NCBI GenBank assembly: GCA_963971535.1
Contig: OZ020593.1
Location: 12,701,500 to 12,765,499, forward strand
DNA from: Notolepis coatsorum
Taxonomy: Eukaryota > Chordata > Actinopteri > Aulopiformes > Paralepididae
DNA: 64,000 bases
Direction: 5' to 3'
A program made the position numbers and the translations under genes. A model generated the notes under the pieces. It was not told the origin of the DNA and made no database searches. It saw only the letters and a program-made list of their open reading frames with translations. This document shows, piece by piece, positions 1-64,000 of this stretch (its first letter is position 1; each line of letters starts with the position of its first letter).

Positions 1-13
1 AGTTCTTACGGTG

Positions 14-1517
14 TTAACACATTCCCGGCCATTGGGGGCCGTCTAATCTCACGCTATAAGGCCAGCATTTCAAAACAGACTTGCATTGTGTGTGAGGCTG
101 TTTGTACAGCTAAATCTATAGTTTATAGTATTGCTATCTGTCCATTCTCATTGTCAATTGAGACCATAAACCGTCCCTTCAAAATGGCTTAAAGAAAAAG
201 TTTTTTCATCAATACTTTCCCATTTTATAGCGTCTTGAATATAAGCGTATCTAGTATATTTCCTGGAAGGTGAGATACAGGGCGCTAAGCTAATAACATT
301 AAATCAAACGGCGTTTCTGCACTACAGAAGCTAGAGCTAAAACTCAAAATGCATATTGTCGGTATTCATGGTCCACCATGAATGCATGAAAGGGGGGGGC
401 GGGGGACGTCGTTTCTGATTATTGATGACCAATAACGGCGTTAGCCTCAGTAGCACCGTTCTGCCACAGGGAACACTGTATATCGAGACAGCGCCCCTAC
501 AAGGATCTGGCCGGTAATGCACTTTTCAGAATTCCAAGAGTAGGGTAAATCTGCAGTGCCGCTCGGTGACATTGATTAGGTTATTAACACTTTCAGTGCC
601 ACAAGGGCCAATGTTAACGTTAATATCGCCTAATCTATGTTTTAAATTATGGCTATGTGTCTAATCTGCCCGTCACTTATCAAATAATCATTTTCCAGTC
701 AGTGTTGTCAAGGCAGATTGGTTTTTTATCGCTTCATTTCCGTTTGAGAGCATTTTGAAAAGCGCCCGTTTTCAGGTGAAAAACAGCCCATTCTGTGATA
801 ATCGCCTTTTACTGGAATATTCCAGAACGTTGATATTTGTCGGCCTATTTATGAATCGTTTTCAAATAAACGCTAGATGATCAATAGTATACGCACGCAC
901 GTTCGAGGCGCGCGCTGATAATAGCCATTTTCATTTTCTCATGGATTTTACAGTGAAACCGATAGAGCACATATCAGAAATAAGCTTATATCTCCTCGAA
1001 AACGAGTCTGATTATCCTAACACTGATAACATAGATTCCTTACCTGACATCAGATGGTATCCAAATGTTATATTCCAATTCCTGATCACCATTAGAAAAA
1101 ATCGATGAGTGTATAGATCTAACGTGTATACAGTAGAACTCATGATCAGCGGGGCTCAGAGGATCCAGAATGAACTCTGGTAACCCCGGCTGCATCAGTG
1201 GACTGGAAAATGTGGACTGGAATTTTTTTTTTCCCATCCATTTTCATTGAGTCCATTCCAAAAGTCCATTTACCATCTGGGAGGCGATAGGGGGCGCTTT
1301 TTTCACATCTGATCGCCGGCGGCCCTTTGGTAGGCTAGGGTAGGCTTGCGTGATGCAATATGATTTCAGATCGCTAAAAAAAAAAAAAAAAATCCGAGAA
1401 ATCTCGTGAGTGGCTTTCAACGTAACTATTGTAAACCCGAGAGTAGCCGTGAGTGGCAGTCAAAGTGTTAAAATGGAATAAAAGCCAAAACAACCTGGTT
1501 GGCCGGGAACCTGTTAA
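14..1517 (-). mobile_element. D-family TTAA element (copy D1), internally deleted, with A element nested inside
   Basis: The left end is TTAACACATTCCCGGCC at 14. The right end, read on the minus strand from 1517, is TTAACAGGTTCCCGGCC, so the termini are inverted and both carry TTAA. Internal sequence matches the D copies at 40845-44235 and 58057-60441 (GTGCATTACCGGCCAGATCC block, run of G at about 391-406). The middle of the family, including the short ATG exon seen in the other D copies, is deleted here. Family A element 584-1473 sits in a TTAA of this copy. Confidence 0.75.
584..1473 (-). mobile_element. A-family piggyBac-like MITE
   Basis: Bounded by TTAA at 584-587 and 1470-1473 with inverted ends TTAACACTTTCAGTGCC and, from the other side, TTAACACTTTGACTGCCA. 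It aligns along its length with the copies at 35265, 45142 and 46094. On the minus strand a short frame starting ATGGTGATCAGGAATTGG runs to CAG followed by GTAAGG, the family's conserved mini-exon. A long A-tract lies near 1375-1391, a position where every A copy has a homopolymer run. No transposase is present. Confidence 0.85.
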
Positions 1518-1699
1518 TGATCATATGGAACTGAAATAAATGGTCAACATCAGTTTGAGAATCAGTCGAGGGACTGCTACAGTAAGAACTTTGCCTTCAC
1601 CTGCCACAACTAACTGCTAATGGACGGACAGCAAAGATCAAAGCAGTGAGTTGCAGCGACCAACGGTGATACAACGGTGGACGGCGCCACGGAAGCAAG

Positions 1700-2143
1700 T
1701 AAAGAAGAAGCGGCCACATTCAACATGGACGGCGTCAGGAATGTAACGTTACAAAAACAATGGAAATAAAGGAAAGTAGCATGACAGGATTAACATTACC
1801 ACGTCGTTCTCATCGTATTAGTGTGCCCACAGAAAAAAAATGCTAGCCTACCAAAGTGATGAACTTGATAAAAAGGAAAAGGGATTGCTTACATTATATG
1901 CCTTTTGGAAAGGTTCTATCAGAACAATCAAGGATGAATTAAAGAGAGACATATCTGGCTAAAATGGCAGACCTTATTGAAAGGGGAACAGCAGATGTTA
2001 TGAAAGTGTACGGTGAAATAAGAGAATGTACAACAGTAACAAATTAAATGAGACGCAAAGTAGACACATGCGAAGCAGTAACTAAAGATATGATAATAAT
2101 CTATAAGCGCATAGCACAAGTACAGGCATTAAAGCGTTCCGTC
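1700..2143 (+). mobile_element. BEL/Pao LTR retrotransposon fossil, gag N-terminal region
   Basis: Gag-type coding sequence on the plus strand with the spacing and wording of fish BEL/Pao gag N-termini (for example MADLIERGTADVMKVYGE). It is broken, with several breaks, and stops at the TTAA where element B1 begins. The rest of the same fossil resumes near 6618. The number of nested insertions and the decay indicate an old copy. Confidence 0.6.
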
Positions 2144-3103
2144 TTAACACTTTGGGTGCCGGGAGCCGTCTTTAGACGTCTTTGCTGGCCATGCTAAAGT
2201 TGCCGGGGGACGCTGTACGTCGTCTTTATATCAATATTTCAAAAATCTGCGATCGGATTCATAATGTCCCTCCGCTGGCCTGAGATCCACCAGCAGGACC
2301 CACTGAGCTCTCTGGCGGTTCAGGAGCGCCATCTGGTGGCCGATCGGCGCAAGCGCTTAACAGGAAGCGCACTAGAGGTTTTGCTAGACGTCCGTATTGC
2401 TTCCGGCCACTCGGTACATGTCCCGTGACTCTAGCTCGTCACTCTACATAGCGATCGATTGCCAATAACTCGATAAACAACATGATTTGGACGTATATAC
2501 CATTATACAAGCTGGAGATGGACCGGGTAATAATATATCCCATAATGATAAAATGTCTACTCGACGATGATCGCCCAACGGCGCGCGGAGACTGGGGTGA
2601 GTTTCAGCGTGTAACGTTACCGTCTTCGATAATAACTGATATTATCAACATTTGACCCACATTAGATGATTGGTATAACGCTGCCCACGGAATTATAAAC
2701 GCCCCCTCGCCCATCCGGTCAACATCAGATGACGTGTAGTAACTTCTAGAAGTACGTCTAGTTGGAATTTTTTATATCGCGCTGATTGCCATCAAACTGT
2801 ATTTCATCATCAATATAATGCATTTGGGGCTATATATCACGTTCTGGAGAAAGCTGCAGAAAGAGATGAAAACATACTTATACATTAGACCATACTTTAC
2901 TATGAATATGTGAATGAAAAAGTTTAACGTTGCTACACAATGAACAATACATATAGGACTTTGAATGGGCCCTAATAATGGCAATGTAGCAATAGAATTT
3001 AAAAAGTTATAGCCCTGCAAAGAAGGGGACTTTCTCCATAGACAAATAGTGCTGGCAATCTATGGTATATCATTAATTTAACCTTAGGCAACCAAAGTGT
3101 TAA
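2144..3103 (+). mobile_element. B-family piggyBac-like MITE (copy B1)
   Basis: TTAA at 2144-2147 and 3100-3103, termini TTAACACTTTGGGTGCCGG and, inverted, TTAACACTTTGGTTGCCTAAGG. The plus-strand frame from ATG 2482 to 2596, followed by GTGAGT, is the family mini-exon (MIWTYIPLYKLEMD at its start). An AT-rich right half and a C-rich box before ATCCGGTCAACATCAG are family features. The right-hand TTAA is shared with the next element, B2. Confidence 0.88.
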
Positions 3104-4020
3104 CACTTTGACTGTCGGGAAACGCTTTACAGCGGCATTCCCGGCCATGCTCAAGTTGCCGGAGGATTATATCAATATTTCAAAAATCTGCGATCGGATT
3201 CATATTTCCCCTCCGCTGGCCTGAGATCCACCAGGAGGACCCACTGAGCTCTCTGGCGGTTCAGGAGCGCCATCTGGTGGCCGATCGGCGCAATCGCCAA
3301 ACAGGAAGTGCTATGGAGGTAGTGCTGGTCGGCCATATTACTTCCGGGCACTCTGTTTGGCTCCCGGGACTCGATCTCGACACAATACATAGCGATCGAT
3401 TGCCAATAACTCGATAAACAACATGATTTGGACATATATACTATTATACAAGCTGGAAATGGACCCGATATTTCTACATACCATAATAGGTAAATGACTG
3501 TTCCACGCTCATCGCCCAACGGCGCGAGGAGGATACGGTAAGATTCAGCGTTATTTTTGATCGTATTCCATATAAACTGTTATGATGAACATATCACCCA
3601 CACTAGATGAATGATATAACGCTGCCCACGGAATTATAAACGATCCCCCGCCCATCCGGTCATCATCAGATCATACGTAGATCATTCTAGAAGTACGTCC
3701 AATTGAAATTTTTTATATCGCCCCGATTGCCATCAAACTGTATTTCATCATCAATATAATGCATTTGGGGCTATATATCACGTTCTGGAGAAAGCTGCAG
3801 AAAGAGATGAAAACATACTTATACATTAGACCATACTTTACTATGAATATGTGAATGAAAAAGTTTAACGTTGCTACACAATGAACAATACATATAGGAC
3901 TTTGAATGGGCCCTAATAATGCCAATGTAGCAATAGAATTTAAAAAGTTATAGCCCTGCAAAGAAGGGGAATTTCTCCATAGACATTTTCCGGATTTCTG
4001 GCCGGCACCCATAGTGTTAA
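3100..4020 (+). mobile_element. B-family piggyBac-like MITE (copy B2), abutting B1
   Basis: Starts in the same TTAA that ends B1 and ends at TTAA 4017-4020, with termini TTAACACTTTGACTGTCGGG and TTAACACTATGGGTGCCGGCC (inverted). Same orientation as B1 and very similar to it in the right half. The mini-exon near 3422 carries an in-frame stop in this copy but keeps the GTAAG donor. The outer flanks of the B1-B2 pair, TTCCGTC before and GACGGA after, are inverted copies of each other. Confidence 0.87.
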
Positions 4021-4840
4021 GACGGATTTCCGTCTATTTGATTATATTTATATAATATTTTAATTGATATAAAAAAAATTACTTTCTTTTTTTTCTATAA
4101 AGTTTGCCAATAGGGATGGTTCAGTAGTATTGGCACTGGTAGTAGTCGTAATAGTAATCCAGTCTTTTTTTTTTTCTTCTAAAAAATAAACTAGTTCAAC
4201 ACAGGCAACCACTTTTGCTTAATTTCTTTGATGGCTCAAATGTATGCTCTAGTGTCTAGTGGATTTTGTGTTTTGAGCACAAAGATCATCATAGATCTAG
4301 CCTCTTAATTTTGCTCTCAAAGTGCACCAGATTGATGCATTTAACTTTAAAACGTAAAAAAAAATCCGAGGGGGCATGCCCCTGGACCCCTCTGGAGGGG
4401 CAGAGGTTCACCCACCACCACAGTCTCACTAAATCCTGTGGGAAACACTGAGGATTCAAATTTTTTTTACGGCTGTGGGTAGGGCGTTCCACATTGTTGT
4501 GGCATAATTGCGAAACGTGTTTAGTCCCTTGTTTGTATGATAACAAGCCTTTTAGTTCATGGTTCAAAGTAATGGGAAAAGGGTGCTAGCTCGCCATCAA
4601 TCAGAAGCTAGCCACAAGACTTGCATTCACGCTCAAAATACAGTGGAGGTTAAAGTAAGAATAGACTTCCCCTGAAAAAAGTTCAGTCAGGATTTTTTTT
4701 TTGCTTTAATCCCTGCACAAGTAGATGGTGACTTTGATGCAGAGCATGAAAGGAAGCGTCTCCGTCAGCTACACGCACACGACTATGCCCATTCCATTTA
4801 CAGCACTTTAGACCACCAGCCCTGATTCCAAACTCTAACC
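4021..4840. other. Intervening sequence, no gene seen
   Basis: AT-rich sequence with T and A runs (about 4080-4100, 4164-4174, 4352-4360) and a small GC-rich palindromic patch (GGGGGCATGCCCC, about 4370). It separates element B2 from element H inside the split BEL/Pao fossil. I see no coding sequence or recognisable element. Confidence 0.5.
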
Positions 4841-6189
4841 TTAAAGGTCAACCTCCACGTTGTATTTTTGTTCAATAAACAATGTGGACTAGGCCAACAG
4901 TGACTTTCATGAAGAATTGGAAAAAAAAGTATTGAAATTGACCCAGTTTTAGCGTTTTTATCAAAACATTTTGTCTGCCCAACACAATCACCACGCACGT
5001 GCATATTTTAATCAATGGTTCATAACGTGCGCGTGTAATGTCGTCACAACAGGTGTTGGTCACCAGGGGGCTCTGTGAGTCACAGGCATTAGCAAGGAGG
5101 CGGAGCATTATTTCCGGCGTTGGGTGCATGATGCGCATGCGCTGTGATCACACCAGGCAGCCAACGCCGGAAATAATGCCGTTTTGAGCAGTTTATAAAA
5201 AATATTTAAAATGTTTATTAGCAACGCAGAGATTTCAAACCATCCCGTATCTCTGTCCGAAACCCTCGTGCAACTGTGAGTACATTTGAAATGTGAACGG
5301 TTCGGCCAGAACCAGTCCTTCATGGTAAATCTAGGTTGGTTTCCTAATAAGGAGCAAGTGACTGTGGATTCACTCGGTGCATCAGTCACGAAAGGGGCTA
5401 TGATGAGCTTGGCAAGCCAGAGTAAAACACAGTTTTCATTCAATCAATAACAACATTAACCAGACTCTCGTTGTGTCTATTATGCTAATGCTAACGTTAC
5501 CTCATTGTGTCTATTCTACAAGCTTTAACGTTACCTAGCCTCTTGTGTCTATCTGCTAACGTTAGTATTAGGCTAACTAACGTTACCACTCGTCCCTAAC
5601 CCCAACAACAAGCGTAACTAATCAGCGATCTTTTTGTCAGACTAAACTCTCCGCTCGGTGGCAAATTGTGTTGATGTCGGTTTTGTTTCATCAATAAATG
5701 AGGCAGAATACACAGTGACTGTATCCTTTTTTATTGCACTTGTTTCGTGCTGCAAACATACATAAGACATCCTACGCGAGACATTAAAGATGGCGCCGTT
5801 CTGTTTTCGTTCAGACTCTCCAGACAGTGACGCGTCTCTCTTCTGACCAATCAGTGGTCTGCAGTTTTTCACGTGACATTTCTGGAGCTCTCATGCTGAT
5901 CACCAGCAGCCCCGCCTCCCCACACGGAGACAAACTGAGTACTTTATTTTAGTGGAAAAGCAACATTAGATTCGGCTCATTAATATGCACCCGTGTCCTG
6001 TTGTGACGTCGGCGTTTGATAAGCTTTTTTGATTCGCGCGTGCATGTTATTCGTGCATGGACCTTTTTAACTCTTTCAGAGTGGCATTTCCAGTGTCAAA
6101 TGGAAAAAAATAAATAATGAAATTATATACCAATGATGTAAACTACCCATAATTGATCAGTAGGGTTTAAGCTGGAGGTTGGCCTTTAA
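4841..6189. mobile_element. H element: TTAA-bounded non-autonomous element
   Basis: The left end TTAAAGGTCAACCTCCACG (4841) and the inverted right end TTAAAGGCCAACCTCCAGC (6189) form terminal inverted repeats at TTAA. The interior has many CTAACGTTAGC-type palindromes and a block (5640-5870: CGCTCGGTGGCAAATTGTGT, then GTTTCATCAATAAATGAGGC) that recurs near 30490-30720, 33780-33900 and 36270-36380. No transposase is visible. Assignment to piggyBac rests only on the TTAA ends, so the superfamily is uncertain. Confidence 0.5.
5105..5179. repeat. Perfect 19-bp inverted repeat with 37-base loop
   Basis: GCATTATTTCCGGCGTTGG at 5105-5123 is repeated as its exact reverse complement at 5161-5179. The loop holds another short palindrome (TGCGCATGCGC). 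It lies inside element H. Confidence 0.9.
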
Positions 6190-6375
6190 CCAGTTCGAAA
6201 GAGGGCCTAAGCTTAACCGTTCGAAACAAGGCGGACATTAATAATTAATAAAATAATAAAAATTAATACAATTTTCAATCTATTAATCAATCAAAGCGGG
6301 GAACATAGAACCCAGGGAACATAGGACCCGGGGAACATAGGGATGATCCCTCAATCACAACACTCACGTTGTTTT
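6190..6375. other. AT-rich spacer with short GGGAACATAGG repeats
   Basis: An ATTAATA-rich stretch (6235-6285) is followed by three imperfect copies of GGGAACATAGGACCC at about 6296-6345. No gene is seen. Confidence 0.6.
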
Positions 6376-6580
6376 GATTGATTGATTGAAAACTTTATTA
6401 ACAGATTGCAGAATGGGTACAATACAGTACAGCTCAATACACACAATTGTTAAGGGGATGCAGACCAGAGAAAGACTTTCGTCTTGTTTACATCAGGGTC
6501 CCCCATTTTCAATTCATCAGGACATATATGACATACATGACATACAGATAGTCAGTACTGCTACATCTATACATTTATGA
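6376..6580 (-). mobile_element. LINE 3' tail (5'-truncated copy)
   Basis: Read on the minus strand, it contains CTGGTCTGCATCCCCTTAAC, then GTATTGAGC and CCATTCTGCAATCTGTTAAT, and ends in short ATTC/ATTG repeats. The same 3' end is attached to LINE reverse-transcriptase coding at 25086-25708, which identifies it as a LINE 3' untranslated region. Other copies lie at 12630, 22833, 24755, 33387, 36700, 40492 and 55425. Confidence 0.8.
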
Positions 6581-6617
6581 CATACCAGATTTGCAAATAC
6601 AGTACTGTTTGTCACTC

Positions 6618-8165
6618 AGCATCACTGAGTATAGCAGCCAAGAGAGCAGATGCAGTCGCAGAGCTCGCCGCTAAGGAAGTTCAATACAAATTGATGGAAG
6701 AAGAAATAGAGCAAAAGGAAAAAATAAGGCTAATGGAAGAGCAGCATAACAAGGAGCTAGACCACCAGAGGGTTGAATTAGCGACTACAAGTAAAAGGGA
6801 ACCTGGAGACTGCTCGCGTCGAACTCCAGACTTATGACGGAGAGATCAAACGGATCGGCGACGATGAGCGGTACGTAGAACAGAACGTCCAGGAATATGA
6901 TGAACAGCTCCCCCCCCCCCCCCAAGTCTGTTTCAGAACCCACAAGCTGTCACATCAGCTCACATTCTCCCCACCAGTCTAACTCAACAGAATGCACACG
7001 CTGTTACTTCAGCGCCATCTAGTGACGTGTCCTGTCTGGCCAAAGCAATCCAAGACAGTATAGCCATAAACAGACTACCAGCACCTAACCCAGTAGTGTT
7101 CAGTGAAGATCCACTGCTCTTCCTAGAATGGAAGGCTTCTTTCATGTCACTAATAGATAACAAAGGAATCTCTTCCGCAGATAAATTGTTTTATTTAAAA
7201 CAGTACATAAGTGGCCCCGCACAAAAATTTCTCTTGAAGGCACATTCTATAGAAGCGACGACGACGCATACAGAGATGCATGGGAAAAGCGTAACAAACG
7301 CTACGGTCAACCATTCATCGTCCAGAGAGCCTTTAGGGATAAACTAGCAAAATGGCCGAAAATACAGCCTAAAGATGCTGAAGGTTTAAGAGCATACTCT
7401 GACTTCCTCAATGCTTGCCTCCAAGCTACGCCTCACGTGAAGGGACTAGAAATCCTAAGTGACTGTGAATAAAACCAGAAACTCATACAAAAGATCCCTG
7501 ACTGGCTCGCATCCCGATGGAACCGTCAGGTTACAAAGGCCCTCTTGGAAGGTAAAGACTTCCCCGCTTTCAAGGAGTTTACCGGCTTTGTGTCATTTGA
7601 AGCAGAGATATCATGCAACCCAGTCACCTCCCTATATGCTCTCCAGTCAAACACTTCAACTCATGAAAGAGTATTCTCAAAGTCAAGGAAGTAAAGTAAA
7701 CGTCCTCAGTACTCAGACCGCCGTAAACAACGACGCACAGGGAAAAGGAACAGGAAAGCCCCTGTGCATGTGGTGTAAAGAAGAAAGACACCAACTCCCA
7801 AAGTGCTCAAGCTTCAAGGACAAATCGCTGGAGGAGCGGCGGGCATATATAAAAGGTTGTGTTACGGTTGTCTGAAACCGGGCCACGGCGCTAAAGATTG
7901 CCGTCACAGCCATGCCTGTGACACGTGCAAGGGAAGGCACCCTACCTGTCTCCACGACGAAGGTTACAGGAAGCGTGAAAATCAAGGAAGGTTTACTGAG
8001 GAACCGGCTGCAGCGGCAGACACTGCCAATGAAACCACGACAGCCATATCACACAAGGTCTCCACAGGAGGCCAGTCAGACAGCACTTCGATGATTGTAC
8101 CTGTCTGGGTGTCCTCTGCCAGAAATCCAGCAAAGGAACAGCTTGTTTACGCATTATACAGAGTG
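6618..8165 (+). mobile_element. BEL/Pao LTR retrotransposon fossil, gag to start of protease
   Basis: Continuation of the fossil that begins near 1700. Recognisable parts in order are a lysine/glutamate-rich coiled-coil stretch (about 6640-6800), a gag core (about 7030-7440), two cysteine-rich zinc-knuckle motifs (about 7855-7960, CYGCLKPGHGAKDC and CDTCKGRHPTC) and the beginning of a protease-like region. No LTR, reverse transcriptase or integrase is seen in this window. The copy is broken, with roughly half a dozen breaks, and is old. It is followed directly by LINE sequence. Confidence 0.75.
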
Positions 8166-8169
8166 GGTT

Positions 8170-10262
8170 GACCGGCCGGCCAAGTGGTCCAAAAAAAAGT
8201 GAGGAGACCGGAGTTAAATCACTGATATCGAAGCAGTGTGGCTTGATATCATTTTTCCTAAAACAAAACCTCTCTTAATCGGTGTCCTCTACAGACCTCC
8301 AACTCAAAATTCATTTTATGATTTACTGGAAGAGAGCTCAGTGGATCTTTGTAAATCTGATGTGATTTTGATTGGAGATTTTAATACACACTTAAAAAAG
8401 ATGCACCAATCTTTAAATCATTCAGAAATTACTGCAACCTACATGACTTAAATCAGCTGATCACTCAAGTCACAAGAGTCTGCTCTTCCACACAAACCAT
8501 CATTGATCTAATTCTGACATCAGACCAGACCAAGATCTCTAGAAGTGGCGTGATAGAGTGCAGTCTAAGTGACCATCACATCATTTTCTGCACTCGTAAA
8601 ATTCACAGACCTGTAATAAATTGTCACAACACAATCAGATTCAGATCTCTGAAAAACTACACAAGTGAAGCCTTAAAAACAGCTCTGGACAAAGTAGATT
8701 GGTCAAATGTACTAAACTGCACATCGACAGAAAAAGCTTGGTCATGCTTTAAAACCACCTTCCTTTCAGTTATTGACACGCAAAGGTGACCAGGGTCAAA
8801 GCTAGAACAGAGCCCTGGGTCACTGCCGAGATTCTAAAAGCCATCAGAGTGAGAAATGAGAGCTTCTCTAAATACAGAAAAACAAAAAATGAAAACAGCT
8901 CTTTGAGACCTGTAAAACACTAAGAAATGGAGTAACCAATATAATAAAAAAAAAAAGCAAAACTGAACTATTTTAACGAAAAAATTGAGGGAAGTCTTTA
9001 AAAACACTGGGTCACAATAATAGACTCAAGACTAAAACCACAAATCTCAACCTGAAAATAGATAACACGATCATCTCTGACAAATTGAGTGTGGCAAATT
9101 GTTTAAACACCTTCTTCACAACTGTTGCTACCACTTTGGTGAACAAACTGCCGATCCACTCTGGCCGATATGGCATACAGCACATCCAGGCCTTTTATAA
9201 GGAACTGGGTGTACGTGAAAATGTTTAAATTGACTGAAGTAACTACTGAAGAGGTTATGAAAAAGCTCAGTATGCTGCAGCCAACAAAAGCCACAGGCCA
9301 TGACAATATTCCCACCAGATTTCTCAGAGACTCTGCTTCCATCATAGCTCCCATTGTAGCCCATATCACCAACCTCTCCATCAACCAGGGTCACATCCCG
9401 CAAGAACTCAAGCTTGCTAGGGTAACCCCTCTATTTAAAAAAGGAAGCAAACTGGATCCAGGTAACTACCGCCCCGTTTCTATCCTTTGTTCCATATCAA
9501 AGGTAATTGAGGCTGGTATATGAGCAGATAGACAACTACCTGACTGAACATAGACTACTGTACCAGTTCCAACCAAATTTCAGAAAATCACACTCCACTG
9601 ACACCTGTTTACTGTACCTGACCGATTATATAAAACGTGAGATGGACAAGGGGAACTACTGTGGGATGGTAATGTTGGTCCTGCAAAAGGCGTTTGACAC
9701 GGTCAACCACTCCATCCTACTAGAAAAATTGAGAGCGATAGGCTTTGATAGCAAGTCAGCCAAATGGGTCAAGTCCTACCTGGAGGGAAGAGAACAGGTG
9801 GTAGACATCAATGGCACCTTGTCCTCGTCCCTTCCAGTGACATGTGGGGTCCCCCAAGGAAGCATTTTGGGGCCTCAACTGTTTTTAATATATATTAATG
9901 ACATGAAATCGGCATGCGATTGCAACCTGTTCCTGTTTGCTGACGACTCGGCACTCTGGTCTCTGACAGGGATAAGTCTAAAGTGGAAAGTGTCCTGAGC
10001 AGTGAAATGAAAAAGATCTGCTCTTGGCTCAGTGACAATAAATTGTCTCTACATCTGGGAAAAACAGAGGCCATACTCTTTGGGTCAAACGCCAACCTAA
10101 AGAAATCCCAGGGTTTTAAAATTAGAGTAGGTGAAAACATTATTGAGGATAAAGAGGAGGTCACATACCTGGGCTTTATTTTAAATAACAAACTTTCTAA
10201 CGAAAAAATTGCACAAAAAGTGATTACTAAGGTCAATCAAAAAACCAAAGAACAAAAGAATT
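8170..10262 (+). mobile_element. LINE (L2/jockey-like), decayed endonuclease and reverse transcriptase
   Basis: The plus strand encodes an AP-type endonuclease C-terminal half (GVLYRPP near 8283, LIGDFN near 8370, LSDHHIIF near 8570), a linker, then a reverse transcriptase with NYRPVSILCSISK, AFDTVNH, GVPQGSILGP, FADDS and SWLSDNKLSLHLGKTE. The frame shifts near 9515 and near 9975, and stops or shifts split the endonuclease part. In motif A the usual LDLQKAFD reads LVLQKAFD, so a catalytic aspartate is lost. The element is truncated at both ends: it begins inside the endonuclease and stops at KVNQKTK, the point from which the minus-strand copy at 25086-25708 continues. It is an inactive copy. 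Confidence 0.85.
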
Positions 10263-10264
10263 AG

Positions 10265-11016
10265 AATGTCTTCTAAATGCTCTAAACGTACATATTTTCA
10301 GAAATCGATAAAAATAGAAAAATGACAATTTCGAGTGCTTTGAGATGTACTATATATGTCTCATTACTTGCTAAACATAATACGACTTGTAAATACGTTT
10401 AATTCTTGCTAGATGGTATGCTTGTAATTATTTCCGTTTGCGAGAGAACTACAGCGCGTCACGAAACACATGCACGCGCGCACACACACAAGAGAAGCGT
10501 GTGCGCTGTGAATAGGTGTTAGACCCCCGCGCAGAGGTGAGAGGTATCAGAGACTCGCTACCCCCCATCCAAATTCTAAACAACAGATCGGCATCGGCTT
10601 TTCATAATATGTATGAATTATCTCTTGCAATAATATCCACGGGACACTGAGCTGCTTCGCAGAATAATGTGGTGTGCGTGTATGTGTGTGTGTGCGCTGA
10701 GACGCAGCGTCGAGACAAAACTTGTGTCGAGTCTGCTTCTATGTATGCTTCTTCAGCGCGAGCGGGGGTGTTTCTCACTGTCTGTCGTTGATAATATAAT
10801 CTGAAGAGGTCCTGCATTATTATTATTCTCTAGAATACACGGGACCCGACGGAACGTTAATTTATGTATTAAAAGTAGTCTAACATGCTTTTCATCAACA
10901 TAACTGGCAGAGACAGAGTGCGTGTGTGTACGAGTTATGAGTTCAATGTGTGTATCTCGCAGTTCATTCAAGCGCGCATCACGGTGATGACAGCTCTCTA
11001 GAGAAAGGTGCGCTCA
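10265..11016. other. Anonymous sequence with CA/GT-rich simple repeats
   Basis: Alternating purine-pyrimidine patches lie at about 10468-10502 and 10660-10700. I find no coding sequence with recognisable similarity and no terminal repeats. Confidence 0.5.
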
Positions 11017-11180
11017 CAGGGGCGTAGCTGGAGATTCTGGGCCCCATGAAAGAATCAATTTGTGGGCCCCCAATCTATTAAAAAAATGTGGGGCCCCCAA
11101 TCTATAAAAAAAAATTGGGGCATTTGCTCATTTGCTGGGCCCTTGGAATCATCCTAACCCCCCCCCCAGCTACTCCCCTG
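11017..11180. mobile_element. Small hAT-like MITE
   Basis: The ends are CAGGGGCGTAGCTGG at 11017 and, inverted, CAGGGGAGTAGCTGG at 11180 (14 of 15 matching). The interior is a GGGCCCCCAATCTAT repeat flanking A-rich spacers. The flanking 8-mers do not match cleanly because the right side is a CA repeat. Confidence 0.65.
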
Positions 11181-11213
11181 CACACACACACTCTCTCTCT
11201 CTCTCTCTCTCTC
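11181..11213. repeat. (CA)n(CT)n microsatellite
   Basis: A short CA run followed by about eleven CT dinucleotides, directly after the hAT MITE. Confidence 0.9.
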
Positions 11214-12629
11214 AAACAGAGAAATCAAAAGAAATCAGTACATTACCTTGTATTACTATTGTAATCCAAAAGCGATATATAGGGTTGTTCATTGTACAAT
11301 ACAATTGATACAGTTGATGTTTCTTGTTGATTATTATTCTCTATGTGTATATGAGCATTTTTTCAATACCCAACTATGTAGTGGCCGCTTGTCGCTAGGC
11401 TAGGCCTCCTGCTGGGTCCATTCACTGGAATAACAAAGGAATGACTGGGCCTTTGCTCCAGGTGTGAAATGGTTCTAGTGACAATGATCACATTGAATTC
11501 TGGGAGTGTAGTTCTCTCATCAGATAGCTGAATGAACTTGGATCAAGTTCAAGTCCTATACTGAAAAGTTGTTAGGATTTTACCAGAATGTTTGATAGGA
11601 CATTGATTGAAAACTATCGTCTCAAATTTGACAATTGATGGCTTATTTTGAAGGTATGAATCTGTAATTTTACATTATGTAACAAAAAAAAAGAGAATAT
11701 TCTGAGAAGGTGGAGCTAGAAACTTTAGACTTCAGGGGGTTAAAGCCTTTGGTTCATATTAGCAACGCTGGTCGCAACGCTGGTCAATCACATTAACGCT
11801 GGTCAATCACATTAATCACAGAACACGCCATATTAAAGCGCTAATACGGTATATATATATATACGCGATGGACGCAGCAGGCGATCACTGCTACTGTACA
11901 CAAGAGCAAATCTGCCGCCGTGTGAATATGGTAAATTAGAACATGCGTTGTCTTGTCTTGACTCACTGTTACTAACATTCGCTCTATTAAAACAACAACT
12001 GTGATATATCTCCTGCATCTTCTCACCGGTCTCTCATCTCGCTAGTGAGTTCAAGGGAAAGCTTCAAGTACAGGAAGGAGACATTAGACTAATTGCAACA
12101 CAACACAGGTTTCCATAGGCGTATATGTCACACTGCTATAGTACATAGCATCAATGGACTTGGAACTCCTATTGTACATTTGACTGCTTTTAATCCTTGC
12201 CAACTATTTACTGACTCATTTCTGTCTGTGTGACCCATTGTCTGGCAGTCCTGCTGAATATTTAGCTCTGCAAACACATGTAACTACTTCAGTTAGCTTA
12301 TTCAATTGGGTTAAAGGGTAAATTGTTAAATGATTGTATTTGTAAAATGACATTACATCTCCATCTGGTAGTCTATATTAATGTCTTGGTTTTACCTTCA
12401 CTCTATGAACAATGCCCAGTAACTTTTTTCGTTGTTGTATAAAGTTGGCATTAGTCATTTTTTTTTCTTTTTATATTGTGTTCAACTTTACATGAGTTGC
12501 TTGAGGATACTGCAGTCACCACCACCAGAAACAATAAGAAATTAAGGAGACTGGTTGATTGACTTCTTGATACAAGGACTACATTGACTAGACAACATGT
12601 AGCTATGAGTTTTAATTATAATTGCTGTA
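11214..12629. other. Anonymous AT-rich sequence, no gene seen
   Basis: Contains a TA run at about 11853-11863 and a small local repeat (AACGCTGGTC, three copies near 11765-11805). Minus-strand open frames here are short and carry no recognisable domain. Confidence 0.45.
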
Positions 12630-12720
12630 TTGTGTGACCAGGGTTTGTTTACTTTGGTAATTGTATGTTTTGAGCTGTACTGTACTGTACCCATTCTGCA
12701 ATCTGTTAATAACGTTATGA
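12630..12720 (+). mobile_element. LINE 3' tail fragment
   Basis: TGAGCTGTACTGTACTGTAC, then CCATTCTGCAATCTGTTAAT, matches the LINE 3' end defined at 25086-25708. It leads directly into a minisatellite. Confidence 0.65.
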
Positions 12721-12744
12721 ATGCCCGAAATAACATAACGTTAC

Positions 12745-13066
12745 AAAGTACAGTTGACAGCTGCGTTGTGTTAATGTACAGCGAAATAACGTTATGGCGT
12801 TATGAAAGTACAGTTGACAGCTGCATTGTGTTAACGTTACAATGTACAGGGAGATAACGTTATGGCGTGTTATGGCGTTATGCGTTTGGATAATATGTAA
12901 AGTACAGTTGACAGCTGCGTTGCGTTAACGTTGCAATGTACAGGGAAATAACGTTATGGCGTGTTATGGCATTATGTGGTCCTCGTTTGGATAATATGTA
13001 AAGTACAGTTGACAGCTGCGTTGCGTTAATGTTGCAATGTACAGGGAAATAGCGTTATGGCGTTGC
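12745..13066. repeat. Minisatellite, four copies of a 60-100 bp unit
   Basis: AAAGTACAGTTGACAGCTGC recurs at 12745, about 12805, about 12899 and about 13000. Each copy is followed by GTTAACGTTRCAATGTACAG and ATAACGTTATGGCG. Units differ by insertions of TGTTATGGCGT and a TTTGGATAATATG block. Confidence 0.85.
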
Positions 13067-13261
13067 GAGTGAATCTGGTCCGCGTCGCGATAATATACAT
13101 GTATTCCATTTCATTTCGGCGTCTGAGCGGCGAAAAAGAAAATGCTCATTTGGAGGGCGTTACCGGGGCCAATCAGGGCAAAATGCGGAAGCGCTCTTGC
13201 ACTCTTCGGCTGGGATTAATATAGACGCGTCTGGCATGGCTTAGGGTTGAGATAGACACCA

Positions 13262-13560
13262 GCTTAAAATGCTACTGGTTTTTAAAGTACTGAAAGAAAC
13301 GGTCCCCAAGTACCTAGTAAATTATTTTAATAAAGTAGGAGATGTCCACAAACACGCCACAAGAGGAAGCCCCACGGACCTGGTCCCGCCGATAGTCAGG
13401 ACATGCATGGGGAAAGATGCATTTTTTTTACTCTGCTACGGTAATGTGGAATGCCCTGCCAACATTCATAAAACTCCTGAACTCCCCTCTCGGATTTAAA
13501 TCCGCCCTAAAAAAAACATGGCTTAGCAGCAACTCAAATTGGTCTTAATATGTTTTTTAT
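13262..13560 (+). mobile_element. LINE reverse-transcriptase C-terminal fragment
   Basis: The plus-strand frame gives LVFKVLKETVPKYLVNYF, then a basic, proline-containing stretch and FKSALKKTW in a shifted frame near 13500-13520, the usual end of L2/jockey-type LINE proteins (KVL..PKYL, then LWNxLP, then FKxxLKTxL). One frameshift lies around the T-run at 13424-13432. It is a 5'-truncated dead copy. Confidence 0.65.
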
Positions 13561-13640
13561 CTTTTATCATAACTTGTGTAACTGAGGGGTTACAAAACCC
13601 TGACTGTATTAAAGATTGTGATAGATTAAACCACTGCTAG

Positions 13641-14373
13641 TTATGTACTTTAATTACTGGCCAGACAGTACATCAAATATAGATGGTGAACACTCACAAG
13701 AACACGGCATTGACAAATAAATAGTATTTGAGGGTATTTTATTATTATGCAACATTAGGTTACAGAATGAGAATTAGGGTCGTGCTTGTATGGCGAAGAA
13801 TATGCGTAAAGTCAGTCAATAGCATGAGTCACTAAGAATAGCAGGAATCCTACGATGGGTCTAAGTTGACACCACCTGTCGTACAATAGCAACTATATAA
13901 GGCAACGCTGATACCGCCTGGAGACAATGGGTTCCCTCCGGGGGTGTAAGGCCTGGAGGGTAGAGGAATGTTCGGATACTCCGTCTGATCCAATGAAGAA
14001 TAAAGAGACTCCACGTACAGGAGTCGGTCCTTGTAAATCCCACGATCAGCAGCAAAGCAATAGTTGTAATCCAAATGCTCGATAGCACTGATGACAGCCA
14101 GCCAGCCTCTGTCCACGAGGCCAGCCCGAGTTGTAATCCTCACGAGGTTGAATCCCAAACGATAGTGGAAATCAACGAGGCTCTTCTCCGGGTAACACGT
14201 TCCAAATCAATATAATCCAACCGGTAATGGTTCTGCAATCGCCGACGTTGGCTCTCCTGTGCACATGTCCAACGGTTCTCCGACTAGGCCTCCTCGGGTG
14301 TGGGCACGTATTTAGGCCACACACCCTGGCTAAGGTACACTAGCTAAAACACGACGAACCGCTGGGTAATGCT
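13641..14373. other. Sequence flanking a hAT insertion, with an unrecognised open frame
   Basis: Includes a 102-codon minus-strand frame (14158 to 13850) beginning MGFNLVRITTRAGLVDRG. Its composition looks coding, but I recognise no family. The same unit continues on the far side of the hAT element from 15856, because the TSD GTAATGCT marks a clean insertion into it. Confidence 0.35.
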
Positions 14374-15847
14374 TAGGGGTGCACCGATATGAAAATTGGC
14401 CACCGATACCGATACTTCAACTAACACAATCGGCCGATACCGATACCGATAATTGTGGCAAAAAATAAGTATTTTTAATTTTTTTTAATAATTTTTTTTT
14501 ATTTTTAATTTTTTTTATTAAACTACTGTATATTTGTATGTGTGTTTGTATTTGTAGGCCTCTTTACTTACTTAAAAAAGGAAACATCAAGAAATATGTT
14601 TATGGTATCACTGATCCCTCTCCCAGTATCGTCTGGCGGCCTGCAGAGGGATACTATTTTCTCAACCAGAGAACCAATGCAATGGAACCATTCTGGCGGC
14701 CTGCAGCGGGATACTATTCTCTCAACCAGAGCTTTCAACCAATGCAATGGAACCATTTTGATTGACAGTCGATTCGGCCAATTACGCCACACCGCTAGCA
14801 CCCACCTCCTGCTTACCACCAAGCGTTTATTCATTTTTCTACTTCGGGGCATGCCGCCATTGATCTGCTTGCGAGAATGCGAGTCAAACTCAGAACCACA
14901 ACAAGCTAATACGTTAGCTGCCCGGCAGTGCCCGCCGACCAGCGCGCTCCACAGGATGGCCAAACGAGACACAATGATTTTACTGCAACAAATGTTATAA
15001 TAAAACAAAGCCTTTCTATACATTTGTCTGGTTGAAAACTTTATTAACAGATTGCAGAATGTGTAGTTGGGTACGGAATGAGCAACGGAATGTAACCGAG
15101 CTATGAACGGCTTGCTTGCTATCTTCGGGTAAATACTATGCTGATGTAATTGAACGTGTAACTAACTATAATAACGTTAATGCCACAAAACGAATGTTTG
15201 TGTCATTTTAACAGCAGATACTTTCTTAAATGCCATCCTCCCGACAGAGCGGTGTTGATGGGGAGATCTGATGGATTCGCTTGGTTGTGTTATTAGCATT
15301 GAACAGCTAACCGAAAGCTAGGGTTAACTAATGTTAAAGGTTTAGCCATAACGTTACGTTGGCTAAAGTTGGGGCTATTCTTAATCCAGTAATAATGGCT
15401 GCAGACCTGCAAGCAAAGTACAGCAAGTTGGCAAAGGAGTATTCCAACGTAAATCACATTTTCACCAGTAACGTTAGTCGTCTGCCTCCCGGCTATGAAC
15501 GGACTCGGAGTAATGCCTTGCTGCTATGGGTAATAATAATATGCTGATGTTATTGTCCGTGTAACACTAACTATATAACGTTAATGCCACAAAACGAATG
15601 CCTTGTTAATCATAAATAGTAACTTTGATGCAGTAGCTTGTGTGTGTGTGGGGCGGACGGCGGGCGTTGTGCAGGTAGGTCGCGAGTGAACTTATTTTTT
15701 TTTTGTCTTGACGCTACACAAATGGATGGTTAGTTATCGGCGACTGCTATCGGCACATTTGAGCTTATCGGCCGATAGGCCGATAGCAGTCAACAAGGCA
15801 CTTATCGGCCGATACCGATACCCGACCGATATATCTGTGCACCCCTA
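14374..15847. mobile_element. Non-autonomous hAT element with perfect 8-bp TSD
   Basis: The ends TAGGGGTGCACCGATAT (14374) and inverted TAGGGGTGCACAGATAT (15847) are the terminal inverted repeats of a widespread fish hAT group. The TSD GTAATGCT is exact at 14366-14373 and 15848-15855. Subterminal GATACCGATA repeats are present at both ends. There is no hAT transposase. The cargo is a ~60-bp tandem duplication (14634-14758), a LINE-tail scrap near 15030-15060, a putative captured ppp1r21 exon at 15395-15448, and a ~110-bp block duplicated on both sides of that exon (about 15098-15200 and 15490-15605). Confidence 0.9.
15395..15448 (+). CDS. ppp1r21: Putative captured first coding exon of ppp1r21 inside the hAT element
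   Basis: Eighteen codons from an ATG in good context read MAADLQAKYSKLAKEYSN and are followed at once by GTAAAT, a usable splice donor. From memory, the N-terminus of vertebrate PPP1R21 (a coiled-coil endosomal protein) is MASAELQGKYQKLAQEYSK, and its next exon begins LRAQNQ. Twelve or so of the positions agree and the exon ends at the same place. No second exon follows within the element, so this is a gene fragment carried by a transposon, possibly with the gene's promoter region upstream. The short length keeps confidence moderate. Confidence 0.55.
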
Positions 15848-15855
15848 GTAATGCT

Positions 15856-16400
15856 ACACACGAACGAACTGTGGCCGCACGATATACAATAAATGAACGA
15901 CTATTTACTTCACATTAGATTAGGTCGAACTTGACGTTACTGCATTAAACTCTGACACTTTACTATTCTATTCGCACATGGCTCTCAACGCTCTGTTAGA
16001 CGCACGGTTGCTCACTTCACTGTTACCGACCACAGACGAACTTGTCACACTGCTTGCTTAGACGAACTGCTGCTGTGCGCACCTTGCGCTGTATATATAC
16101 TTAAGTGATTACCTAGTCCCAAACCGCAGTCTTTGTCTGGTATCAATACGCTGTCTCCGGGCATGTTCTGACATGCCTGAACTTGTCTTTGAACCTGGCA
16201 TTGGGGGCTTGCGAGGTGGCGCCTAGGGGCGCTGTCCAATAAGGAGAGCGAATATTACTCTGGTTTGAACGCAGGTAAAGGGATATTCTGTGTATATATA
16301 AATAATATACAAAGTATATCAAACAATAAAGGTAGATTCTCAGTTTTAATCTGGCCCTTCACAACAACTTGGCTTTTATTTCTTTTATCATGAGTTGCTT
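15856..16400. other. Anonymous sequence downstream of hAT element
   Basis: Continuation of the unit interrupted by the hAT. A TATATATACTTAAG box near 16090 and an AATAAA near 16325 are visible, but no gene or element is recognisable. Confidence 0.4.
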
Positions 16401-17208
16401 TTAACACTTTGCATGCCACGCCCGAGATTATTCGGGTTATTACCCCCCGGGTTGAATGCCCAATCACAAGAATATTCGTTTGTTCTCCTTTTTTTTTTTG
16501 ATCTGAAATCATATTTCATCAACCGTGTCTACCATTGGAAATTCAGCTACCTCAGGCGCTCAGATGTGGAAAAAAAGCGCCCCCTATCGTCTCCCAGATG
16601 GTAATTCACCCTTTTGGATTGAACTCAATGAAAATGAATGAGAAAAAAAAACCTGCACTCCACATTTTACTTCTCACTCGTGCAACTGGCGTCTACCAGC
16701 TTCATGCTGGACTCTCTGAGCAGCGGGGAATATGTGTTTTACAGTATACACAGTGGATCACTAAAAGGAGCGATTTTTTCGAATGGCGATCAGGAATTGG
16801 AATAATCCATTTGGATACCATCTGATCTCAGGTAAGGAATCTATGTTACCAGTCTAAGGATAATCAGACCCGTTTTCACGGATATATAAGCTTTTATGTG
16901 ATATCGCTGTTTGACTGCGCGCCGTCAGGAAATAGGAGACTCGATTTTCGGCTTGCCGCAAGAGCGTGCATGCGTACACATATACTATCGATAATCTAGC
17001 GTTTATTTGAAAACGATTCATAAATAGGCCGAAAAATTACAACGTTCTAGAATATTCCAGGAAAAGGCGATTATCAGGGAATCTCTTCTTTTTTCCGTGA
17101 AACAGAGTGCTTTTCAGAATGGTAGAAAACGGAAATGAACCGATAAAAAAACAATCTGCTACGACAATGTTGTCTGGAAAATTTGTCTTTGATAAGCGAC
17201 GGGCAGAT
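16401..17208 (+). mobile_element. A-family piggyBac-like MITE, 3'-truncated
   Basis: Starts with TTAACACTTTGCATGCCACG and matches the A family until GCGACGGGCAGATT, where it is cut by the T-run that ends a SINE. The mini-exon is intact here: ATG at 16783, frame MAIRNWNNPFGYHLIS, last base 16831, donor GTAAGG. The usual second terminus is missing. Confidence 0.8.
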
Positions 17209-17470
17209 TTTTTTTTTTTTTTTTTTATCTTTCTTCCCCTCCTTTTCCCCGATTTTTCTCCCATCCCACCCTTCCTGGTTGTTGCGTACTTTCCCCTACT
17301 GTTGGTCCGGGAGACCGGAGACTGTCACATGCTTTCCTCCGACGCATGTGCAGCCTGGGGCAGGCCAACCTGGCCGTGCAGGTTCTCACCGGGGAGAGTG
17401 TAGCGTGTGGGAGGCCACACTATCTCTCCTCAGTTCCAACCCTCGCTGAGCAGGGGGGGGTTTTACAGTA
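17209..17470 (-). mobile_element. SINE, same family as 59311-59802
   Basis: Read on the minus strand it has CCTCCCACACGCTACACTCT, then GGGATGGGAGAAAAATCGGG, and ends in a long A-run, matching the body and tail of the tRNA-derived SINE at 59311. The tRNA head is missing or diverged. Confidence 0.6.
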
Positions 17471-17715
17471 AAAAAAATAAGTAAAGTGGGATATTCAATA
17501 TACATATATACAGTACACATATGACTAGAATGCAGTCATATAGAGTGCAGGATGCCTGAGGCGGATCATAAAAAAAATACACTACACACGTGTGTACGTA
17601 CGTGTGTGTATGTGTGTGAGAGACACTGCTCAATTGTGCCACGCAGTAAAACAGTTTCTGTCTATAATGAGACAGAGGGCGACATCGCAGCACTGGCATT
17701 TCCATGCCGTGAGAT

Positions 17716-17872
17716 TCCTGAGTAGTACTGTATGAGCTGGTCGGATAGGTCGACTCCGCCCATGTGTTTGTTGTACTCTATGATGGGGGTGGGGCACGGA
17801 AATGTCTTGACCGTCCATCTCCCATCGGGCTCCTTGAACTTCCTCAGGACCGTCTGACCAGGAGGTGTTTAA
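17716..17872 (-). pseudogene. piggyBac transposase fragment, C-terminal catalytic part
   Basis: The minus strand reads TVLRKFKEPDGRW, then CPTPIIEYNKHMGGVDLSDQ and LIQYYS. The YNxxMGGVDxSDQxxxYY signature belongs to the piggyBac transposase (PGBD) catalytic core and holds its third conserved aspartate. The frame continues only to a stop near 17668 and lacks the usual RKTxxWWKxxFxH continuation. A second fragment lies upstream on the same strand at 18140-18340, separated by a GATCCCCATTAG repeat and a TACA microsatellite. Together they are remains of a transposase that could have mobilised the surrounding TTAA elements. It is non-functional. Confidence 0.75.
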
Positions 17873-18010
17873 GTTTAAGTTTATTTGGATCCCCATTAGC
17901 CACAGCAGTGCTGGTATTCTTCCTGGGGTCCATAAAGTGATAGCTGGGTCCAGGTGTGATAGCTGGGTGGATGGTGGAGCACACAGACACCTAGATAGAA
18001 TAGAATAGAA
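17873..18010. repeat. Interspersed repeat GGATCCCCATTAG...CTTCCTGGGGTCC
   Basis: TTTATTTGGATCCCCATTAG followed by TTCTTCCTGGGGTCCA, also present at 20738-20800. It is a fish retroposon 3'-end type sequence; I cannot name the family with confidence. Confidence 0.6.
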
Positions 18011-18139
18011 ATGAATCATCCCGAGGGAAATTAGAAATTTGACACTACAAATCGCTCACAGTAGACATTTAGACAGAACAAAGTCACGAATAAGAATAAC
18101 AAAACAAATACATACATACATACACATACATACCAACTT

Positions 18140-18340
18140 TGAGTCCTTCCACTTTACGAAGACCAGGGACCCGTCTCTGATCCAGCGAATGAGACCTCTC
18201 TGACTTCTTAGTGAGGGCATTAGCTCTCCTCTTGGGAACGTCTTTCCTGTTCTCCCTGTAGGTTCCACAGGCTGCCAGCTTCATGGCCAGCAAGTCCAGG
18301 AACAGCTTGAGACTACTAAAGCTAAAGTTTTGGTGGCTGG
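18140..18340 (-). pseudogene. piggyBac transposase fragment, central catalytic part
   Basis: The minus strand gives SSLKLFLDLLAMKLAACGTY, then RENRKDVPKR, and after a shift of frame SLVFVKWKDSKL. In piggyBac transposases this is the NFFTS..L...L......GTxRxNRKxxP block followed by the VKWKDKxxV strand. After KWKDSK the sequence runs into a GTATG microsatellite (18110-18135). Any original link to the 17716-17872 fragment has been broken by that repeat and an inserted retroposon scrap. Confidence 0.7.
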
Positions 18341-18479
18341 AAAAACGTGTGTTCCTCAGAAATGATCTTGTGAACGAAGTATCTCTCACGTTCACTCTTC
18401 TTCTACTGTTCTTTTCTCGCAGTCATCTTCCGCCCAGTTTTTCCGTTTGGTCTGGGCATTGGTCACCTTCTTCCATTTC

Positions 18480-18830
18480 ATGGACTCTTTGAAAACGCTG
18501 GCCTTCTTCCAGCAGAGACCCTCCCAGGTGGGTCCTGGCCCTTCCAGTAGTAATACTCCTCAAAAAGTAGGTGCCTTTGTTTGAGTATTCTCTCCACGCC
18601 CCCCAGGGCCTGGATCATGTCTGTGTGGTAGTTATTCAGATTGCCGTCGTGCCTCTGGTGGGTCCACCAGAATGAGTTCTGCTTCAGCACCTGTAAGTCC
18701 TGTGTCTCCTCTTTCTCTCCTTCCGTCTGTAGAGTCACCATATCATTCTGGTACCCCATCAGATACCAGCTCCGGGGTTTGCTGGCCAGGCTTCCTCTTG
18801 ATCTGACTTTCTGCAGCCGACTGGTTGGTC
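18480..18830 (-). other. Unrecognised coding-like segment
   Basis: A 118-codon minus-strand frame includes [19 protein letters not shown] and [19 protein letters not shown]. Its charged composition and codon pattern look like protein, and it lies upstream of the piggyBac transposase pieces on the same strand. It could be a diverged N-terminal part of that transposase or a separate gene fragment. I recognise no domain. Confidence 0.35.
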
Positions 18831-18965
18831 CCACTGCCAGGGTTTCTTCCTCGTGACAGGGACTTGTGGGTTAGGCAGGGACTTGTGGGTTAGGCAGAGG
18901 GTTCATAGAGGGAAGAGGTGGTAGGGCAGCCACTGGGGTGAGTTCTAAATTTGAGGCAGGGGGGT
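18768..18965 (-). repeat. Copy 1 of a coding-like segment shared with 19005-19260 and 37446-37705
   Basis: Shares CTTCCTCTTGATCTGACTTT, then CTGCAGCCGACTGGTTGGTC, and a GGGCAGCCACTGGGGTGAG end with the other two copies. It lacks their middle part and has a small tandem repeat (GGGACTTGTGGGTTAGGCA, twice) instead. Confidence 0.75.
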
Positions 18966-19004
18966 AACAGCGGAGAGGGAGGCCCAGGGGGGTCTCTGGT
19001 GGCT

Positions 19005-19260
19005 TCAGATGCCAGCTCTGGGGTTTGCCGTCAGGCTTCCTCTTGATCGGACTTTCTGCAGCCGACTGGTTGGTCCCGCTGCCAGGGTTCCTTCCTGCAC
19101 TTTGGTTCCAGGGCAGCAGGGGCTTGCGGCTCTTGCCCTTCGGCCAGCCTTTCTTCCTCGTGACAGGGACTTCTGGGTTTTGGCAGAGGGTTCTCAGAGG
19201 GAGGTGGTGGTAGGGCAGCCACTGGGGTGAGTTCTAAATTTGAGGCAGAGGGGTAAAAGT
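19005..19260 (-). repeat. Copy 2 of the same coding-like segment
   Basis: The minus-strand frame is proline- and lysine-rich: LELTPVAALPPPPSENPLPK, later [20 protein letters not shown]. The copy at 37446 lies next to a tet2-like exon, so these may be dispersed pieces of that gene's disordered region. The link is by position only. Confidence 0.6.
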
Positions 19261-19275
19261 TATTTTCTTTTATTT

Positions 19276-20227
19276 TTAACACTTTAACTGCCGAGGTTAA
19301 ATTCATGATATACCATCCCTTGCCAGCTCTATTTGTCTATGGAGAAGTTCCCCTTCTTTGCAGGGCTATAACTTTTTAAATTCTATTGCTAGATTGCCAT
19401 TATTAGGGCCCATTCAATGTCCTATATGTATTGTTCAGGGTGTATGAACGTTAAACTTTTTCATTCACATATTCATACTAAAATATGGTCTAAAGTATAA
19501 GTATGTTTTTATCTTTTTCTGCAGCTTTCTCCAGAACGTGATTTATAGCTCCAAATGCATTATATTGATGATGAAATACAGTTTGATAGCGATCTGTGCC
19601 AGATAAAAAATTTCAACTGGAGGTACTTCTAGAAGTTACTACATGTCATCTGATGTTGACCGGATGGGTGAGGCTTCGTTTATAATTCCGTGGGCAGCGT
19701 TATACCATTCATCTAATGTGGGTCATATGTTCATCAGATCAGTTAGTAAAGAAGACGTTAAGAGAATAACGCTGAATCTTACCGTGGCTTCCTCGCGCCG
19801 CTGGCAGATGGTCGTGGAACAGAATTTTTTCCATTATGGGATGTCGAAATACCCGATCTATTTCCAGGTTGTATAATAGTATATATGTCCAAATCATGTT
19901 GTTTTTTCGAGTTATTTCCACCGATCGATGTTCACTGTGTGAAGACAGAGTCTCTCTAGCATTAGCGAGTGGTCGGACCCCATATGGAGTGAGTCCTGCC
20001 GGGTTAAAGGTTGACATCCGGTTTCGATCTGCCGATCGGCCACCAGATGGCGCTCTTGAACCGCTAGAGGATTGAGAGGAGATCAGAACTGTGTGTCAAG
20101 GCTCCAGAACGGAAACGATCACAAGATTTTTGAAATATTGATATCAAAGACGAGTTACGGCGTCCTCGGCAACTTGAGCATGGCGGGGAATGACGAGTTC
20201 CGGCGTTTTCGGCAGTTAAAGTGTTAA
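19276..20227 (-). mobile_element. B-family piggyBac-like MITE (copy B3)
   Basis: TTAA at 19276 and 20224, ends TTAACACTTTAACTGCCGAGG and inverted TTAACACTTTAACTGCCGAAA. The mini-exon is on the minus strand near 19785-19890. The element lies directly upstream, in the same sense, of the decayed piggyBac transposase pieces at 17716-18340. Confidence 0.88.
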
Positions 20228-20529
20228 TAATAATAATAATTGTGGCTTCTCCAGGGAGGCTCTGCTAGTTTCTTTTCTATCTTTTGGTGCTTTTTTGGTG
20301 GACAAACCACTGCACATGTGCACCGTGACTCGCGACTGGAGACTAGCTCTGCTAGCACACATAGCCTACTGTGTACAGACGGTTTCAAACTGTATTTTAA
20401 ATTAGTAAGCAAACAAAATAAATGGACAAGAGAAAAATAAATCTCAATTTGGTCAGTATTGTCATTTGGACAAGCAAAAACTATTAGCATTACTTTAAGT
20501 TGCAGGCAAGAAAGACAAGTCTGTCCGCT

Positions 20530-20630
20530 GCCCTGTTTGCAGGTCACAATACAAAAAATATATATATTATCATCGATATTATTTTTATTATCGATTATTA
20601 AAATATATCGCGTTATCTCCCAGCCCTAAA
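20530..20630 (-). mobile_element. Single end of a hAT-like element
   Basis: The minus strand begins TTTAGGGCTGGGAGATAACG, followed by CGATATAT and TCGAT repeats, typical of hAT ends of the GGGCTGGGCGATA type. No partner end is found. Confidence 0.45.
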
Positions 20631-20737
20631 CTGGTCTACGAAGGACAGGAAGGACTGAGGCGTACCTGTGGCTCTCCTCCGGGCACGAACGGCAGGCAGC
20701 CCTGACATCCCTCGTTCAATTCTTTGGGCCCCGACGG

Positions 20738-20800
20738 ACAATGTTGTTTTATTGTGGATCCCCATTAGTCTACACCAAAGTGAGACTACTCTTCCTGGGG
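20738..20800. repeat. Second copy of the GGATCCCCATTAG repeat
   Basis: TTTATTGTGGATCCCCATTAG-type start and CTCTTCCTGGGGTCCAAAC end, as at 17873-17945. Confidence 0.6.
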
Positions 20801-20814
20801 TCCAAACACCGCCA

Positions 20815-20990
20815 CCTCCCTCCTGGCTGCCGCAAACTCCCTCCTGCGGTCTTCCCTCCTGGCTGTTGCCACCTCCCTCCTGTGGTCCTCCCTCCTGGCT
20901 GCCGCAAACTCCCTCCTGCGGGCCTCCAGCACCGCTCCTCCTGGCTGCCTCCAGCTCCCTCCAGTGCCGCTCCTCGATTATCCTCCAATA
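20815..20990. repeat. CT/GC-rich minisatellite
   Basis: About six imperfect units of CTCCCTCCTGGCTGCCGCAAA, some with CTCCTGCGG inserted. The frame is open on both strands because of the repeat, not because of a gene. Confidence 0.8.
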
Positions 20991-20992
20991 AT

Positions 20993-21170
20993 AGTAGGCA
21001 TAGCCTATAGGTGAAAGAAAATAATCAAGTAAATAGAAAAAAACAGTTCAAATGTTCAGAGAAACATAAAATTAAATATAAATATTCAGTAGGCTATGCG
21101 GCATACAGCTAGCCTATAGGTGGGAAAAAAATTAAGTAAAGAGATAGAACAGTTCAAATGTTCATAGAAC
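20993..21170. repeat. Tandem duplication, ~110 bp
   Basis: GTAGGCATAGCCTATAGGTG (from 20993) with CAGTTCAAATGTTCA (about 21044) recurs as GCTAGCCTATAGGTGGGAAA (about 21109) with CAGTTCAAATGTTCA (about 21150). Confidence 0.75.
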
Positions 21171-21200
21171 AGTCACTTATCTTGATCCGTTGGTTGTCAC

Positions 21201-21250
21201 CTAAGGGCCCGGGTCCACCTATCTCATTTTTATGGCCGCAAGCGTCTTTT
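21201..21250 (+). mobile_element. Transposon terminus CTAAGGGCCCGGGTCCACCTA
   Basis: This end resembles, in inverted orientation, the sequence ending at 27613 (CTAAGGGGCCGGGCATGCG, then TCCACCTAGCTCA). The two inward-facing ends flank the pgap1 copy. Flanking bases (GTTGTCAC and TGTTCAAC) do not form a clean TSD, so whether they bound one element is open. Confidence 0.45.
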
Positions 21251-21619
21251 TTCAATTGATCCCAATGGGGAGAGAGCGTATGCGGCCGCATGCTGCCGCC
21301 TATAGGAAATGCGCTGCAGTCGGCTTCTTTTTTCAGCGCCTTTCAGTTTTTTTGTGCGGCAGCACCCAGCGTGGGAGTGACAGCCATAATAGGTTTAACA
21401 TCAGGAGAACTCTTCTTCGTGTTGCTGAAAACAAGTCATGAAAAGCATTATCGGCAACAACACATTGAATACCCTGTTAAAATGCTCTAGTATCAGCAGC
21501 TTCATTTGGAGTGCTCGCTCCCTGAAGGCAGAGCTTATACAGAGTAAGGCAAACTCGGTTTCAGATTCATAAAATGGGAGCCATGTTCGCACCAAATGTT
21601 CCATTGCATCCTCACGTGG
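21251..21619. other. Sequence between the transposon end and the pgap1 copy
   Basis: Purine/pyrimidine-mixed sequence with a short GCGGCCGCATGCTGCCGC patch near 21281. A 67-codon minus-strand frame (21604 to 21401) has no recognisable similarity and does not continue pgap1. Confidence 0.4.
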
Positions 21620-22391
21620 TTAAGACTGTAAAATCATAGTGGAATCGCCATGGAGCCTGACAGTGACATCACTAACAGTCAAACCGAAGGAGAGGACATG
21701 TGGCACTGGGACAGATTTGGTCTGAGACTCCTCTCTCTGCCACTCGCACTCCACCGTGAACTGTTTCCCGTTGAGGTTGGAGGCGGCGACAACCAGGTGA
21801 GAAACAGAGGACAGGTCACTGAGGCTGAGAATCAGAACCTTGTATGGTGGGAGAAGCTCTGTGCCCAAAGACAGATCCACTGCATGCAAACACGAGGATC
21901 CATTCCTCTGTGTGCAGCCAAACACCCAACTCATCATCTCCAGGTTGTTGCTCCGGCAGTAGAAGTGGCTGTAGGCTTTCCTCCGACTAGAAAGGGCAAA
22001 CAGGAAGTACTTGACCTGACCCTCCTTTGGTGTGCTGTAAGCCAGGCGGAGTGTGTTCACTTCACTTAACGCTTCAGGAGAATCTGAGAAGGATATGGAT
22101 GCCTCCTGAGTTTCATCCAACATGCGGACAGGGTGTCTGATAAAAGTGATGGTTGAGAACTGTCAGTCTCCGCTCTGGGTCTGCTGAAAACTGTCTCGTT
22201 TCTGGTTCGATGAGATCAAAGAAAGCCCTCACAGTGGCCAGAACAAGCTCTTTACACCAAACAATGGACAGGTGGTCAGTAGACACCCACGTCCTGGGGA
22301 CGGCAGTGGCCACCAGTGACATCTTGCTGGGGTCTCCTACTGGACAGGGCAGGGACGTCAGGCTGGAGCGCACCTGGTAGTCCCTGTGACC

Positions 22392-23371
22392 CAGTGGCGG
22401 CCGGTGGGTATTCGCCACTAGGGGCGCTATACCAAATATTTTGTACAGTAGAGTACAGTACCACGCAACACTCATGGCAAGACGTGAGCGATTCGACTCA
22501 CGCTCACGGCAATGAATCGGCTCTTATGAACGAGTCGCTCAGCTGTTACTACAACAACACACAACCAGTCAAATAAAGTATAGTCTAGACTCTAATTCAC
22601 AACTTGAAACACAATATATAAATAGAAAAGTTAGAAACAAAACTCGCCCGTCTACAAACACAGGCAGATCTCTCCCTCTCTCCTTCTCTCTCTCACACAC
22701 AGCGCGACGTGGAATCGATTCGTTACACAATCAGACCTATTATATACCAAGAATAACTTCAGTATGAGTACAGGGCTGTACACATATTTTGCATATTGTT
22801 AAACGAGCCAAGGCTAGCTATTAAACTATCGATATGAATCGAAAATCTGGGACCCTGATGTAAACAAGACAAACGTCTTTCTCTGGTCTGCATCCCCTTA
22901 ACAATTGTGTGTATTGAGCCGTACTGTATTGTACCCATTCTGCAATCTGTTAATAAAGTTCTCATTCATTCATTCTAGACCGCTTCAAATCGCGCTCGGA
23001 TTCCAACATAGTCATATTTCAACGCACAACGCCGTATGCACTGATTGGCTGTGACGGAGACAGCGATCAAACTGTGACGCGCAGTCAGAGCGCTATCGCT
23101 TCTTGCCCGGGCGAGAAATACGAAAAAAATAAAAAAAAACGTCACTTCCTGCAATCCTGCCCATGAAAACGATGTTTTTTTAATTTAGATAATAACGTTA
23201 TATTGTGCATTGGAAATACAAACACTTAAAATGAGTAAATATTATTCATTTTAAACATGTTTATATTATTTATAGGGCTATAAAACAAAAAACAAAAAAG
23301 TTTTTTTTTCTTCTTCTCTCATTTAACAGGTGGGTCGGCGCCCTAGCGCCACCAGTGGCGAGCCGCCACTG
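22392..23371. mobile_element. hAT element inserted in pgap1 copy, perfect 8-bp TSD
   Basis: Ends CAGTGGCGGCCGGTGGGTAT and inverted CAGTGGCGGCTCGCCACTGG. TSD CTGTGACC at 22384-22391 and 23372-23379. Removing the element and one TSD rejoins pgap1 codons GGGH and RDYQV in frame. It contains a LINE 3' tail (22833-22975, plus) and no transposase. Confidence 0.92.
22833..22975 (+). mobile_element. LINE 3' tail inside the hAT element
   Basis: GGGACCCTGATGTAAACAAG through CTGCAATCTGTTAATAAAG and a CATT repeat tail. Same 3' end as the LINE at 25086-25708. Confidence 0.85.
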
Positions 23372-24754
23372 CTGTGACCGCCGCCCACGGAGAGCACAGT
23401 CACATTCCGGAGGTCGCCCGCCTGGCCTGCCCACCTCTGCCTGACCGCAGGTAAGTGTCGAGGACCAGCACGGGGGCCAGGTGGGGGGAGGCCTGGGTGA
23501 TGATGAGGCTGGAAGTGCGTCTGCCTGCGGAGGCTGCCTCCATACAGAGCCACCAGCTCCTCGTTGAAGTCCACTGTGAAGACGTTGAGGTGGAGACCGC
23601 CTTCCATGCTCTCCGCCTTCCTTAGCGCGGGGGAGGCCTGGGTGATGATGAGGCTGACCAGACGCGGGCTGAAGCGAGGCAGGGTGAACAGAGCCCGGGC
23701 CACGACTCCTCCCATGGAGTGACCCACCAGGACCACACTCCGAGGGGGGTCTTCAGCGTCCTTGTAGAGGCGCAGGATGGCCTTGATGCTCTCGTGCAGG
23801 AAGTGCGTCTGCCTGCGGAGGCTGCCTCCATACAGAGCCACCAGCTCCTCGTTGAAGTCCACTGTGAAGACGTTGAGGTGGAGACCGCCTTCCATGCTCT
23901 CAGCCTTCCTTAGCCCCACCGAGCCCAGGGACCGGGCTTGTTTATAGCTTCCTGCATTCCCAGGCAAGAAGAGAACAGGGGCACCGCTGAGTTTGAGGGC
24001 ACAGGTCTCCTGGGCGTACAGGCCCTCTCCATAGACAGGGTGTCCGCGGATCCTTAAAAAGTCTTAAATTGGTTAAGGCCTTAGTTTGTCTTAAAATGTC
24101 TTAAATCCATTTTCAGAGGTCTTAAAAATGCCATAGAAAGGAAAGATAAAATGCCATGTCATGTTTTATTATGAAATCTGGGGAAGTACGGTTAACGGGA
24201 GATAAAGTCGGGAGTTTTTATTGACCGCGTTGTAGCATCACGCAGACCGGAATGGGGCGGAACCAACACGGGTCCTTATGTTGGCCGGGAACAATTTCAG
24301 TGGAGTCTAGCTAACGTTAGCAAGGCGAAGCGGAAGCGATAACGTTACGTTTAGTTTAGCATTTGCACTCGTTAATATGGGAAAGTGCCAATTTAACGAG
24401 AACTGGCTCGACAATCCACTGTTTGCGCGAGGTTGGTCCCAGTCAAAGTCAAAGACCATTACGAGGCCCGCTGCAACAACAAAAAAAGAGCAGTCGAGTC
24501 GCACATGCTGAGCAGCGCTAAGCGTACCTCTGCAAAAACGGCGCCTGCAAACTACTATTTCGAATTTCTTTTCGGCCCCGCCATCTCAGGTAGGACTATA
24601 ACATCTGCACCAACAGAAGTCTGGATAACATGCGGCTCCACGCCAACACTTGAAGCTGAGGTCTTAACTTGAAAATAATCTATTCACGGATGTAAACAAG
24701 GACACGTTTGTGTTTATGTTCGATGAGAGTCACCCACTATGTATTTTTTCCTCC

Positions 24755-25068
24755 CACCCACCCCCTCCTAATGTACAGTATCCTCCCATCATATGTATGT
24801 TAGGATCTATGGGTAACAGTACTGTATATTTGCATATCTTATATGTCACAAATGTAACAGTACTATATACCTGTATGTCCCTATGCCATAAATGTCATGT
24901 ATGTTGAGTGTCATAAATGTCACTATGAATTGAAAATGGGGGACCCTGATGGAAACAAGACAAACGTCTTTCTCTGGTCTGCATCCCCTTAACAATTGTG
25001 TGTATTGAGCCGTACTGTATTGTACCCATTCTGCAATCTGTTAAACAAAGTTTTCATTCATTCAACCA
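24755..25068 (+). mobile_element. LINE 3' untranslated region, plus-strand copy
   Basis: CCTCCTAATGTACAGTATCC, GGGTAACAGTACTGTATATT, then the GTCTGCATCCCCTTAAC tail and a CATT repeat. It lies tail to tail with the minus-strand copy that starts at 25086. Confidence 0.8.
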
Positions 25069-25085
25069 AACCACAAAAACAAAAC

Positions 25086-25708
25086 GACTGGATGAATAAA
25101 TGAAAAACTGTATTAACAGATAACAGATAAATACACACAATTGTTAAGGGGATGCAGACCAGAGAGACTTTCGTCTTGTTTACATCAGGGTCCCCCATTT
25201 TCAATTCATAGTAACTGTACTGTTACATTTGTGACATATGCAAATATACAGTACTGTTACCCAGAGATCCTAACAGAAAATATATACATATGATGGGGAG
25301 GAGACTGTACATTAGGAGGGGGGGGGGGGGGGGGGGGGGGCGTTGGACATTTACGGTGCCCAGTTTCTAATTGCAGCCTCCCGTAGGTGCTCTTTAAGAG
25401 CGGTTTTGAATGTGGGCAGGGGTAAAGTGGGTTTTAGGAGTGAGGTTAAGCAGTAGTCTGACCAGTTTGTTTTGTGATGTTTGTAATCTTGTTTTTTGTG
25501 CCTTTGAGGTGCTTTGGTACCATGAGGTGCAAGCATAGTCGTAGTACCCCTGAATGAGTGCTCCTGCCAGAGTCTTCAGGGTATTCTTGTTTACCAGAGA
25601 GCAGATCCGGTACAAGAATCTAGTTTGTTGGTTGACTTTTTTGATACCCTGGGGAGGGTGGTAATAGTTATGTGTTCTGACAGGTATCAGTCCTATGGTG
25701 ATAATCAT
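25086..25708 (-). mobile_element. LINE reverse-transcriptase C-terminus with its 3' end
   Basis: The minus-strand protein includes KVNQQTRFLYRICSLVNK, LAGALIQGYYDYACTSWYQS and, in a shifted frame, FKTALKEHLREAAIRNWAP followed by a stop. A G/C homopolymer (25316-25340) and the repeated 3' tail follow. It continues the protein of the 8170-10262 LINE, which stops at KVNQKTK, so both belong to one family. This copy assigns the orphan tails in the window to that LINE. Confidence 0.85.
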
Positions 25709-26266
25709 GTGTTCTTACAGGTATCAGTCCTATGGTAGTATGTGTTCTGACGGAAATGTGGCTGTTGCACTTGCTGCTTGGCCCCTGGTATATTTTGTAT
25801 AGCTATATTTGCTATTTATGTTTGGTCACCCCTTTGTTGAAATTCATCCAATCCAGTTACTCCTTTAAGTTCAAGATTTTTAAGTTTCCAAGTTATTTTT
25901 TAATAAACATCTTTGGACCAACGTGTCCCTAAACTTAAACTAATTGGTGTCGTTGCATGATTTTTGCCATTTTGTTATTGTGAAATTGGTATTAAATTTA
26001 ATTCTGAGTGGCATTAAAAAGTCTTAAAAAGCCTTAAATCTGACTGGGCTAAACCTGCAGATACCCTGATAGAGGTAGAGGCCATATGCTGGATACAGAC
26101 GGGCCACACGACGAGGCAGTGCCACTCGCCGGTACTCGGGGTATTCAAACATGTAAGTCATGCTGCATCTATTCTCCTCGAACCCCGTGAGCAACTCTCG
26201 CAGGCCCGTCGCCAGAAGCGCAAGCACAAGCCCGTAAAAGGCCACTGTGGCGACTTTCATGTTCAC

Positions 26267-27570
26267 TATCTTTTTAGCGTCAAATTTACAGGTGTTTTAT
26301 TGCCATGTTCCAATTGTTTCTTCCGTCAAACTCCCTCATCCATGATGCCAAACACTCGCTAAAGTAAGGCGCCAGCGACTAAACTGTCCCCGGCCTGGGA
26401 CTCCTCCCTTTTCAATTTGCACCCGACCTTTCATTTACTCAACTTTTATTTTTATTTAATTTTTTTCTCTTTCTTTCTCAAGAGCTATTGTTCTACCTAG
26501 TGCTTATTATGGTTGTTTTTTTATTCTACCTAAGAATGCAACATTTTACAATTGCCTGCATAGTGTCTTAAGACTGTTGTTTAGTGATATTGATGCTTAG
26601 AATTATCGTGCTACTTCCTGCCAAGTGTGAAATTGTGATGTATTGATGTTGATTGATTTGATGTTCTGCATAGTGTCTTGAGACTGTGGTTTAGTGATAT
26701 TGATGGTTGAACTTACCAGGTTGTGTGCCAAAAATGGCACAAAGTGAGGTAATGTGAGTGTAATTTCAGAGTCTTAACCCTCCTTCTCTCAAAAACTGTT
26801 AAAACACTATATCCATTCATTATATTCAGAGCAGGCCAGATAACGCTTGCATCCAAGGCCGCAGCGAGCCCTCCGCAAGGGCCCATCCCATCCGACTCCC
26901 CAAATGACCATATAAAGCCAACCCAATCAGAGACGGAGGCGTCTCTATCTCACTGTGTTAAGTCATTACAATATTGCTTTGTCTTCACTTTTACTCTGAC
27001 AGACCTGTGATATGCACTCTGACAGACTAGAAGTCCGTCCGTACGGACGTAGGCCTACTGTATATTTTCTTTTCCAATAAACCTGTATTCATTTAACGTG
27101 AGTATTCCGGCTGTCTTTTATCTCCCGTTTCATTATTTCAGAATACCTGATTCGCAGTGTGACACTGTTTTAGGCTGCTGGATGTCCGTGGAGAACCTGG
27201 TGGTTTGCACGCTCATAAGGCCAATATCTTGTCTCTGTATTTTACTGCATCCCTGGAGACGTCAAAATCCACCACAACACTAATAAAACGCGAATAAAAA
27301 GCAAAGGGCGAACTGTGGTGTCAGGCAATAACTATATAATTAATATACAATAAAGTGTATTAAAATATGCTATATGTGCAAAACCGCGGCAGTAAAATAC
27401 GATAAAAGTTATTATTACAAGATGGCTGTCATGTCATCTTTCTCTCTCGTCATCAGGTAGGTTGGTGACTGACAGCTCGTTGCCATAGCTACAAAAGGCT
27501 CACGCTGCATTTTTTTTTTTTACCGCAAACGCTCCACCCCAGCACTACCGGCGCACTGCCAGCGTTTTTC
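26267..27570. other. Anonymous sequence upstream of the pgap1 copy
   Basis: Contains a ~110-bp period duplication (GCATAGTGTCTTRAGACTG at about 26557 and 26667) and AATAAA-bearing sequence near 27078-27083 that could be an old LTR or a gene end. No coding domain is recognisable. Confidence 0.4.
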
Positions 27571-27613
27571 AGCTGGAAATGTGAGCTAGGTGGACGCATG
27601 CCCGGCCCCTTAG
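27571..27613 (-). mobile_element. Transposon terminus CTAAGGGGCCGGG (faces 21201)
   Basis: Inverted counterpart of the end at 21201, with TCCACCTAGCTCA in common. It abuts the L1-type ORF1 fragment directly, so this end marks an insertion into that LINE. Confidence 0.45.
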
Positions 27614-28497
27614 TGTTCAACAGTTGCTGGGCCGCTTTTATTCGTTTTTTGATGAAGATTGTTCTCTTTGATAAATAAATCAGTGTCCTCCTTTGAATGA
27701 CACATTATTTGCTTCCCTTTGAAGTTGATCTGTAACGATGAGGGCCAGCGCATTCTGTAGACAATGCCATTGTCTTGTAGGACGGTTTTGGCCTCGAGAA
27801 AGATTTATTTTCTCATTTTCTGAATAGCCGGTGGAATGTCCTGGAAGATTTGGACTTTGGCACCTTCAAACGTGAGGGAGCGCTTTTCCCTGGCCAGCTG
27901 TTGAATCTTATTCTTCTCCTGGAAACGGAGAAAGCGAATCCAAACATTACGAGGCGGGCGGCCTGCGGCTGGGCAAGTGTTTGGGGCTCGGTGCGCTGCT
28001 TGTAGCTCAATACGCCTCGGGAGCGAGGCGTCGGAGCCGAACAAGTTCGAAAAGAACGTCTCGAAAAAGGCGATTGGGTCGGGACCTTCTCTCCCCTCGG
28101 GAAGGCCGTGGATTTTAAGATTAAACCTTCTGCTGCGATTTTCCAGGTCGATATTCCTCTCCGTCAGGTATGAGATTTATTTTTCTAATTTGTGAAGCCG
28201 GCTGTCAGCGTGTTGGATGTGGTCCTCCACGTCACTGATCCGCTGTTCCATAGTATCGAAACTTGTTGTCAAACCAGTCAGCTTTCCATCCATGGCTGTC
28301 AAGGCAGATTGGATTTTATCCACTTGTTTGGCGATTCTGTTTGAGACATCAGTCCCCTCTTTAATTGCCTTCATTAGGTCACCAAGATTTAATTCCGCTG
28401 AGTCTGTCATGACTGTTGGCGTGTGACGTATCCTTCGTCTTGGCTGTGTATCTACTAGAGTGTCGGGAGGGCCTTTGCTTTGGAGTCCTTCACTCAT
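27614..28497 (-). mobile_element. L1/Tx1-type LINE ORF1 fragment
   Basis: On the minus strand an ORF1-like protein starts MSEGLQSKGPPDTLVD at 28497, has a coiled-coil stretch (IAKQVDKIQSALTAMDGKL, then SDVEDHIQHADSRLHKLEK) and then, after frameshifts, the RNA-binding core PRNVWIRFLRFQEKNKI and AREKRSLTFEGAKVQIFQD, ending near KENNLHQK. This order matches the transposase_22 type L1 ORF1p. A stop and frame changes near 28060-28180 show it is dead. It is cut at 27613 by another transposon end. Confidence 0.75.
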
Positions 28498-28974
28498 TTA
28501 AATAAATAACATTTATATTCAATCCGACATTAAACGAAATGTCTAAGCAGGCAAGGTGGGTTCAGTGCAGCAGTGACATTAGTCAATTATTTAGGCAAGT
28601 ATTAAGTTGGTATAATAAACTCTGCGTCAGGAGCACATGGGAGCATGCGACTACCCTCTAGCACAGCATTCTCCTAACTGTGAACAGAATGTCCTACCTT
28701 GTTCGGGGTATCGCTCTGTGATATTTTCGTATTGTTGAAGTAATACGTTAGGTAACTCCTTTCGACGCCCTGGAAGAGACACTGGTGCACATAACTCTTA
28801 ATGAACATCCGAAGTGCCATATTCCTCGTTCCCTGAATCTCCAGATAATCCAGGCTCACAGGTGCTGTGGCTTTGAGATGAGCTTTCTTTGCTGTCTCAT
28901 CCACGTCTATGAGAGGGTGATAGGTTTTTAGTTCATTAATGCTAATATCTTATATCTAAGCTCCTCTGGTCAAA
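28498..28974. other. Sequence upstream of the L1 ORF1 fragment
   Basis: May be L1 5' untranslated region. A 76-codon minus-strand frame (28904 to 28674) has no recognisable similarity. Confidence 0.35.
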
Positions 28975-30850
28975 CACAGTTTTCAATAATAACATTAACG
29001 AGACTCGTTAACGTTAGCATTAAGCTAACAAGCTGGGGCCGCTGGTGTACAGCTGAGAGCTCCAGCATAGCTAACAGCTAGGCGCAAGCCAGAGTAGTTT
29101 TCATTCAATCAATAATAACATTAACACTTTGGTCGCCAGGCTTATATTCTTAATATACCATCCTCCGCCAGCTCTATTTGTCTATGGCGATGTTTACCTT
29201 CTTTGCAGGGCTATAACTTTTTAAATTGTATTGCTAAATTGACATTACTATGGCCCATTCAACATCAAGTATCTATTGTTCAGGGTGTAGCAACGTTATA
29301 CTTTTTCATTCACATATTCATACTAAAATACGGTCTAAAGTATAAGTATGTTTTTATCGTTTTCTGCAGCTTTCTCCTGAACGTGATTTATAGCCCCAAA
29401 TGCATTATATTGATGATCAAATACAGTTTGATAGGAATCTGCGCGAGATAAAAAAATTCAAATGGACGTGCTTCTAGAAGTTACTACTGATCATCTGATG
29501 TTGACCGGGGGGGGGGGGGTCGTTTATAATTCCGTGGCCAACGTTAGATGATTCATCTAGTGTGGGTGATATGATCATTAGAGCAGTTAGTATCGAACAC
29601 GTTAAAAAATAACGCTGAATCTAACCGTAGCTTCCTCATAGCGTTGGGCGATGAGCGTGGAACAGAAATATTCCTATTATGGGATGTAGAAATATGCGAT
29701 CCATTTCCAGGTTGTATAATAGTATATACGTCCAAATCATGTTGTTTATCGAGTTATTGGTAACGGATTGCTATCCGTTGTGTCTAGCTCGAGTCCTGGG
29801 ACTATTACCGAGTGATCGGACCGAATTGGAATGAGCACCAGCTTCCATTTCCCGTTTCCGCTCTGGGCGATCCGCTGATCGGCCACCAGATGGCGCTCTT
29901 GAACCGTTGGAGAGTTGCGAGGGGATCAACAGTAGATCTCAAGTCTCCGGGGGAGAAATATGATTTCGATTACAGATTTTTGAAATATTGATATCAAAGA
30001 CGTGGTACGGCGTCTTTGGCAGAATGAGCATGGCGGTGAATGACGTGGTACGGCGTTTTTGGCGACCATAGTGTTAATGAGACTCTTGTTGTGTCTATTC
30101 TGCTAACGCTACCTCTCATTGCTTTAACGTTACCTAGGCTCTCGTGTCTATCTGCTAACGTTAACGTTAGCATTAAGCTAACAAGCTGGGGCCGCTGGTG
30201 TACAGCTGAGAGCTCCAGCATAGCTAACAGCTAGGCGCAAGCCAGAGTAAAACACAGTTTTCATTCAATCAATAATAACATTAACGAGACTCTCGTTGTG
30301 TCTATTCTGCTAACGCTACCTCTCATTGCTTTAACGTTACCTCTCGTGTCTATCTGCTAACGTTAGCATTAAGCTAACAAGCTGTAACAGCACCAGTCTC
30401 GCGTCTATCTGCTAACATTAGCATTAGGTAATAACCGGTTTAAAATGACCTAACAACAACAAGCTTAACAAGTCAGCGATCTTTTTGAGACTAAACTCCG
30501 CTCGGTGGCAAATTGTGTTGATGTCGGTTTTGTTTCATCAATAAATGAGGCAGAATACACAGTGACTGTATCCTTTTTTGTTTATTGCACTTGTTCCTGC
30601 TGCAAATGAAATCCTAAGCGAGAGCTTAAAGATGGCGGCTTTCTGTTTTTCTGGAGACCCTCCAACGAGTGACGCGTCTCTCTTCTGACAAATCAGTGGT
30701 CTGCAGTGTTTCACGTGACTCATGAGGGGGTAAACGAGCGTAGAGCAGCTGGTATTCACGAAGGAGGCCGATGGCCAACGCTGGCCAATCAGAGAAACGC
30801 GGAAGTACATTTGCGTTGCCCAAAGTGTTCACGCATCCCACCCCCAAACC
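28975..30850. mobile_element. H-related repeat block with B4 nested inside
   Basis: Shares with element H the series AAACACAGTTTTCATTCAATC, CTAACGTTAGC palindromes, CTCGGTGGCAAATTGTGTTG and GTTTATTGCACTTGTTCCTG. The AGCTGGGGCCGCTGGTGTAC block occurs twice (about 29030 and 30185), on either side of the B4 insertion. The ends are not defined. Confidence 0.55.
29121..30077 (-). mobile_element. B-family piggyBac-like MITE (copy B4)
   Basis: TTAA at both ends, termini TTAACACTTTGGTCGCCAGG and inverted TTAACACTATGGTCGCCAAA. A G-run (about 29506-29518) has expanded in the family's C-rich box. The mini-exon is on the minus strand near 29630-29740. Confidence 0.88.
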
Positions 30851-31055
30851 CACCCACCCCACGGATCAACAGGTAGGGCTATATACATAACATGCAACAA
30901 GAGAAAAGGTTAAAATACAGACAATAATAATAATAATTGCTACTGACAATAATACACTTAAATTAAATAATACAAAATACAAATATTATAACAAAGAAAA
31001 ATGTTATAATAAAAAATAATAAACAAAAAAAAATTGTCTGAGTCAGATATGGTAC

Positions 31056-31634
31056 TTAACACTTTCAGTGCCGGGCCGTGTTTTCCTATTTACCCCGTTG
31101 AGTGCCACCATCCACGGCCAATGTTAACGTTAATATCGCCTAATCTATGTTTTAAATTATGGCTGTGTCTAATCTGCCCGTCTTTTACTGGAATATTCCA
31201 GAACGTTGTCATTTGTCGGCCTATTTATGAATCGTTTTCAAATAAACGCTAGATGATCGATAATATATGTGTGCGCACGCACGCTTGTGCCGTGCGCTGA
31301 TAATCGCTGCTGTTATTTTTACAGTCAAAACAGCAATATCACATATAGTGGAAACGCTTATATCTCCGTGAAAACGAGTCCGATTATCCTGATAATCCGT
31401 TCTCCCATTCACTTTCATTGAGTCCATTCCAAAAGGGTGATTTACCATCTGGGAGACGATAGGGGGCGCTTTTTTCACATCTGATCGCCGGCGGTCCCTG
31501 GATCTCCAACGGTAGGCTCGCGCGATGCAATATGATTTCAGATCAAAAAAAAAAAAACGATAATAGCCGTGACGTGGCATTCAACGGTCGGGGCGTAAAC
31601 CCGAGAATATTCGTCCGTGGCATCCAAAGTGATG
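31056..31634 (-). mobile_element. A-family piggyBac-like MITE, internally deleted
   Basis: Left end TTAACACTTTCAGTGCCGGG. The right end reads GGCATCCAAAGTGATG, so the final TTAA is mutated. Family sequence between the CTAATCTGCCCGTC block and the TTTTACTGGAATATTCCAG block is missing, and so is the mini-exon. Confidence 0.75.
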
Positions 31635-31639
31635 AGGGG

Positions 31640-32090
31640 ATTTTTGACTTGGTGCTGGCCTTTAGTCTTTTCATATCTTGCCGAACATCGGGATTTATGT
31701 TCCATGAGCCCGACTGTTTCTACCAAGGAAGACAGCTCCTCCTCCAGGAGAATTAGGTTTCGCAGTAAGGGGTCTGTTGTGTTGGAAGCAGAGTTCCATT
31801 TCTGGAATAGCTGGCGTCTTCCTAAATCCGTGGGCAAGAATGTAGTGCTGACTAGAAAGTTATGCTGGAGATCCATGTTTTTCCTGACCAGGTCGAATAT
31901 TCGTCTAGAGTTGTCCGTTTTGACCCGGGAGTAGTCTCTTCCTTCGGACGAGTCGGATATTATCTTGTATAGCATTCAGGGCCATAAGGTTGAGTCTGTC
32001 TTGCATGTTATGAGGGTTGGTTTGTCAAAATGGGTCAGCAAGATAGAAGTATTCAATGAGAGTTTTTCCTCAGATTGTAGATTAGCTTTT
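31640..32090 (-). other. Unrecognised coding-like segment
   Basis: The minus strand has an open frame with MDLQHNFLVSTTFLPTDLGR, SASNTTDPLLRNLILLEEEL and VGLMEHKSRCSARYEK. Composition is protein-like, but I cannot place the family. It is bounded by the A element on one side and the G element on the other, so it is a remnant of whatever they inserted into. Confidence 0.35.
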
Positions 32091-34187
32091 AGGCCTAGGT
32101 TACACTGGGCGTTTTTGTTTTCGTTTTTGTTGCTGAATGAATAAGTTTGCTGTCCCTGTTACACAGAAATGCCGTTTTGGCAGGAAAACGCGTTGCCCTA
32201 GCGGGAACGCTGAAAAGGTGTTTTCGTTTTGGATACTCGCCAAAACTCGCCGACAACGTGTCGTGTAATCGGCGCGTAGCTGTTTTTGCTCAACGCCCAT
32301 GCGCAGTAGATACCGGCATCTGCGTGCCCTCACCAACGTCCGGTGACAACAGAGCTGTCCCAAATAGCTGCAGCTACCATGTGTTGTCAAGTTATTGTTA
32401 TAAGGACCCCAGTCCAAGCTACAACAGTCTGCATTCCCTTAACACTTTAATCGCCAAGAACGCCTAAACTAGTCATTCCCCGCCATGCTAATTCTCTAAC
32501 GTCATTGAGATCAATATTTCAAAAATCTGTGATCGCAATCATATTTCTCCCCCGGAGACTTGAGATCTACTGTTGATCCCCTCTCAACTCTCCAACGGTT
32601 CAAGAGCGCCATCTGGTGGCCGATCGGCGGATCGCCCAAACCGGAAACGGAAGCTGGTGCTCATTCCAATTCGGTCCGATCACTCGCTAATAGTCCCGGG
32701 ACTCGAGCTAGACACAATGGATAGCAATCCGTTACCAATAACTCGATAAACAACATGATTTGGACGTATATAGTATTATACAACCTGGAGATGGATCGCA
32801 TATTTCAACATCCCATAATAGGAATACTTTTGCTCCACGCTCATCGCCCCACGCTACGAGGAAGCTACGGTGAGTTTCAGCGTTTTTTTTTAACGTGTTC
32901 GATACAAACTGCTCTAATGATCATATCACCCACACTAGATGAATCATCTAACGTTGGCCACGGAATTATAAACGACCCCCCCCCCCCCCCCCCCCCATCC
33001 GGTCAACATCAGATGATAAGTAGTAACTTTTAGAAGCACGTCCATTTGAAATTTTTTATCCCGCGCCGATCGCTATCAAACTGTATACAATCATCAATAT
33101 AATACATTTAGGGCTATAAATCACGTTCTGCAGAAAGCTGCAGAAAACGATAAAAACATACTTATACTTTAGACCGTATTTTAGTATGAATATGTGAATG
33201 AAAAAGTATAACGTTGCTACACCCTGAACAATAGATACTTGATGTTGAATGGGCCATAGTAATGTCAATTTAGCAATACAATTTAAAAAGTTATAGCCCT
33301 GCAAAGAAGGGGAACTTCTCCATAGACAAATAGAGCTGGCGTGGGATGGTTTAGGATGGATATAAGCCTGGCGAAGAAAGTGTTAACAATTGTTTGTATT
33401 GAGCCGTATTGTATTGTACCCATTATGCAATATGTTAAATAAAGTTTACATCCATTCATTCTGCTAGCATTAACGATTGCATGAGCAGCTGGCTAACGTG
33501 AGCTAACGTTAGCTATCAGACCCTGTTAGCTTAAGCTCCTCTTTCAATCTTAACAAGCATTAAACAAAATGGCCCAGTCATCTATTCACTTTTGTTTAAT
33601 ACACGAGGCGTTGTCTCTAATGTTATCTAGCTACTGATAGCTCCCGATATCATCAGTTTGGTGTTGGCTGGCTAACGTGAGCTAACGTTAGCTGCTAGCC
33701 ACAATGCTATACTGTTATACTGGCATATTCCATTCACGTTAGCATGTAGCTAACAACGGCGATCTTTTTTTTAGACTAAACTATCCGCTCTTCTTGGTGG
33801 TCACTTGTGTTGATGTTAGTTTTGTTTCATCAACAAATGAGAGGCAGAACACACAGTGAATGTATCCGTTTTGTTTATTGCACTTTTATTACACTTTGCT
33901 GAAAAATAAGTGCTGCATTGGCTAAATAGGCATTTAAAGATGGCGGCTTGTTGACATTTCTTTGCAGGAAGTGTATTGGCACATTCAAGTTCTGATTGGT
34001 TGAAAATCGCCTTCATGTTCGCCACCTACTGCTTTGGCATTGTACTACATCACTGTGCTCAGGAGGCAAAACGAGTGCTCAGGTTGCAAAACGAATGTCT
34101 AACTCGGCTGCCACTAGGTTGCGACCTGGAAAGCTAAACTCATCTGAAAAACTAAATGAAAACACCCTAGGTGTAACTCCAGCCTTA
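32091..34187 (+). mobile_element. G element, left copy of an inverted pair (holds B5)
   Basis: Starts near GGCCTAGGTTACACTGGGCG and ends near the inverted form (GTGTAACTCCAGCC), with TTA on both sides, which would suit a PIF/Harbinger-type TSD. About 1.15 kb is its own sequence, the rest being B5. The interior includes a LINE-tail scrap (33387-33450), CTAACGTTAGC palindromes and the block shared with element H. The superfamily is tentative. Confidence 0.55.
32439..33386 (+). mobile_element. B-family piggyBac-like MITE (copy B5), best mini-exon
   Basis: TTAA at both ends. It is inserted in the TTAA of a LINE-tail motif (GCATTCCC-TTAA-CAATTG), and the empty site can be read in the inverted copy at about 36763. 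The mini-exon runs from ATG 32755 to 32869, 38 codons plus one base, open throughout (MIWTYIVLYNLEMDRIF, then HAHRPTLRGSY), followed by GTGAGT. A poly-C tract lies at about 32973-32996. Confidence 0.9.
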
Positions 34188-34313
34188 GTGACAGGACTCC
34201 AGATGGTTTGAGGGCGCAGTCAAGTTTCCTAGTATTTACCACAGACTCAGGACATTTATCTAAATTCTTGAAAAAGGCGGTAGTAAACATTATTAATGTA
34301 TCGGCTCCCATCA

Positions 34314-34808
34314 GGCATTGTTTTGATAGCCATCCACCCGGTCAACGAATGTGGCTACTGAGGCTAACATGGTTATTGGTAATCAACAATAATCAGAAAC
34401 AACGTCCCCCGCCCCCCCCTTCATGCATTCATGGTGGACCATCAATACCGATCATATGGAGTTTGAGTTTTAACTGTAGCTTCTGTATATCAGAAATGCC
34501 ATTGGATGTAACGTTAGTAGCTTAGCGGCCTGTATCTCGCCTTCCAGGAAATATCCTAGCCGAAATCCCTTATAACGCTTATATTCAAGACGCTATAAAA
34601 TGAGAACGTATTGATTATTATTTTTTTCATTAAGCCATTTTGAAGGGACGTTTTATGGTCTCAATTGACAATGAGAATGGACACATAGCAATACTATAAA
34701 GTATAGATTTAGCTCTACAAACAGCCCCACGGACTGTGCAAGTCTATTATGAAATGCTGGCCGTTTAGCATGAGATTAGACGCATCCAAGTGGCCGGGAA
34801 AGTGTTAA
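34314..34808 (+). mobile_element. D-family element, right part only
   Basis: From GCATTGTTTTGATAGCCATC to GTGGCCGGGAAAGTGTTAA at 34808. Matches the right halves at 43740-44235 and 59990-60441. The left half and mini-exon are absent. Confidence 0.75.
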
Positions 34809-35044
34809 GACTTTTGCACAGTACTGTGTTTTCTATCCACTATAGCTAAAAACACACACACAATTTATAATATACACACTACTGTGAGACAATAATAATC
34901 ACACACAAAGGGATAATGGCTTATAGCAGACTTAATGATTTTATAATATTTCAGATAATGAAATTAAATGTTTATCATCAACTATCTAGTTAGTATTTAT
35001 ATTGTAACGTTTGGCCACTTTAAATCATTGAACGTAGAGAGAGA
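34809..35044. other. Spacer between the D fragment and the right G copy
   Basis: AT-rich with an ACACACA run near 34853. No gene is seen. Confidence 0.5.
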
Positions 35045-37084
35045 GGCTGCGGTTAGACAGGGGTATTTTCGTTTAGTTTTCAAGATCAGTTTAGCTTTCC
35101 AGAGCGCAACGTAGTGGCAGGCGAGTTAGACATTTGTTTTGCGACCTGAGCACTTTCGTTTTGTCAGAACGAGGCGTCGAATTCAGCACTGAGCATGCGC
35201 GGGGAGGTAGTTACCTTGGATGTGCCAATACACTTCCTGCAAAAAAATCAACAAGCCACCATCTTTAACACTTTCAGTGCCCAGCCACAGCAACGATTTA
35301 GTGCTTGAATGCCCACCATCCACTTCAATGTTAGCGTTAATATCGCCTAATCTATGTTTTAAATTATGGCTATGTGTCTAATCTGCCCGTCGCTTATCAA
35401 TGACTCATTTTCCAGTCAACATTGTCGAAGCGGATAGTTTTTTTATCGGTTCATTTCCGTTTTATAGCATTTTGAAAAGCCCTCGTTTAAGGAAAATAAA
35501 AAGATTCCGTGATAAACGCCCTGTACTGTAATATTCTAGAACGTTGTAATTTTTCGGCCTATTTATGAATAGTTTTCAAATAAACGCTAGATCTATATCT
35601 AGATATCTATATATCTATAGTATATGTGTACGTATGCACGCTGGTGCCGCGAGCTGAAAATCGATTCTCTTAGTTCCTGATCGCTCGCACAGCCAAACAG
35701 CCATATCACACATAGGGGAAAAGCTTATATCTCCGTGAAAACAGGTCTGATTATCCTAAGACTGGTAAAATAGATTCCTTACCTGAGATCAGATGGTATC
35801 CAAAAAGATTATTCCAATTCCTGATCGCCATTCCAAAAATCTATCCTTTATTGATCCAATGCTACGTACTGTAAACACATATTCCACGCTGTTCTGAGGC
35901 TCCACAATGACTGGGATCATCTCCGGTTACATGCGTGAGAAGTAAAATGTGGATTCCGGAGTTTTTTTTTATCATCCATTTTCATTGAGTCCATTCCAAA
36001 AGGGCGCATTACCATCTGGGAGACCAAAAGGGGCGCTTTTTTCACATCTGAGCTCCTGATGGGGCTGGTTTCCCAACGGTAGACTCGGTTGATGAAATAT
36101 GAATCCAGATCGCTAATTTAAAAAAAATCACGCTAATTGTCGTGCTGGGCATTCAGGGGGCGGACTGCTAACACGTGTTATGTCGTCCGTGGCATCCAAA
36201 GTGTTAAATGCCTCCGTGAGCCATTAGCCAATGTAGCATTTATTTTTCAGCAAAGAAAGTGCAATAAAAGTGCAATAAACAAAACGGATACATTCACTGT
36301 GTTCTGCCTCTCATTTGTTGATGAAACAAAACTAACATCAACACAATTGACCACCAAGAGCGGATAGTTTAGTCTCACAAAAAGATAGCAGATTTTGTTA
36401 GCTTACATGCTAACGCGATAGGGATATGCCATTATAACAGTATAGCATTGTTTCTAGCAGCTAACGTTAGCTCACGTTAGCCAGCCAGCACCAAACTGAT
36501 GATATCAGGAGCTATCAGTAGCTAGATAACATTAGACAACGCCTCATGTATTAAACAAAGGTGAATAGATGACTGGGCCATTTTGTTTAATGCTTGTTAA
36601 GATTGAAAGAGGAGCTCTGAGCTAACAGGGTCTGGTAGCTAACGTTAGCTCAAGTTAGCCAGCTGCTCATGCAATCGTTAATGCTAGCAGAATGAATGGA
36701 TGTAAACTTTATTTAACATATTGCAGAATGGGTACAATACAATACGGCTCAATACAAACAATTGTTAAGGGAATGCAGACTGTTGTAGCTTGGACTGGGG
36801 TCCTTATAACAATAACTTGACAACACATGGTAGCTGCAACTATTTGGGACAGCTCTGTCGTCACCGGACGTTGGTGAGGGCACGCAGATGTCGGTATCTA
36901 CTGCGCATGGGCGTTGAGCAACAACGGCTCCGCGCAGATTACATGACATGTTGTCGGCGAGTTTTGGCGAAACGGAAACACAATTTCAGCGTTGTCAGTA
37001 GGGCAACGCGTTTTCCTGCCAAAACGGCATTTCTATTTAACTGGGACAGCAAACAAAACAAAAACACCTAGTCTAACCATGGCC
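35045..37084 (-). mobile_element. G element, right copy of the inverted pair (holds an A element)
   Basis: Outer end at 37084 (inverted: GGCCATGGTTAGACTAGGTG), inner end at 35045 (GGCTGCGGTTAGACAGGGG). Nearly all of its own sequence is the reverse complement of the 32091-34187 copy, including the LINE-tail scrap at 36700-36780. No clean TSD is seen. Confidence 0.55.
35265..36207 (-). mobile_element. A-family piggyBac-like MITE in the right G copy
   Basis: TTAA at 35265-35268 and 36204-36207, with termini TTAACACTTTCAGTGCCCAGC and inverted TTAACACTTTGGATGCCACGG. The empty site is visible in the left G copy as GGCATTTAAAGATGG near 33931. The mini-exon (frame MAIRNWNNLFGYHLIS) is on the minus strand near 35785-35835. 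A (TATCTA)n patch lies at 35590-35625. Confidence 0.88.
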
Positions 37085-37127
37085 TCAGACATAGAAATCT
37101 AGCATTTGCTCATTAACAGAGTCTCAC

Positions 37128-37247
37128 CTAGTCTCCATCAGTTCTCTTATGGCGGCTACAGTAGGTCCAGAGCCCAGGTAATTGTAGTACGGACCTTCAT
37201 CCTTCTCCAGAATTTGTTCCACACAGTCGCAAATGGGGAACTTCTGC
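37128..37247 (-). pseudogene. tet2: tet2-like exon (5-methylcytosine dioxygenase, Cys-rich insert start)
   Basis: The minus strand encodes [20 protein letters not shown], then [20 protein letters not shown], bounded by CCTCCAG upstream and GTGAGAC downstream. This is the start of the cysteine-rich part of the TET catalytic domain, and the splice donor falls where the TET family has one. Just upstream (37262-37350) are two tandem copies of a sequence encoding [12 protein letters not shown], like the LDTPIKNLLDTP segment that precedes this exon in TET2, but with in-frame TAA stops. No following TET exon is found downstream. The likely reading is a duplicated, broken fragment of a tet gene, though the exon alone is intact. 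Confidence 0.65.
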
Positions 37248-37445
37248 CTGGAGGTCGTTATTAAGAGGAGTGGTCCAGCAGGTTCTTAGTGGGAGTGTTA
37301 AGAGGAGTGGTCCAGCAGGTTCTTAGTGGGAGTGTCCAGACTCCAGGAACTCTTAGTGGGAGGGGGAGCAGGGAAGACGGTCCTCCTCACAGACCTTAGA
37401 GCTGCCTCTCTACTGTGCCTCTCTACTGTTGTCCTCACAATATCC
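37248..37445 (-). pseudogene. Sequence upstream of the tet2-like exon with 37-bp tandem duplication
   Basis: AACACTCCCACTAAGAACCT, then GCTGGACCACTCCTCTT, occurs twice (about 37262-37335), with a third partial copy about 37345. One frame reads [13 protein letters not shown] followed by a stop. There is also a CTCTCTACTGTGCC duplication at about 37405-37430. Confidence 0.55.
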
Positions 37446-37705
37446 CATCAGATACCAGCTCCGGGGTTTGATGGCCAGGCTTCCTCTTGATCTGACTTTC
37501 TGCAGCCGACTGGTTGGTCCCGCTGCCAGGGTTCCTTCCTGCACTTTGGTTCCAGGGCAGCAGGGGCTTGCGGCTCTTGCCCTTCGGCCAGCTTCTCTTC
37601 CTCTTGACAGGGACTTGTGGGTTGGGCAGAGGGTTCTCAGAGGGAGGAGGTTGTAGGGCAGCCACTGGGGTGAGTTCTAAATTTGAGGCAGGGAGAGGGA
37701 GGCCC
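37446..37705 (-). repeat. Copy 3 of the coding-like segment (also at 18768 and 19005)
   Basis: The minus-strand frame ELTPVAALQPPPSENPLPN, then KRKRSWPKGKSRKPLLPWNQ, is open to near 37435. It lies directly upstream of the tet2-like sequence, in the same sense. It may be part of that gene's long disordered exon. Confidence 0.6.
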
Positions 37706-38212
37706 CGCCCCCTCCAATAATAATAATAAATGTAATTTGAAGAGAGAAGCGCCTTTCTCAGACTCAAGGACACTGTACAAGGAGAGAGAAGCTATATAAA
37801 AGAAAGGGTAGATACAAATATATAGTAACAACAGGGGTAAAAAATAAACAAGTAAGATAAAAGAAAAGGAAGCAAGGTGCAGTCAAATTGGATTAAGTGG
37901 TAACAAGAAAGTTAACGGCTTAGGATTTTAATATCCTATTCAATGTCAGGGACCTGTATGTTGCCGTTAAAAGGCATACTGGGACTCCGAAGGTGCAGTA
38001 CCGGCCAGATCCTGCTAGTAGGCAGTACCAAGAGTGCAGTAAACCTTGTTTCAGACCGGGTGGCGTGAATATTAAAGGCAACCAACTTGTGTTCAGCTTT
38101 TCTCTGATTGGCCACGACCCCACGCCGCTAGCCCGCCCCCTTTTGCCGCGAGCGCGGCAGGAACCTTCAAGTTCCCTGGTGCAAAATAAATCTGGTAGTT
38201 CGTTTATGACGT
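37706..38212. other. Anonymous sequence, no gene seen
   Basis: Starts with a short AAT repeat and A-rich sequence, then moderately GC-rich sequence with GCCGCGAGCGCGGCAGG near 38142. No domain or element is recognisable. Confidence 0.45.
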
Positions 38213-38240
38213 TAATTAATAATAAACACTGTTAGGACTC

Positions 38241-39199
38241 TTAACACTTTGGTTGCCTAAGGTTAAATTCATGATATACCATAGATTGCCAGCGCTATTT
38301 GTCTATGGAGAAAGTCCCCTTCTTTGCAGGGCTATAACTTTTTAAATTCTATTGCTACATTGCCATTATTAGGGCCCATTCAAAGTCCTATATGTATTGT
38401 TCATTGTGTAGCAACGTTAAACTTTTTCATTCACATATTCATAGTAAAGTATGGTCTAATGTATAAGTATGTTTTCATCTCTTTCTGCAGCTTTCTCCAG
38501 AACGTGATATATAGCCCCAAATGCATTATATTGATGATGAAATACAGTTTGATGGCAATCAGCGCGATATAAAAAATTCCAACTAGACGTACTTCTAGAA
38601 GTTACTACACGTCATCTGATGTTGACCGGATGGGCGAGGGGGCGTTTATAATTCCGTGGGCAGCGTTATACCAATCATCTAATGTGGGTCAAATGTTGAT
38701 AATAGCAGTTAGTATCGAAGACGGTAACGTTACATGCTGAAACTCACCCCAGTCTCCGCGCGCCGTTGGGCGATCATCGTCGAGTAGAAATCTTATCATT
38801 ATGGGATATATTTTTACCCGGTCCATCTCCAGCTTGTATAATGGTATATACGTCCAAATCATGTTGTTTATAGAGTTATTGCCAATCGATCACCGTGTAG
38901 CGTGACGAGCCAGAGTCCCATGAACTATAGCGAGCGCCCGGAAGTACTACGGTCGTCATGACAACCTCTATTCAACATCCTGTTTGGCGATTGCGCCGAT
39001 CGGCCACCAGATGGCGCTCCTGAACCGCCAGAGAGCTCAGTGGGTCCTGCTGGTGGATCTCAGGCCAGCGGCGGGGACATATGAATCCGATCGCAGATTT
39101 TTGAAATATTGATATAAGGGCGCTGTACAGCGTCCCCCGGCAACTTGAGCATGGCCAGCAATGACGTGAAAAGACGTTTCATGGCAGTCAAAGTGTTAA
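38241..39199 (-). mobile_element. B-family piggyBac-like MITE (copy B6)
   Basis: TTAA at both ends. Closest to B1 and B2: the right half (in its sense) is almost identical to theirs, including GCCCATTCAAAGTCCTATAT. The mini-exon is on the minus strand near 38740-38860. Confidence 0.88.
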
Positions 39200-39228
39200 T
39201 AATAAACACTGTTAGGACTATCTGACTC

Positions 39229-40188
39229 TTAACACTTTGATCGCCGGGGTTAAATTCATAATTTACCATCCCTCGCCAGCCCTATTTAACATGGAGAAGT
39301 TCCCCTTCTTTGCAGGGCTATAACTTTTAAAATTGTATTGCTAAATTGACATTACTATGGCCCATTCAATGTCTTATATCTATTGTTCAGGGTGTAGCAA
39401 CGTTATACTTTTTCATTCACATATTCATACTAAAATACGGTCTAAAGTATAAGTATGTTTTTAACGTTTTCTGCAGCTTTCTCCAGAACTTGATTTATAG
39501 CCCTAAATGCATTATATTGATGATCAAATACAGTTTGGTAGGAATCTGTGCGAGATAAAAAATTTCAAATGGACGTACTTCTAGAAGTTACTACATATGA
39601 TCTGATGATGACCGGATGGGGGGGGGGGGGTCGTTTATAATTCCGTGGGCAACGTTATATCATTCATCTAGTGTGGGTGATATGATCATCAGAGCAGTTA
39701 GTATAGAAGACATTACAAAATAATGCTGAAACTCACTGTAGCTTCCTCTCGCCGTTGGGAGATGAGCGTGGAACAGAATTTTTTCTATTATGGGATGTCG
39801 AAATATCCGATCCATTTCCAGGTTGTATAATAGTATATACGTCCAAATCATGTTGTTTATCGAGTTATTGGTAACGGATCACTATCCGTCGTGATCAGCT
39901 CGAGTCCTGGGACTATTACAGAGTGATCGGACCAAATTGAAATGAGCACCAGCTTCCACTTCCTGTTACTTCCCTGGGCGATCCGCCTATCGGCCACCAG
40001 ATGGCGCTCTTGAACCGTTAGAGAGTTGATAGGGGCTCACCAGTACATCTCATGTCTCCGGGGGAGAAATATGATTTCGATCACAGATTTTTGAAATATT
40101 GATATCAAAGACGCTGTCCAGCGTCTTCGGCAGAATGAGCATGGCGGGGAAAGACGTGTTCCAGTGTCAACGGCGATTAAAGTTTTAA
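39229..40188 (-). mobile_element. B-family piggyBac-like MITE (copy B7)
   Basis: Ends TTAACACTTTGATCGCCGGGG and inverted TTAAAACTTTAATCGCCGTTG. It belongs to the B4/B5 subfamily, not B6's. The minus-strand mini-exon is open ([20 protein letters not shown], then HAHLPTARGSYS). G-run at about 39617-39630. Confidence 0.88.
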
Positions 40189-40250
40189 TAATAAACACTG
40201 TTAGGACTATCTGACTCTTACTAATAAACACTGTTAGGACTATCTGACTC

Positions 40251-40491
40251 TTAACCCTTTAATTGCCGTTGACGCTTTTCAGCGTCATTCCCCGCCATGC
40301 TTATTCTGCCGATGACGCTGTACAGCGTCATTGATATCAATATTTCAAAAATCTGTGATCGAAATCATATTTCTCCCCCGGAGACATTATATCTACTGGT
40401 GAGACCCTATCAACTCTCTAACGGGGATATATACGTTGTTGGGCGGGATTGTGTTAAGCATGGATTCCGTGGTTCGTCCCCAATGTGTTAA
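40251..40491 (+). mobile_element. Short chimeric TTAA element: B left end joined to D-type right end
   Basis: The first ~172 bases match B5 (TTAACCCTTTAATTGCCGTT, then CAATATTTCAAAAATCTGTG). The last ~70 match the terminus of D-type elements: inverted, TTAACACATTGGGGACGAAC and CACGGAATCCATGC, compared with the D4 start at 58057. TTAA stands at both outer ends. Confidence 0.7.
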
Positions 40492-40621
40492 CAATTGTGT
40501 GTATTGAGCCATACTGTATTGTTCCCATTCTGCACTCTGTTAATACAAATGTCATTCAATCAATTTTATCAATAAATCATTTTATTAACAGATTGCAGAA
40601 TGGTTACAATACAGTATGGCT
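40492..40621. mobile_element. Two LINE 3' tails, tail to tail
   Basis: The plus-strand tail (CAATTGTGTGTATTGAGCC to a CATTCAATCAA end near 40561) meets a minus-strand tail (TTTTATTAACAGATTGCAGA, 40574 on). Same family as 25086-25708. Confidence 0.75.
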
Positions 40622-40679
40622 GTATATTTCAGTTAGTTAGTTAATTATATTGATTTGTTATATTGTTTACACTGCTTGT

Positions 40680-40775
40680 TTTTAACTACCTGTACCTCCC
40701 CTCCCCCATGCTGCTATGATGCCTGAATTTCCCCAAGGGGATCAATAAAGGAATATCTTATCTTAACAACATGGA
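40680..40775 (+). mobile_element. LINE 3' end of a second family
   Basis: TTTCCCCAAGGGGATCAATA, then AAGGAATATCTTATCTTA. Also at 52915-53010. This is the stem-and-AATAAA 3' end common to several fish LINEs. Confidence 0.65.
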
Positions 40776-40844
40776 ACAGCCTCCCCCTCTCAGGAGGGAC
40801 TGAGAGAGACCCATGTTACTGACCAGACACTCTGTATCAGGCTG

Positions 40845-43800
40845 TTAACACATTGGCGCCCGACCACGGAGTTGTCCGTGTTTCGAATCCAACACTAGAG
40901 GGCCATCATAACCTACTCAAGGTCACCGAGCGGCACTGCAGAAGTACCCTACTCTTTGAATTCTGAAAAGTGCATTACCGGCCAGATCCTCTTAGGGGCG
41001 CTGTCTCGATAATGCACTGTGCCCTGTGGCAGAACGGTGCACTATTTTTTATTTACTTTCAATGGGGTTTCCAGTTAGCTGGATCCTATGTGTAGCCTGT
41101 AGCTTGGAATACCTTTTGCGACGCCGAATTCACTATGCAGTAAAGGAATATATCATCAGCCAATGGACATATCAATCTACCAGATGGCGGTCGATAACTG
41201 GGAAATCATTTTGGGGATCCAACCGGCCCACGGTAAGATCTTTTTCACTTTCTTTTGCCAAAGTACAGACAAAGTCTCAAGCGAACGCCGGTGGTCTCGC
41301 GAGAGGTTAAGCGTTGGGCCGTGACGTCAGTGGAGTCACTCCAAGCAGTGCTGGGAAGCACAGAATGGAGTGTATTCCGTGATAACACAGCCAATATTAA
41401 CGAATACACCGAAACGGTGATTGACTATGTCTGTACTCAGGTAGAAGTAATAATCCCCACCACCAAAATTAATATCTACCCAAATCAAAAGCCCTGGGTA
41501 GACAAATCCGTCCGTGAGGCTCTGAAAGTGCGCACATCAGCATACAACACCGGGCTGGTGACAGGCAACATGGAAGAACACAAGATGGCAAGATACAACG
41601 TCAGGAGAGCAGTAATAGAGGCAAAACGGCGTTACAGGGATAAAGTTGAACTTCAGTTTGAACAGGCTGACTCTAGAGGCATGTGGCAGGGCCTCAGAAC
41701 AATGACAGACTACAAAGGAACCCCCCTCAAACTGAACAGTGACATCTCCTTAGCAAATGATCTCAACTCCTTCTATGCGAGGTTTGAGGCTGTGAATAAC
41801 AACACCAGCCTACAAACCACGGCAATGGGGGGGGGGGGTCTGCTGATGGAGACTCAGTGTTCAGGGTAACAGAGCATGAGGTGAGACGGATCTTTAAAAA
41901 AGTGGATATCAGGAAGGCAGCAGGACCGGACGGCATCCCCGGCCGCGTCCTAAAAGTCTGTGCCGACCAACTGGCCCCGGTATTCACTGACATCTTCAAC
42001 CTGTCCTTGGAACAGGCCGTCATCCCCACCTGTCTGAAGAAGTCCACCATCATCCCTGTACCCAAAAAATCTACGCCCGCTTGCCTCAACGACTACCGCC
42101 CTGTAGCCCTCACCTCCATAGCCATGAAGTGCTTTGAGAAGCTAGTGAAGGGCTACATCTGTTCCTCCCTCCCCATCAACCTGGACCCTCTGCAATTTGC
42201 ATATCGCCCCAACAGGTCCACGGAGGACGCCATAGCCCATGTGCTGCACACAGCAGCATCACATCTGGACAAGAGGCAGGGGAACTATGTGAGAATGCTG
42301 TTCATCGACTACAGCTCAGCATTCAATACCATAGTCCCCTCCAAACTCATAGCCAAGCTCAGGGACCTGGGCTTGAACTATGACCTGTGCCAGTGGGTCC
42401 TGGACTTCCTGACGGGCAGACCCCAGGTGGTAAGAGCCGGCAACTGCACCTCCTCATCCATCACGCTCAACATAGGGGCCCCCCAGGGCTGTGTTCTGAG
42501 CCCCCTCCTCTACTCCCTGTACACACATGACTGCGTAGCACAGCGGAACAACAACACCATCATCAAATTTGCTGATGACACAGTAGTGGTGGGCCTGATC
42601 TCTGCCAACGACGAAAGGGCCTACCTGGAAGAGGTAGAGAACCTGTCACAGTGGTGTCAGGAGAACTGCCTCTCCCTGAACGTCAGCAAAACAAAAGAGA
42701 TGATTGTGGACTTCAGGAGGTCGGGGGTCAAGGACTACAGCCCCCTCAGCATCGACGGGGCACCAGTTGAGAGAGTGAACAGTTTCAAGTACCTCGGAGC
42801 CCACATATCCGAGGACTTGACATGGACCACACACATTGACAGTGTTGTGAAGAAGGCACGACAACGCCTCTACTTCCTCAGGCGCCTAAGGAAGTTCCAA
42901 GTCAGTCAGAAGATCCTTAGGAACTTCTACTCATGTACAATAGAGAGCATCCTGACCGGCAACATCACCTCCTGGTTTGGGAATAGCACTGCACAAGACC
43001 GTAGCAGACTACAAAGAGTGACACGTTCAGCCGAACGCACAATTAGAGGGGGGCTTCCCACCCTCCAGAACATTTACAACAAGCGGTGCAAGGGGAAGGC
43101 TAAGAGAATTATTAAGGACTCGAGCCACCCGAACAACTGCCTCTTTGAACTGCTGCCGTCAGGCAAGCGATACCGGAGTCTTATGGCGAGCACAGAAAGA
43201 CTCAGAAGGAGCTTCTATCCCCAGGCCATCAGGCTGCTAAACGAACAATAATCGCTAAACGAACAATAATCACTATGCAACAACCATCAAATGCACACAG
43301 CACACACACCCACACGCACACACTCACTCAAACAAACAACACACTGCAGCACCCACTCTCCACACTTTAGATCACGCAAACACACTTACACTTTATATTT
43401 ATTGATAAAGGATTTGCACTACAACTCGTACACCTACTGTGAATTGTACCTAAACTGCACCTCGTCCATTTATGCCTTGCACTATATAGTATTGTATATT
43501 AGTACACTGCACAGTATTGTATATTGTATGGTAACTACGTCTACGAACATTGTACATATGTCTAAACTGAACACTGTGACCTCTTTTTTTACTTCTAATT
43601 TTTACTATGTTTTTATTCCATACTTATCTTGTCATGCACAGTCTCTGGAGCGCAACAGTAAGAAGCATTTTGTACAAAAGTATTCTGTACTTCTGTATGA
43701 CAACTATTAAAGAAACTTGAAACTTGAAAACTTGAATTACATGCTGATCAGGCCTTGTTATGATAGCCATCCACCCGATCAGCGAATGTGGCTACTGAGG

Positions 43801-44235
43801 CTAACGCAATCAATAATCAGAAACGACGTCCCCCGCCCCCCCTCCCTTCATGCATTCATGGTGGACCATCATACCGATCATATGCAGTTTGAGTTTTAAC
43901 TGTAGCTTCTGTATATCCGAAATGCCATTGGATTTAACGTTAGTAGCTATTAGCCCTGTATCTCGCGTTCCAGGAAGTATCCCAGCCGAAATCCCTTATA
44001 ACACTTATATTCAAGACGCTATAAAATGAGAACGTATTGATGAAAAAAATATTTCTTTAAGCCATTTTGAAGGGACGGTTTATGGTCTCAATTGACAATG
44101 AGAATGGACAGATAGCAATACTATAAAGTATAGATTTAGCTCTACAAACAGCCCCACGGACTATGCAAGTCTGTTTAGAAATGCTGGCCGTCTACAGTGA
44201 TTTTAGACGGATCCAAATGGTCATGAATGTGTTAA
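40845..44235 (+). mobile_element. D-family TTAA element (copy D3) holding a LINE
   Basis: Left end TTAACACATTGGCGCCCGAC, right end inverted TTAACACATTCATGACCATT. The mini-exon runs from ATG 41163 to 41232 ([16 protein letters not shown], then IQPAH), followed by GTAAG. A LINE of ~2.5 kb sits just after the donor, from about 41252 to 43735. Family sequence resumes at GCTGATCAGGCCTTGTTATG. Confidence 0.87.
41252..43735 (+). mobile_element. LINE (L2/Rex1-Babar-like), 5'-truncated, with long open reverse transcriptase
   Basis: A first frame (41255-41869) covers the endonuclease-RT linker. The second (41857-43251) gives 464 uninterrupted codons of reverse transcriptase with [67 protein letters not shown] and the C-terminal [13 protein letters not shown]. 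All catalytic aspartates are present. The two frames differ by one base at a G-run (41827-41837), which is the only break seen. The 3' untranslated region has CACACA-rich sequence and ends in repeated AACTTGA units, as LINEs of this type do. The intact frame suggests a fairly recent insertion, inactive because the 5' end is missing. Confidence 0.9.
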
Positions 44236-45141
44236 AGTTATCCGTGAAACGAACAACCACTAGACTGCTTATGCAGATATTTTAGGAGAGGGGAAAAATT
44301 AAACAACACAAAACACCTTTACAGGTGGAAGTCTCAAAGAGAGAAATTAAGAAAATAAATCAAGTCCAAAAAACAGGACTACTCTCGATAAAGAGGTATA
44401 GTATAAAAGTAAATAAGCCACAAGGGCACCTCCTAATAACGGAGTTTATATTGAAAAAAGTCAAACAATAAACCTCCACTAAGGGAGTTTATGTATAGAA
44501 TAAAACGAGTAGCCTAAACTAAGAACGACTACCATAATGTTAAACTCTGAATCAGAGATCAGACTAAACTTCAATATAATGAGCGTTTGATTGATTGATT
44601 GAAAAGCGTGAGCATGACCAAAAGAACAGCCAACACTAGGAAATGAACTAGCAGTTGACACTGCGAGATCCAAACTTAAATAGACTCAAGGCATGGCCAT
44701 AGGCACAGCTGCACTGGATCAGGTGCAATCAAGCCCACACACCTGCCGACCCATGAGGCAATCAACCACAGGGACCAGGGATTGACAGCTATCCCTCACA
44801 GAAAGGTGAAATAAAGCAAAAATAGACAGCTGTCCCTCACAGAAAGGTGAAATAAAGCAAAACCATGACACAAGTAAGAACAAATTCGTATACAAAAGCA
44901 AAAAAAAGGAAAATGTTATGTACATGCATACAAGTAAATAAAATACATAATTACAGTAGCAATAGGAAAATTACAATAAATAATTGAAAGAGGGGGAAAG
45001 AAACGGAGAGAGAAGAAAGGGTGAGAAGGAGGGAGGTAGGTGAGGGGGCTTAGGGGGAGGAGAGAAGAGTGAGGGTTATGCGTGCAATTGGGAGGCAGTC
45101 AGCAGGTGCAACAGTCGGTTATGATCTGTTGCAGATTTTGT
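44236..45141 (-). mobile_element. Probable LINE 3' untranslated region
   Basis: Read on the minus strand it follows the LINE coding end at 45141-45080 (NLQQIITDCC then a stop). It has a long pyrimidine tract on that strand (purines on plus, about 44985-45075) and a duplicated GACAGCTRTCCCTCACAGAAA block (about 44786 and 44827). The far end is not defined. Confidence 0.45.
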
Positions 45142-46073
45142 TTAACACTTTGAATGCCAGCCACGACATAACACGTGTTAACAGCCCGCCCCCTGAATGC
45201 CCAGCACGACAATTCGTGTGATTTTTTTTTTTTTAGCGATCTGAATTCATATTTCATCAACCGAGTCTACCGTTGGGAAACCAGCCTCATCAGGAGCTCA
45301 GATGTGCTCAAAAGCGCCCCCTATCGTCTCCCAGATGGTAATGCACCATTTTGGAATGGACTCAATGAAAATGGATGAGAAAAAAAAACTCCGGAATCCA
45401 CATTTTACTTCTCACGCATGTAACCGGAGATGATCCCAGTCATTTTGGAGCCTCAGAACAGCATGTAATATGTCTTTACAGTATCTAGCGTTGGATTAAT
45501 AAAAGGATCGATTTTTGGAAGGGCGATCAGGAATTGGAATACTCTTTTTGGATACCATCTGATCTCAGGTAAGGAATCTATTTTACCAGTCTTAGGATAA
45601 TCAGACCTGTTTTCACAGAGATATAAGCTTTTCCCCTATGTTTGATATGGCTGTTTGGCTGTGCGAGCGATCAGGAAATATATCAGAGCTGATATCAGAT
45701 CGCCTATATAGCGTGCATACCTACACATATACTATCGATAATCTAGCGTTTATTTGAAAACTATTCATAAATAGGCCGAAAAATTTGAATGTTTTTTGTG
45801 TATTCTAGAATATTCCGTTATTTATGGAATATTTATATTTTCCTTGAAAACGAAGGCTTTTCAAGATGCTATAAAACGAAAATGAACTGATAAAAAAACA
45901 ATCCGCTTCGACAATGTTGACTGGAAAATGAGTCATTGATAAGCGACGGGCAGATTAGACACATAGCCATAATTTAAAACATAGATTAGGCGATATTAAC
46001 ACTAACATTGAAGTGGATGCTGGGCATTCAAGCACTAAATCGTGCGCCCCCTGCTGGGCACTGAAAGTGTTAA
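45142..46073 (+). mobile_element. A-family piggyBac-like MITE
   Basis: Complete, with TTAA at both ends: TTAACACTTTGAATGCCAGCC and inverted TTAACACTTTCAGTGCCCAGC. The start codon of the mini-exon is changed in this copy (AGGGCGATCAGG), but CTCAGGTAAGG is kept. Confidence 0.9.
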
Positions 46074-46093
46074 AAACTGTGAGGGCAGTGAGT

Positions 46094-46959
46094 TTAACAC
46101 TTTCACTGCCCAAGCTTAATTCCTTTTTACCCCCTTGAATGCCCAGCACCACTTCAATGTTAGCGTTAATATCGCCTAATCTATGTTTTCAATTATGGCT
46201 ATGTGTCTAATCTGCCCGTTGCTTATCAAAGACTCATTTTCCAGTCAACATTGTCGTAGCTGCGTAGCAGATTGTTTTTTTATCGCTTCATTTCCGTTTT
46301 CTAGCATTTTGAAAAGCACTTGATTTCACGAAAAAAATAAGACATTCCATGATAATCGCCCTTTACTGGAATATTCTAGAACGTTGTAATTTTTCGGCCT
46401 ATTTATGAATCGTTTTCAAATAAACGCTAGATTATCGATAGTATAATGTGTGCGCATGCACGCTCGTGCCGCGAGCTGAAAATCGATTCTCCTAGTTACT
46501 GACCGCTCGCACAGCAAATCAGCCTTACCTGAGATCAGATGGTATCCAAATGGATTATTCCAATTCCTGATCGCCATTCGAAAAAATCGATCCTTTTATC
46601 GATTCACCGTGTATACTGTAAAAACACATAATCTCCGCTGCTCTGAGGCTCACTAGTGGAGCTGATCGACCCCGGCTGTGTGAGTGAGAAGTAAAATGTG
46701 GAGTCAGGTATTTTTTTTCTCATTCATTTTCATTGAGTTCAATCCAAAAGGGTGAATTACCATCTGGGAGACGATAGGGGGCGCTTTTTTCACATCTGAG
46801 CGCCTGGAGTGGCTGATTTTCCAACGGTAGACTGATGAAATATGATTTCAGATCGCTAATTAAAAAAAAAAACGAGAAAAAACTAATATTCTCGTGATGG
46901 GCCTTCAACCCACGGGGGGTAAACCCGAGAAAACTCGGGTTGGGCAATCAAAGTGTTAA
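46094..46959 (-). mobile_element. A-family piggyBac-like MITE
   Basis: Complete, opposite orientation to its neighbour. Ends TTAACACTTTCACTGCCCAAG and inverted TTAACACTTTGATTGCCCAAC. The mini-exon is intact on the minus strand (about 46575-46527; MAIRNWNNPFGYHLIS). Confidence 0.9.
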
Positions 46960-47161
46960 GGGTGTTTTGTAAGGTGTTCCAGTCAGATGCAGCAGCAAAT
47001 CGGAAGGGGTTGTGGCCAGAAACCGTGCAGGCTTTGGGGACGGTGAGTTTGATGAAGTCGCTGGACCCTAGGTTGTAATCAGAAGTGGAGCCGTGCAGAA
47101 GGGAGGACATCCTCTGTGGGGAGTGGTTCTCCTCAGAGCATGTCATCTCTCATATGATATC

Positions 47162-47508
47162 TAGTGATTACTGGCTGGGAAAAAAAGGAAAATAAATCCT
47201 ATATGATGTTTGATTATCTTATGATAAAGACAGGAGTGTGGTATTATCAACATAACAACCGTATGAAGGCATGGGTAACTTAGACCCCCAAACAGCTCTC
47301 TTGCACCACCTATTGGCAAAATGGCTAAGAACACAACTCCCACATGATCGTTCCAAATGCCTTAAAGTGACCCTTGCTCAAATCCAGAGGATTGATCAAT
47401 CGTGGTACGGCGAGGACTTGGAACACCAAATACATTTCACAGCCACCAGTAACTTAAGAATGAGACCAGAGGGCTTAGCTGGAATGACTTATTAATAGAT
47501 CAATTAGC
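47162..47508. other. Anonymous sequence
   Basis: A 74-codon plus-strand frame from 47271 (MGNLDPQTALLHHLLAKWLR) looks like an old LINE scrap but cannot be assigned. Confidence 0.35.
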
Positions 47509-47761
47509 ATATCGCTGCTGGCGGGACAAAACCTCATAATTCCAAAAACCCAACTTTTCAGCAGATGAAAAAAACAAACACAGATTTGAGGGCGAATAGA
47601 GTTAGGAGGTTTAGACAGATGATCGGTTTAATGCTTTCCCATTGTTTAAACTTTGTAAAACCCACACACACATATGGAGGATGATCTACGGAGTTGATTT
47701 ATATAAAAAAAATAAAAAATGTAAATGGAGTTATGAGGTTTTGTCCCGCCAGCAGCGATAT
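47509..47761. repeat. Perfect 31-bp inverted repeat, 191-base spacer
   Basis: ATATCGCTGCTGGCGGGACA, then AAACCTCATAA, at 47509-47539 is repeated exactly in reverse complement at 47731-47761. It could be a foldback element or a recent inverted duplication. The spacer has no coding sequence. Confidence 0.9.
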
Positions 47762-47835
47762 TGAGGTTTTAGAGAACAAACGGCCATATGTTCAAGGAGG
47801 CAAAACAATCACTAATTCCTCAGTGACTCCCAACT

Positions 47836-48130
47836 CCTGAGGTGGCAGCGTGGTCCAGAGAGGCCGACTGGTGACACAAAGCTCGCTGGTTTGATCCCAG
47901 GTATCGATAGGAGGTTACATTCCACCGTTGGAAGCTGTTGTAAATCTACCAAAGTGCCCTTGAGCAAGGCACTGAACCCTAAAGGTGCTCCAGGGGTGCT
48001 GCTACAAGTGTGCTGCTCCAGGTGTGCTGCTCCAGGGGTTCTCTTCCAGGGGTGCTGTCCTGCAGGCGACCCGACGCTCTGACCTCTGCATGTGTGGGAA
48101 GAATAATGTGGAAGGAACATTTTAAATTGT
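47836..48130 (+). mobile_element. tRNA-derived SINE, with expanded GCTCCAGG repeats
   Basis: The head has an A-box-like TGGTCCAGAGAGGC and a B-box-like GGTTTGATCCCAG, followed by CCCTTGAGCAAGGCACTGAA, common in fish SINEs. A GGTGTGCTGCTCCA unit is repeated about five times at 47988-48060. Confidence 0.6.
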
Positions 48131-48182
48131 CTTGTGTAACCGTGCAGCGAGGGGAACGGCTCCCTCCTACACCCGCACAACC

Positions 48183-49319
48183 CCTGCGCTCTGCATCTTC
48201 TAACTACACACCCTCAAGACCCCTACGCTCTGCATCTTCTAACTACACACCCTCAAGACCCCTACGCTCTGCATCTTCTAACTACACACCCTCAAGACCC
48301 CTACGCTCTGCATCTTCTAACTACACACCCTCAAGACCCCTACGCTCTGCATCTTCTAACTACACACCCTCAAGACCCTACGCTCTGCATCTTCTAACTA
48401 CACATCTTCTAATAACACACCCTCAAGACCCTACGCTCTGCCTCTTCTAACTACACACCCTCAAGACCCCTACGCTCTGCATCTTCTAACTACACACCCT
48501 CAAGACCCCTACGCTCTGCATCTTCTAACTACACACCCTCAAGACCCCTACGCTCTGCATCTTCTAACTACACACCCTCAAGACCCCTACGCTCTGCATC
48601 TTCTAACTACACACCCTCAAGACCCTACGCTCTGCATCTTCTAACTACACATCTTCTAATAACACACCCTCAAGACCCTACGCTCTGCCTCTTCTAACTA
48701 CACACCCTCAAGACCCCTACGCTCTGCATCTTCTAACTACACACCCTCAAGACCCCTCCGCTCTGCATCTTCTAATTACACACCCTCACGACCCCTACGC
48801 TCTGCATCTTCTAACTACACACCCTCAAGACCCCTATGCTCTGCATCTTCTAACTATACCTCTCAAGACCCCTACGCTCTGCATCTTCTAACTAAACACC
48901 CTCAATACCCCTACGCTCTGCCTCTTCTAACTACACACCTTCAAGACCCCTACGCTCTGCCTCTTCTAACTACACACCCTCAAGACACCTACGCTCTGCA
49001 TCTTCTAACTACACACCCTCAAGACCCCTACACTCTGCTTCTTCTAACTACACAGCTTCAAGACCCCTACACTCTGCATCTTCTAACTACACACCCTCAA
49101 GACCCCTACGCTCTGCCTCTTCTAACTGCACACCCTCAAGACCCCTGCACTCTGCATCTTCTAACTACACACCCTCAAGACCCCTACGCTCTGCCTCTTC
49201 TAACTACACAGCCTCAAGACCCCTACACTCTGCATCTTCTAACTACACACCCTCAAGACCCCTACGCTCTGCCTCTTCTAACTGCACACCCTCAAGACCC
49301 CTGCACTCTGCATCTTCTG
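48183..49319. repeat. 39-bp minisatellite, about 29 units
   Basis: Unit CTACGCTCTGCATCTTCTAA, then CTACACACCCTCAAGACCC, 39 bases or 13 codons (frame PLRSASSNYTPSR). A higher-order block with CACATCTTCTAATAACACAC occurs twice, about 244 bases apart (48400 and 48645). Units diverge towards the right end (CACTCTGC, CTGCACACC variants). Confidence 0.95.
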
Positions 49320-49560
49320 GCCGCCTCAGACCCACTCCAATCCGAGCTCCTGGGGGGGGGGGGGGGGGGGGTCATCAAAGAGAAGACGTCTATTCTCGTT
49401 CCTTGCTCCACAATGGTGGAACGAACTTCCCACCACAGTCAGGGCAGCTGAAACCCGCCCAATTTTCCGCTATCGACAAGAAATACACTTCTTTATTAAA
49501 ATACTAACCTTCGTACTGTCTTTTACTATTATGCACTTTGCTACTAAGGAATCTACCTTG
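49320..49560 (+). mobile_element. LINE protein C-terminal fragment after the minisatellite
   Basis: CTGGCCGCCTCAGACCCACT, a run of G (49354-49371), then a frame with LAPQWWNELPTTVRAAETRP and IFRYRQ, the usual end of a LINE protein. The minisatellite frame (RSASS) runs into it, so the tandem repeat probably grew inside this LINE. Confidence 0.6.
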
Positions 49561-50213
49561 CCTATATTACTACCTACTATGCTAATATATCTATACTACT
49601 ATGCAGACTGTAGCACTCAAGTTCGACACTGTTTGACGAACAATGCCAGAGTTGTACCTTTGCTGCTGACTAAATGAAAGTGACAATGAAGTAAATGTTT
49701 TGGATATATATTTGAATATTTGAGAAAAGACGCAGTAAACAAGCTGTCTAATCCCCGTCACAGTGTTCTTCACGGAGCGGAAACGTATCAGTCAGCCTGG
49801 CAGCTGGACACTTTTTAGTATGTAGAGATTCAACTGAGGTGGCCAATTTGTTATATTCTCAATTACTACATCACAATAAAAGCTTGCATAACATTATTTT
49901 TAAACGCAGATGATACGCTTCCCTAAGCGTTTTAGACGTGAACAATGTCCTGATTCCTTTTTCCGACAATCAGTGGAGTAAGAGGCAAGAGGGAGGGCTG
50001 TTTTCATCCCACTGCGCTGCAATCTAGTTTGTACTTATCTATCTGGAACATTCCACTCAAAACTGCTTGTGGATTTAGAATCGATTTAGATGAAGCTTGT
50101 GTGTGTGTGTGCATGTATGTGGAGGGGGGGTGGGGAATCAACGCTCTGGGGGGCGGTCGATTAGGAGGGTTCTGTTTATTATTATAATTATTATTTCTTT
50201 GTATCTATGTACA
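49561..50213. other. Anonymous sequence, no gene seen
   Basis: AT-rich, with a GTGTGTGTGTG patch near 50100 and a TTATTATTATAATTATTATT patch near 50176. No element ends or coding sequence are recognisable. Confidence 0.5.
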
Positions 50214-50860
50214 TTAACACATTGACCGCCGGGGGTTGTGCCCATCTCATACCCCTCTCTGCCACCGTTAAAAGCCTATGGAGATGTTTACCTTCTTTGA
50301 AGGGCTATAACTTTTTAAATTGTATTGCTATATTGACATTACTATGGCCCATTCAACATCGATTATCGTTCAGGATGTGGGAACGTTATACTTTTTCATT
50401 CATACATTGTTGTGTTAATACCGTCTTGAATATAAGTATGTTTTTAATCTTTTCTGCTGTAATTCCAAAAACGCTAGTTATAGGCCCAAACGCATATGAT
50501 AGATTATCGATGGCCGTTTCTTTCCCATACACGCTATATAAAAAAATTCAAATGTATATGATCGGTATAAATTATGCTTCATCATGCGTGGAGGAAAGGG
50601 GGGGGGGGGGGTCGTTTATAATTCCTTGATCATCAGTAACGGCTTTATTTACTATGGGTGGATATATTGATCAGATGATTACAAACAAGGAAACGTACAA
50701 TCAAGCTGAAAATAACGTTACTGTCCCCTTACCGTGGGCCGATGAGACTGGCTGTGAAAGATCCCAATTATTCGACGGCGATCGCCTAGGTCCATTTCCG
50801 GTTTGTATGGCACAATAAACGCCGAAATCATATCGATTATTAAGTTTAGAAAGCGATCCA
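50214..50860 (-). mobile_element. B-related element (copy B9), far end missing
   Basis: Starts TTAACACATTGACCGCCGGGG and follows the B layout with lower identity. Mini-exon on the minus strand, ATG at 50831 to 50733 (MISAFIVPYKPEMDLGDRRR, then IIGIFHSQSHRPT), followed by GTAAGG. G-run at about 50598-50611. It represents a separate B subfamily, to which the element entering at the window end also belongs. Confidence 0.75.
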
Positions 50861-50869
50861 TATGTAACA

Positions 50870-51240
50870 TGCTAACATATACCTTGTATTGTATAGTTTG
50901 TATAGATAGAATATACGTTGTGTATTATGTTTAGGTTATAGTTTTCGTTTATAGCTTATTTATACAGTTAGCATAGCGTAGTTTGCATAGATAGAATATA
51001 TGTTGTGTATTATGTTTAGTTCTATAGTTTTGTTTATAGTGTATTATTTATATCTTATTTAGTTTATAGTTATAGCATATAGTTATAGTTTGTATAGATA
51101 GAATATGTTTAGTTTATAGTTTATTTATAGCTTGTTTAGTTTATATTCATGGTTATAGTTTTTAGATATGTTTGTATAGAATATACGCTGTGTATTCTGT
51201 TTACAAATCGACTGCCGGGAAAAACAAGCATCTCACGTTT
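50870..51240. repeat. AT-rich tandem repeats, ~95-bp unit
   Basis: TAGTTTGTATAGATAGAATA recurs at about 50895, 50978 and 51086 with GTGTATTATGTTTAG and TTTATAGTTT between. Followed by TCTCACGTTTCTCCGAACAT and a LINE-like GACAATAAAATAATCAGAAT end. Confidence 0.75.
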
Positions 51241-51329
51241 CTCCGAACATATGTACATTTAAAAAAGCTGTGACAATAAAATAATCAGAATCTGAAGCAG
51301 ATACGACCTTCCTCTCTTTCAGACTCGTC

Positions 51330-53155
51330 CAGACTTCCACAAGGTGTTTATTAAAAGAACCATTATCTTTCAAAAGCACAGATTCAGAGATTTATAACAA
51401 TCCAGAGAGAGGGAGAGAGAGAGTCCATTGTTCCAGGTCTTCTTTAGTAAAGACCTACCGCTACAGTAAGCCATGTGCTTCTCTGCCCCCCCATGAACAC
51501 ACAGACATCGTCATGGAGACTGCTTCAGCTGAGAGGAATCGTCATGCTTCAAGACGTATGAAGGCATTTCATGTACAATCGAATACATTGATAAAAACAA
51601 ACAGAAAAAAACAGTCAGTGTAACTTGTTTTGGGAGATTACATCTACTGAAGCAACCACAGGGACCAAGGCAGAGGAATCCTAAACAACAGATACTACAG
51701 AGAGGCCGTTAAAATCAACTAAAACACCGGCACTGTGTGCGGGGAAGAGACACGAGAGTTTGTTGTCGAGTGGCATGACTGATGTGACGGAGAGAATCCT
51801 CCTGAAGTAGCCTTAAGTAATAGTATTCCTCCTTAAGTAGCCTTAAGTATTCCCCAGTGGAATACGGTATTAAAAAAAAACTATTTTTTTCTCGCTCCGC
51901 AAATGAAAATAACGCTAACAGAACAGGGATGTGTCAAAGAATGGATGTGAGGAAGAGGAGGGAGGATGAAGGGGCCTCTTCAACCTTCCTCCTTCACGGT
52001 ATTGTCCTCTAGACCCTCGTCGGAGTCTAAGTCACTGTGGAGCCTCTTCATCATCATGGCGTTCCTGCTCTTCTTCTTCCTCCCTGCCTTCGCTCGTGCC
52101 GGCGACACTTTCGCTGTCGTTAAAACAAAAGAAAAACAGAAAACCATACGCTTTTTGTAATCGCGTTGTTTTGTTCATTTCAAAGTGGCATATTGTTGTT
52201 AGAATACGTGTTAAGTGGCTCTACATTCTGACAGCCATCACTGAGTGTTTGTTGGTCAGTAACACGGGGTCTCGCAGTCCTCTGCTCCGGTATCTCAATC
52301 CAATCGGTAGAGAGAACCCTGGATGTATATATTTTTTTTTAACTTATTTCAAGAAATCTTGCCACGCCCGATTTGCTTACTGCACGGGCAGATTATTTTA
52401 CCTTTCTTTTTGTGTTCTCTCTCCTGATTGTATAAAGTGTATCTTCTGTTGGCTGGGGAGACCCATGTTACTGACCAGACACTCTATATCAGCGATGGCT
52501 GTCAGACCCATGTTACTGACCAGACACTCTATATCAGTGATGGCTGTCAGACCCATGTTACTGACCAGACACTCTATATCAGCGATGGCTGTCAGACCCA
52601 TGTTACTGACCAGACACTCTATATCAGCGATGGCTGTCAGACCCATGTTACTGACCAGACACTCTATATCAGTGATGGCTGTCAGACCCATGTTACTGAC
52701 CAGACACTCTATATCAGTGATGGCTGTCAGAATGAAGAGCTATTATTTTAACATGTACAGTAGAGTAGACCACTTGTTTGAACAAACGAATACCACTTGC
52801 AGCGCCTTTAAAGGCTTTTGGGATTCGCATGTGAAATCCTTTTTTTAAAACAGCACAAAAAACAACCTCATACAGTAGCTACCATTTTATCCATTAGATC
52901 TAATTGTATTGCCTATATGTATTTCTACTACCTGTACCCCCCCCCCCCCCTCTCGCTGCTCGCTGAGTTTCCCCAAGGGGATCAATAAAGGAATATCGTA
53001 TCTTATCAATTATCTGCTAATTTTATGCCTGTAAAATGTGTATGCCAATTCTATGCAAATGTTATGTCTATTTTATGTCCATTATGTCTACATTACTGCT
53101 GTGAAGCACTTTAGGCTGCAATTCTTGTGTGAAAAGTGCTATACAAATAATGATG

Positions 53156-53190
<35 letters not shown>

Positions 53191-56100
53191 CTTGTGTTCT
53201 TTCTGCTTCCATTTGCCACTTCTAAGAAAAACAAAATAACTGAAGTATAGATCGACACTTTCTCACCTGCCGACGGGATAAACTGCTCTTCAGCTCCGTC
53301 ACCAGCTTTATTGTTATTGTTATTGTTCTGACTGTCAGGAACCTTCTCCTCTTCCTCCACCTCCTCTGTGATGATTCTTCGTCTCGCGCTCTCAAAGACA
53401 GACTTTATGACGATCGAATCCTCGTAGATCTGCAGGGAGGGACACAGAGGCAAGGGTTGGGTTGTTCTTCTGCCGTTTGCGTTTTCCTCTGTGTAAATTA
53501 TAAAATGGTAAATGGCTGCATTTATATAGCGCTTTTATCCAAAGTTCTTTACAATTTCTTCCTCACATTTGACCCATTCTCTCACACATTCAGTCACCGA
53601 CGGCGGAGGCGACCATGCAAGGTGCCAACCTGCTCATCGGGAGCAATTAGGGGTTAAATGTCTTGCTCAAGGACACTTAGACACGCTGCCCGGGAGGAGC
53701 GGGAATCGAGCTGGGAACCTCCGGATTACCAGACGACTGCTCTACCTCCTGAGCCACTGTCGCCCCCCCCCCCCCAATAAACAAATAAACTGTGCAATAA
53801 CCAACGCGGTATCATCAGAAAACGTAAACAAAGTACTAAGCGACCACAGGAAAAAAGGTACATAATGTACGTTATGTTATAGCAATACGTAATATATTTA
53901 CTGATTGTATAAGTAATACATTTACATTTTGTATAGACGAAAGTCCAAAACAAACAGCGTGATCAGGAGTCAAACTAACAATGATTGTGGTCGTGGGCGA
54001 GTGCTCTCACCACTGGACTAAGACACCGACCCACCGGTGTAACGGTTAGGGTTAGGGTTATGGTTAGTTTAAGGTAACAGTGTGGTTAAGGTTAAGGTTA
54101 TGGTTAGTTTAAGCTAACGGTGTGGTTAAGGTTATGGTTAGTTTAAGGTGACAGTGTGGTTAAGGTTAGTTTAAAGGTAACAGTGTGGTTAAGGTTAGGG
54201 TTAAGGTTATGGTTAGTTTAAGGTAACAGTAGGTTAGGGTTTGGACAAGGCTATCAGAAAAGTGTGTTTCGGTAGTCTTGAGGTAAAGGCCTCACATACA
54301 GGTGTCCCAGGTTTGTTCCCCAGCAGGGGAACTCAAAACGTTTTCTGAACATGTTAAAAGTTTAAAAAAAAATAATAATAATGTAATATATGTAGTTATT
54401 TATAAATATGTATGCTTTTTACTGGAAGAATGGACCTATCTCCAACCCCGGTCCCGAAGCAACAGTTGTGATTGGAGGATCAAAAAAGGAGTGCAGGGTT
54501 TGAAATGCTCTGGGACTCACCTGAGATCCCTCCAGGTTATAGGTCTGAGCGTTGTGACACAGGAGAACGAGGTCCTTCTCCAGATCGCCCACACTCCTGT
54601 ACTTGTGATTACGCACGCGTTCCTGAAGGAGCCAAGATGGTGTACAGTTAGTACAGGCGTTGCATTGCTAACTAAACAGTAGTCTAAAAGGGCTTGTTAT
54701 ATATCATACTTGGCTATCGCGTCTCGCTCTGCCCTCTTATCGCCACGCACCTAGCGTGCACGCGAAACAAACAAATGCACCCACTTGCACGTGACCAAGC
54801 CACTCCGATGCGTCTCCCTATATGACGCCAGAAATGGTCACGCTCCACCTTCCTCATTTCGTTTCCAATGCGGAAGTAGCAGTGCACTCTGTGAACTAGT
54901 TGTTATGAAACGTAGGGAGAAATTACACAATGTTGGGTATTCGCCAGAAGTTCACCAGCCCCCGGGAACCTTCTCGGCACATCCTAACAGCGCAGCGGTC
55001 CTGTCCTGGGTTTTCATCGTCTCGTGACAGCGGACAGAGGGACGTCGCGCGACGGTTAGCAGTCGAGCTAAGTCGTGCACAGGTAGGGCCTGCGCTATCA
55101 GGCATTGATACTAGCATGGGTAATACTGCTCGTTGTCTCGTGAGGCGACCGAGTGATGTATTGGCGCGGGGGGACGGGATATTTGGGAAAACATGACTCT
55201 CTATTGGATGTTTTCCAAGTATCCTAGCGCGCAGCTAATGCTACAATGTTGGGGCGCCGTTCCCATGTTCCCCGCCGAGGGCTGTCTTTACTGTCTTCCC
55301 TCCTCTTAACCATTCATGCTGACGGTCAATCGGTGTCTAATGTTGGGGGTTTAACGGGGGCTTGTTTACCATTTACATGGGTGGATGGGCTGAGGCTCAG
55401 GGCAGGTGTGCATTTTATGAATCTATGAATTGAAAATAGGGGTCCCTGATGTGGACAGGACTAATGTTTTCTCTGGTCTGCATCCCCTTAACAATTGTGT
55501 GTATTGGGCTAGCCCATTCTGCAATATGTTAATCGAGTTTTCGTTCATTCATTCATTTATCCCTTCATGGGTGCACACCGCAGTGGAGGTTGTTACATGA
55601 CTACTAGTGAGGTAGTGCTTCACTGGTAGTAGACTTTGGTCTGCAGCCACCACTGGTGTTCCGTGCTTAGTGAAGCAGGTGGCATCAGTCCTTTGCCCTT
55701 ACATGGTGGAACGGTGTCCCGCCCGGCCGACGCCATACGTCGGTATGCAGAGCACCTTTCCCATATGAGCTCAGCATCAAAAAAGCCTTTTTTTTTTTTT
55801 TTTTAATGATGCCAGAGTTGGGGTGGTGCGGAGTTCTGCGGGGAGTTCCAGAGGGTGGGAGCTGCCACACTGAAAGCTCTGTCCCCGAACGTCCGTAGTC
55901 TGGTTCGGGGGATGGAAAGCTGACCAGTGTCCGTGGATCGCAGGGACCGTGACTGAGTGTAGGGGTGGAGGAGGTCAGTGAGGTACTGAGGTGCCAGGGC
56001 ATGAAGGGATTTGTAGGTGAGCAGGAGGGTTTTGTAGGTGATGCGGGATTTGATGGGGAGCCAGTGGAGGTGGATGAGGGTGGGGGTGATGTGCTGCCAG

Positions 56101-59100
56101 GGTTTGGTGCGGGTTAGAACAATGTATATATATAAAGTGTGTTTAGGTGTTCTAAAGTGTGTAGACTGGGTGCTGCAGTGAGTTGTTTGTTTAAAGTGAG
56201 TGTGTGTGTGTGTGGATGTGTGTGCTGTGAGTGCATTTGATGGTTGTTGCATAGTGTTATTGTTCGTTGAGCAACTTCATCTTATCTTATCTTACCCGTA
56301 TCCTCCTGAAGTCCACAGGCTTCCTGATCAGCTCGTAGTACTCAGGGACCTCCTTCTTAGAGGGCAGCTGGACGAAGCCTTTACTGATCTGGCGACCCGA
56401 CCTGGAGGCATGAAGGGTAAACGGTGTATTTATATAACAGCTTTTATCCAAAGCGCTTTACAATTTTTGTTCCTCACATTTTACCAATTTTTTGTGGAGG
56501 ACATCTTGATCAGTGTTGCAGGATTTTTGGAGAAAGCATGGCACTTGAGACAAAACACACTATATCCTATATAATTGTATATGAATTCCTCTTGTTTCTT
56601 TGTTTACATACATTGCTTACAGCTTGTGTTATATTACGTTTTATTGTATTACCTTTTTTTGTGTGGCCACCTTGGTCTATATAACCTATTGTCAATGTCA
56701 TGATTTGTCAAGTAATTTGTCAAGTATACTATTATATACTTATTGTTTATGTGTCTTGGGCTGGGCTACACCTGTATGTAAGACAAGAAAAATAAAAAAC
56801 ATCAAATCAAATCACACATTCACACACTGACGGGGGAGGCGATCATGCCAGGTGCCGACCTGCTCACCGGGAGCAGTTAGGGGGTTAAGTGTCTTGCTCA
56901 AGGACACTTCGACACGCTGCCCGGGAGAAGCGGGAATCGAACCAGGAACCATCCGTTTACCTGACGATTGCTCTACCTCCACTCTATTCCCCTTTAAGGG
57001 GAGACACTGCAGGTGAATAGGGTAAAAGAATTAACTAATAGATATCACAATGAAACTTCCCCAGTTGATTACTTATATTAAGACAAGACTTTTTTGTATT
57101 ACAAGTTTTCTGAAATTGTATGTTTAAATATGCAAATGAGGCATTATCTACTTAAATATGCACTAATTTGCATATAATTCCAGGACAGAAATCTGAACAT
57201 TGGATAGAGCCATTTTCAAAATTATAGTTTAATTTTGTTGACATATTAGAGCCAAAGGTTATTACAGAGGGGATTTTGGATATCTCTTTTTATCACTCCA
57301 TAAATCAGAAAATACTCCATTCAGTCCATTTTTATGGTAAAATTCCATATTTCGCCATGTTTTTAGGAATAAAATGTGATATAAATCAGGGTATGAATGC
57401 GATATCAACAAACCCTTCTGTAAATACCTTCAGAACATAGATATGAATAGAACTGGAAGGTTTGGTGTATGTGAGTGCTACTGAAGTGGAGATTTCTGGC
57501 TCAGAGTATGAGGAAAAACTCTTAAAACTCATTTTTGGGAAAACGCCTTCAAAGTTCTGAATTGTAAAATGCCATACTTTTTTTTTTAAACAGATATTTA
57601 CAAACACAATACCTAATCAAACCATTAGTAATAGACAACCTAAACACATGCCTGATAACTGAATAATAATAATAATGATGTTATTGAACTGAATAGAACT
57701 ACACACAGGCTACAAACAGTGTAGTACAGTGTAGTACCCCCTAATAGGCAAAAAATATTTGAATAGATATCACTATGAAACTTTCCCAATTTGTTATGTA
57801 CATATAAACTAAGAAAACATATTGCAAGTTTTCTGAAATTTATGTTTATATGTGCAAATGAGGCACTTCCCCATTAAATATGTGCACATTTATGGATGCA
57901 ATAAGGCAAAATGATGTAAAATAAACAACTAAATGTGTGTTATTGACGTTTTATTGTCACTAGTTTCATAGAAGACATGTTTAGGAAGCAAAATATAACA
58001 AAATCTCAAAATCAACAAAAAAAGTATATTTGACTATTCACCTGCAGTGTCTCGCCTTAACACAATCGGGACGGGCCACGTATATATCCGTGTTTCTAAT
58101 CCATGCTTAAAGGACCGAAGGACGGATATATCTGTGGCAAGTTGTTTTGGCTTTTATTCCATTTTAACCCTTTATCTGCCAGGGATTATTCTGATCTTAA
58201 TCCCCTCTCTGCCACCACTATAAGTCTATGGAGATGTTCCCCTTCTTTGCAGGGCTATAACTTTTTAAATTGTATTGCTAAATTGACATTACTATGGCCC
58301 ATTCAACGCCAAGTATCTATCGTTTAGGATGTAGCAACGTTCTACTTTTTCATTCACATATTCATACAAAAATACGGTCTAAAGTATAAATATGTTTTTA
58401 TCGTTTTCTGCAGAACGTGATTTATAGCCCTAAATACATATATTAGATCATCAAATGTAGTTTGATACCGATTGATGTCATAATAAAACGTTCAATTGCA
58501 CAAGGTCCTAAACGTCATGCCTCATCATCTGCTGGTGACCGGACGGGGGGGGGGGGGGTTCTAAGTCCGTGGCCGACGTTAAATCATTTATGTAGTATGG
58601 GCGATATGTATATCAGAGCAGATTATACGTTTAATAATAATCAAACACGCTGAAACTCACCGCAGCTTCCTCTGACCGTTGGGTGATCAGCGTGGAGCAG
58701 AAATATCTCTATTATGGGATGTTGATATATGCAATCCATTTCCAGGTTGTATAATAGTATATACGTCCAAATCATGTTGTTTATCGAGTTATTGGCAACT
58801 GATCGCTGTCCAGTGTGTCGAGCTAGAGTCCCGCTAACGATAGCGAGTGCCCGGACCGAATATGGATGAGCACCACTTCCGGCGCGTCACTTCCTGTTTG
58901 GGCGATCCACCGATCGGCCACCAGATGGCGCTCTTGAACCGTTGGAGAGTTGAGAGGAGATCAACAGGAGATCCCAAGTCTCCGTGGGTAAAATATGATT
59001 GCCATCACAGATTTTTGAAATATTGATCTCAAAGACGCCTTACGGCGTCATTGGCAGATTACGCATGGCGGAGAATGACGTGGAAACTCGTCCTTGGCGA

Positions 59101-62100
59101 ATAAAGGGTTAATAACCTATTCAAGGTCGCCGAGCTGCACTGCAGATGTACCCTACTCTTTGAATTCGACAAAGTGCATTACCGGCCAGATCCTCTTAGG
59201 GGCGCTATCGCGATAATGCAGTGTTCCCTGTGGCCGAAGTTGTCTTTTTTTTTGTTTTTATCTCTAATGTAGTTTTCTACTCACCTGAAGCAATAGCTAT
59301 TGTCTGTTGCGTAGGCGGCTAGGTGGTGTAGTGGTCTAAGGCACTCGCCACCAGTGTGGAGACGCTAGGATTCGCGTGTTCGAATCCAGCTCTCCACATT
59401 GTTTTTCAGTTTGGCTGGTCGTCCGCAGTAATACACATTGGCCGTATTACGGGGAGGGAAAACTGAAGGGTGGGGATCGAACGTTGTGAACAAGCGACTC
59501 CTACAAGTCGGTTGGTGCGCCTGCGCAGTAGAATCAGGAAGTGTCGGGGGCAGCGTGAGCCTCCCACGCGTTACTCCTCGACACTGAGAGATCGAGCTGC
59601 GCAGGTGAAAAGATGCGACTGCTGTTACCTCAAGTACCGGAGGGGACTTGTGCTATGTATGACTTAGTCCACATTGCAGCCGGCTTGTGGGAGGCAAGAA
59701 ACAGCGTTCGTGACAGGGGAGGGTTGAAATTGGATGATACGAAATTGGGATGGGAGAAAATATAGAAAAAATGGGAGAAAAAAAGTGGATCAAAAAAAAA
59801 AAAGCTATTGTCTGTTGCACGGAATACGTTTTGGACCGCGGATTTCACTGCAATAAGGGGATTTATCATCAGCCAATGGACATATCGATCTACCAGATGG
59901 CGATCGATAACTGGGAAATGGTCTGGCGGATCCAACCGGCTCATGGTAAGATCTTTTTCACGTAAATTACAGCCCGATCGGGCCTTGTTATGATACTCAA
60001 CGAGGCGATCAGCCTATGTGGCTACTAAGACGAACACGTTATTGGTAATCAATAATAAGAAACGACGTCCCCCGCCCCCCCCCCCCCTTTCATGCATACA
60101 TGCTTGAGGATCGTACCGATCATATGCAGTTTGAGTTTAAACTGTAGCTTCTGTATAACGGAAATGCCATTGGATATAACGTTAGTAGGTATTAGCCCTT
60201 TATCTAGCCTTCCAGGAAATATCCTAGACCAAATGCCGTATGACGCTTATATTCACGGCGCTATAAAATGCGAACGTATTGATGTTTTCTTTTCTTTAAG
60301 CCATTTTGAAGGGACAGTTTATGGTCTCAATTGACAATGAAAATGGACAGATAGCAATACTATAAAGTATAGATTTAGCTCTACAAATGCTGGTCGTCTC
60401 TAGTGATATTAGACTCATCCCAGTGGCCGCCAATGTGTTAAGGATTTATCAAAACAAATCCGATTTATCTTTAAATGACAGTTAGATGATACAGGTGTAG
60501 TCCTTACATACTTGATCTGATCTCAAGCCCCACCCTCTTTGCTTGATCCTCCAATCACAACTGTCGCTTCCCTCGGACGAACAAACAACACGTCATGTTT
60601 GTGTATATACACATTCCATTCTAAAATGAGATGCTATGTGCAATTACATGTATATGCAAATTATGCATATACAAATACCATGTATACGCTTTTCATTATT
60701 TGTTCACTTTTTCCCCATTATTTTTGCTGTTTTTGTCCATACGAACATCTGTTGACCCTATCTGTTCTTCTTTTGTATGATTAAAAACAAAACTAATTGT
60801 TCACAAAAGAAATGTAAAAAAAATAAAAAGAATCGGGAAGCAACCGTTGTGATTGGAGGAACAATAAAAGAGGGCGGGGCTTGGGATATGGTCAACGTAT
60901 AACCGCGTCATGTATAACACGGTCCCCCTCACCAGGGGTGTAAAAAGTACCCAGAAATTATACTTAAGTGAAAGTATGGGTACCATCTCAAAATCGTACT
61001 CAAGTAAAAGTCAGAATCTGGCTAAAAACACACTTGAGTAAAAGTAAAAAAGTTTCTACTTTTAAATGTACTTAAGTACTAAAAAGTAAAAGTTGATAGG
61101 TATTTTCAGTTCATTACTGTCTAATATTTTACATCCAGCTCCTCTGGTCACCATGAGTACATAGGTCCCTGGAATGTGCCAGGAGGCCAAGCCAGGCAGG
61201 CACCTAGAAATACATTGACCTGTGTGACCTGTGTGACCTAACGCATGGCTGTATCCGGCCAGAGGCCACTGAGGAGGAGCAAAGATGGACGTAATATCAG
61301 ATTCAGCAACAGCTCACATATAACCCCACATATGACCATATACGACCAAGCCTGATCATCTATTTATTAACCAGTGGCTCGCTAAATTTGGAACCCACAT
61401 AGTATTTAAGCCATGATGTGTTTGTCATTCTGGAGCCTTGCAGCCCCCATGGAGGGCTGTGGTCTCCAGGACTGTTCCTCGTTCTCCGTGTGTTCCTGTC
61501 AATAAATACCATCGATTGACTTCACCTTCGTCTCCTGAATATCTGTCCAGCTGGCTCATCATATCAATCCAAAGAACTCAGTTTTATACTATCAAAGTAA
61601 AAGCTTTTTTTCCTGACTGTCTATTCTTCTGATAGCAGGTGTTTAATCAAAGATCCCCGCTTTCTAGTCTTGCACAAGGACCAATCAGCATGGGTATGGG
61701 CGGGTTCATTTTCCACTGATGGGGATTTGATTGGCTGTTTTTAAATAAATTGCGGCCGCAGGATTAATAACGTTAACGTTAGTTCGGCCAGAGAAACAAA
61801 TATACGAATTATAACTGTTGAACCTGCGAGATTTTTACTTTGTACTTTGTAGGTCTGCATTTTATGTAAGGAGGTCAAAAGTTCATTTTTTTTTCTCTGA
61901 AATGTAATTGAGTAAAAGTACAAGTATACAAACATAATAATACTCGAGTAAAGTACAAATCCCCAAAAACAGTACTTAAGTATTGTAACGAAGTACAATT
62001 ACTCAAGTATTTTACACATCCTGCCCCTCACCCGTCTTTATAGTTGAGCACCATGTCCACCAGCGTGTTGAGCTGCCTGGTGAGCTCGGGCGGGTTGGGA

Positions 62101-62264
62101 GGCAGCTTCTCCGCCGGCGGCCGCCCTCGCTTCCTCTTGACCTTCTCGCCGGCTTCCTGGCCGCTCTGGAGCTCCTCTTGGTCACCATGGTGATCACCCT
62201 TACGTTTCTTCAGACTGATGTCCTCCTCCATGCCCTCCGAGCCTCCGTTCTCTACTGCCTGAGG
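51330..62264 (-). CDS. smarca2: smarca2 (Brahma-type SWI/SNF ATPase), 3' part of gene: AT-hook, bromodomain, C-terminus
   Basis: SMARCA2 is a DNA-dependent ATPase of the BAF chromatin-remodelling complex. Five minus-strand exons are visible: 62264-62032, 56401-56296, 54622-54521, 53429-53267 and 52113-51980 (stop), with 3' UTR to about 51330. They encode an AT-hook ([12 protein letters not shown]), [10 protein letters not shown], the bromodomain ([66 protein letters not shown]), an acidic stretch, NNNNNN and a basic C-terminus ending [12 protein letters not shown]...KEEG. The acetyl-lysine-binding Asn (TYN) and the Tyr of PEYY are kept. GDLEKD, CHNAQT and EGSQIYED favour SMARCA2 over SMARCA4. 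Splice phases agree at every junction and all sites are GT-AG, so the gene looks functional. The helicase exons lie outside the window. Introns hold many transposons. Confidence 0.9.
51347..51352 (-). promoter_or_regulatory. Candidate AATAAA poly(A) signal of smarca2
   Basis: TTTATT on the plus strand, giving AATAAA on the minus strand about 630 bases after the stop codon. Cleavage would be expected near 51325-51335. Confidence 0.5.
51980..52113 (-). CDS. smarca2: smarca2 last coding exon
   Basis: The acceptor is a TTTTCTGTTTTTCTTTTG tract ending in GACAG. The exon supplies two bases that complete a codon with the single G left by exon 53267-53429. It encodes [36 protein letters not shown] and a stop after KEEG. 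The SDxDSDE run matches the C-terminal tail of human SMARCA2. Confidence 0.8.
52114..52463. other. Intron sequence of smarca2, nothing recognised
   Basis: AT-rich intron start on the minus-strand acceptor side. A T-run lies at about 52331-52340. Confidence 0.6.
52464..52733. repeat. 45-bp tandem repeat, six units
   Basis: CCCATGTTACTGACCAGACA, then CTCTATATCAGYGATGGCTG and TCAGA, six near-identical copies. It is open in several frames only because 45 is a multiple of three. One unit-like copy (CCATGTTACTGACCAGACAC) occurs alone at 40811-40840, just before the D3 element. Confidence 0.95.
52900..53010 (+). mobile_element. LINE 3' end, second family
   Basis: TACTACCTGTACCCCCC, a C-run, then GTTTCCCCAAGGGGATCAAT and AAAGGAATATCGTATCTTA. 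Same as 40680-40775. Confidence 0.65.
53150..53191. repeat. (ATT)n microsatellite
   Basis: About twelve ATT units in the smarca2 intron, close to exon 53267-53429. Confidence 0.95.
53267..53429 (-). CDS. smarca2: smarca2 exon: end of bromodomain and acidic linker
   Basis: CTGCAG acceptor and GCAG/GTGAGA donor. 163 bases encode [19 protein letters not shown], then a Glu-rich stretch, PDSQ, six Asn, and EEQFIPSA plus one base. It is shorter and less acidic than the mammalian equivalent. Confidence 0.9.
53502..53766 (-). mobile_element. tRNA-derived SINE
   Basis: On the minus strand the head GTGGCTCAGGAGGTAGAGCA (A box) and AGCTCGATTCCCG (B box) is followed by GTGTCCTTGAGCAAGACATT and a body ending ATAAAAGCGCTATATAAATG and CAGCCATTTACCAT. 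A C-run (53762-53776) lies next to the head. Confidence 0.8.
53950..54035 (-). mobile_element. tRNA-like SINE head
   Basis: The minus strand reads GGTCGGTGTCTTAGTCCAGT, then GGTGAGAGCACTCGCCCACG and GTTTGACTCCTG, with the spacing of RNA polymerase III A and B boxes. A SINE remnant is more likely than a working tRNA gene. Confidence 0.45.
54041..54240. repeat. Telomere-like minisatellite GGTTAGGGTTA / GGTTATGGTTAGTTTAAGG
   Basis: Begins with three GGTTAG units, then about four units of ~45 bases built from GTTATGGTTAGTTTAAGGTA and ACAGTGTGGTTAAG. Telomere-like only in part; it looks like an internal satellite. Confidence 0.85.
54255..54375 (+). mobile_element. SINE-like segment with pol III boxes
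   Basis: GTAGTCTTGAGGTAAAGGCC (A-box-like) and CCAGGTTTGTTCCCCAG (B-box-like), followed by an A-rich AATAATAAT tail. Confidence 0.4.
54440..54500 (-). mobile_element. Single end of the MITE at 60512-60895
   Basis: CCCGAAGCAACAGTTGTGAT, then TGGAGGATCAAAAAAGGAG, matches the terminal repeats of the later element. It lies at the edge of smarca2 exon 54521-54622. Confidence 0.6.
54521..54622 (-). CDS. smarca2: smarca2 exon: bromodomain helices B-C
   Basis: CCTTCAG acceptor and CTCAG/GTGAGT donor, phase 0 at both ends. It encodes [18 protein letters not shown], then [16 protein letters not shown]. The Asn of TYN is the residue that contacts acetyl-lysine in this bromodomain. Confidence 0.92.
54623..55424. 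other. smarca2 intron, nothing recognised
   Basis: Moderately CpG-rich (about 54830-55260) without coding or element signatures. Confidence 0.5.
55425..55560 (+). mobile_element. LINE 3' tail
   Basis: TGAATTGAAAATAGGGGTCC, TCTGGTCTGCATCCCCTTAA and a CATT repeat end. Same family as 25086-25708. Confidence 0.8.
55803..56275 (-). mobile_element. LINE remnants: protein C-terminus joined to another LINE's 3' UTR
   Basis: The minus strand from 56275 to about 56130 (CAACAACCATCAAATGCACT, then ACTGCAGCACCCAGTCTACA) matches the 3' UTR of the LINE at 41252-43735. From about 56130 to 55803 it encodes a different LINE end: [37 protein letters not shown] and [11 protein letters not shown]. Confidence 0.75.
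56296..56401 (-). CDS. smarca2: smarca2 exon: bromodomain start (ZA loop)
   Basis: CCTCCAG acceptor and ACGG/GTAAGA donor. It encodes [20 protein letters not shown], then [14 protein letters not shown]. One leading base completes the Gly codon begun by the upstream exon (GG plus G). Confidence 0.92.
56411..56985 (-). mobile_element. tRNA-derived SINE split by a LINE-like insertion
   Basis: Same SINE as 53502-53766, found at 56411-56489 (body end) and 56811-56985 (head side). Between them, 56490-56810 is an AT-rich insert ending GACAAGAAAAATAAAAAACA, a LINE-like 3' end. Confidence 0.7.
56994..58060. mobile_element. E element: TTAA-bounded non-autonomous element
   Basis: Ends TTAAGGGGAGACACTGCAGG and inverted TTAAGGCGAGACACTGCAGG, continuing TGAATA on both sides. 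The interior is AT-rich with a ~130-bp direct repeat (57042-57175 and 57764-57895: GATATCACWATGAAACTT, CAAGTTTTCTGAAATT, GCAAATGAGGCA). No coding. Its right-hand TTAA is also the first TTAA of D4. Confidence 0.8.
58164..59112 (-). mobile_element. B-family piggyBac-like MITE (copy B10) in D4
   Basis: TTAA at both ends, with termini TTAACCCTTTATCTGCCAGGG and inverted TTAACCCTTTATTCGCCAAGG. The CCCTTT terminus is the typical piggyBac form. The minus-strand mini-exon is open ([20 protein letters not shown]). G-run at about 58544-58557. Confidence 0.9.
59311..59802 (+). mobile_element. tRNA-derived SINE with perfect 16-bp TSD
   Basis: TSD AGCTATTGTCTGTTGC at 59295-59310 and 59803-59818. The head has A box TGGTGTAGTGGTCTAAGGC and B box GTTCGAATCC, then a ~330-base body and an A-rich tail with GGGAGAAAAAAAGTGGATC. 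It appears complete and, given the exact TSD, fairly recent. Confidence 0.92.
60512..60895. mobile_element. MITE with ~50-bp terminal inverted repeats
   Basis: The left arm has CAAGCCCCACCCTCTTTGC, then CCTCCAATCACAACTG. The right arm, inverted, has CAAGCCCCGCCCTCTTTTAT, then CCTCCAATCACAACGG. The interior is AT-rich. A lone end of the same kind is at 54440-54500. Confidence 0.7.
60933..62023. mobile_element. Tol2-like non-autonomous hAT with perfect 8-bp TSD at the smarca2 splice donor
   Basis: Ends CAGGGGTGTAAAAAGTACCC and inverted CAGGATGTGTAAAATACTTG, with repeated AGTACTTAAGTA / ACTTGAGTA motifs and TTTTTGGGGATTTGTACTTT, as in Tol2 ends. TSD CCCCTCAC at 60925-60932 and 62024-62031. No transposase. 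On the minus strand the TSD reads GTGAGGGG and is the first eight bases of the intron after exon 62264-62032. Confidence 0.93.
61170..61560 (+). mobile_element. Possible solo LTR inside the Tol2-like element (fossil)
   Basis: The order looks like an LTR: a promoter-like AGTATTTAAGCC (about 61400) and, ~100 bases later, an AATAAA (about 61501) with a GT-rich stretch around it. Boundaries and TSD are not clear, and the family cannot be named. Confidence 0.3.
62032..62264 (-). CDS. smarca2: smarca2 exon: linker with AT-hook
   Basis: The acceptor is a C-run followed by CAG (62265-62267); CAG at 62259-62261 is an alternative. It encodes [20 protein letters not shown], later [20 protein letters not shown] and [29 protein letters not shown] is the AT-hook block that precedes the bromodomain in SMARCA2. 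The donor ACGG/GTGAGGGG is formed by the TSD of the adjacent Tol2-like element. Confidence 0.9.
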
Positions 62265-62267
62265 CTG

Positions 62268-62715
62268 GGGGGGGGGGGGGGGGGGGAGGACGGGTGACAT
62301 GTCTGTAGATACTATATCTATATCTGTAGATTCTATATCTGTAGATACTATATCTATATCTGTAGATACTATATATCTGTACATATTTGTAGATACTATA
62401 TCTATATCTGTACACATCTTGACTTGACTATCTGTAGATACTATATCTATATCTGTAGATACTATATCTATATCTGTACATATCTGTAGATACTATATCT
62501 ATATCTGTAGATACTATATCTATATCTGTACATATCTGTAGATACTATACGTATATCTGTAGATACTATAACTATATCTGTACATATCTGTATATATATT
62601 TGTACATATCTGTAGATACTGTATATATATTTGTACATATCTGTAGATACTGTATCTATATCTGTACATATCTGTAGATACTATATCTTTTATCTGTAGA
62701 TACTATATCTATATC
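62268..62715. repeat. G-run and (TAGATACTATATCTATATCTG)n microsatellite
   Basis: About twenty G at 62267-62287, then over 400 bases of TATATCTGTAGATACTATAT with CATATCTG variants. They lie next to the acceptor of the smarca2 AT-hook exon. Confidence 0.95.
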
Positions 62716-62718
62716 ATT

Positions 62719-63677
62719 TTAACACTTTGAGTGCCGTTCACGTAGATCTACGGTTCTGTCATCCGATCGTTGAGTGCCGGAAACGTAGATCTACGTTTCT
62801 GTCACGGTATTTATTTTATTATCTATATCCATTCATAATTCAGCGGGGAACCTTATGCATACTGTTCTGAGTGTGTTTAAGCTGGCAGACGGTATTATAC
62901 CGCCCTCTAACGCCTTCGGCCAGTAATGCACCCGGTTAGAAACGGGTTCGTTTATTTTCTATACCGAGCTGCGGCGTGGGGGCGGGTCCTAAACACTCCG
63001 GCAAAACACACGCTTATAGGGATGGCTTGGACAACTGACCCCGCCCGCCCGTTGAAGAGCAATGCCCAATAACGTCGGAGGCACGATCGCTGTGGATAAC
63101 TGGAATGGCGATGAGATTATTGGATTATTTTTTTTTCATTACTTCAGAGACCAGGTAAGGACACTATATATGAAAGCTTGCGTTGATCTGATATTTATTT
63201 CTACTGCGATTGAAGCTATATGTGTTTATGTGTCTGGCTGTTCTGCCGTTGGGATGCAGGAGGGGGGGGGGGGGGGCGCCGGTCTAAACCACATTGCATG
63301 CGTGCACCACAAAGGATAATAGTGATGATCTAGCATTGATTTCAGGAAGATCCGATAATCAGGTGAAAAATGACATTGAATTTTTATTGAATTACACAAA
63401 AACGCTGTTTTCGTGTATTTTCCCTGGAATTGCTCAGAAGCGGCCGGACTATGTTCATATTCAAAACAGTATCAAACGGAAATGTACTATATGTAATAAT
63501 CAGTTTTTTGCACGTTGACCAGAAATAGCTCAATAAGACTCGAGGGCGTTATTAGACCCATAGCGATACTATAAAATATAGGTTTAGTTCTACAAACTAC
63601 AACTACGTTTACATGGGATTAATGGGCGGCATGGAAGTGGTCACTTCCCGGAAGGGGCGTGGCACTCAATGTGTTAA
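62719..63677 (+). mobile_element. C-family piggyBac-like MITE
   Basis: TTAA at both ends, with termini TTAACACTTTGAGTGCCGTTC and inverted TTAACACATTGAGTGCCACGC. The palindrome CGTAGATCTACG occurs twice near the left end. Mini-exon from ATG 63062 to 63154 (MPNNVGGTIAVDNWNGDEII, then FHYFRDQ), followed by GTAAGG. G-run at 63261-63276. It lies upstream of the smarca2 exons in the gene's next intron. Confidence 0.85.
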
Positions 63678-64000
63678 TCACCTGTATATTGTATATTTCT
63701 ATTGCATTTTACTGTTATATTTGCACTCTGGTTGGATGCCAAACTCAATACTGCCGCCTGGTGGATTTCGGGCGAGTTGCACTCAACTCTAAACCAGATG
63801 TGGCGCTCTGTGCATCGGGGGAAATCCTCCGGCAGAGATATCTTGTTATGTTGATCAAGACAAACACTTGAGTGCATTTGATCGCTTTCGAGACGCAAGA
63901 ATCAATATGCTTTCGGCGTTTATTGTGTCATACAAACGGAAAATGGATCTAGCAGATCGACATCAAATAATTGGAATTATTTTTCTCCAGACGCATCGGC
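63678..64000 (+). mobile_element. B-related element entering the window end
   Basis: From about 63860 the sequence matches B9: ATG at 63907, frame MLSAFIVSYKRKMDLADRHQ, then IIGIIFLQTHR, cut by the window end. The left boundary is not certain, and 63678-63860 could be its left half. Confidence 0.6.

Follow-up and report, generated by a model that had tools for sequence, protein, structure and literature searches.

Colinear families of TTAA-bounded elements in Notolepis coatsorum share a donor-like block and probably form one non-autonomous piggyBac-type superfamily

The window, a 64-kb stretch of the 3.42-Gb Notolepis coatsorum assembly, holds PGAP1-like exons and a LINE-like reverse transcriptase and is densely filled with TTAA-bounded elements of ~930-960 bp and with fragments of them. 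Our census gives eight B elements, one B9, one B9-like copy cut by the window end, five A and one C, together with parts of two D elements and further fragments. An earlier note had described mini-exons in these families, short frames that begin with ATG and end at a GT splice donor. Elements and mini-exons are listed here, with a slash before GT in a donor motif marking the cut.

584..1471, minus strand: A element
2144..3103, plus strand: B1 element, mini-exon at 2482-2596
3100..4020, plus strand: B2 element, with one TTAA common to B1 and B2; frame with a stop
16401..17209, plus strand: A element; 17209 is where similarity stops, the 3' end not being located
16783-16831, plus strand: mini-exon of this A element, MAIRNWNNPFGYHLIS-G/GTAAGG
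19276..20227, minus strand: B3 element
29121..30077, minus strand: B4 element; stop in frame, donor reading GTTAG
32439..33386, plus strand: B5, a complete non-autonomous element, TTAACACTTTAATCGCC...GGCGAAGAAAGTGTTAA
32755..32869, plus strand: mini-exon of B5, 115 nt, phase 1, donor GTGAGT
35265..36207, minus strand: A element
38241..39199, minus strand: B6 element
39229..40189, minus strand: B7 element, donor ACA/GTGAGT
40845..41248, plus strand: D3, 5' part of a D element, ending where similarity to other D copies stops
41163-41232, plus strand: mini-exon of D3
45142..46073, plus strand: A element of 932 bp, AAG in place of ATG, donor kept
46094..46959, minus strand: A element
50214..50870, minus strand: B9-type copy, beginning shortly before the frame and reaching its 3' end
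58164..59112, minus strand: B10 element, both ends CCCTTT
59812..60441, plus strand: D4, 3' part of a D element, including its mini-exon at 59876-59945
62719..63677, plus strand: C element of 959 bp, colinear with A
63870..64000, plus strand: B9-like copy (the '63907 copy'), cut by the window end; start approximate

All seven mini-exons are where the earlier note placed them: each starts with ATG, stays open and runs into GTGAGT, GTAAGG or GTAAGA. What it had said about the absence of shared sequence and about conserved peptides fared less well, as set out below. Counted from the ATG, the donor is in phase 1 in B5, B1, D3, D4 and A (115, 115, 70, 70 and 49 nt), as the note had it for these families, and in phase 0 in B9 (50831-50733, 99 nt) and C (63062-63154, 93 nt). 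The phase-1 frame of B9 reads ..NNWDLSQPVSSAH-G/GTAAGG, and the homologue of the A frame in C reads ..DYWIIFFSLLQRP-G/GTAAGG, with a TGA directly before it. The GTGAGT donor of B5 is displaced 16 nt downstream from where, in the alignment, the other families have GGTAAG. Complete relatives of B9 measure ~956 bp (for example L073:1197-2152), and more D-like 5' sequence is present ahead of D4 at ~59103-59257, with an unrelated stretch in between.

TTAA stands at both ends, as a presumed target-site duplication, in A, B, B9 and C elements. For D, a 5' end is seen at 40845 and a 3' end (D4/E type) at 60441, never both in one full-length copy. Most termini read CACTTT or CACATT, with CCCTTT at both B10 ends and at a terminus at 40251. 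The CC[C/T]T terminal inverted repeats used as a piggyBac criterion in PMC2872659 are lacking at most ends; the autonomous piggyBac element L053, described below, likewise ends in CACTTT. The elements have no transposase of their own, none of the eight window ORFs of at least 150 aa falling in the listed ~950-bp elements. At the gathering threshold Rfam gave 0 matches within the window, and a known non-coding RNA was rejected on that ground.

All eight B copies of the window (B1-B7, B10) contain GAGCGCCATCTGGTGGCCGAT at an offset of ~170-190, for example near window 32608, which we take to resemble a CTCF site. The autonomous element L032 has CCACTAGGTGGCAG at offset 180, the D frames contain CTACCAGATGGCG, and long C runs (B, B9, D) or a G run (C) occupy a comparable interior place, for example window 32979-32996. 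Tandem arrays with 39-bp and 45-bp units lie at 48104-49428 and 52414-52773. The PGAP1-like exons are found at 21620-23967 on the minus strand, where one ORF has two copies of a 38-residue-containing stretch; the 119-bp direct repeat in it, at 23508 and 23796 and 98% identical, is a local duplication of exon sequence.

The families had been thought to share no long sequence beyond their ends, and this supposed absence had been the main reason to think of convergence. Profile searches overturn it: A, B, B9, C and D are homologues whose alignments are all colinear and on the same strand. B and B9 align along their full length (E 9e-130), B9 and D along 374-779 (E 3e-26), and A and C, homologous almost throughout, along 5-219 (E 2e-8) and 380-934 (E 6e-28). 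A and C also align with the D4/E 3' half, at E 3e-9 to ~1e-3 by pair, and the homology that B9 has to D and D4/E covers the middle and the 3' half. The 46 nt before the donor are gapless between families, at a mean identity of 48%, and the donor lies ~428-438 nt from the 5' end in B5, B9, A45 and C. The families share this position because they share an ancestor, by descent and not by convergence. Copies are numerous: a 32-mer from the B/B9 3' half (window near 33247-33278) has 12,948 exact matches in the genome and an A 32-mer 6,043, each with 0 matches in the backwards control. Over window 16721-16870, four genomic A copies including this one are 100% identical across 150 nt (40 scored), which suggests recent transposition.

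Since the families are homologous, the ATG-to-donor frames in them are not independent. One such frame per family is unsurprising by itself; when seven representative elements were each put through 300 dinucleotide shuffles, such a frame turned up at least once with P 0.19-0.35 on the sense strand and P 0.40-0.55 on either strand. Chance alone, tested by these shuffles, was rejected as an explanation.

The claim that the frame stays open in most copies holds in part. Six of the eight window B copies are open to GT[AG]AG, but B2 has a stop, and B4 a stop together with GTTAG. Thirty further copies were picked by the 3' 32-mer and not by the exon (the 3'-block sample); six had no exon match and L103 was dropped, leaving 23, which with 10 window copies make 33. 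Of these, 18 are open to a donor, but some in another frame or phase: L115 and L122 are in another frame after a 1-nt insertion, L108 carries two offsetting indels and L112 meets the donor in phase 2. Of the B copies mined, 38 in all, 36 have the exact start, and 31 of these 36 are open to a phase-1 donor, many of these rows coming from loci fetched for exon identity.

Several comparisons bear on whether the mini-exon peptides are conserved. The resemblance seen between A and C (MAIRNWN, AVDNWN) does not survive alignment, where the AVDNWN codons of C are not opposite the NWN codons of A; the C frame that is homologous has DYWII in the window copy, DNWII in L075. Agreement in protein despite differing DNA was claimed for B9 and the 63907 copy. 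They do differ in DNA (78.5% identity over 121 nt), but only 20 of 31 residues agree by hand count, with differences of 7, 6 and 7 by codon position, dN 0.21 and dS 0.44. Nor did the proposed dN/dS check point to selection on the protein: pN/pS of the eight window B copies is 0.81 in the mini-exon frame against 0.67 and 0.95 in the other two. Variable sites in these copies number 19, 12 and 18 by codon position, and a near-invariant stretch begins upstream of the ATG. On a tree of 31 B/B9 copies (three rows, L100, L103 and L120, left out), internal-branch changes in the same frame were 26, 44 and 33 by codon position; no third-position excess was found in the B/B9 copies of these small samples. 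One extra base shifts the frame in L100, L105, L106, L108, L115, L121 and L122, L108 also lacking one base, which restores it, and L101, L114 and L118 have a common TGA in the mini-exon frame just before the donor. The missing third-position excess, homologous DNA read in different frames, the 1-nt indel and the shared stop in B-like lineages, and the phase-0 donors of B9 and C together indicate that the mini-exon peptides are not conserved as protein.

When the frame is instead taken in phase 1 at the ancestral donor, its last 13 codons align gapless between families. They read NWNNPFGYHLISG in A, NWEIILGIQPAHG in D, NWDLFAPLSSPNG in the B-like copies with one extra nucleotide (+1-nt), NWDLSPPVSSAHG in B9 and YWIIFFSLLQRPG in the C window copy. 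Over the last 12 codons this frame is open in 62 of 62 rows, from 60 places and five groups: A 15/15, B9 25/25 (two of 27 B9-type rows end before the donor columns), C 2/2 (C_L075 and C_win only), D 13/13 (11 places) and +1-nt 7/7 of the rows that reach the donor columns. Openness and donor counts of mined rows are biased upward, the loci having partly been fetched for exon match; the 3'-block sample is exempt. The D pairs L087/L096 and L088/L097 are each the same place, by which 13 D rows become 11 places, 30 A, C and D rows 28, and 62 rows 60; the repeated rows add no changes to the donor trees. The A rows L073 and L081 lie within a duplicated stretch, and most D rows belong to one near-identical subfamily.

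Six frames were compared in 23 copies chosen for GGTAAG, one of 24 picks having been dropped for lack of it; because of this choice, zero donor changes among the 23 are not evidence. The phase-1 frame had the fewest stops (1/23) and the best BLOSUM score per codon (0.88; next 0.54). Tree changes in it were 50, 39 and 48 by codon position (23 copies), and pairwise between-family differences 1850, 1518 and 1458, which leaves no excess of synonymous change. Within the B group third positions do have an excess of internal changes, 44/103 (P 0.03, 97 nt) or 35/83 (P 0.06, 61 nt), but the share of 0.42 in the 61-nt exon window is reached by 23% of 157 windows of 61 columns. L115 and L122 run from ATG to donor in the phase-1 frame; both C rows and most B9 rows have the open frame with no ATG. 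Openness, stop count, BLOSUM score and the B-group third positions speak for a once-coding exon, a possibility that counts against the explanation we prefer.

As the alignments stand, the donor-like core appears to be the robust part of the finding. The hexamer GGTAAG is kept in 30 of 30 A, C and D rows (28 places), and by group G/GTAAG is found in A 15/15, D 13/13, C 2/2, B9 20/25 and +1-nt 4/7 rows. In A the hexamer has 0 changes against 8.4 expected (15 rows; 4 of 258 hexamers are as low), in D 0 against 6.9 (13 rows, 11 places; 5 of 276) and in A+C 0 against 11.8 (17 rows; 3 of 256). The +1-nt and B9 rows together show 7 changes against 10.6 expected (32 rows), and there the hexamer is not specially conserved. 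Conservation above the surroundings is seen in A, D and A+C and not in the +1-nt plus B9 set, and the site is lost in most B copies, which have no ACG/GTAAG and carry GTGAGT, GTAAGT or GTAAGA 16 nt downstream. In the B-like copy L108 the old donor and the new one occur together.

Inserted copies behave differently from this family-level pattern. Of 6,289 A copies whose flanks are intact, 246 (3.9%) have a differing hexamer, and the first 100 A copies listed include 5 donor variants, each different in its own way. The neighbouring hexamer differs in 820 of 6,863, and its 12 variants in the first 100 listed comprise 10 of one subfamily form and 2 single-copy forms. Single changes in the neighbour (2/100 listed) are no commoner than in the donor (5/100 listed), so the inserted copies give no sign of donor constraint. 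What would set the donor apart, in the listed rows, is that no common subfamily variant of it occurs, as would follow from constraint on source copies and not on inserted ones.

Plain descent together with chance might produce much of this. An ancestral ATG frame and GGTAAG would have been kept without function through the slow divergence of a few source lineages, a reading compatible with the homology part of the preferred explanation. It draws on the homology of the families, on the 19-35% of shuffled elements that contain such a frame per strand, and on the lack of donor constraint in inserted copies and in the +1-nt and B9 copies. It has to meet the A+C result, in which 3 of 256 hexamers are as unchanged, with a Poisson P of ~1e-5; this value treats sites as independent and is weakened by conserved neighbours and by a site chosen beforehand by look. 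We judge this reading somewhat unlikely.

The earlier note had also suggested that insertions act as a mobile promoter, start codon and donor for host genes. The hexamer is intact in 6,043 A copies with intact flanks, and B4, B6 and B7, themselves on the minus strand, have higher coordinates than the PGAP1-like exons of that strand, both of which would suit such a role; the two C rows and most B9 rows, however, have no ATG in the phase-1 frame, and from these sequences the role seems very improbable.

The search for autonomous relatives was directed at piggyBac transposase loci (PF13843): of 2,366 first-look candidates, 116 were scored, 30 fetched and nine extended, and the 5' end was located in five. 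L053 and L055 have their first 85-86 bp in common with B, L039 and L032 94-103 bp with A, and L042 48 bp with B. Overall, the 5' 82-103 bp of B, B9 and A were matched in PF13843 loci, the match of C being weak (10 bits) and that of D not significant. The B profile scores 57.8 bits with L053 and 56.1 with L055 against 12.3 with L042, 7.4 with L032 and 4.2 with L039; the A profile scores 33.3 with L039 and 17.6 with L032 against 5.1 with L055 and 3.9 with L053; the C profile scores no more than 10.4 with L032 and 6.9 with L039. The ends of the elements are thereby matched to at least two divergent piggyBac transposase clades. Against L053, the 5' 86 bp of B4 are 96.5% identical, and the B2 3' end agrees with it at 29 of 41 nt, ungapped. 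Beyond the terminal 48-103 bp, no match between the five autonomous elements and the MITE families was found at E 0.01, the 3' end being reached only for L053.

In L053 (G000:C4:182933637-182939645) 6.0 kb separate the TTAACAC ends, and the transposase exon, open over 555 aa, contains PF13843 together with a zf-Tnp_2 match below cut-off; exon 1 of this copy runs into a GT repeat. Exon 1 begins MKRRSVGK or MRKRSVGK in L055, L053 and L042 and MKRIRKTK in L039, and in L032 the tail of L039 exon 1 is matched by a stretch that contains a stop. An autonomous relative using the mini-exon as exon 1, which the earlier note anticipated, was thus seen at none of the five located 5' ends, themselves few of the 116 scored hits. 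Transposase exon 1 was rejected as the source for the classes with locatable 5' ends, where the block is absent. The exon 1 ends of L055 and L039 and an inner exon of L032/L039 are in phase 1 as read.

In the first fetch, a frame of the window-MITE type lies upstream of a transposase exon on the same strand in two of 30 loci, L030 and L037. The A-type frame of L030 belongs to an A copy that has a 3' end of its own, and lies between two of the transposase exons; since the relative L029 is without it there, it looks nested. The main transposase exon of L037 is preceded by a D copy that has a 5' end of its own, and the D-type frame would be in phase with that exon as the acceptor was read. Exons 1-3 known from L032/L039 were not found in L037, nor was a TTAAC.C end in the 2.1 kb fetched downstream, and the D-type frame upstream of its transposase is ambiguous. 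At ~3597 of L037 (minus strand), the D copy ceases to resemble other D/E elements at an internal TTAA with AGGGGACATG after it; a different TTAA element, presumably Kolobok-like, may have inserted at this point.

The block might be the end of a true phase-1 first exon (NW..........G/GTAAG) of an autonomous relative outside the examined set, with A, D and some +1-nt B-like copies keeping ATG and frame and B9, B and C having lost parts. The phase-1 frame open in all 62 rows and gapless to the donor in the 23 copies compared, the unchanged donor in A, C and D, the phase-1 reading of the L055, L039 and L032/L039 exons and the in-phase D-type frame of L037 all fit it. Set against these are the block's absence from the five located autonomous 5' ends, the lack of a between-family third-position excess, and L037 itself, whose relatives L032 and L039 use other exons and which shows no downstream TTAAC.C end. 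We consider such an exon unlikely. The first exon retained from a parental transposon, as the earlier note had it, finds support in the donor of A, C and D and in the open frame of the five groups, but the autonomous elements and the pN/pS of 0.81 speak against it.

The explanation we prefer, with a probability of about 0.6, is one old non-autonomous superfamily of piggyBac type, mobilised in trans, in whose conserved interior cassette a donor-like block was constrained at the nucleotide level in source copies. Behind it stand the homology, the common ends, the conserved hexamer of A, C and D and the want of a clear codon signature. Counting against it are the hexamer of the +1-nt and B9 copies, which is not specially kept, the loss of the site in most B copies and the inserted A copies, in which the donor shows no constraint. 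The elements would be families of one ancient TTAA-bounded superfamily, each copy having ends that were taken over from a resident clade of piggyBac transposases or evolved along with it, those of B and B9 going with the L053/L055 clade and those of A and, more weakly, C with the L039/L032 clade. The interior cassette, of ~850 bp and apparently missing from the five autonomous elements examined, would hold several better-conserved blocks, the mini-exon being one of them. This block would comprise an AATTGG/AACTGG box, 37 nt from the start of the box's first codon to the cut, and the strong 5' splice-site-like GGTAAG. Source copies would keep it at the nucleotide level, inserted copies would then decay neutrally, and ATG and peptide would be mostly by-products. 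Mobilisation would proceed in trans, by piggyBac transposases acting on the common ends. GGTAAG may be a 5' splice site (U1 site) in source-copy transcripts, or a relic of one, and the relic branch overlaps with the first-exon reading above; a first exon in use and an ancestral exon end are both possible for the block, judging from sequence. A more speculative variant, which we hold to be quite improbable, is that an ancient lineage keeps the end of a phase-1 start exon in which only phase, openness and donor are selected, the peptide being free and the donor movable, and that source copies splice onto phase-1 transposase or host exons.

On the preferred explanation, four seemingly unrelated MITEs with convergent exons become a single old superfamily of many thousands of copies, whose large interior is conserved. 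Two questions become testable: why non-autonomous elements keep an interior that is missing from the examined transposase-bearing elements, a question raised for coral CMITEs in the passages concerned, and whether a conserved donor-like site in a very abundant element affects host-gene or transposase transcripts. Our literature search found no paper joining piggyBac TTAA MITEs with a splice donor, and none on non-autonomous piggyBac elements in fish genomes with a first exon and intron.

Among known systems, the T2-MITEs of Xenopus are described, in the parts of PMC6004289 that treat them, as Kolobok elements with AGGRR termini, TTAA sites and many subfamilies, long-lived and recently active. 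The present elements appear similar in their TTAA sites, many subfamilies, long life and recent activity; unlike T2-MITEs, they share ends with an autonomous element, L053, that encodes a PF13843 transposase. A Kolobok T2-MITE was rejected, the ends here reading TTAACAC or TTAACCC in place of TTAA and AGGRR. In the relevant text of PMC2268245, MER85 of primates is a 140-nt repeat made of the left and right ends of an autonomous piggyBac copy, and PGBD3 works as an alternative 3' terminal exon. These too are non-autonomous piggyBac derivatives from autonomous ends, with a piggyBac copy engaged in splicing, but PGBD3 as described there is a 3' terminal exon and not a first exon with a donor, as proposed for the mini-exon.

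The closest precedent appears to be the CMITEs of corals, which the present elements seem to resemble on a larger scale. According to the passages of PMC2872659 that deal with them, CMITEs of Acropora are TTAA MITEs tied to piggyBac, ~100 bp long with a 75-bp core and CC[C/T]T termini, with ~1,600 copies estimated in A. millepora; their families differ in the ends but share an interior whose origin is not known, and similarity to the related autonomous transposon is confined to the ends and their vicinity. Unlike these, the elements described here are ~950 bp long, have termini that mostly read CACTTT or CACATT, occur in far more copies and hold in their core a conserved donor-like site, a feature that goes unmentioned in those passages. 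What the two have in common is the TTAA target, the ties to piggyBac, an interior common to families with different ends, and an autonomous match at the ends only.
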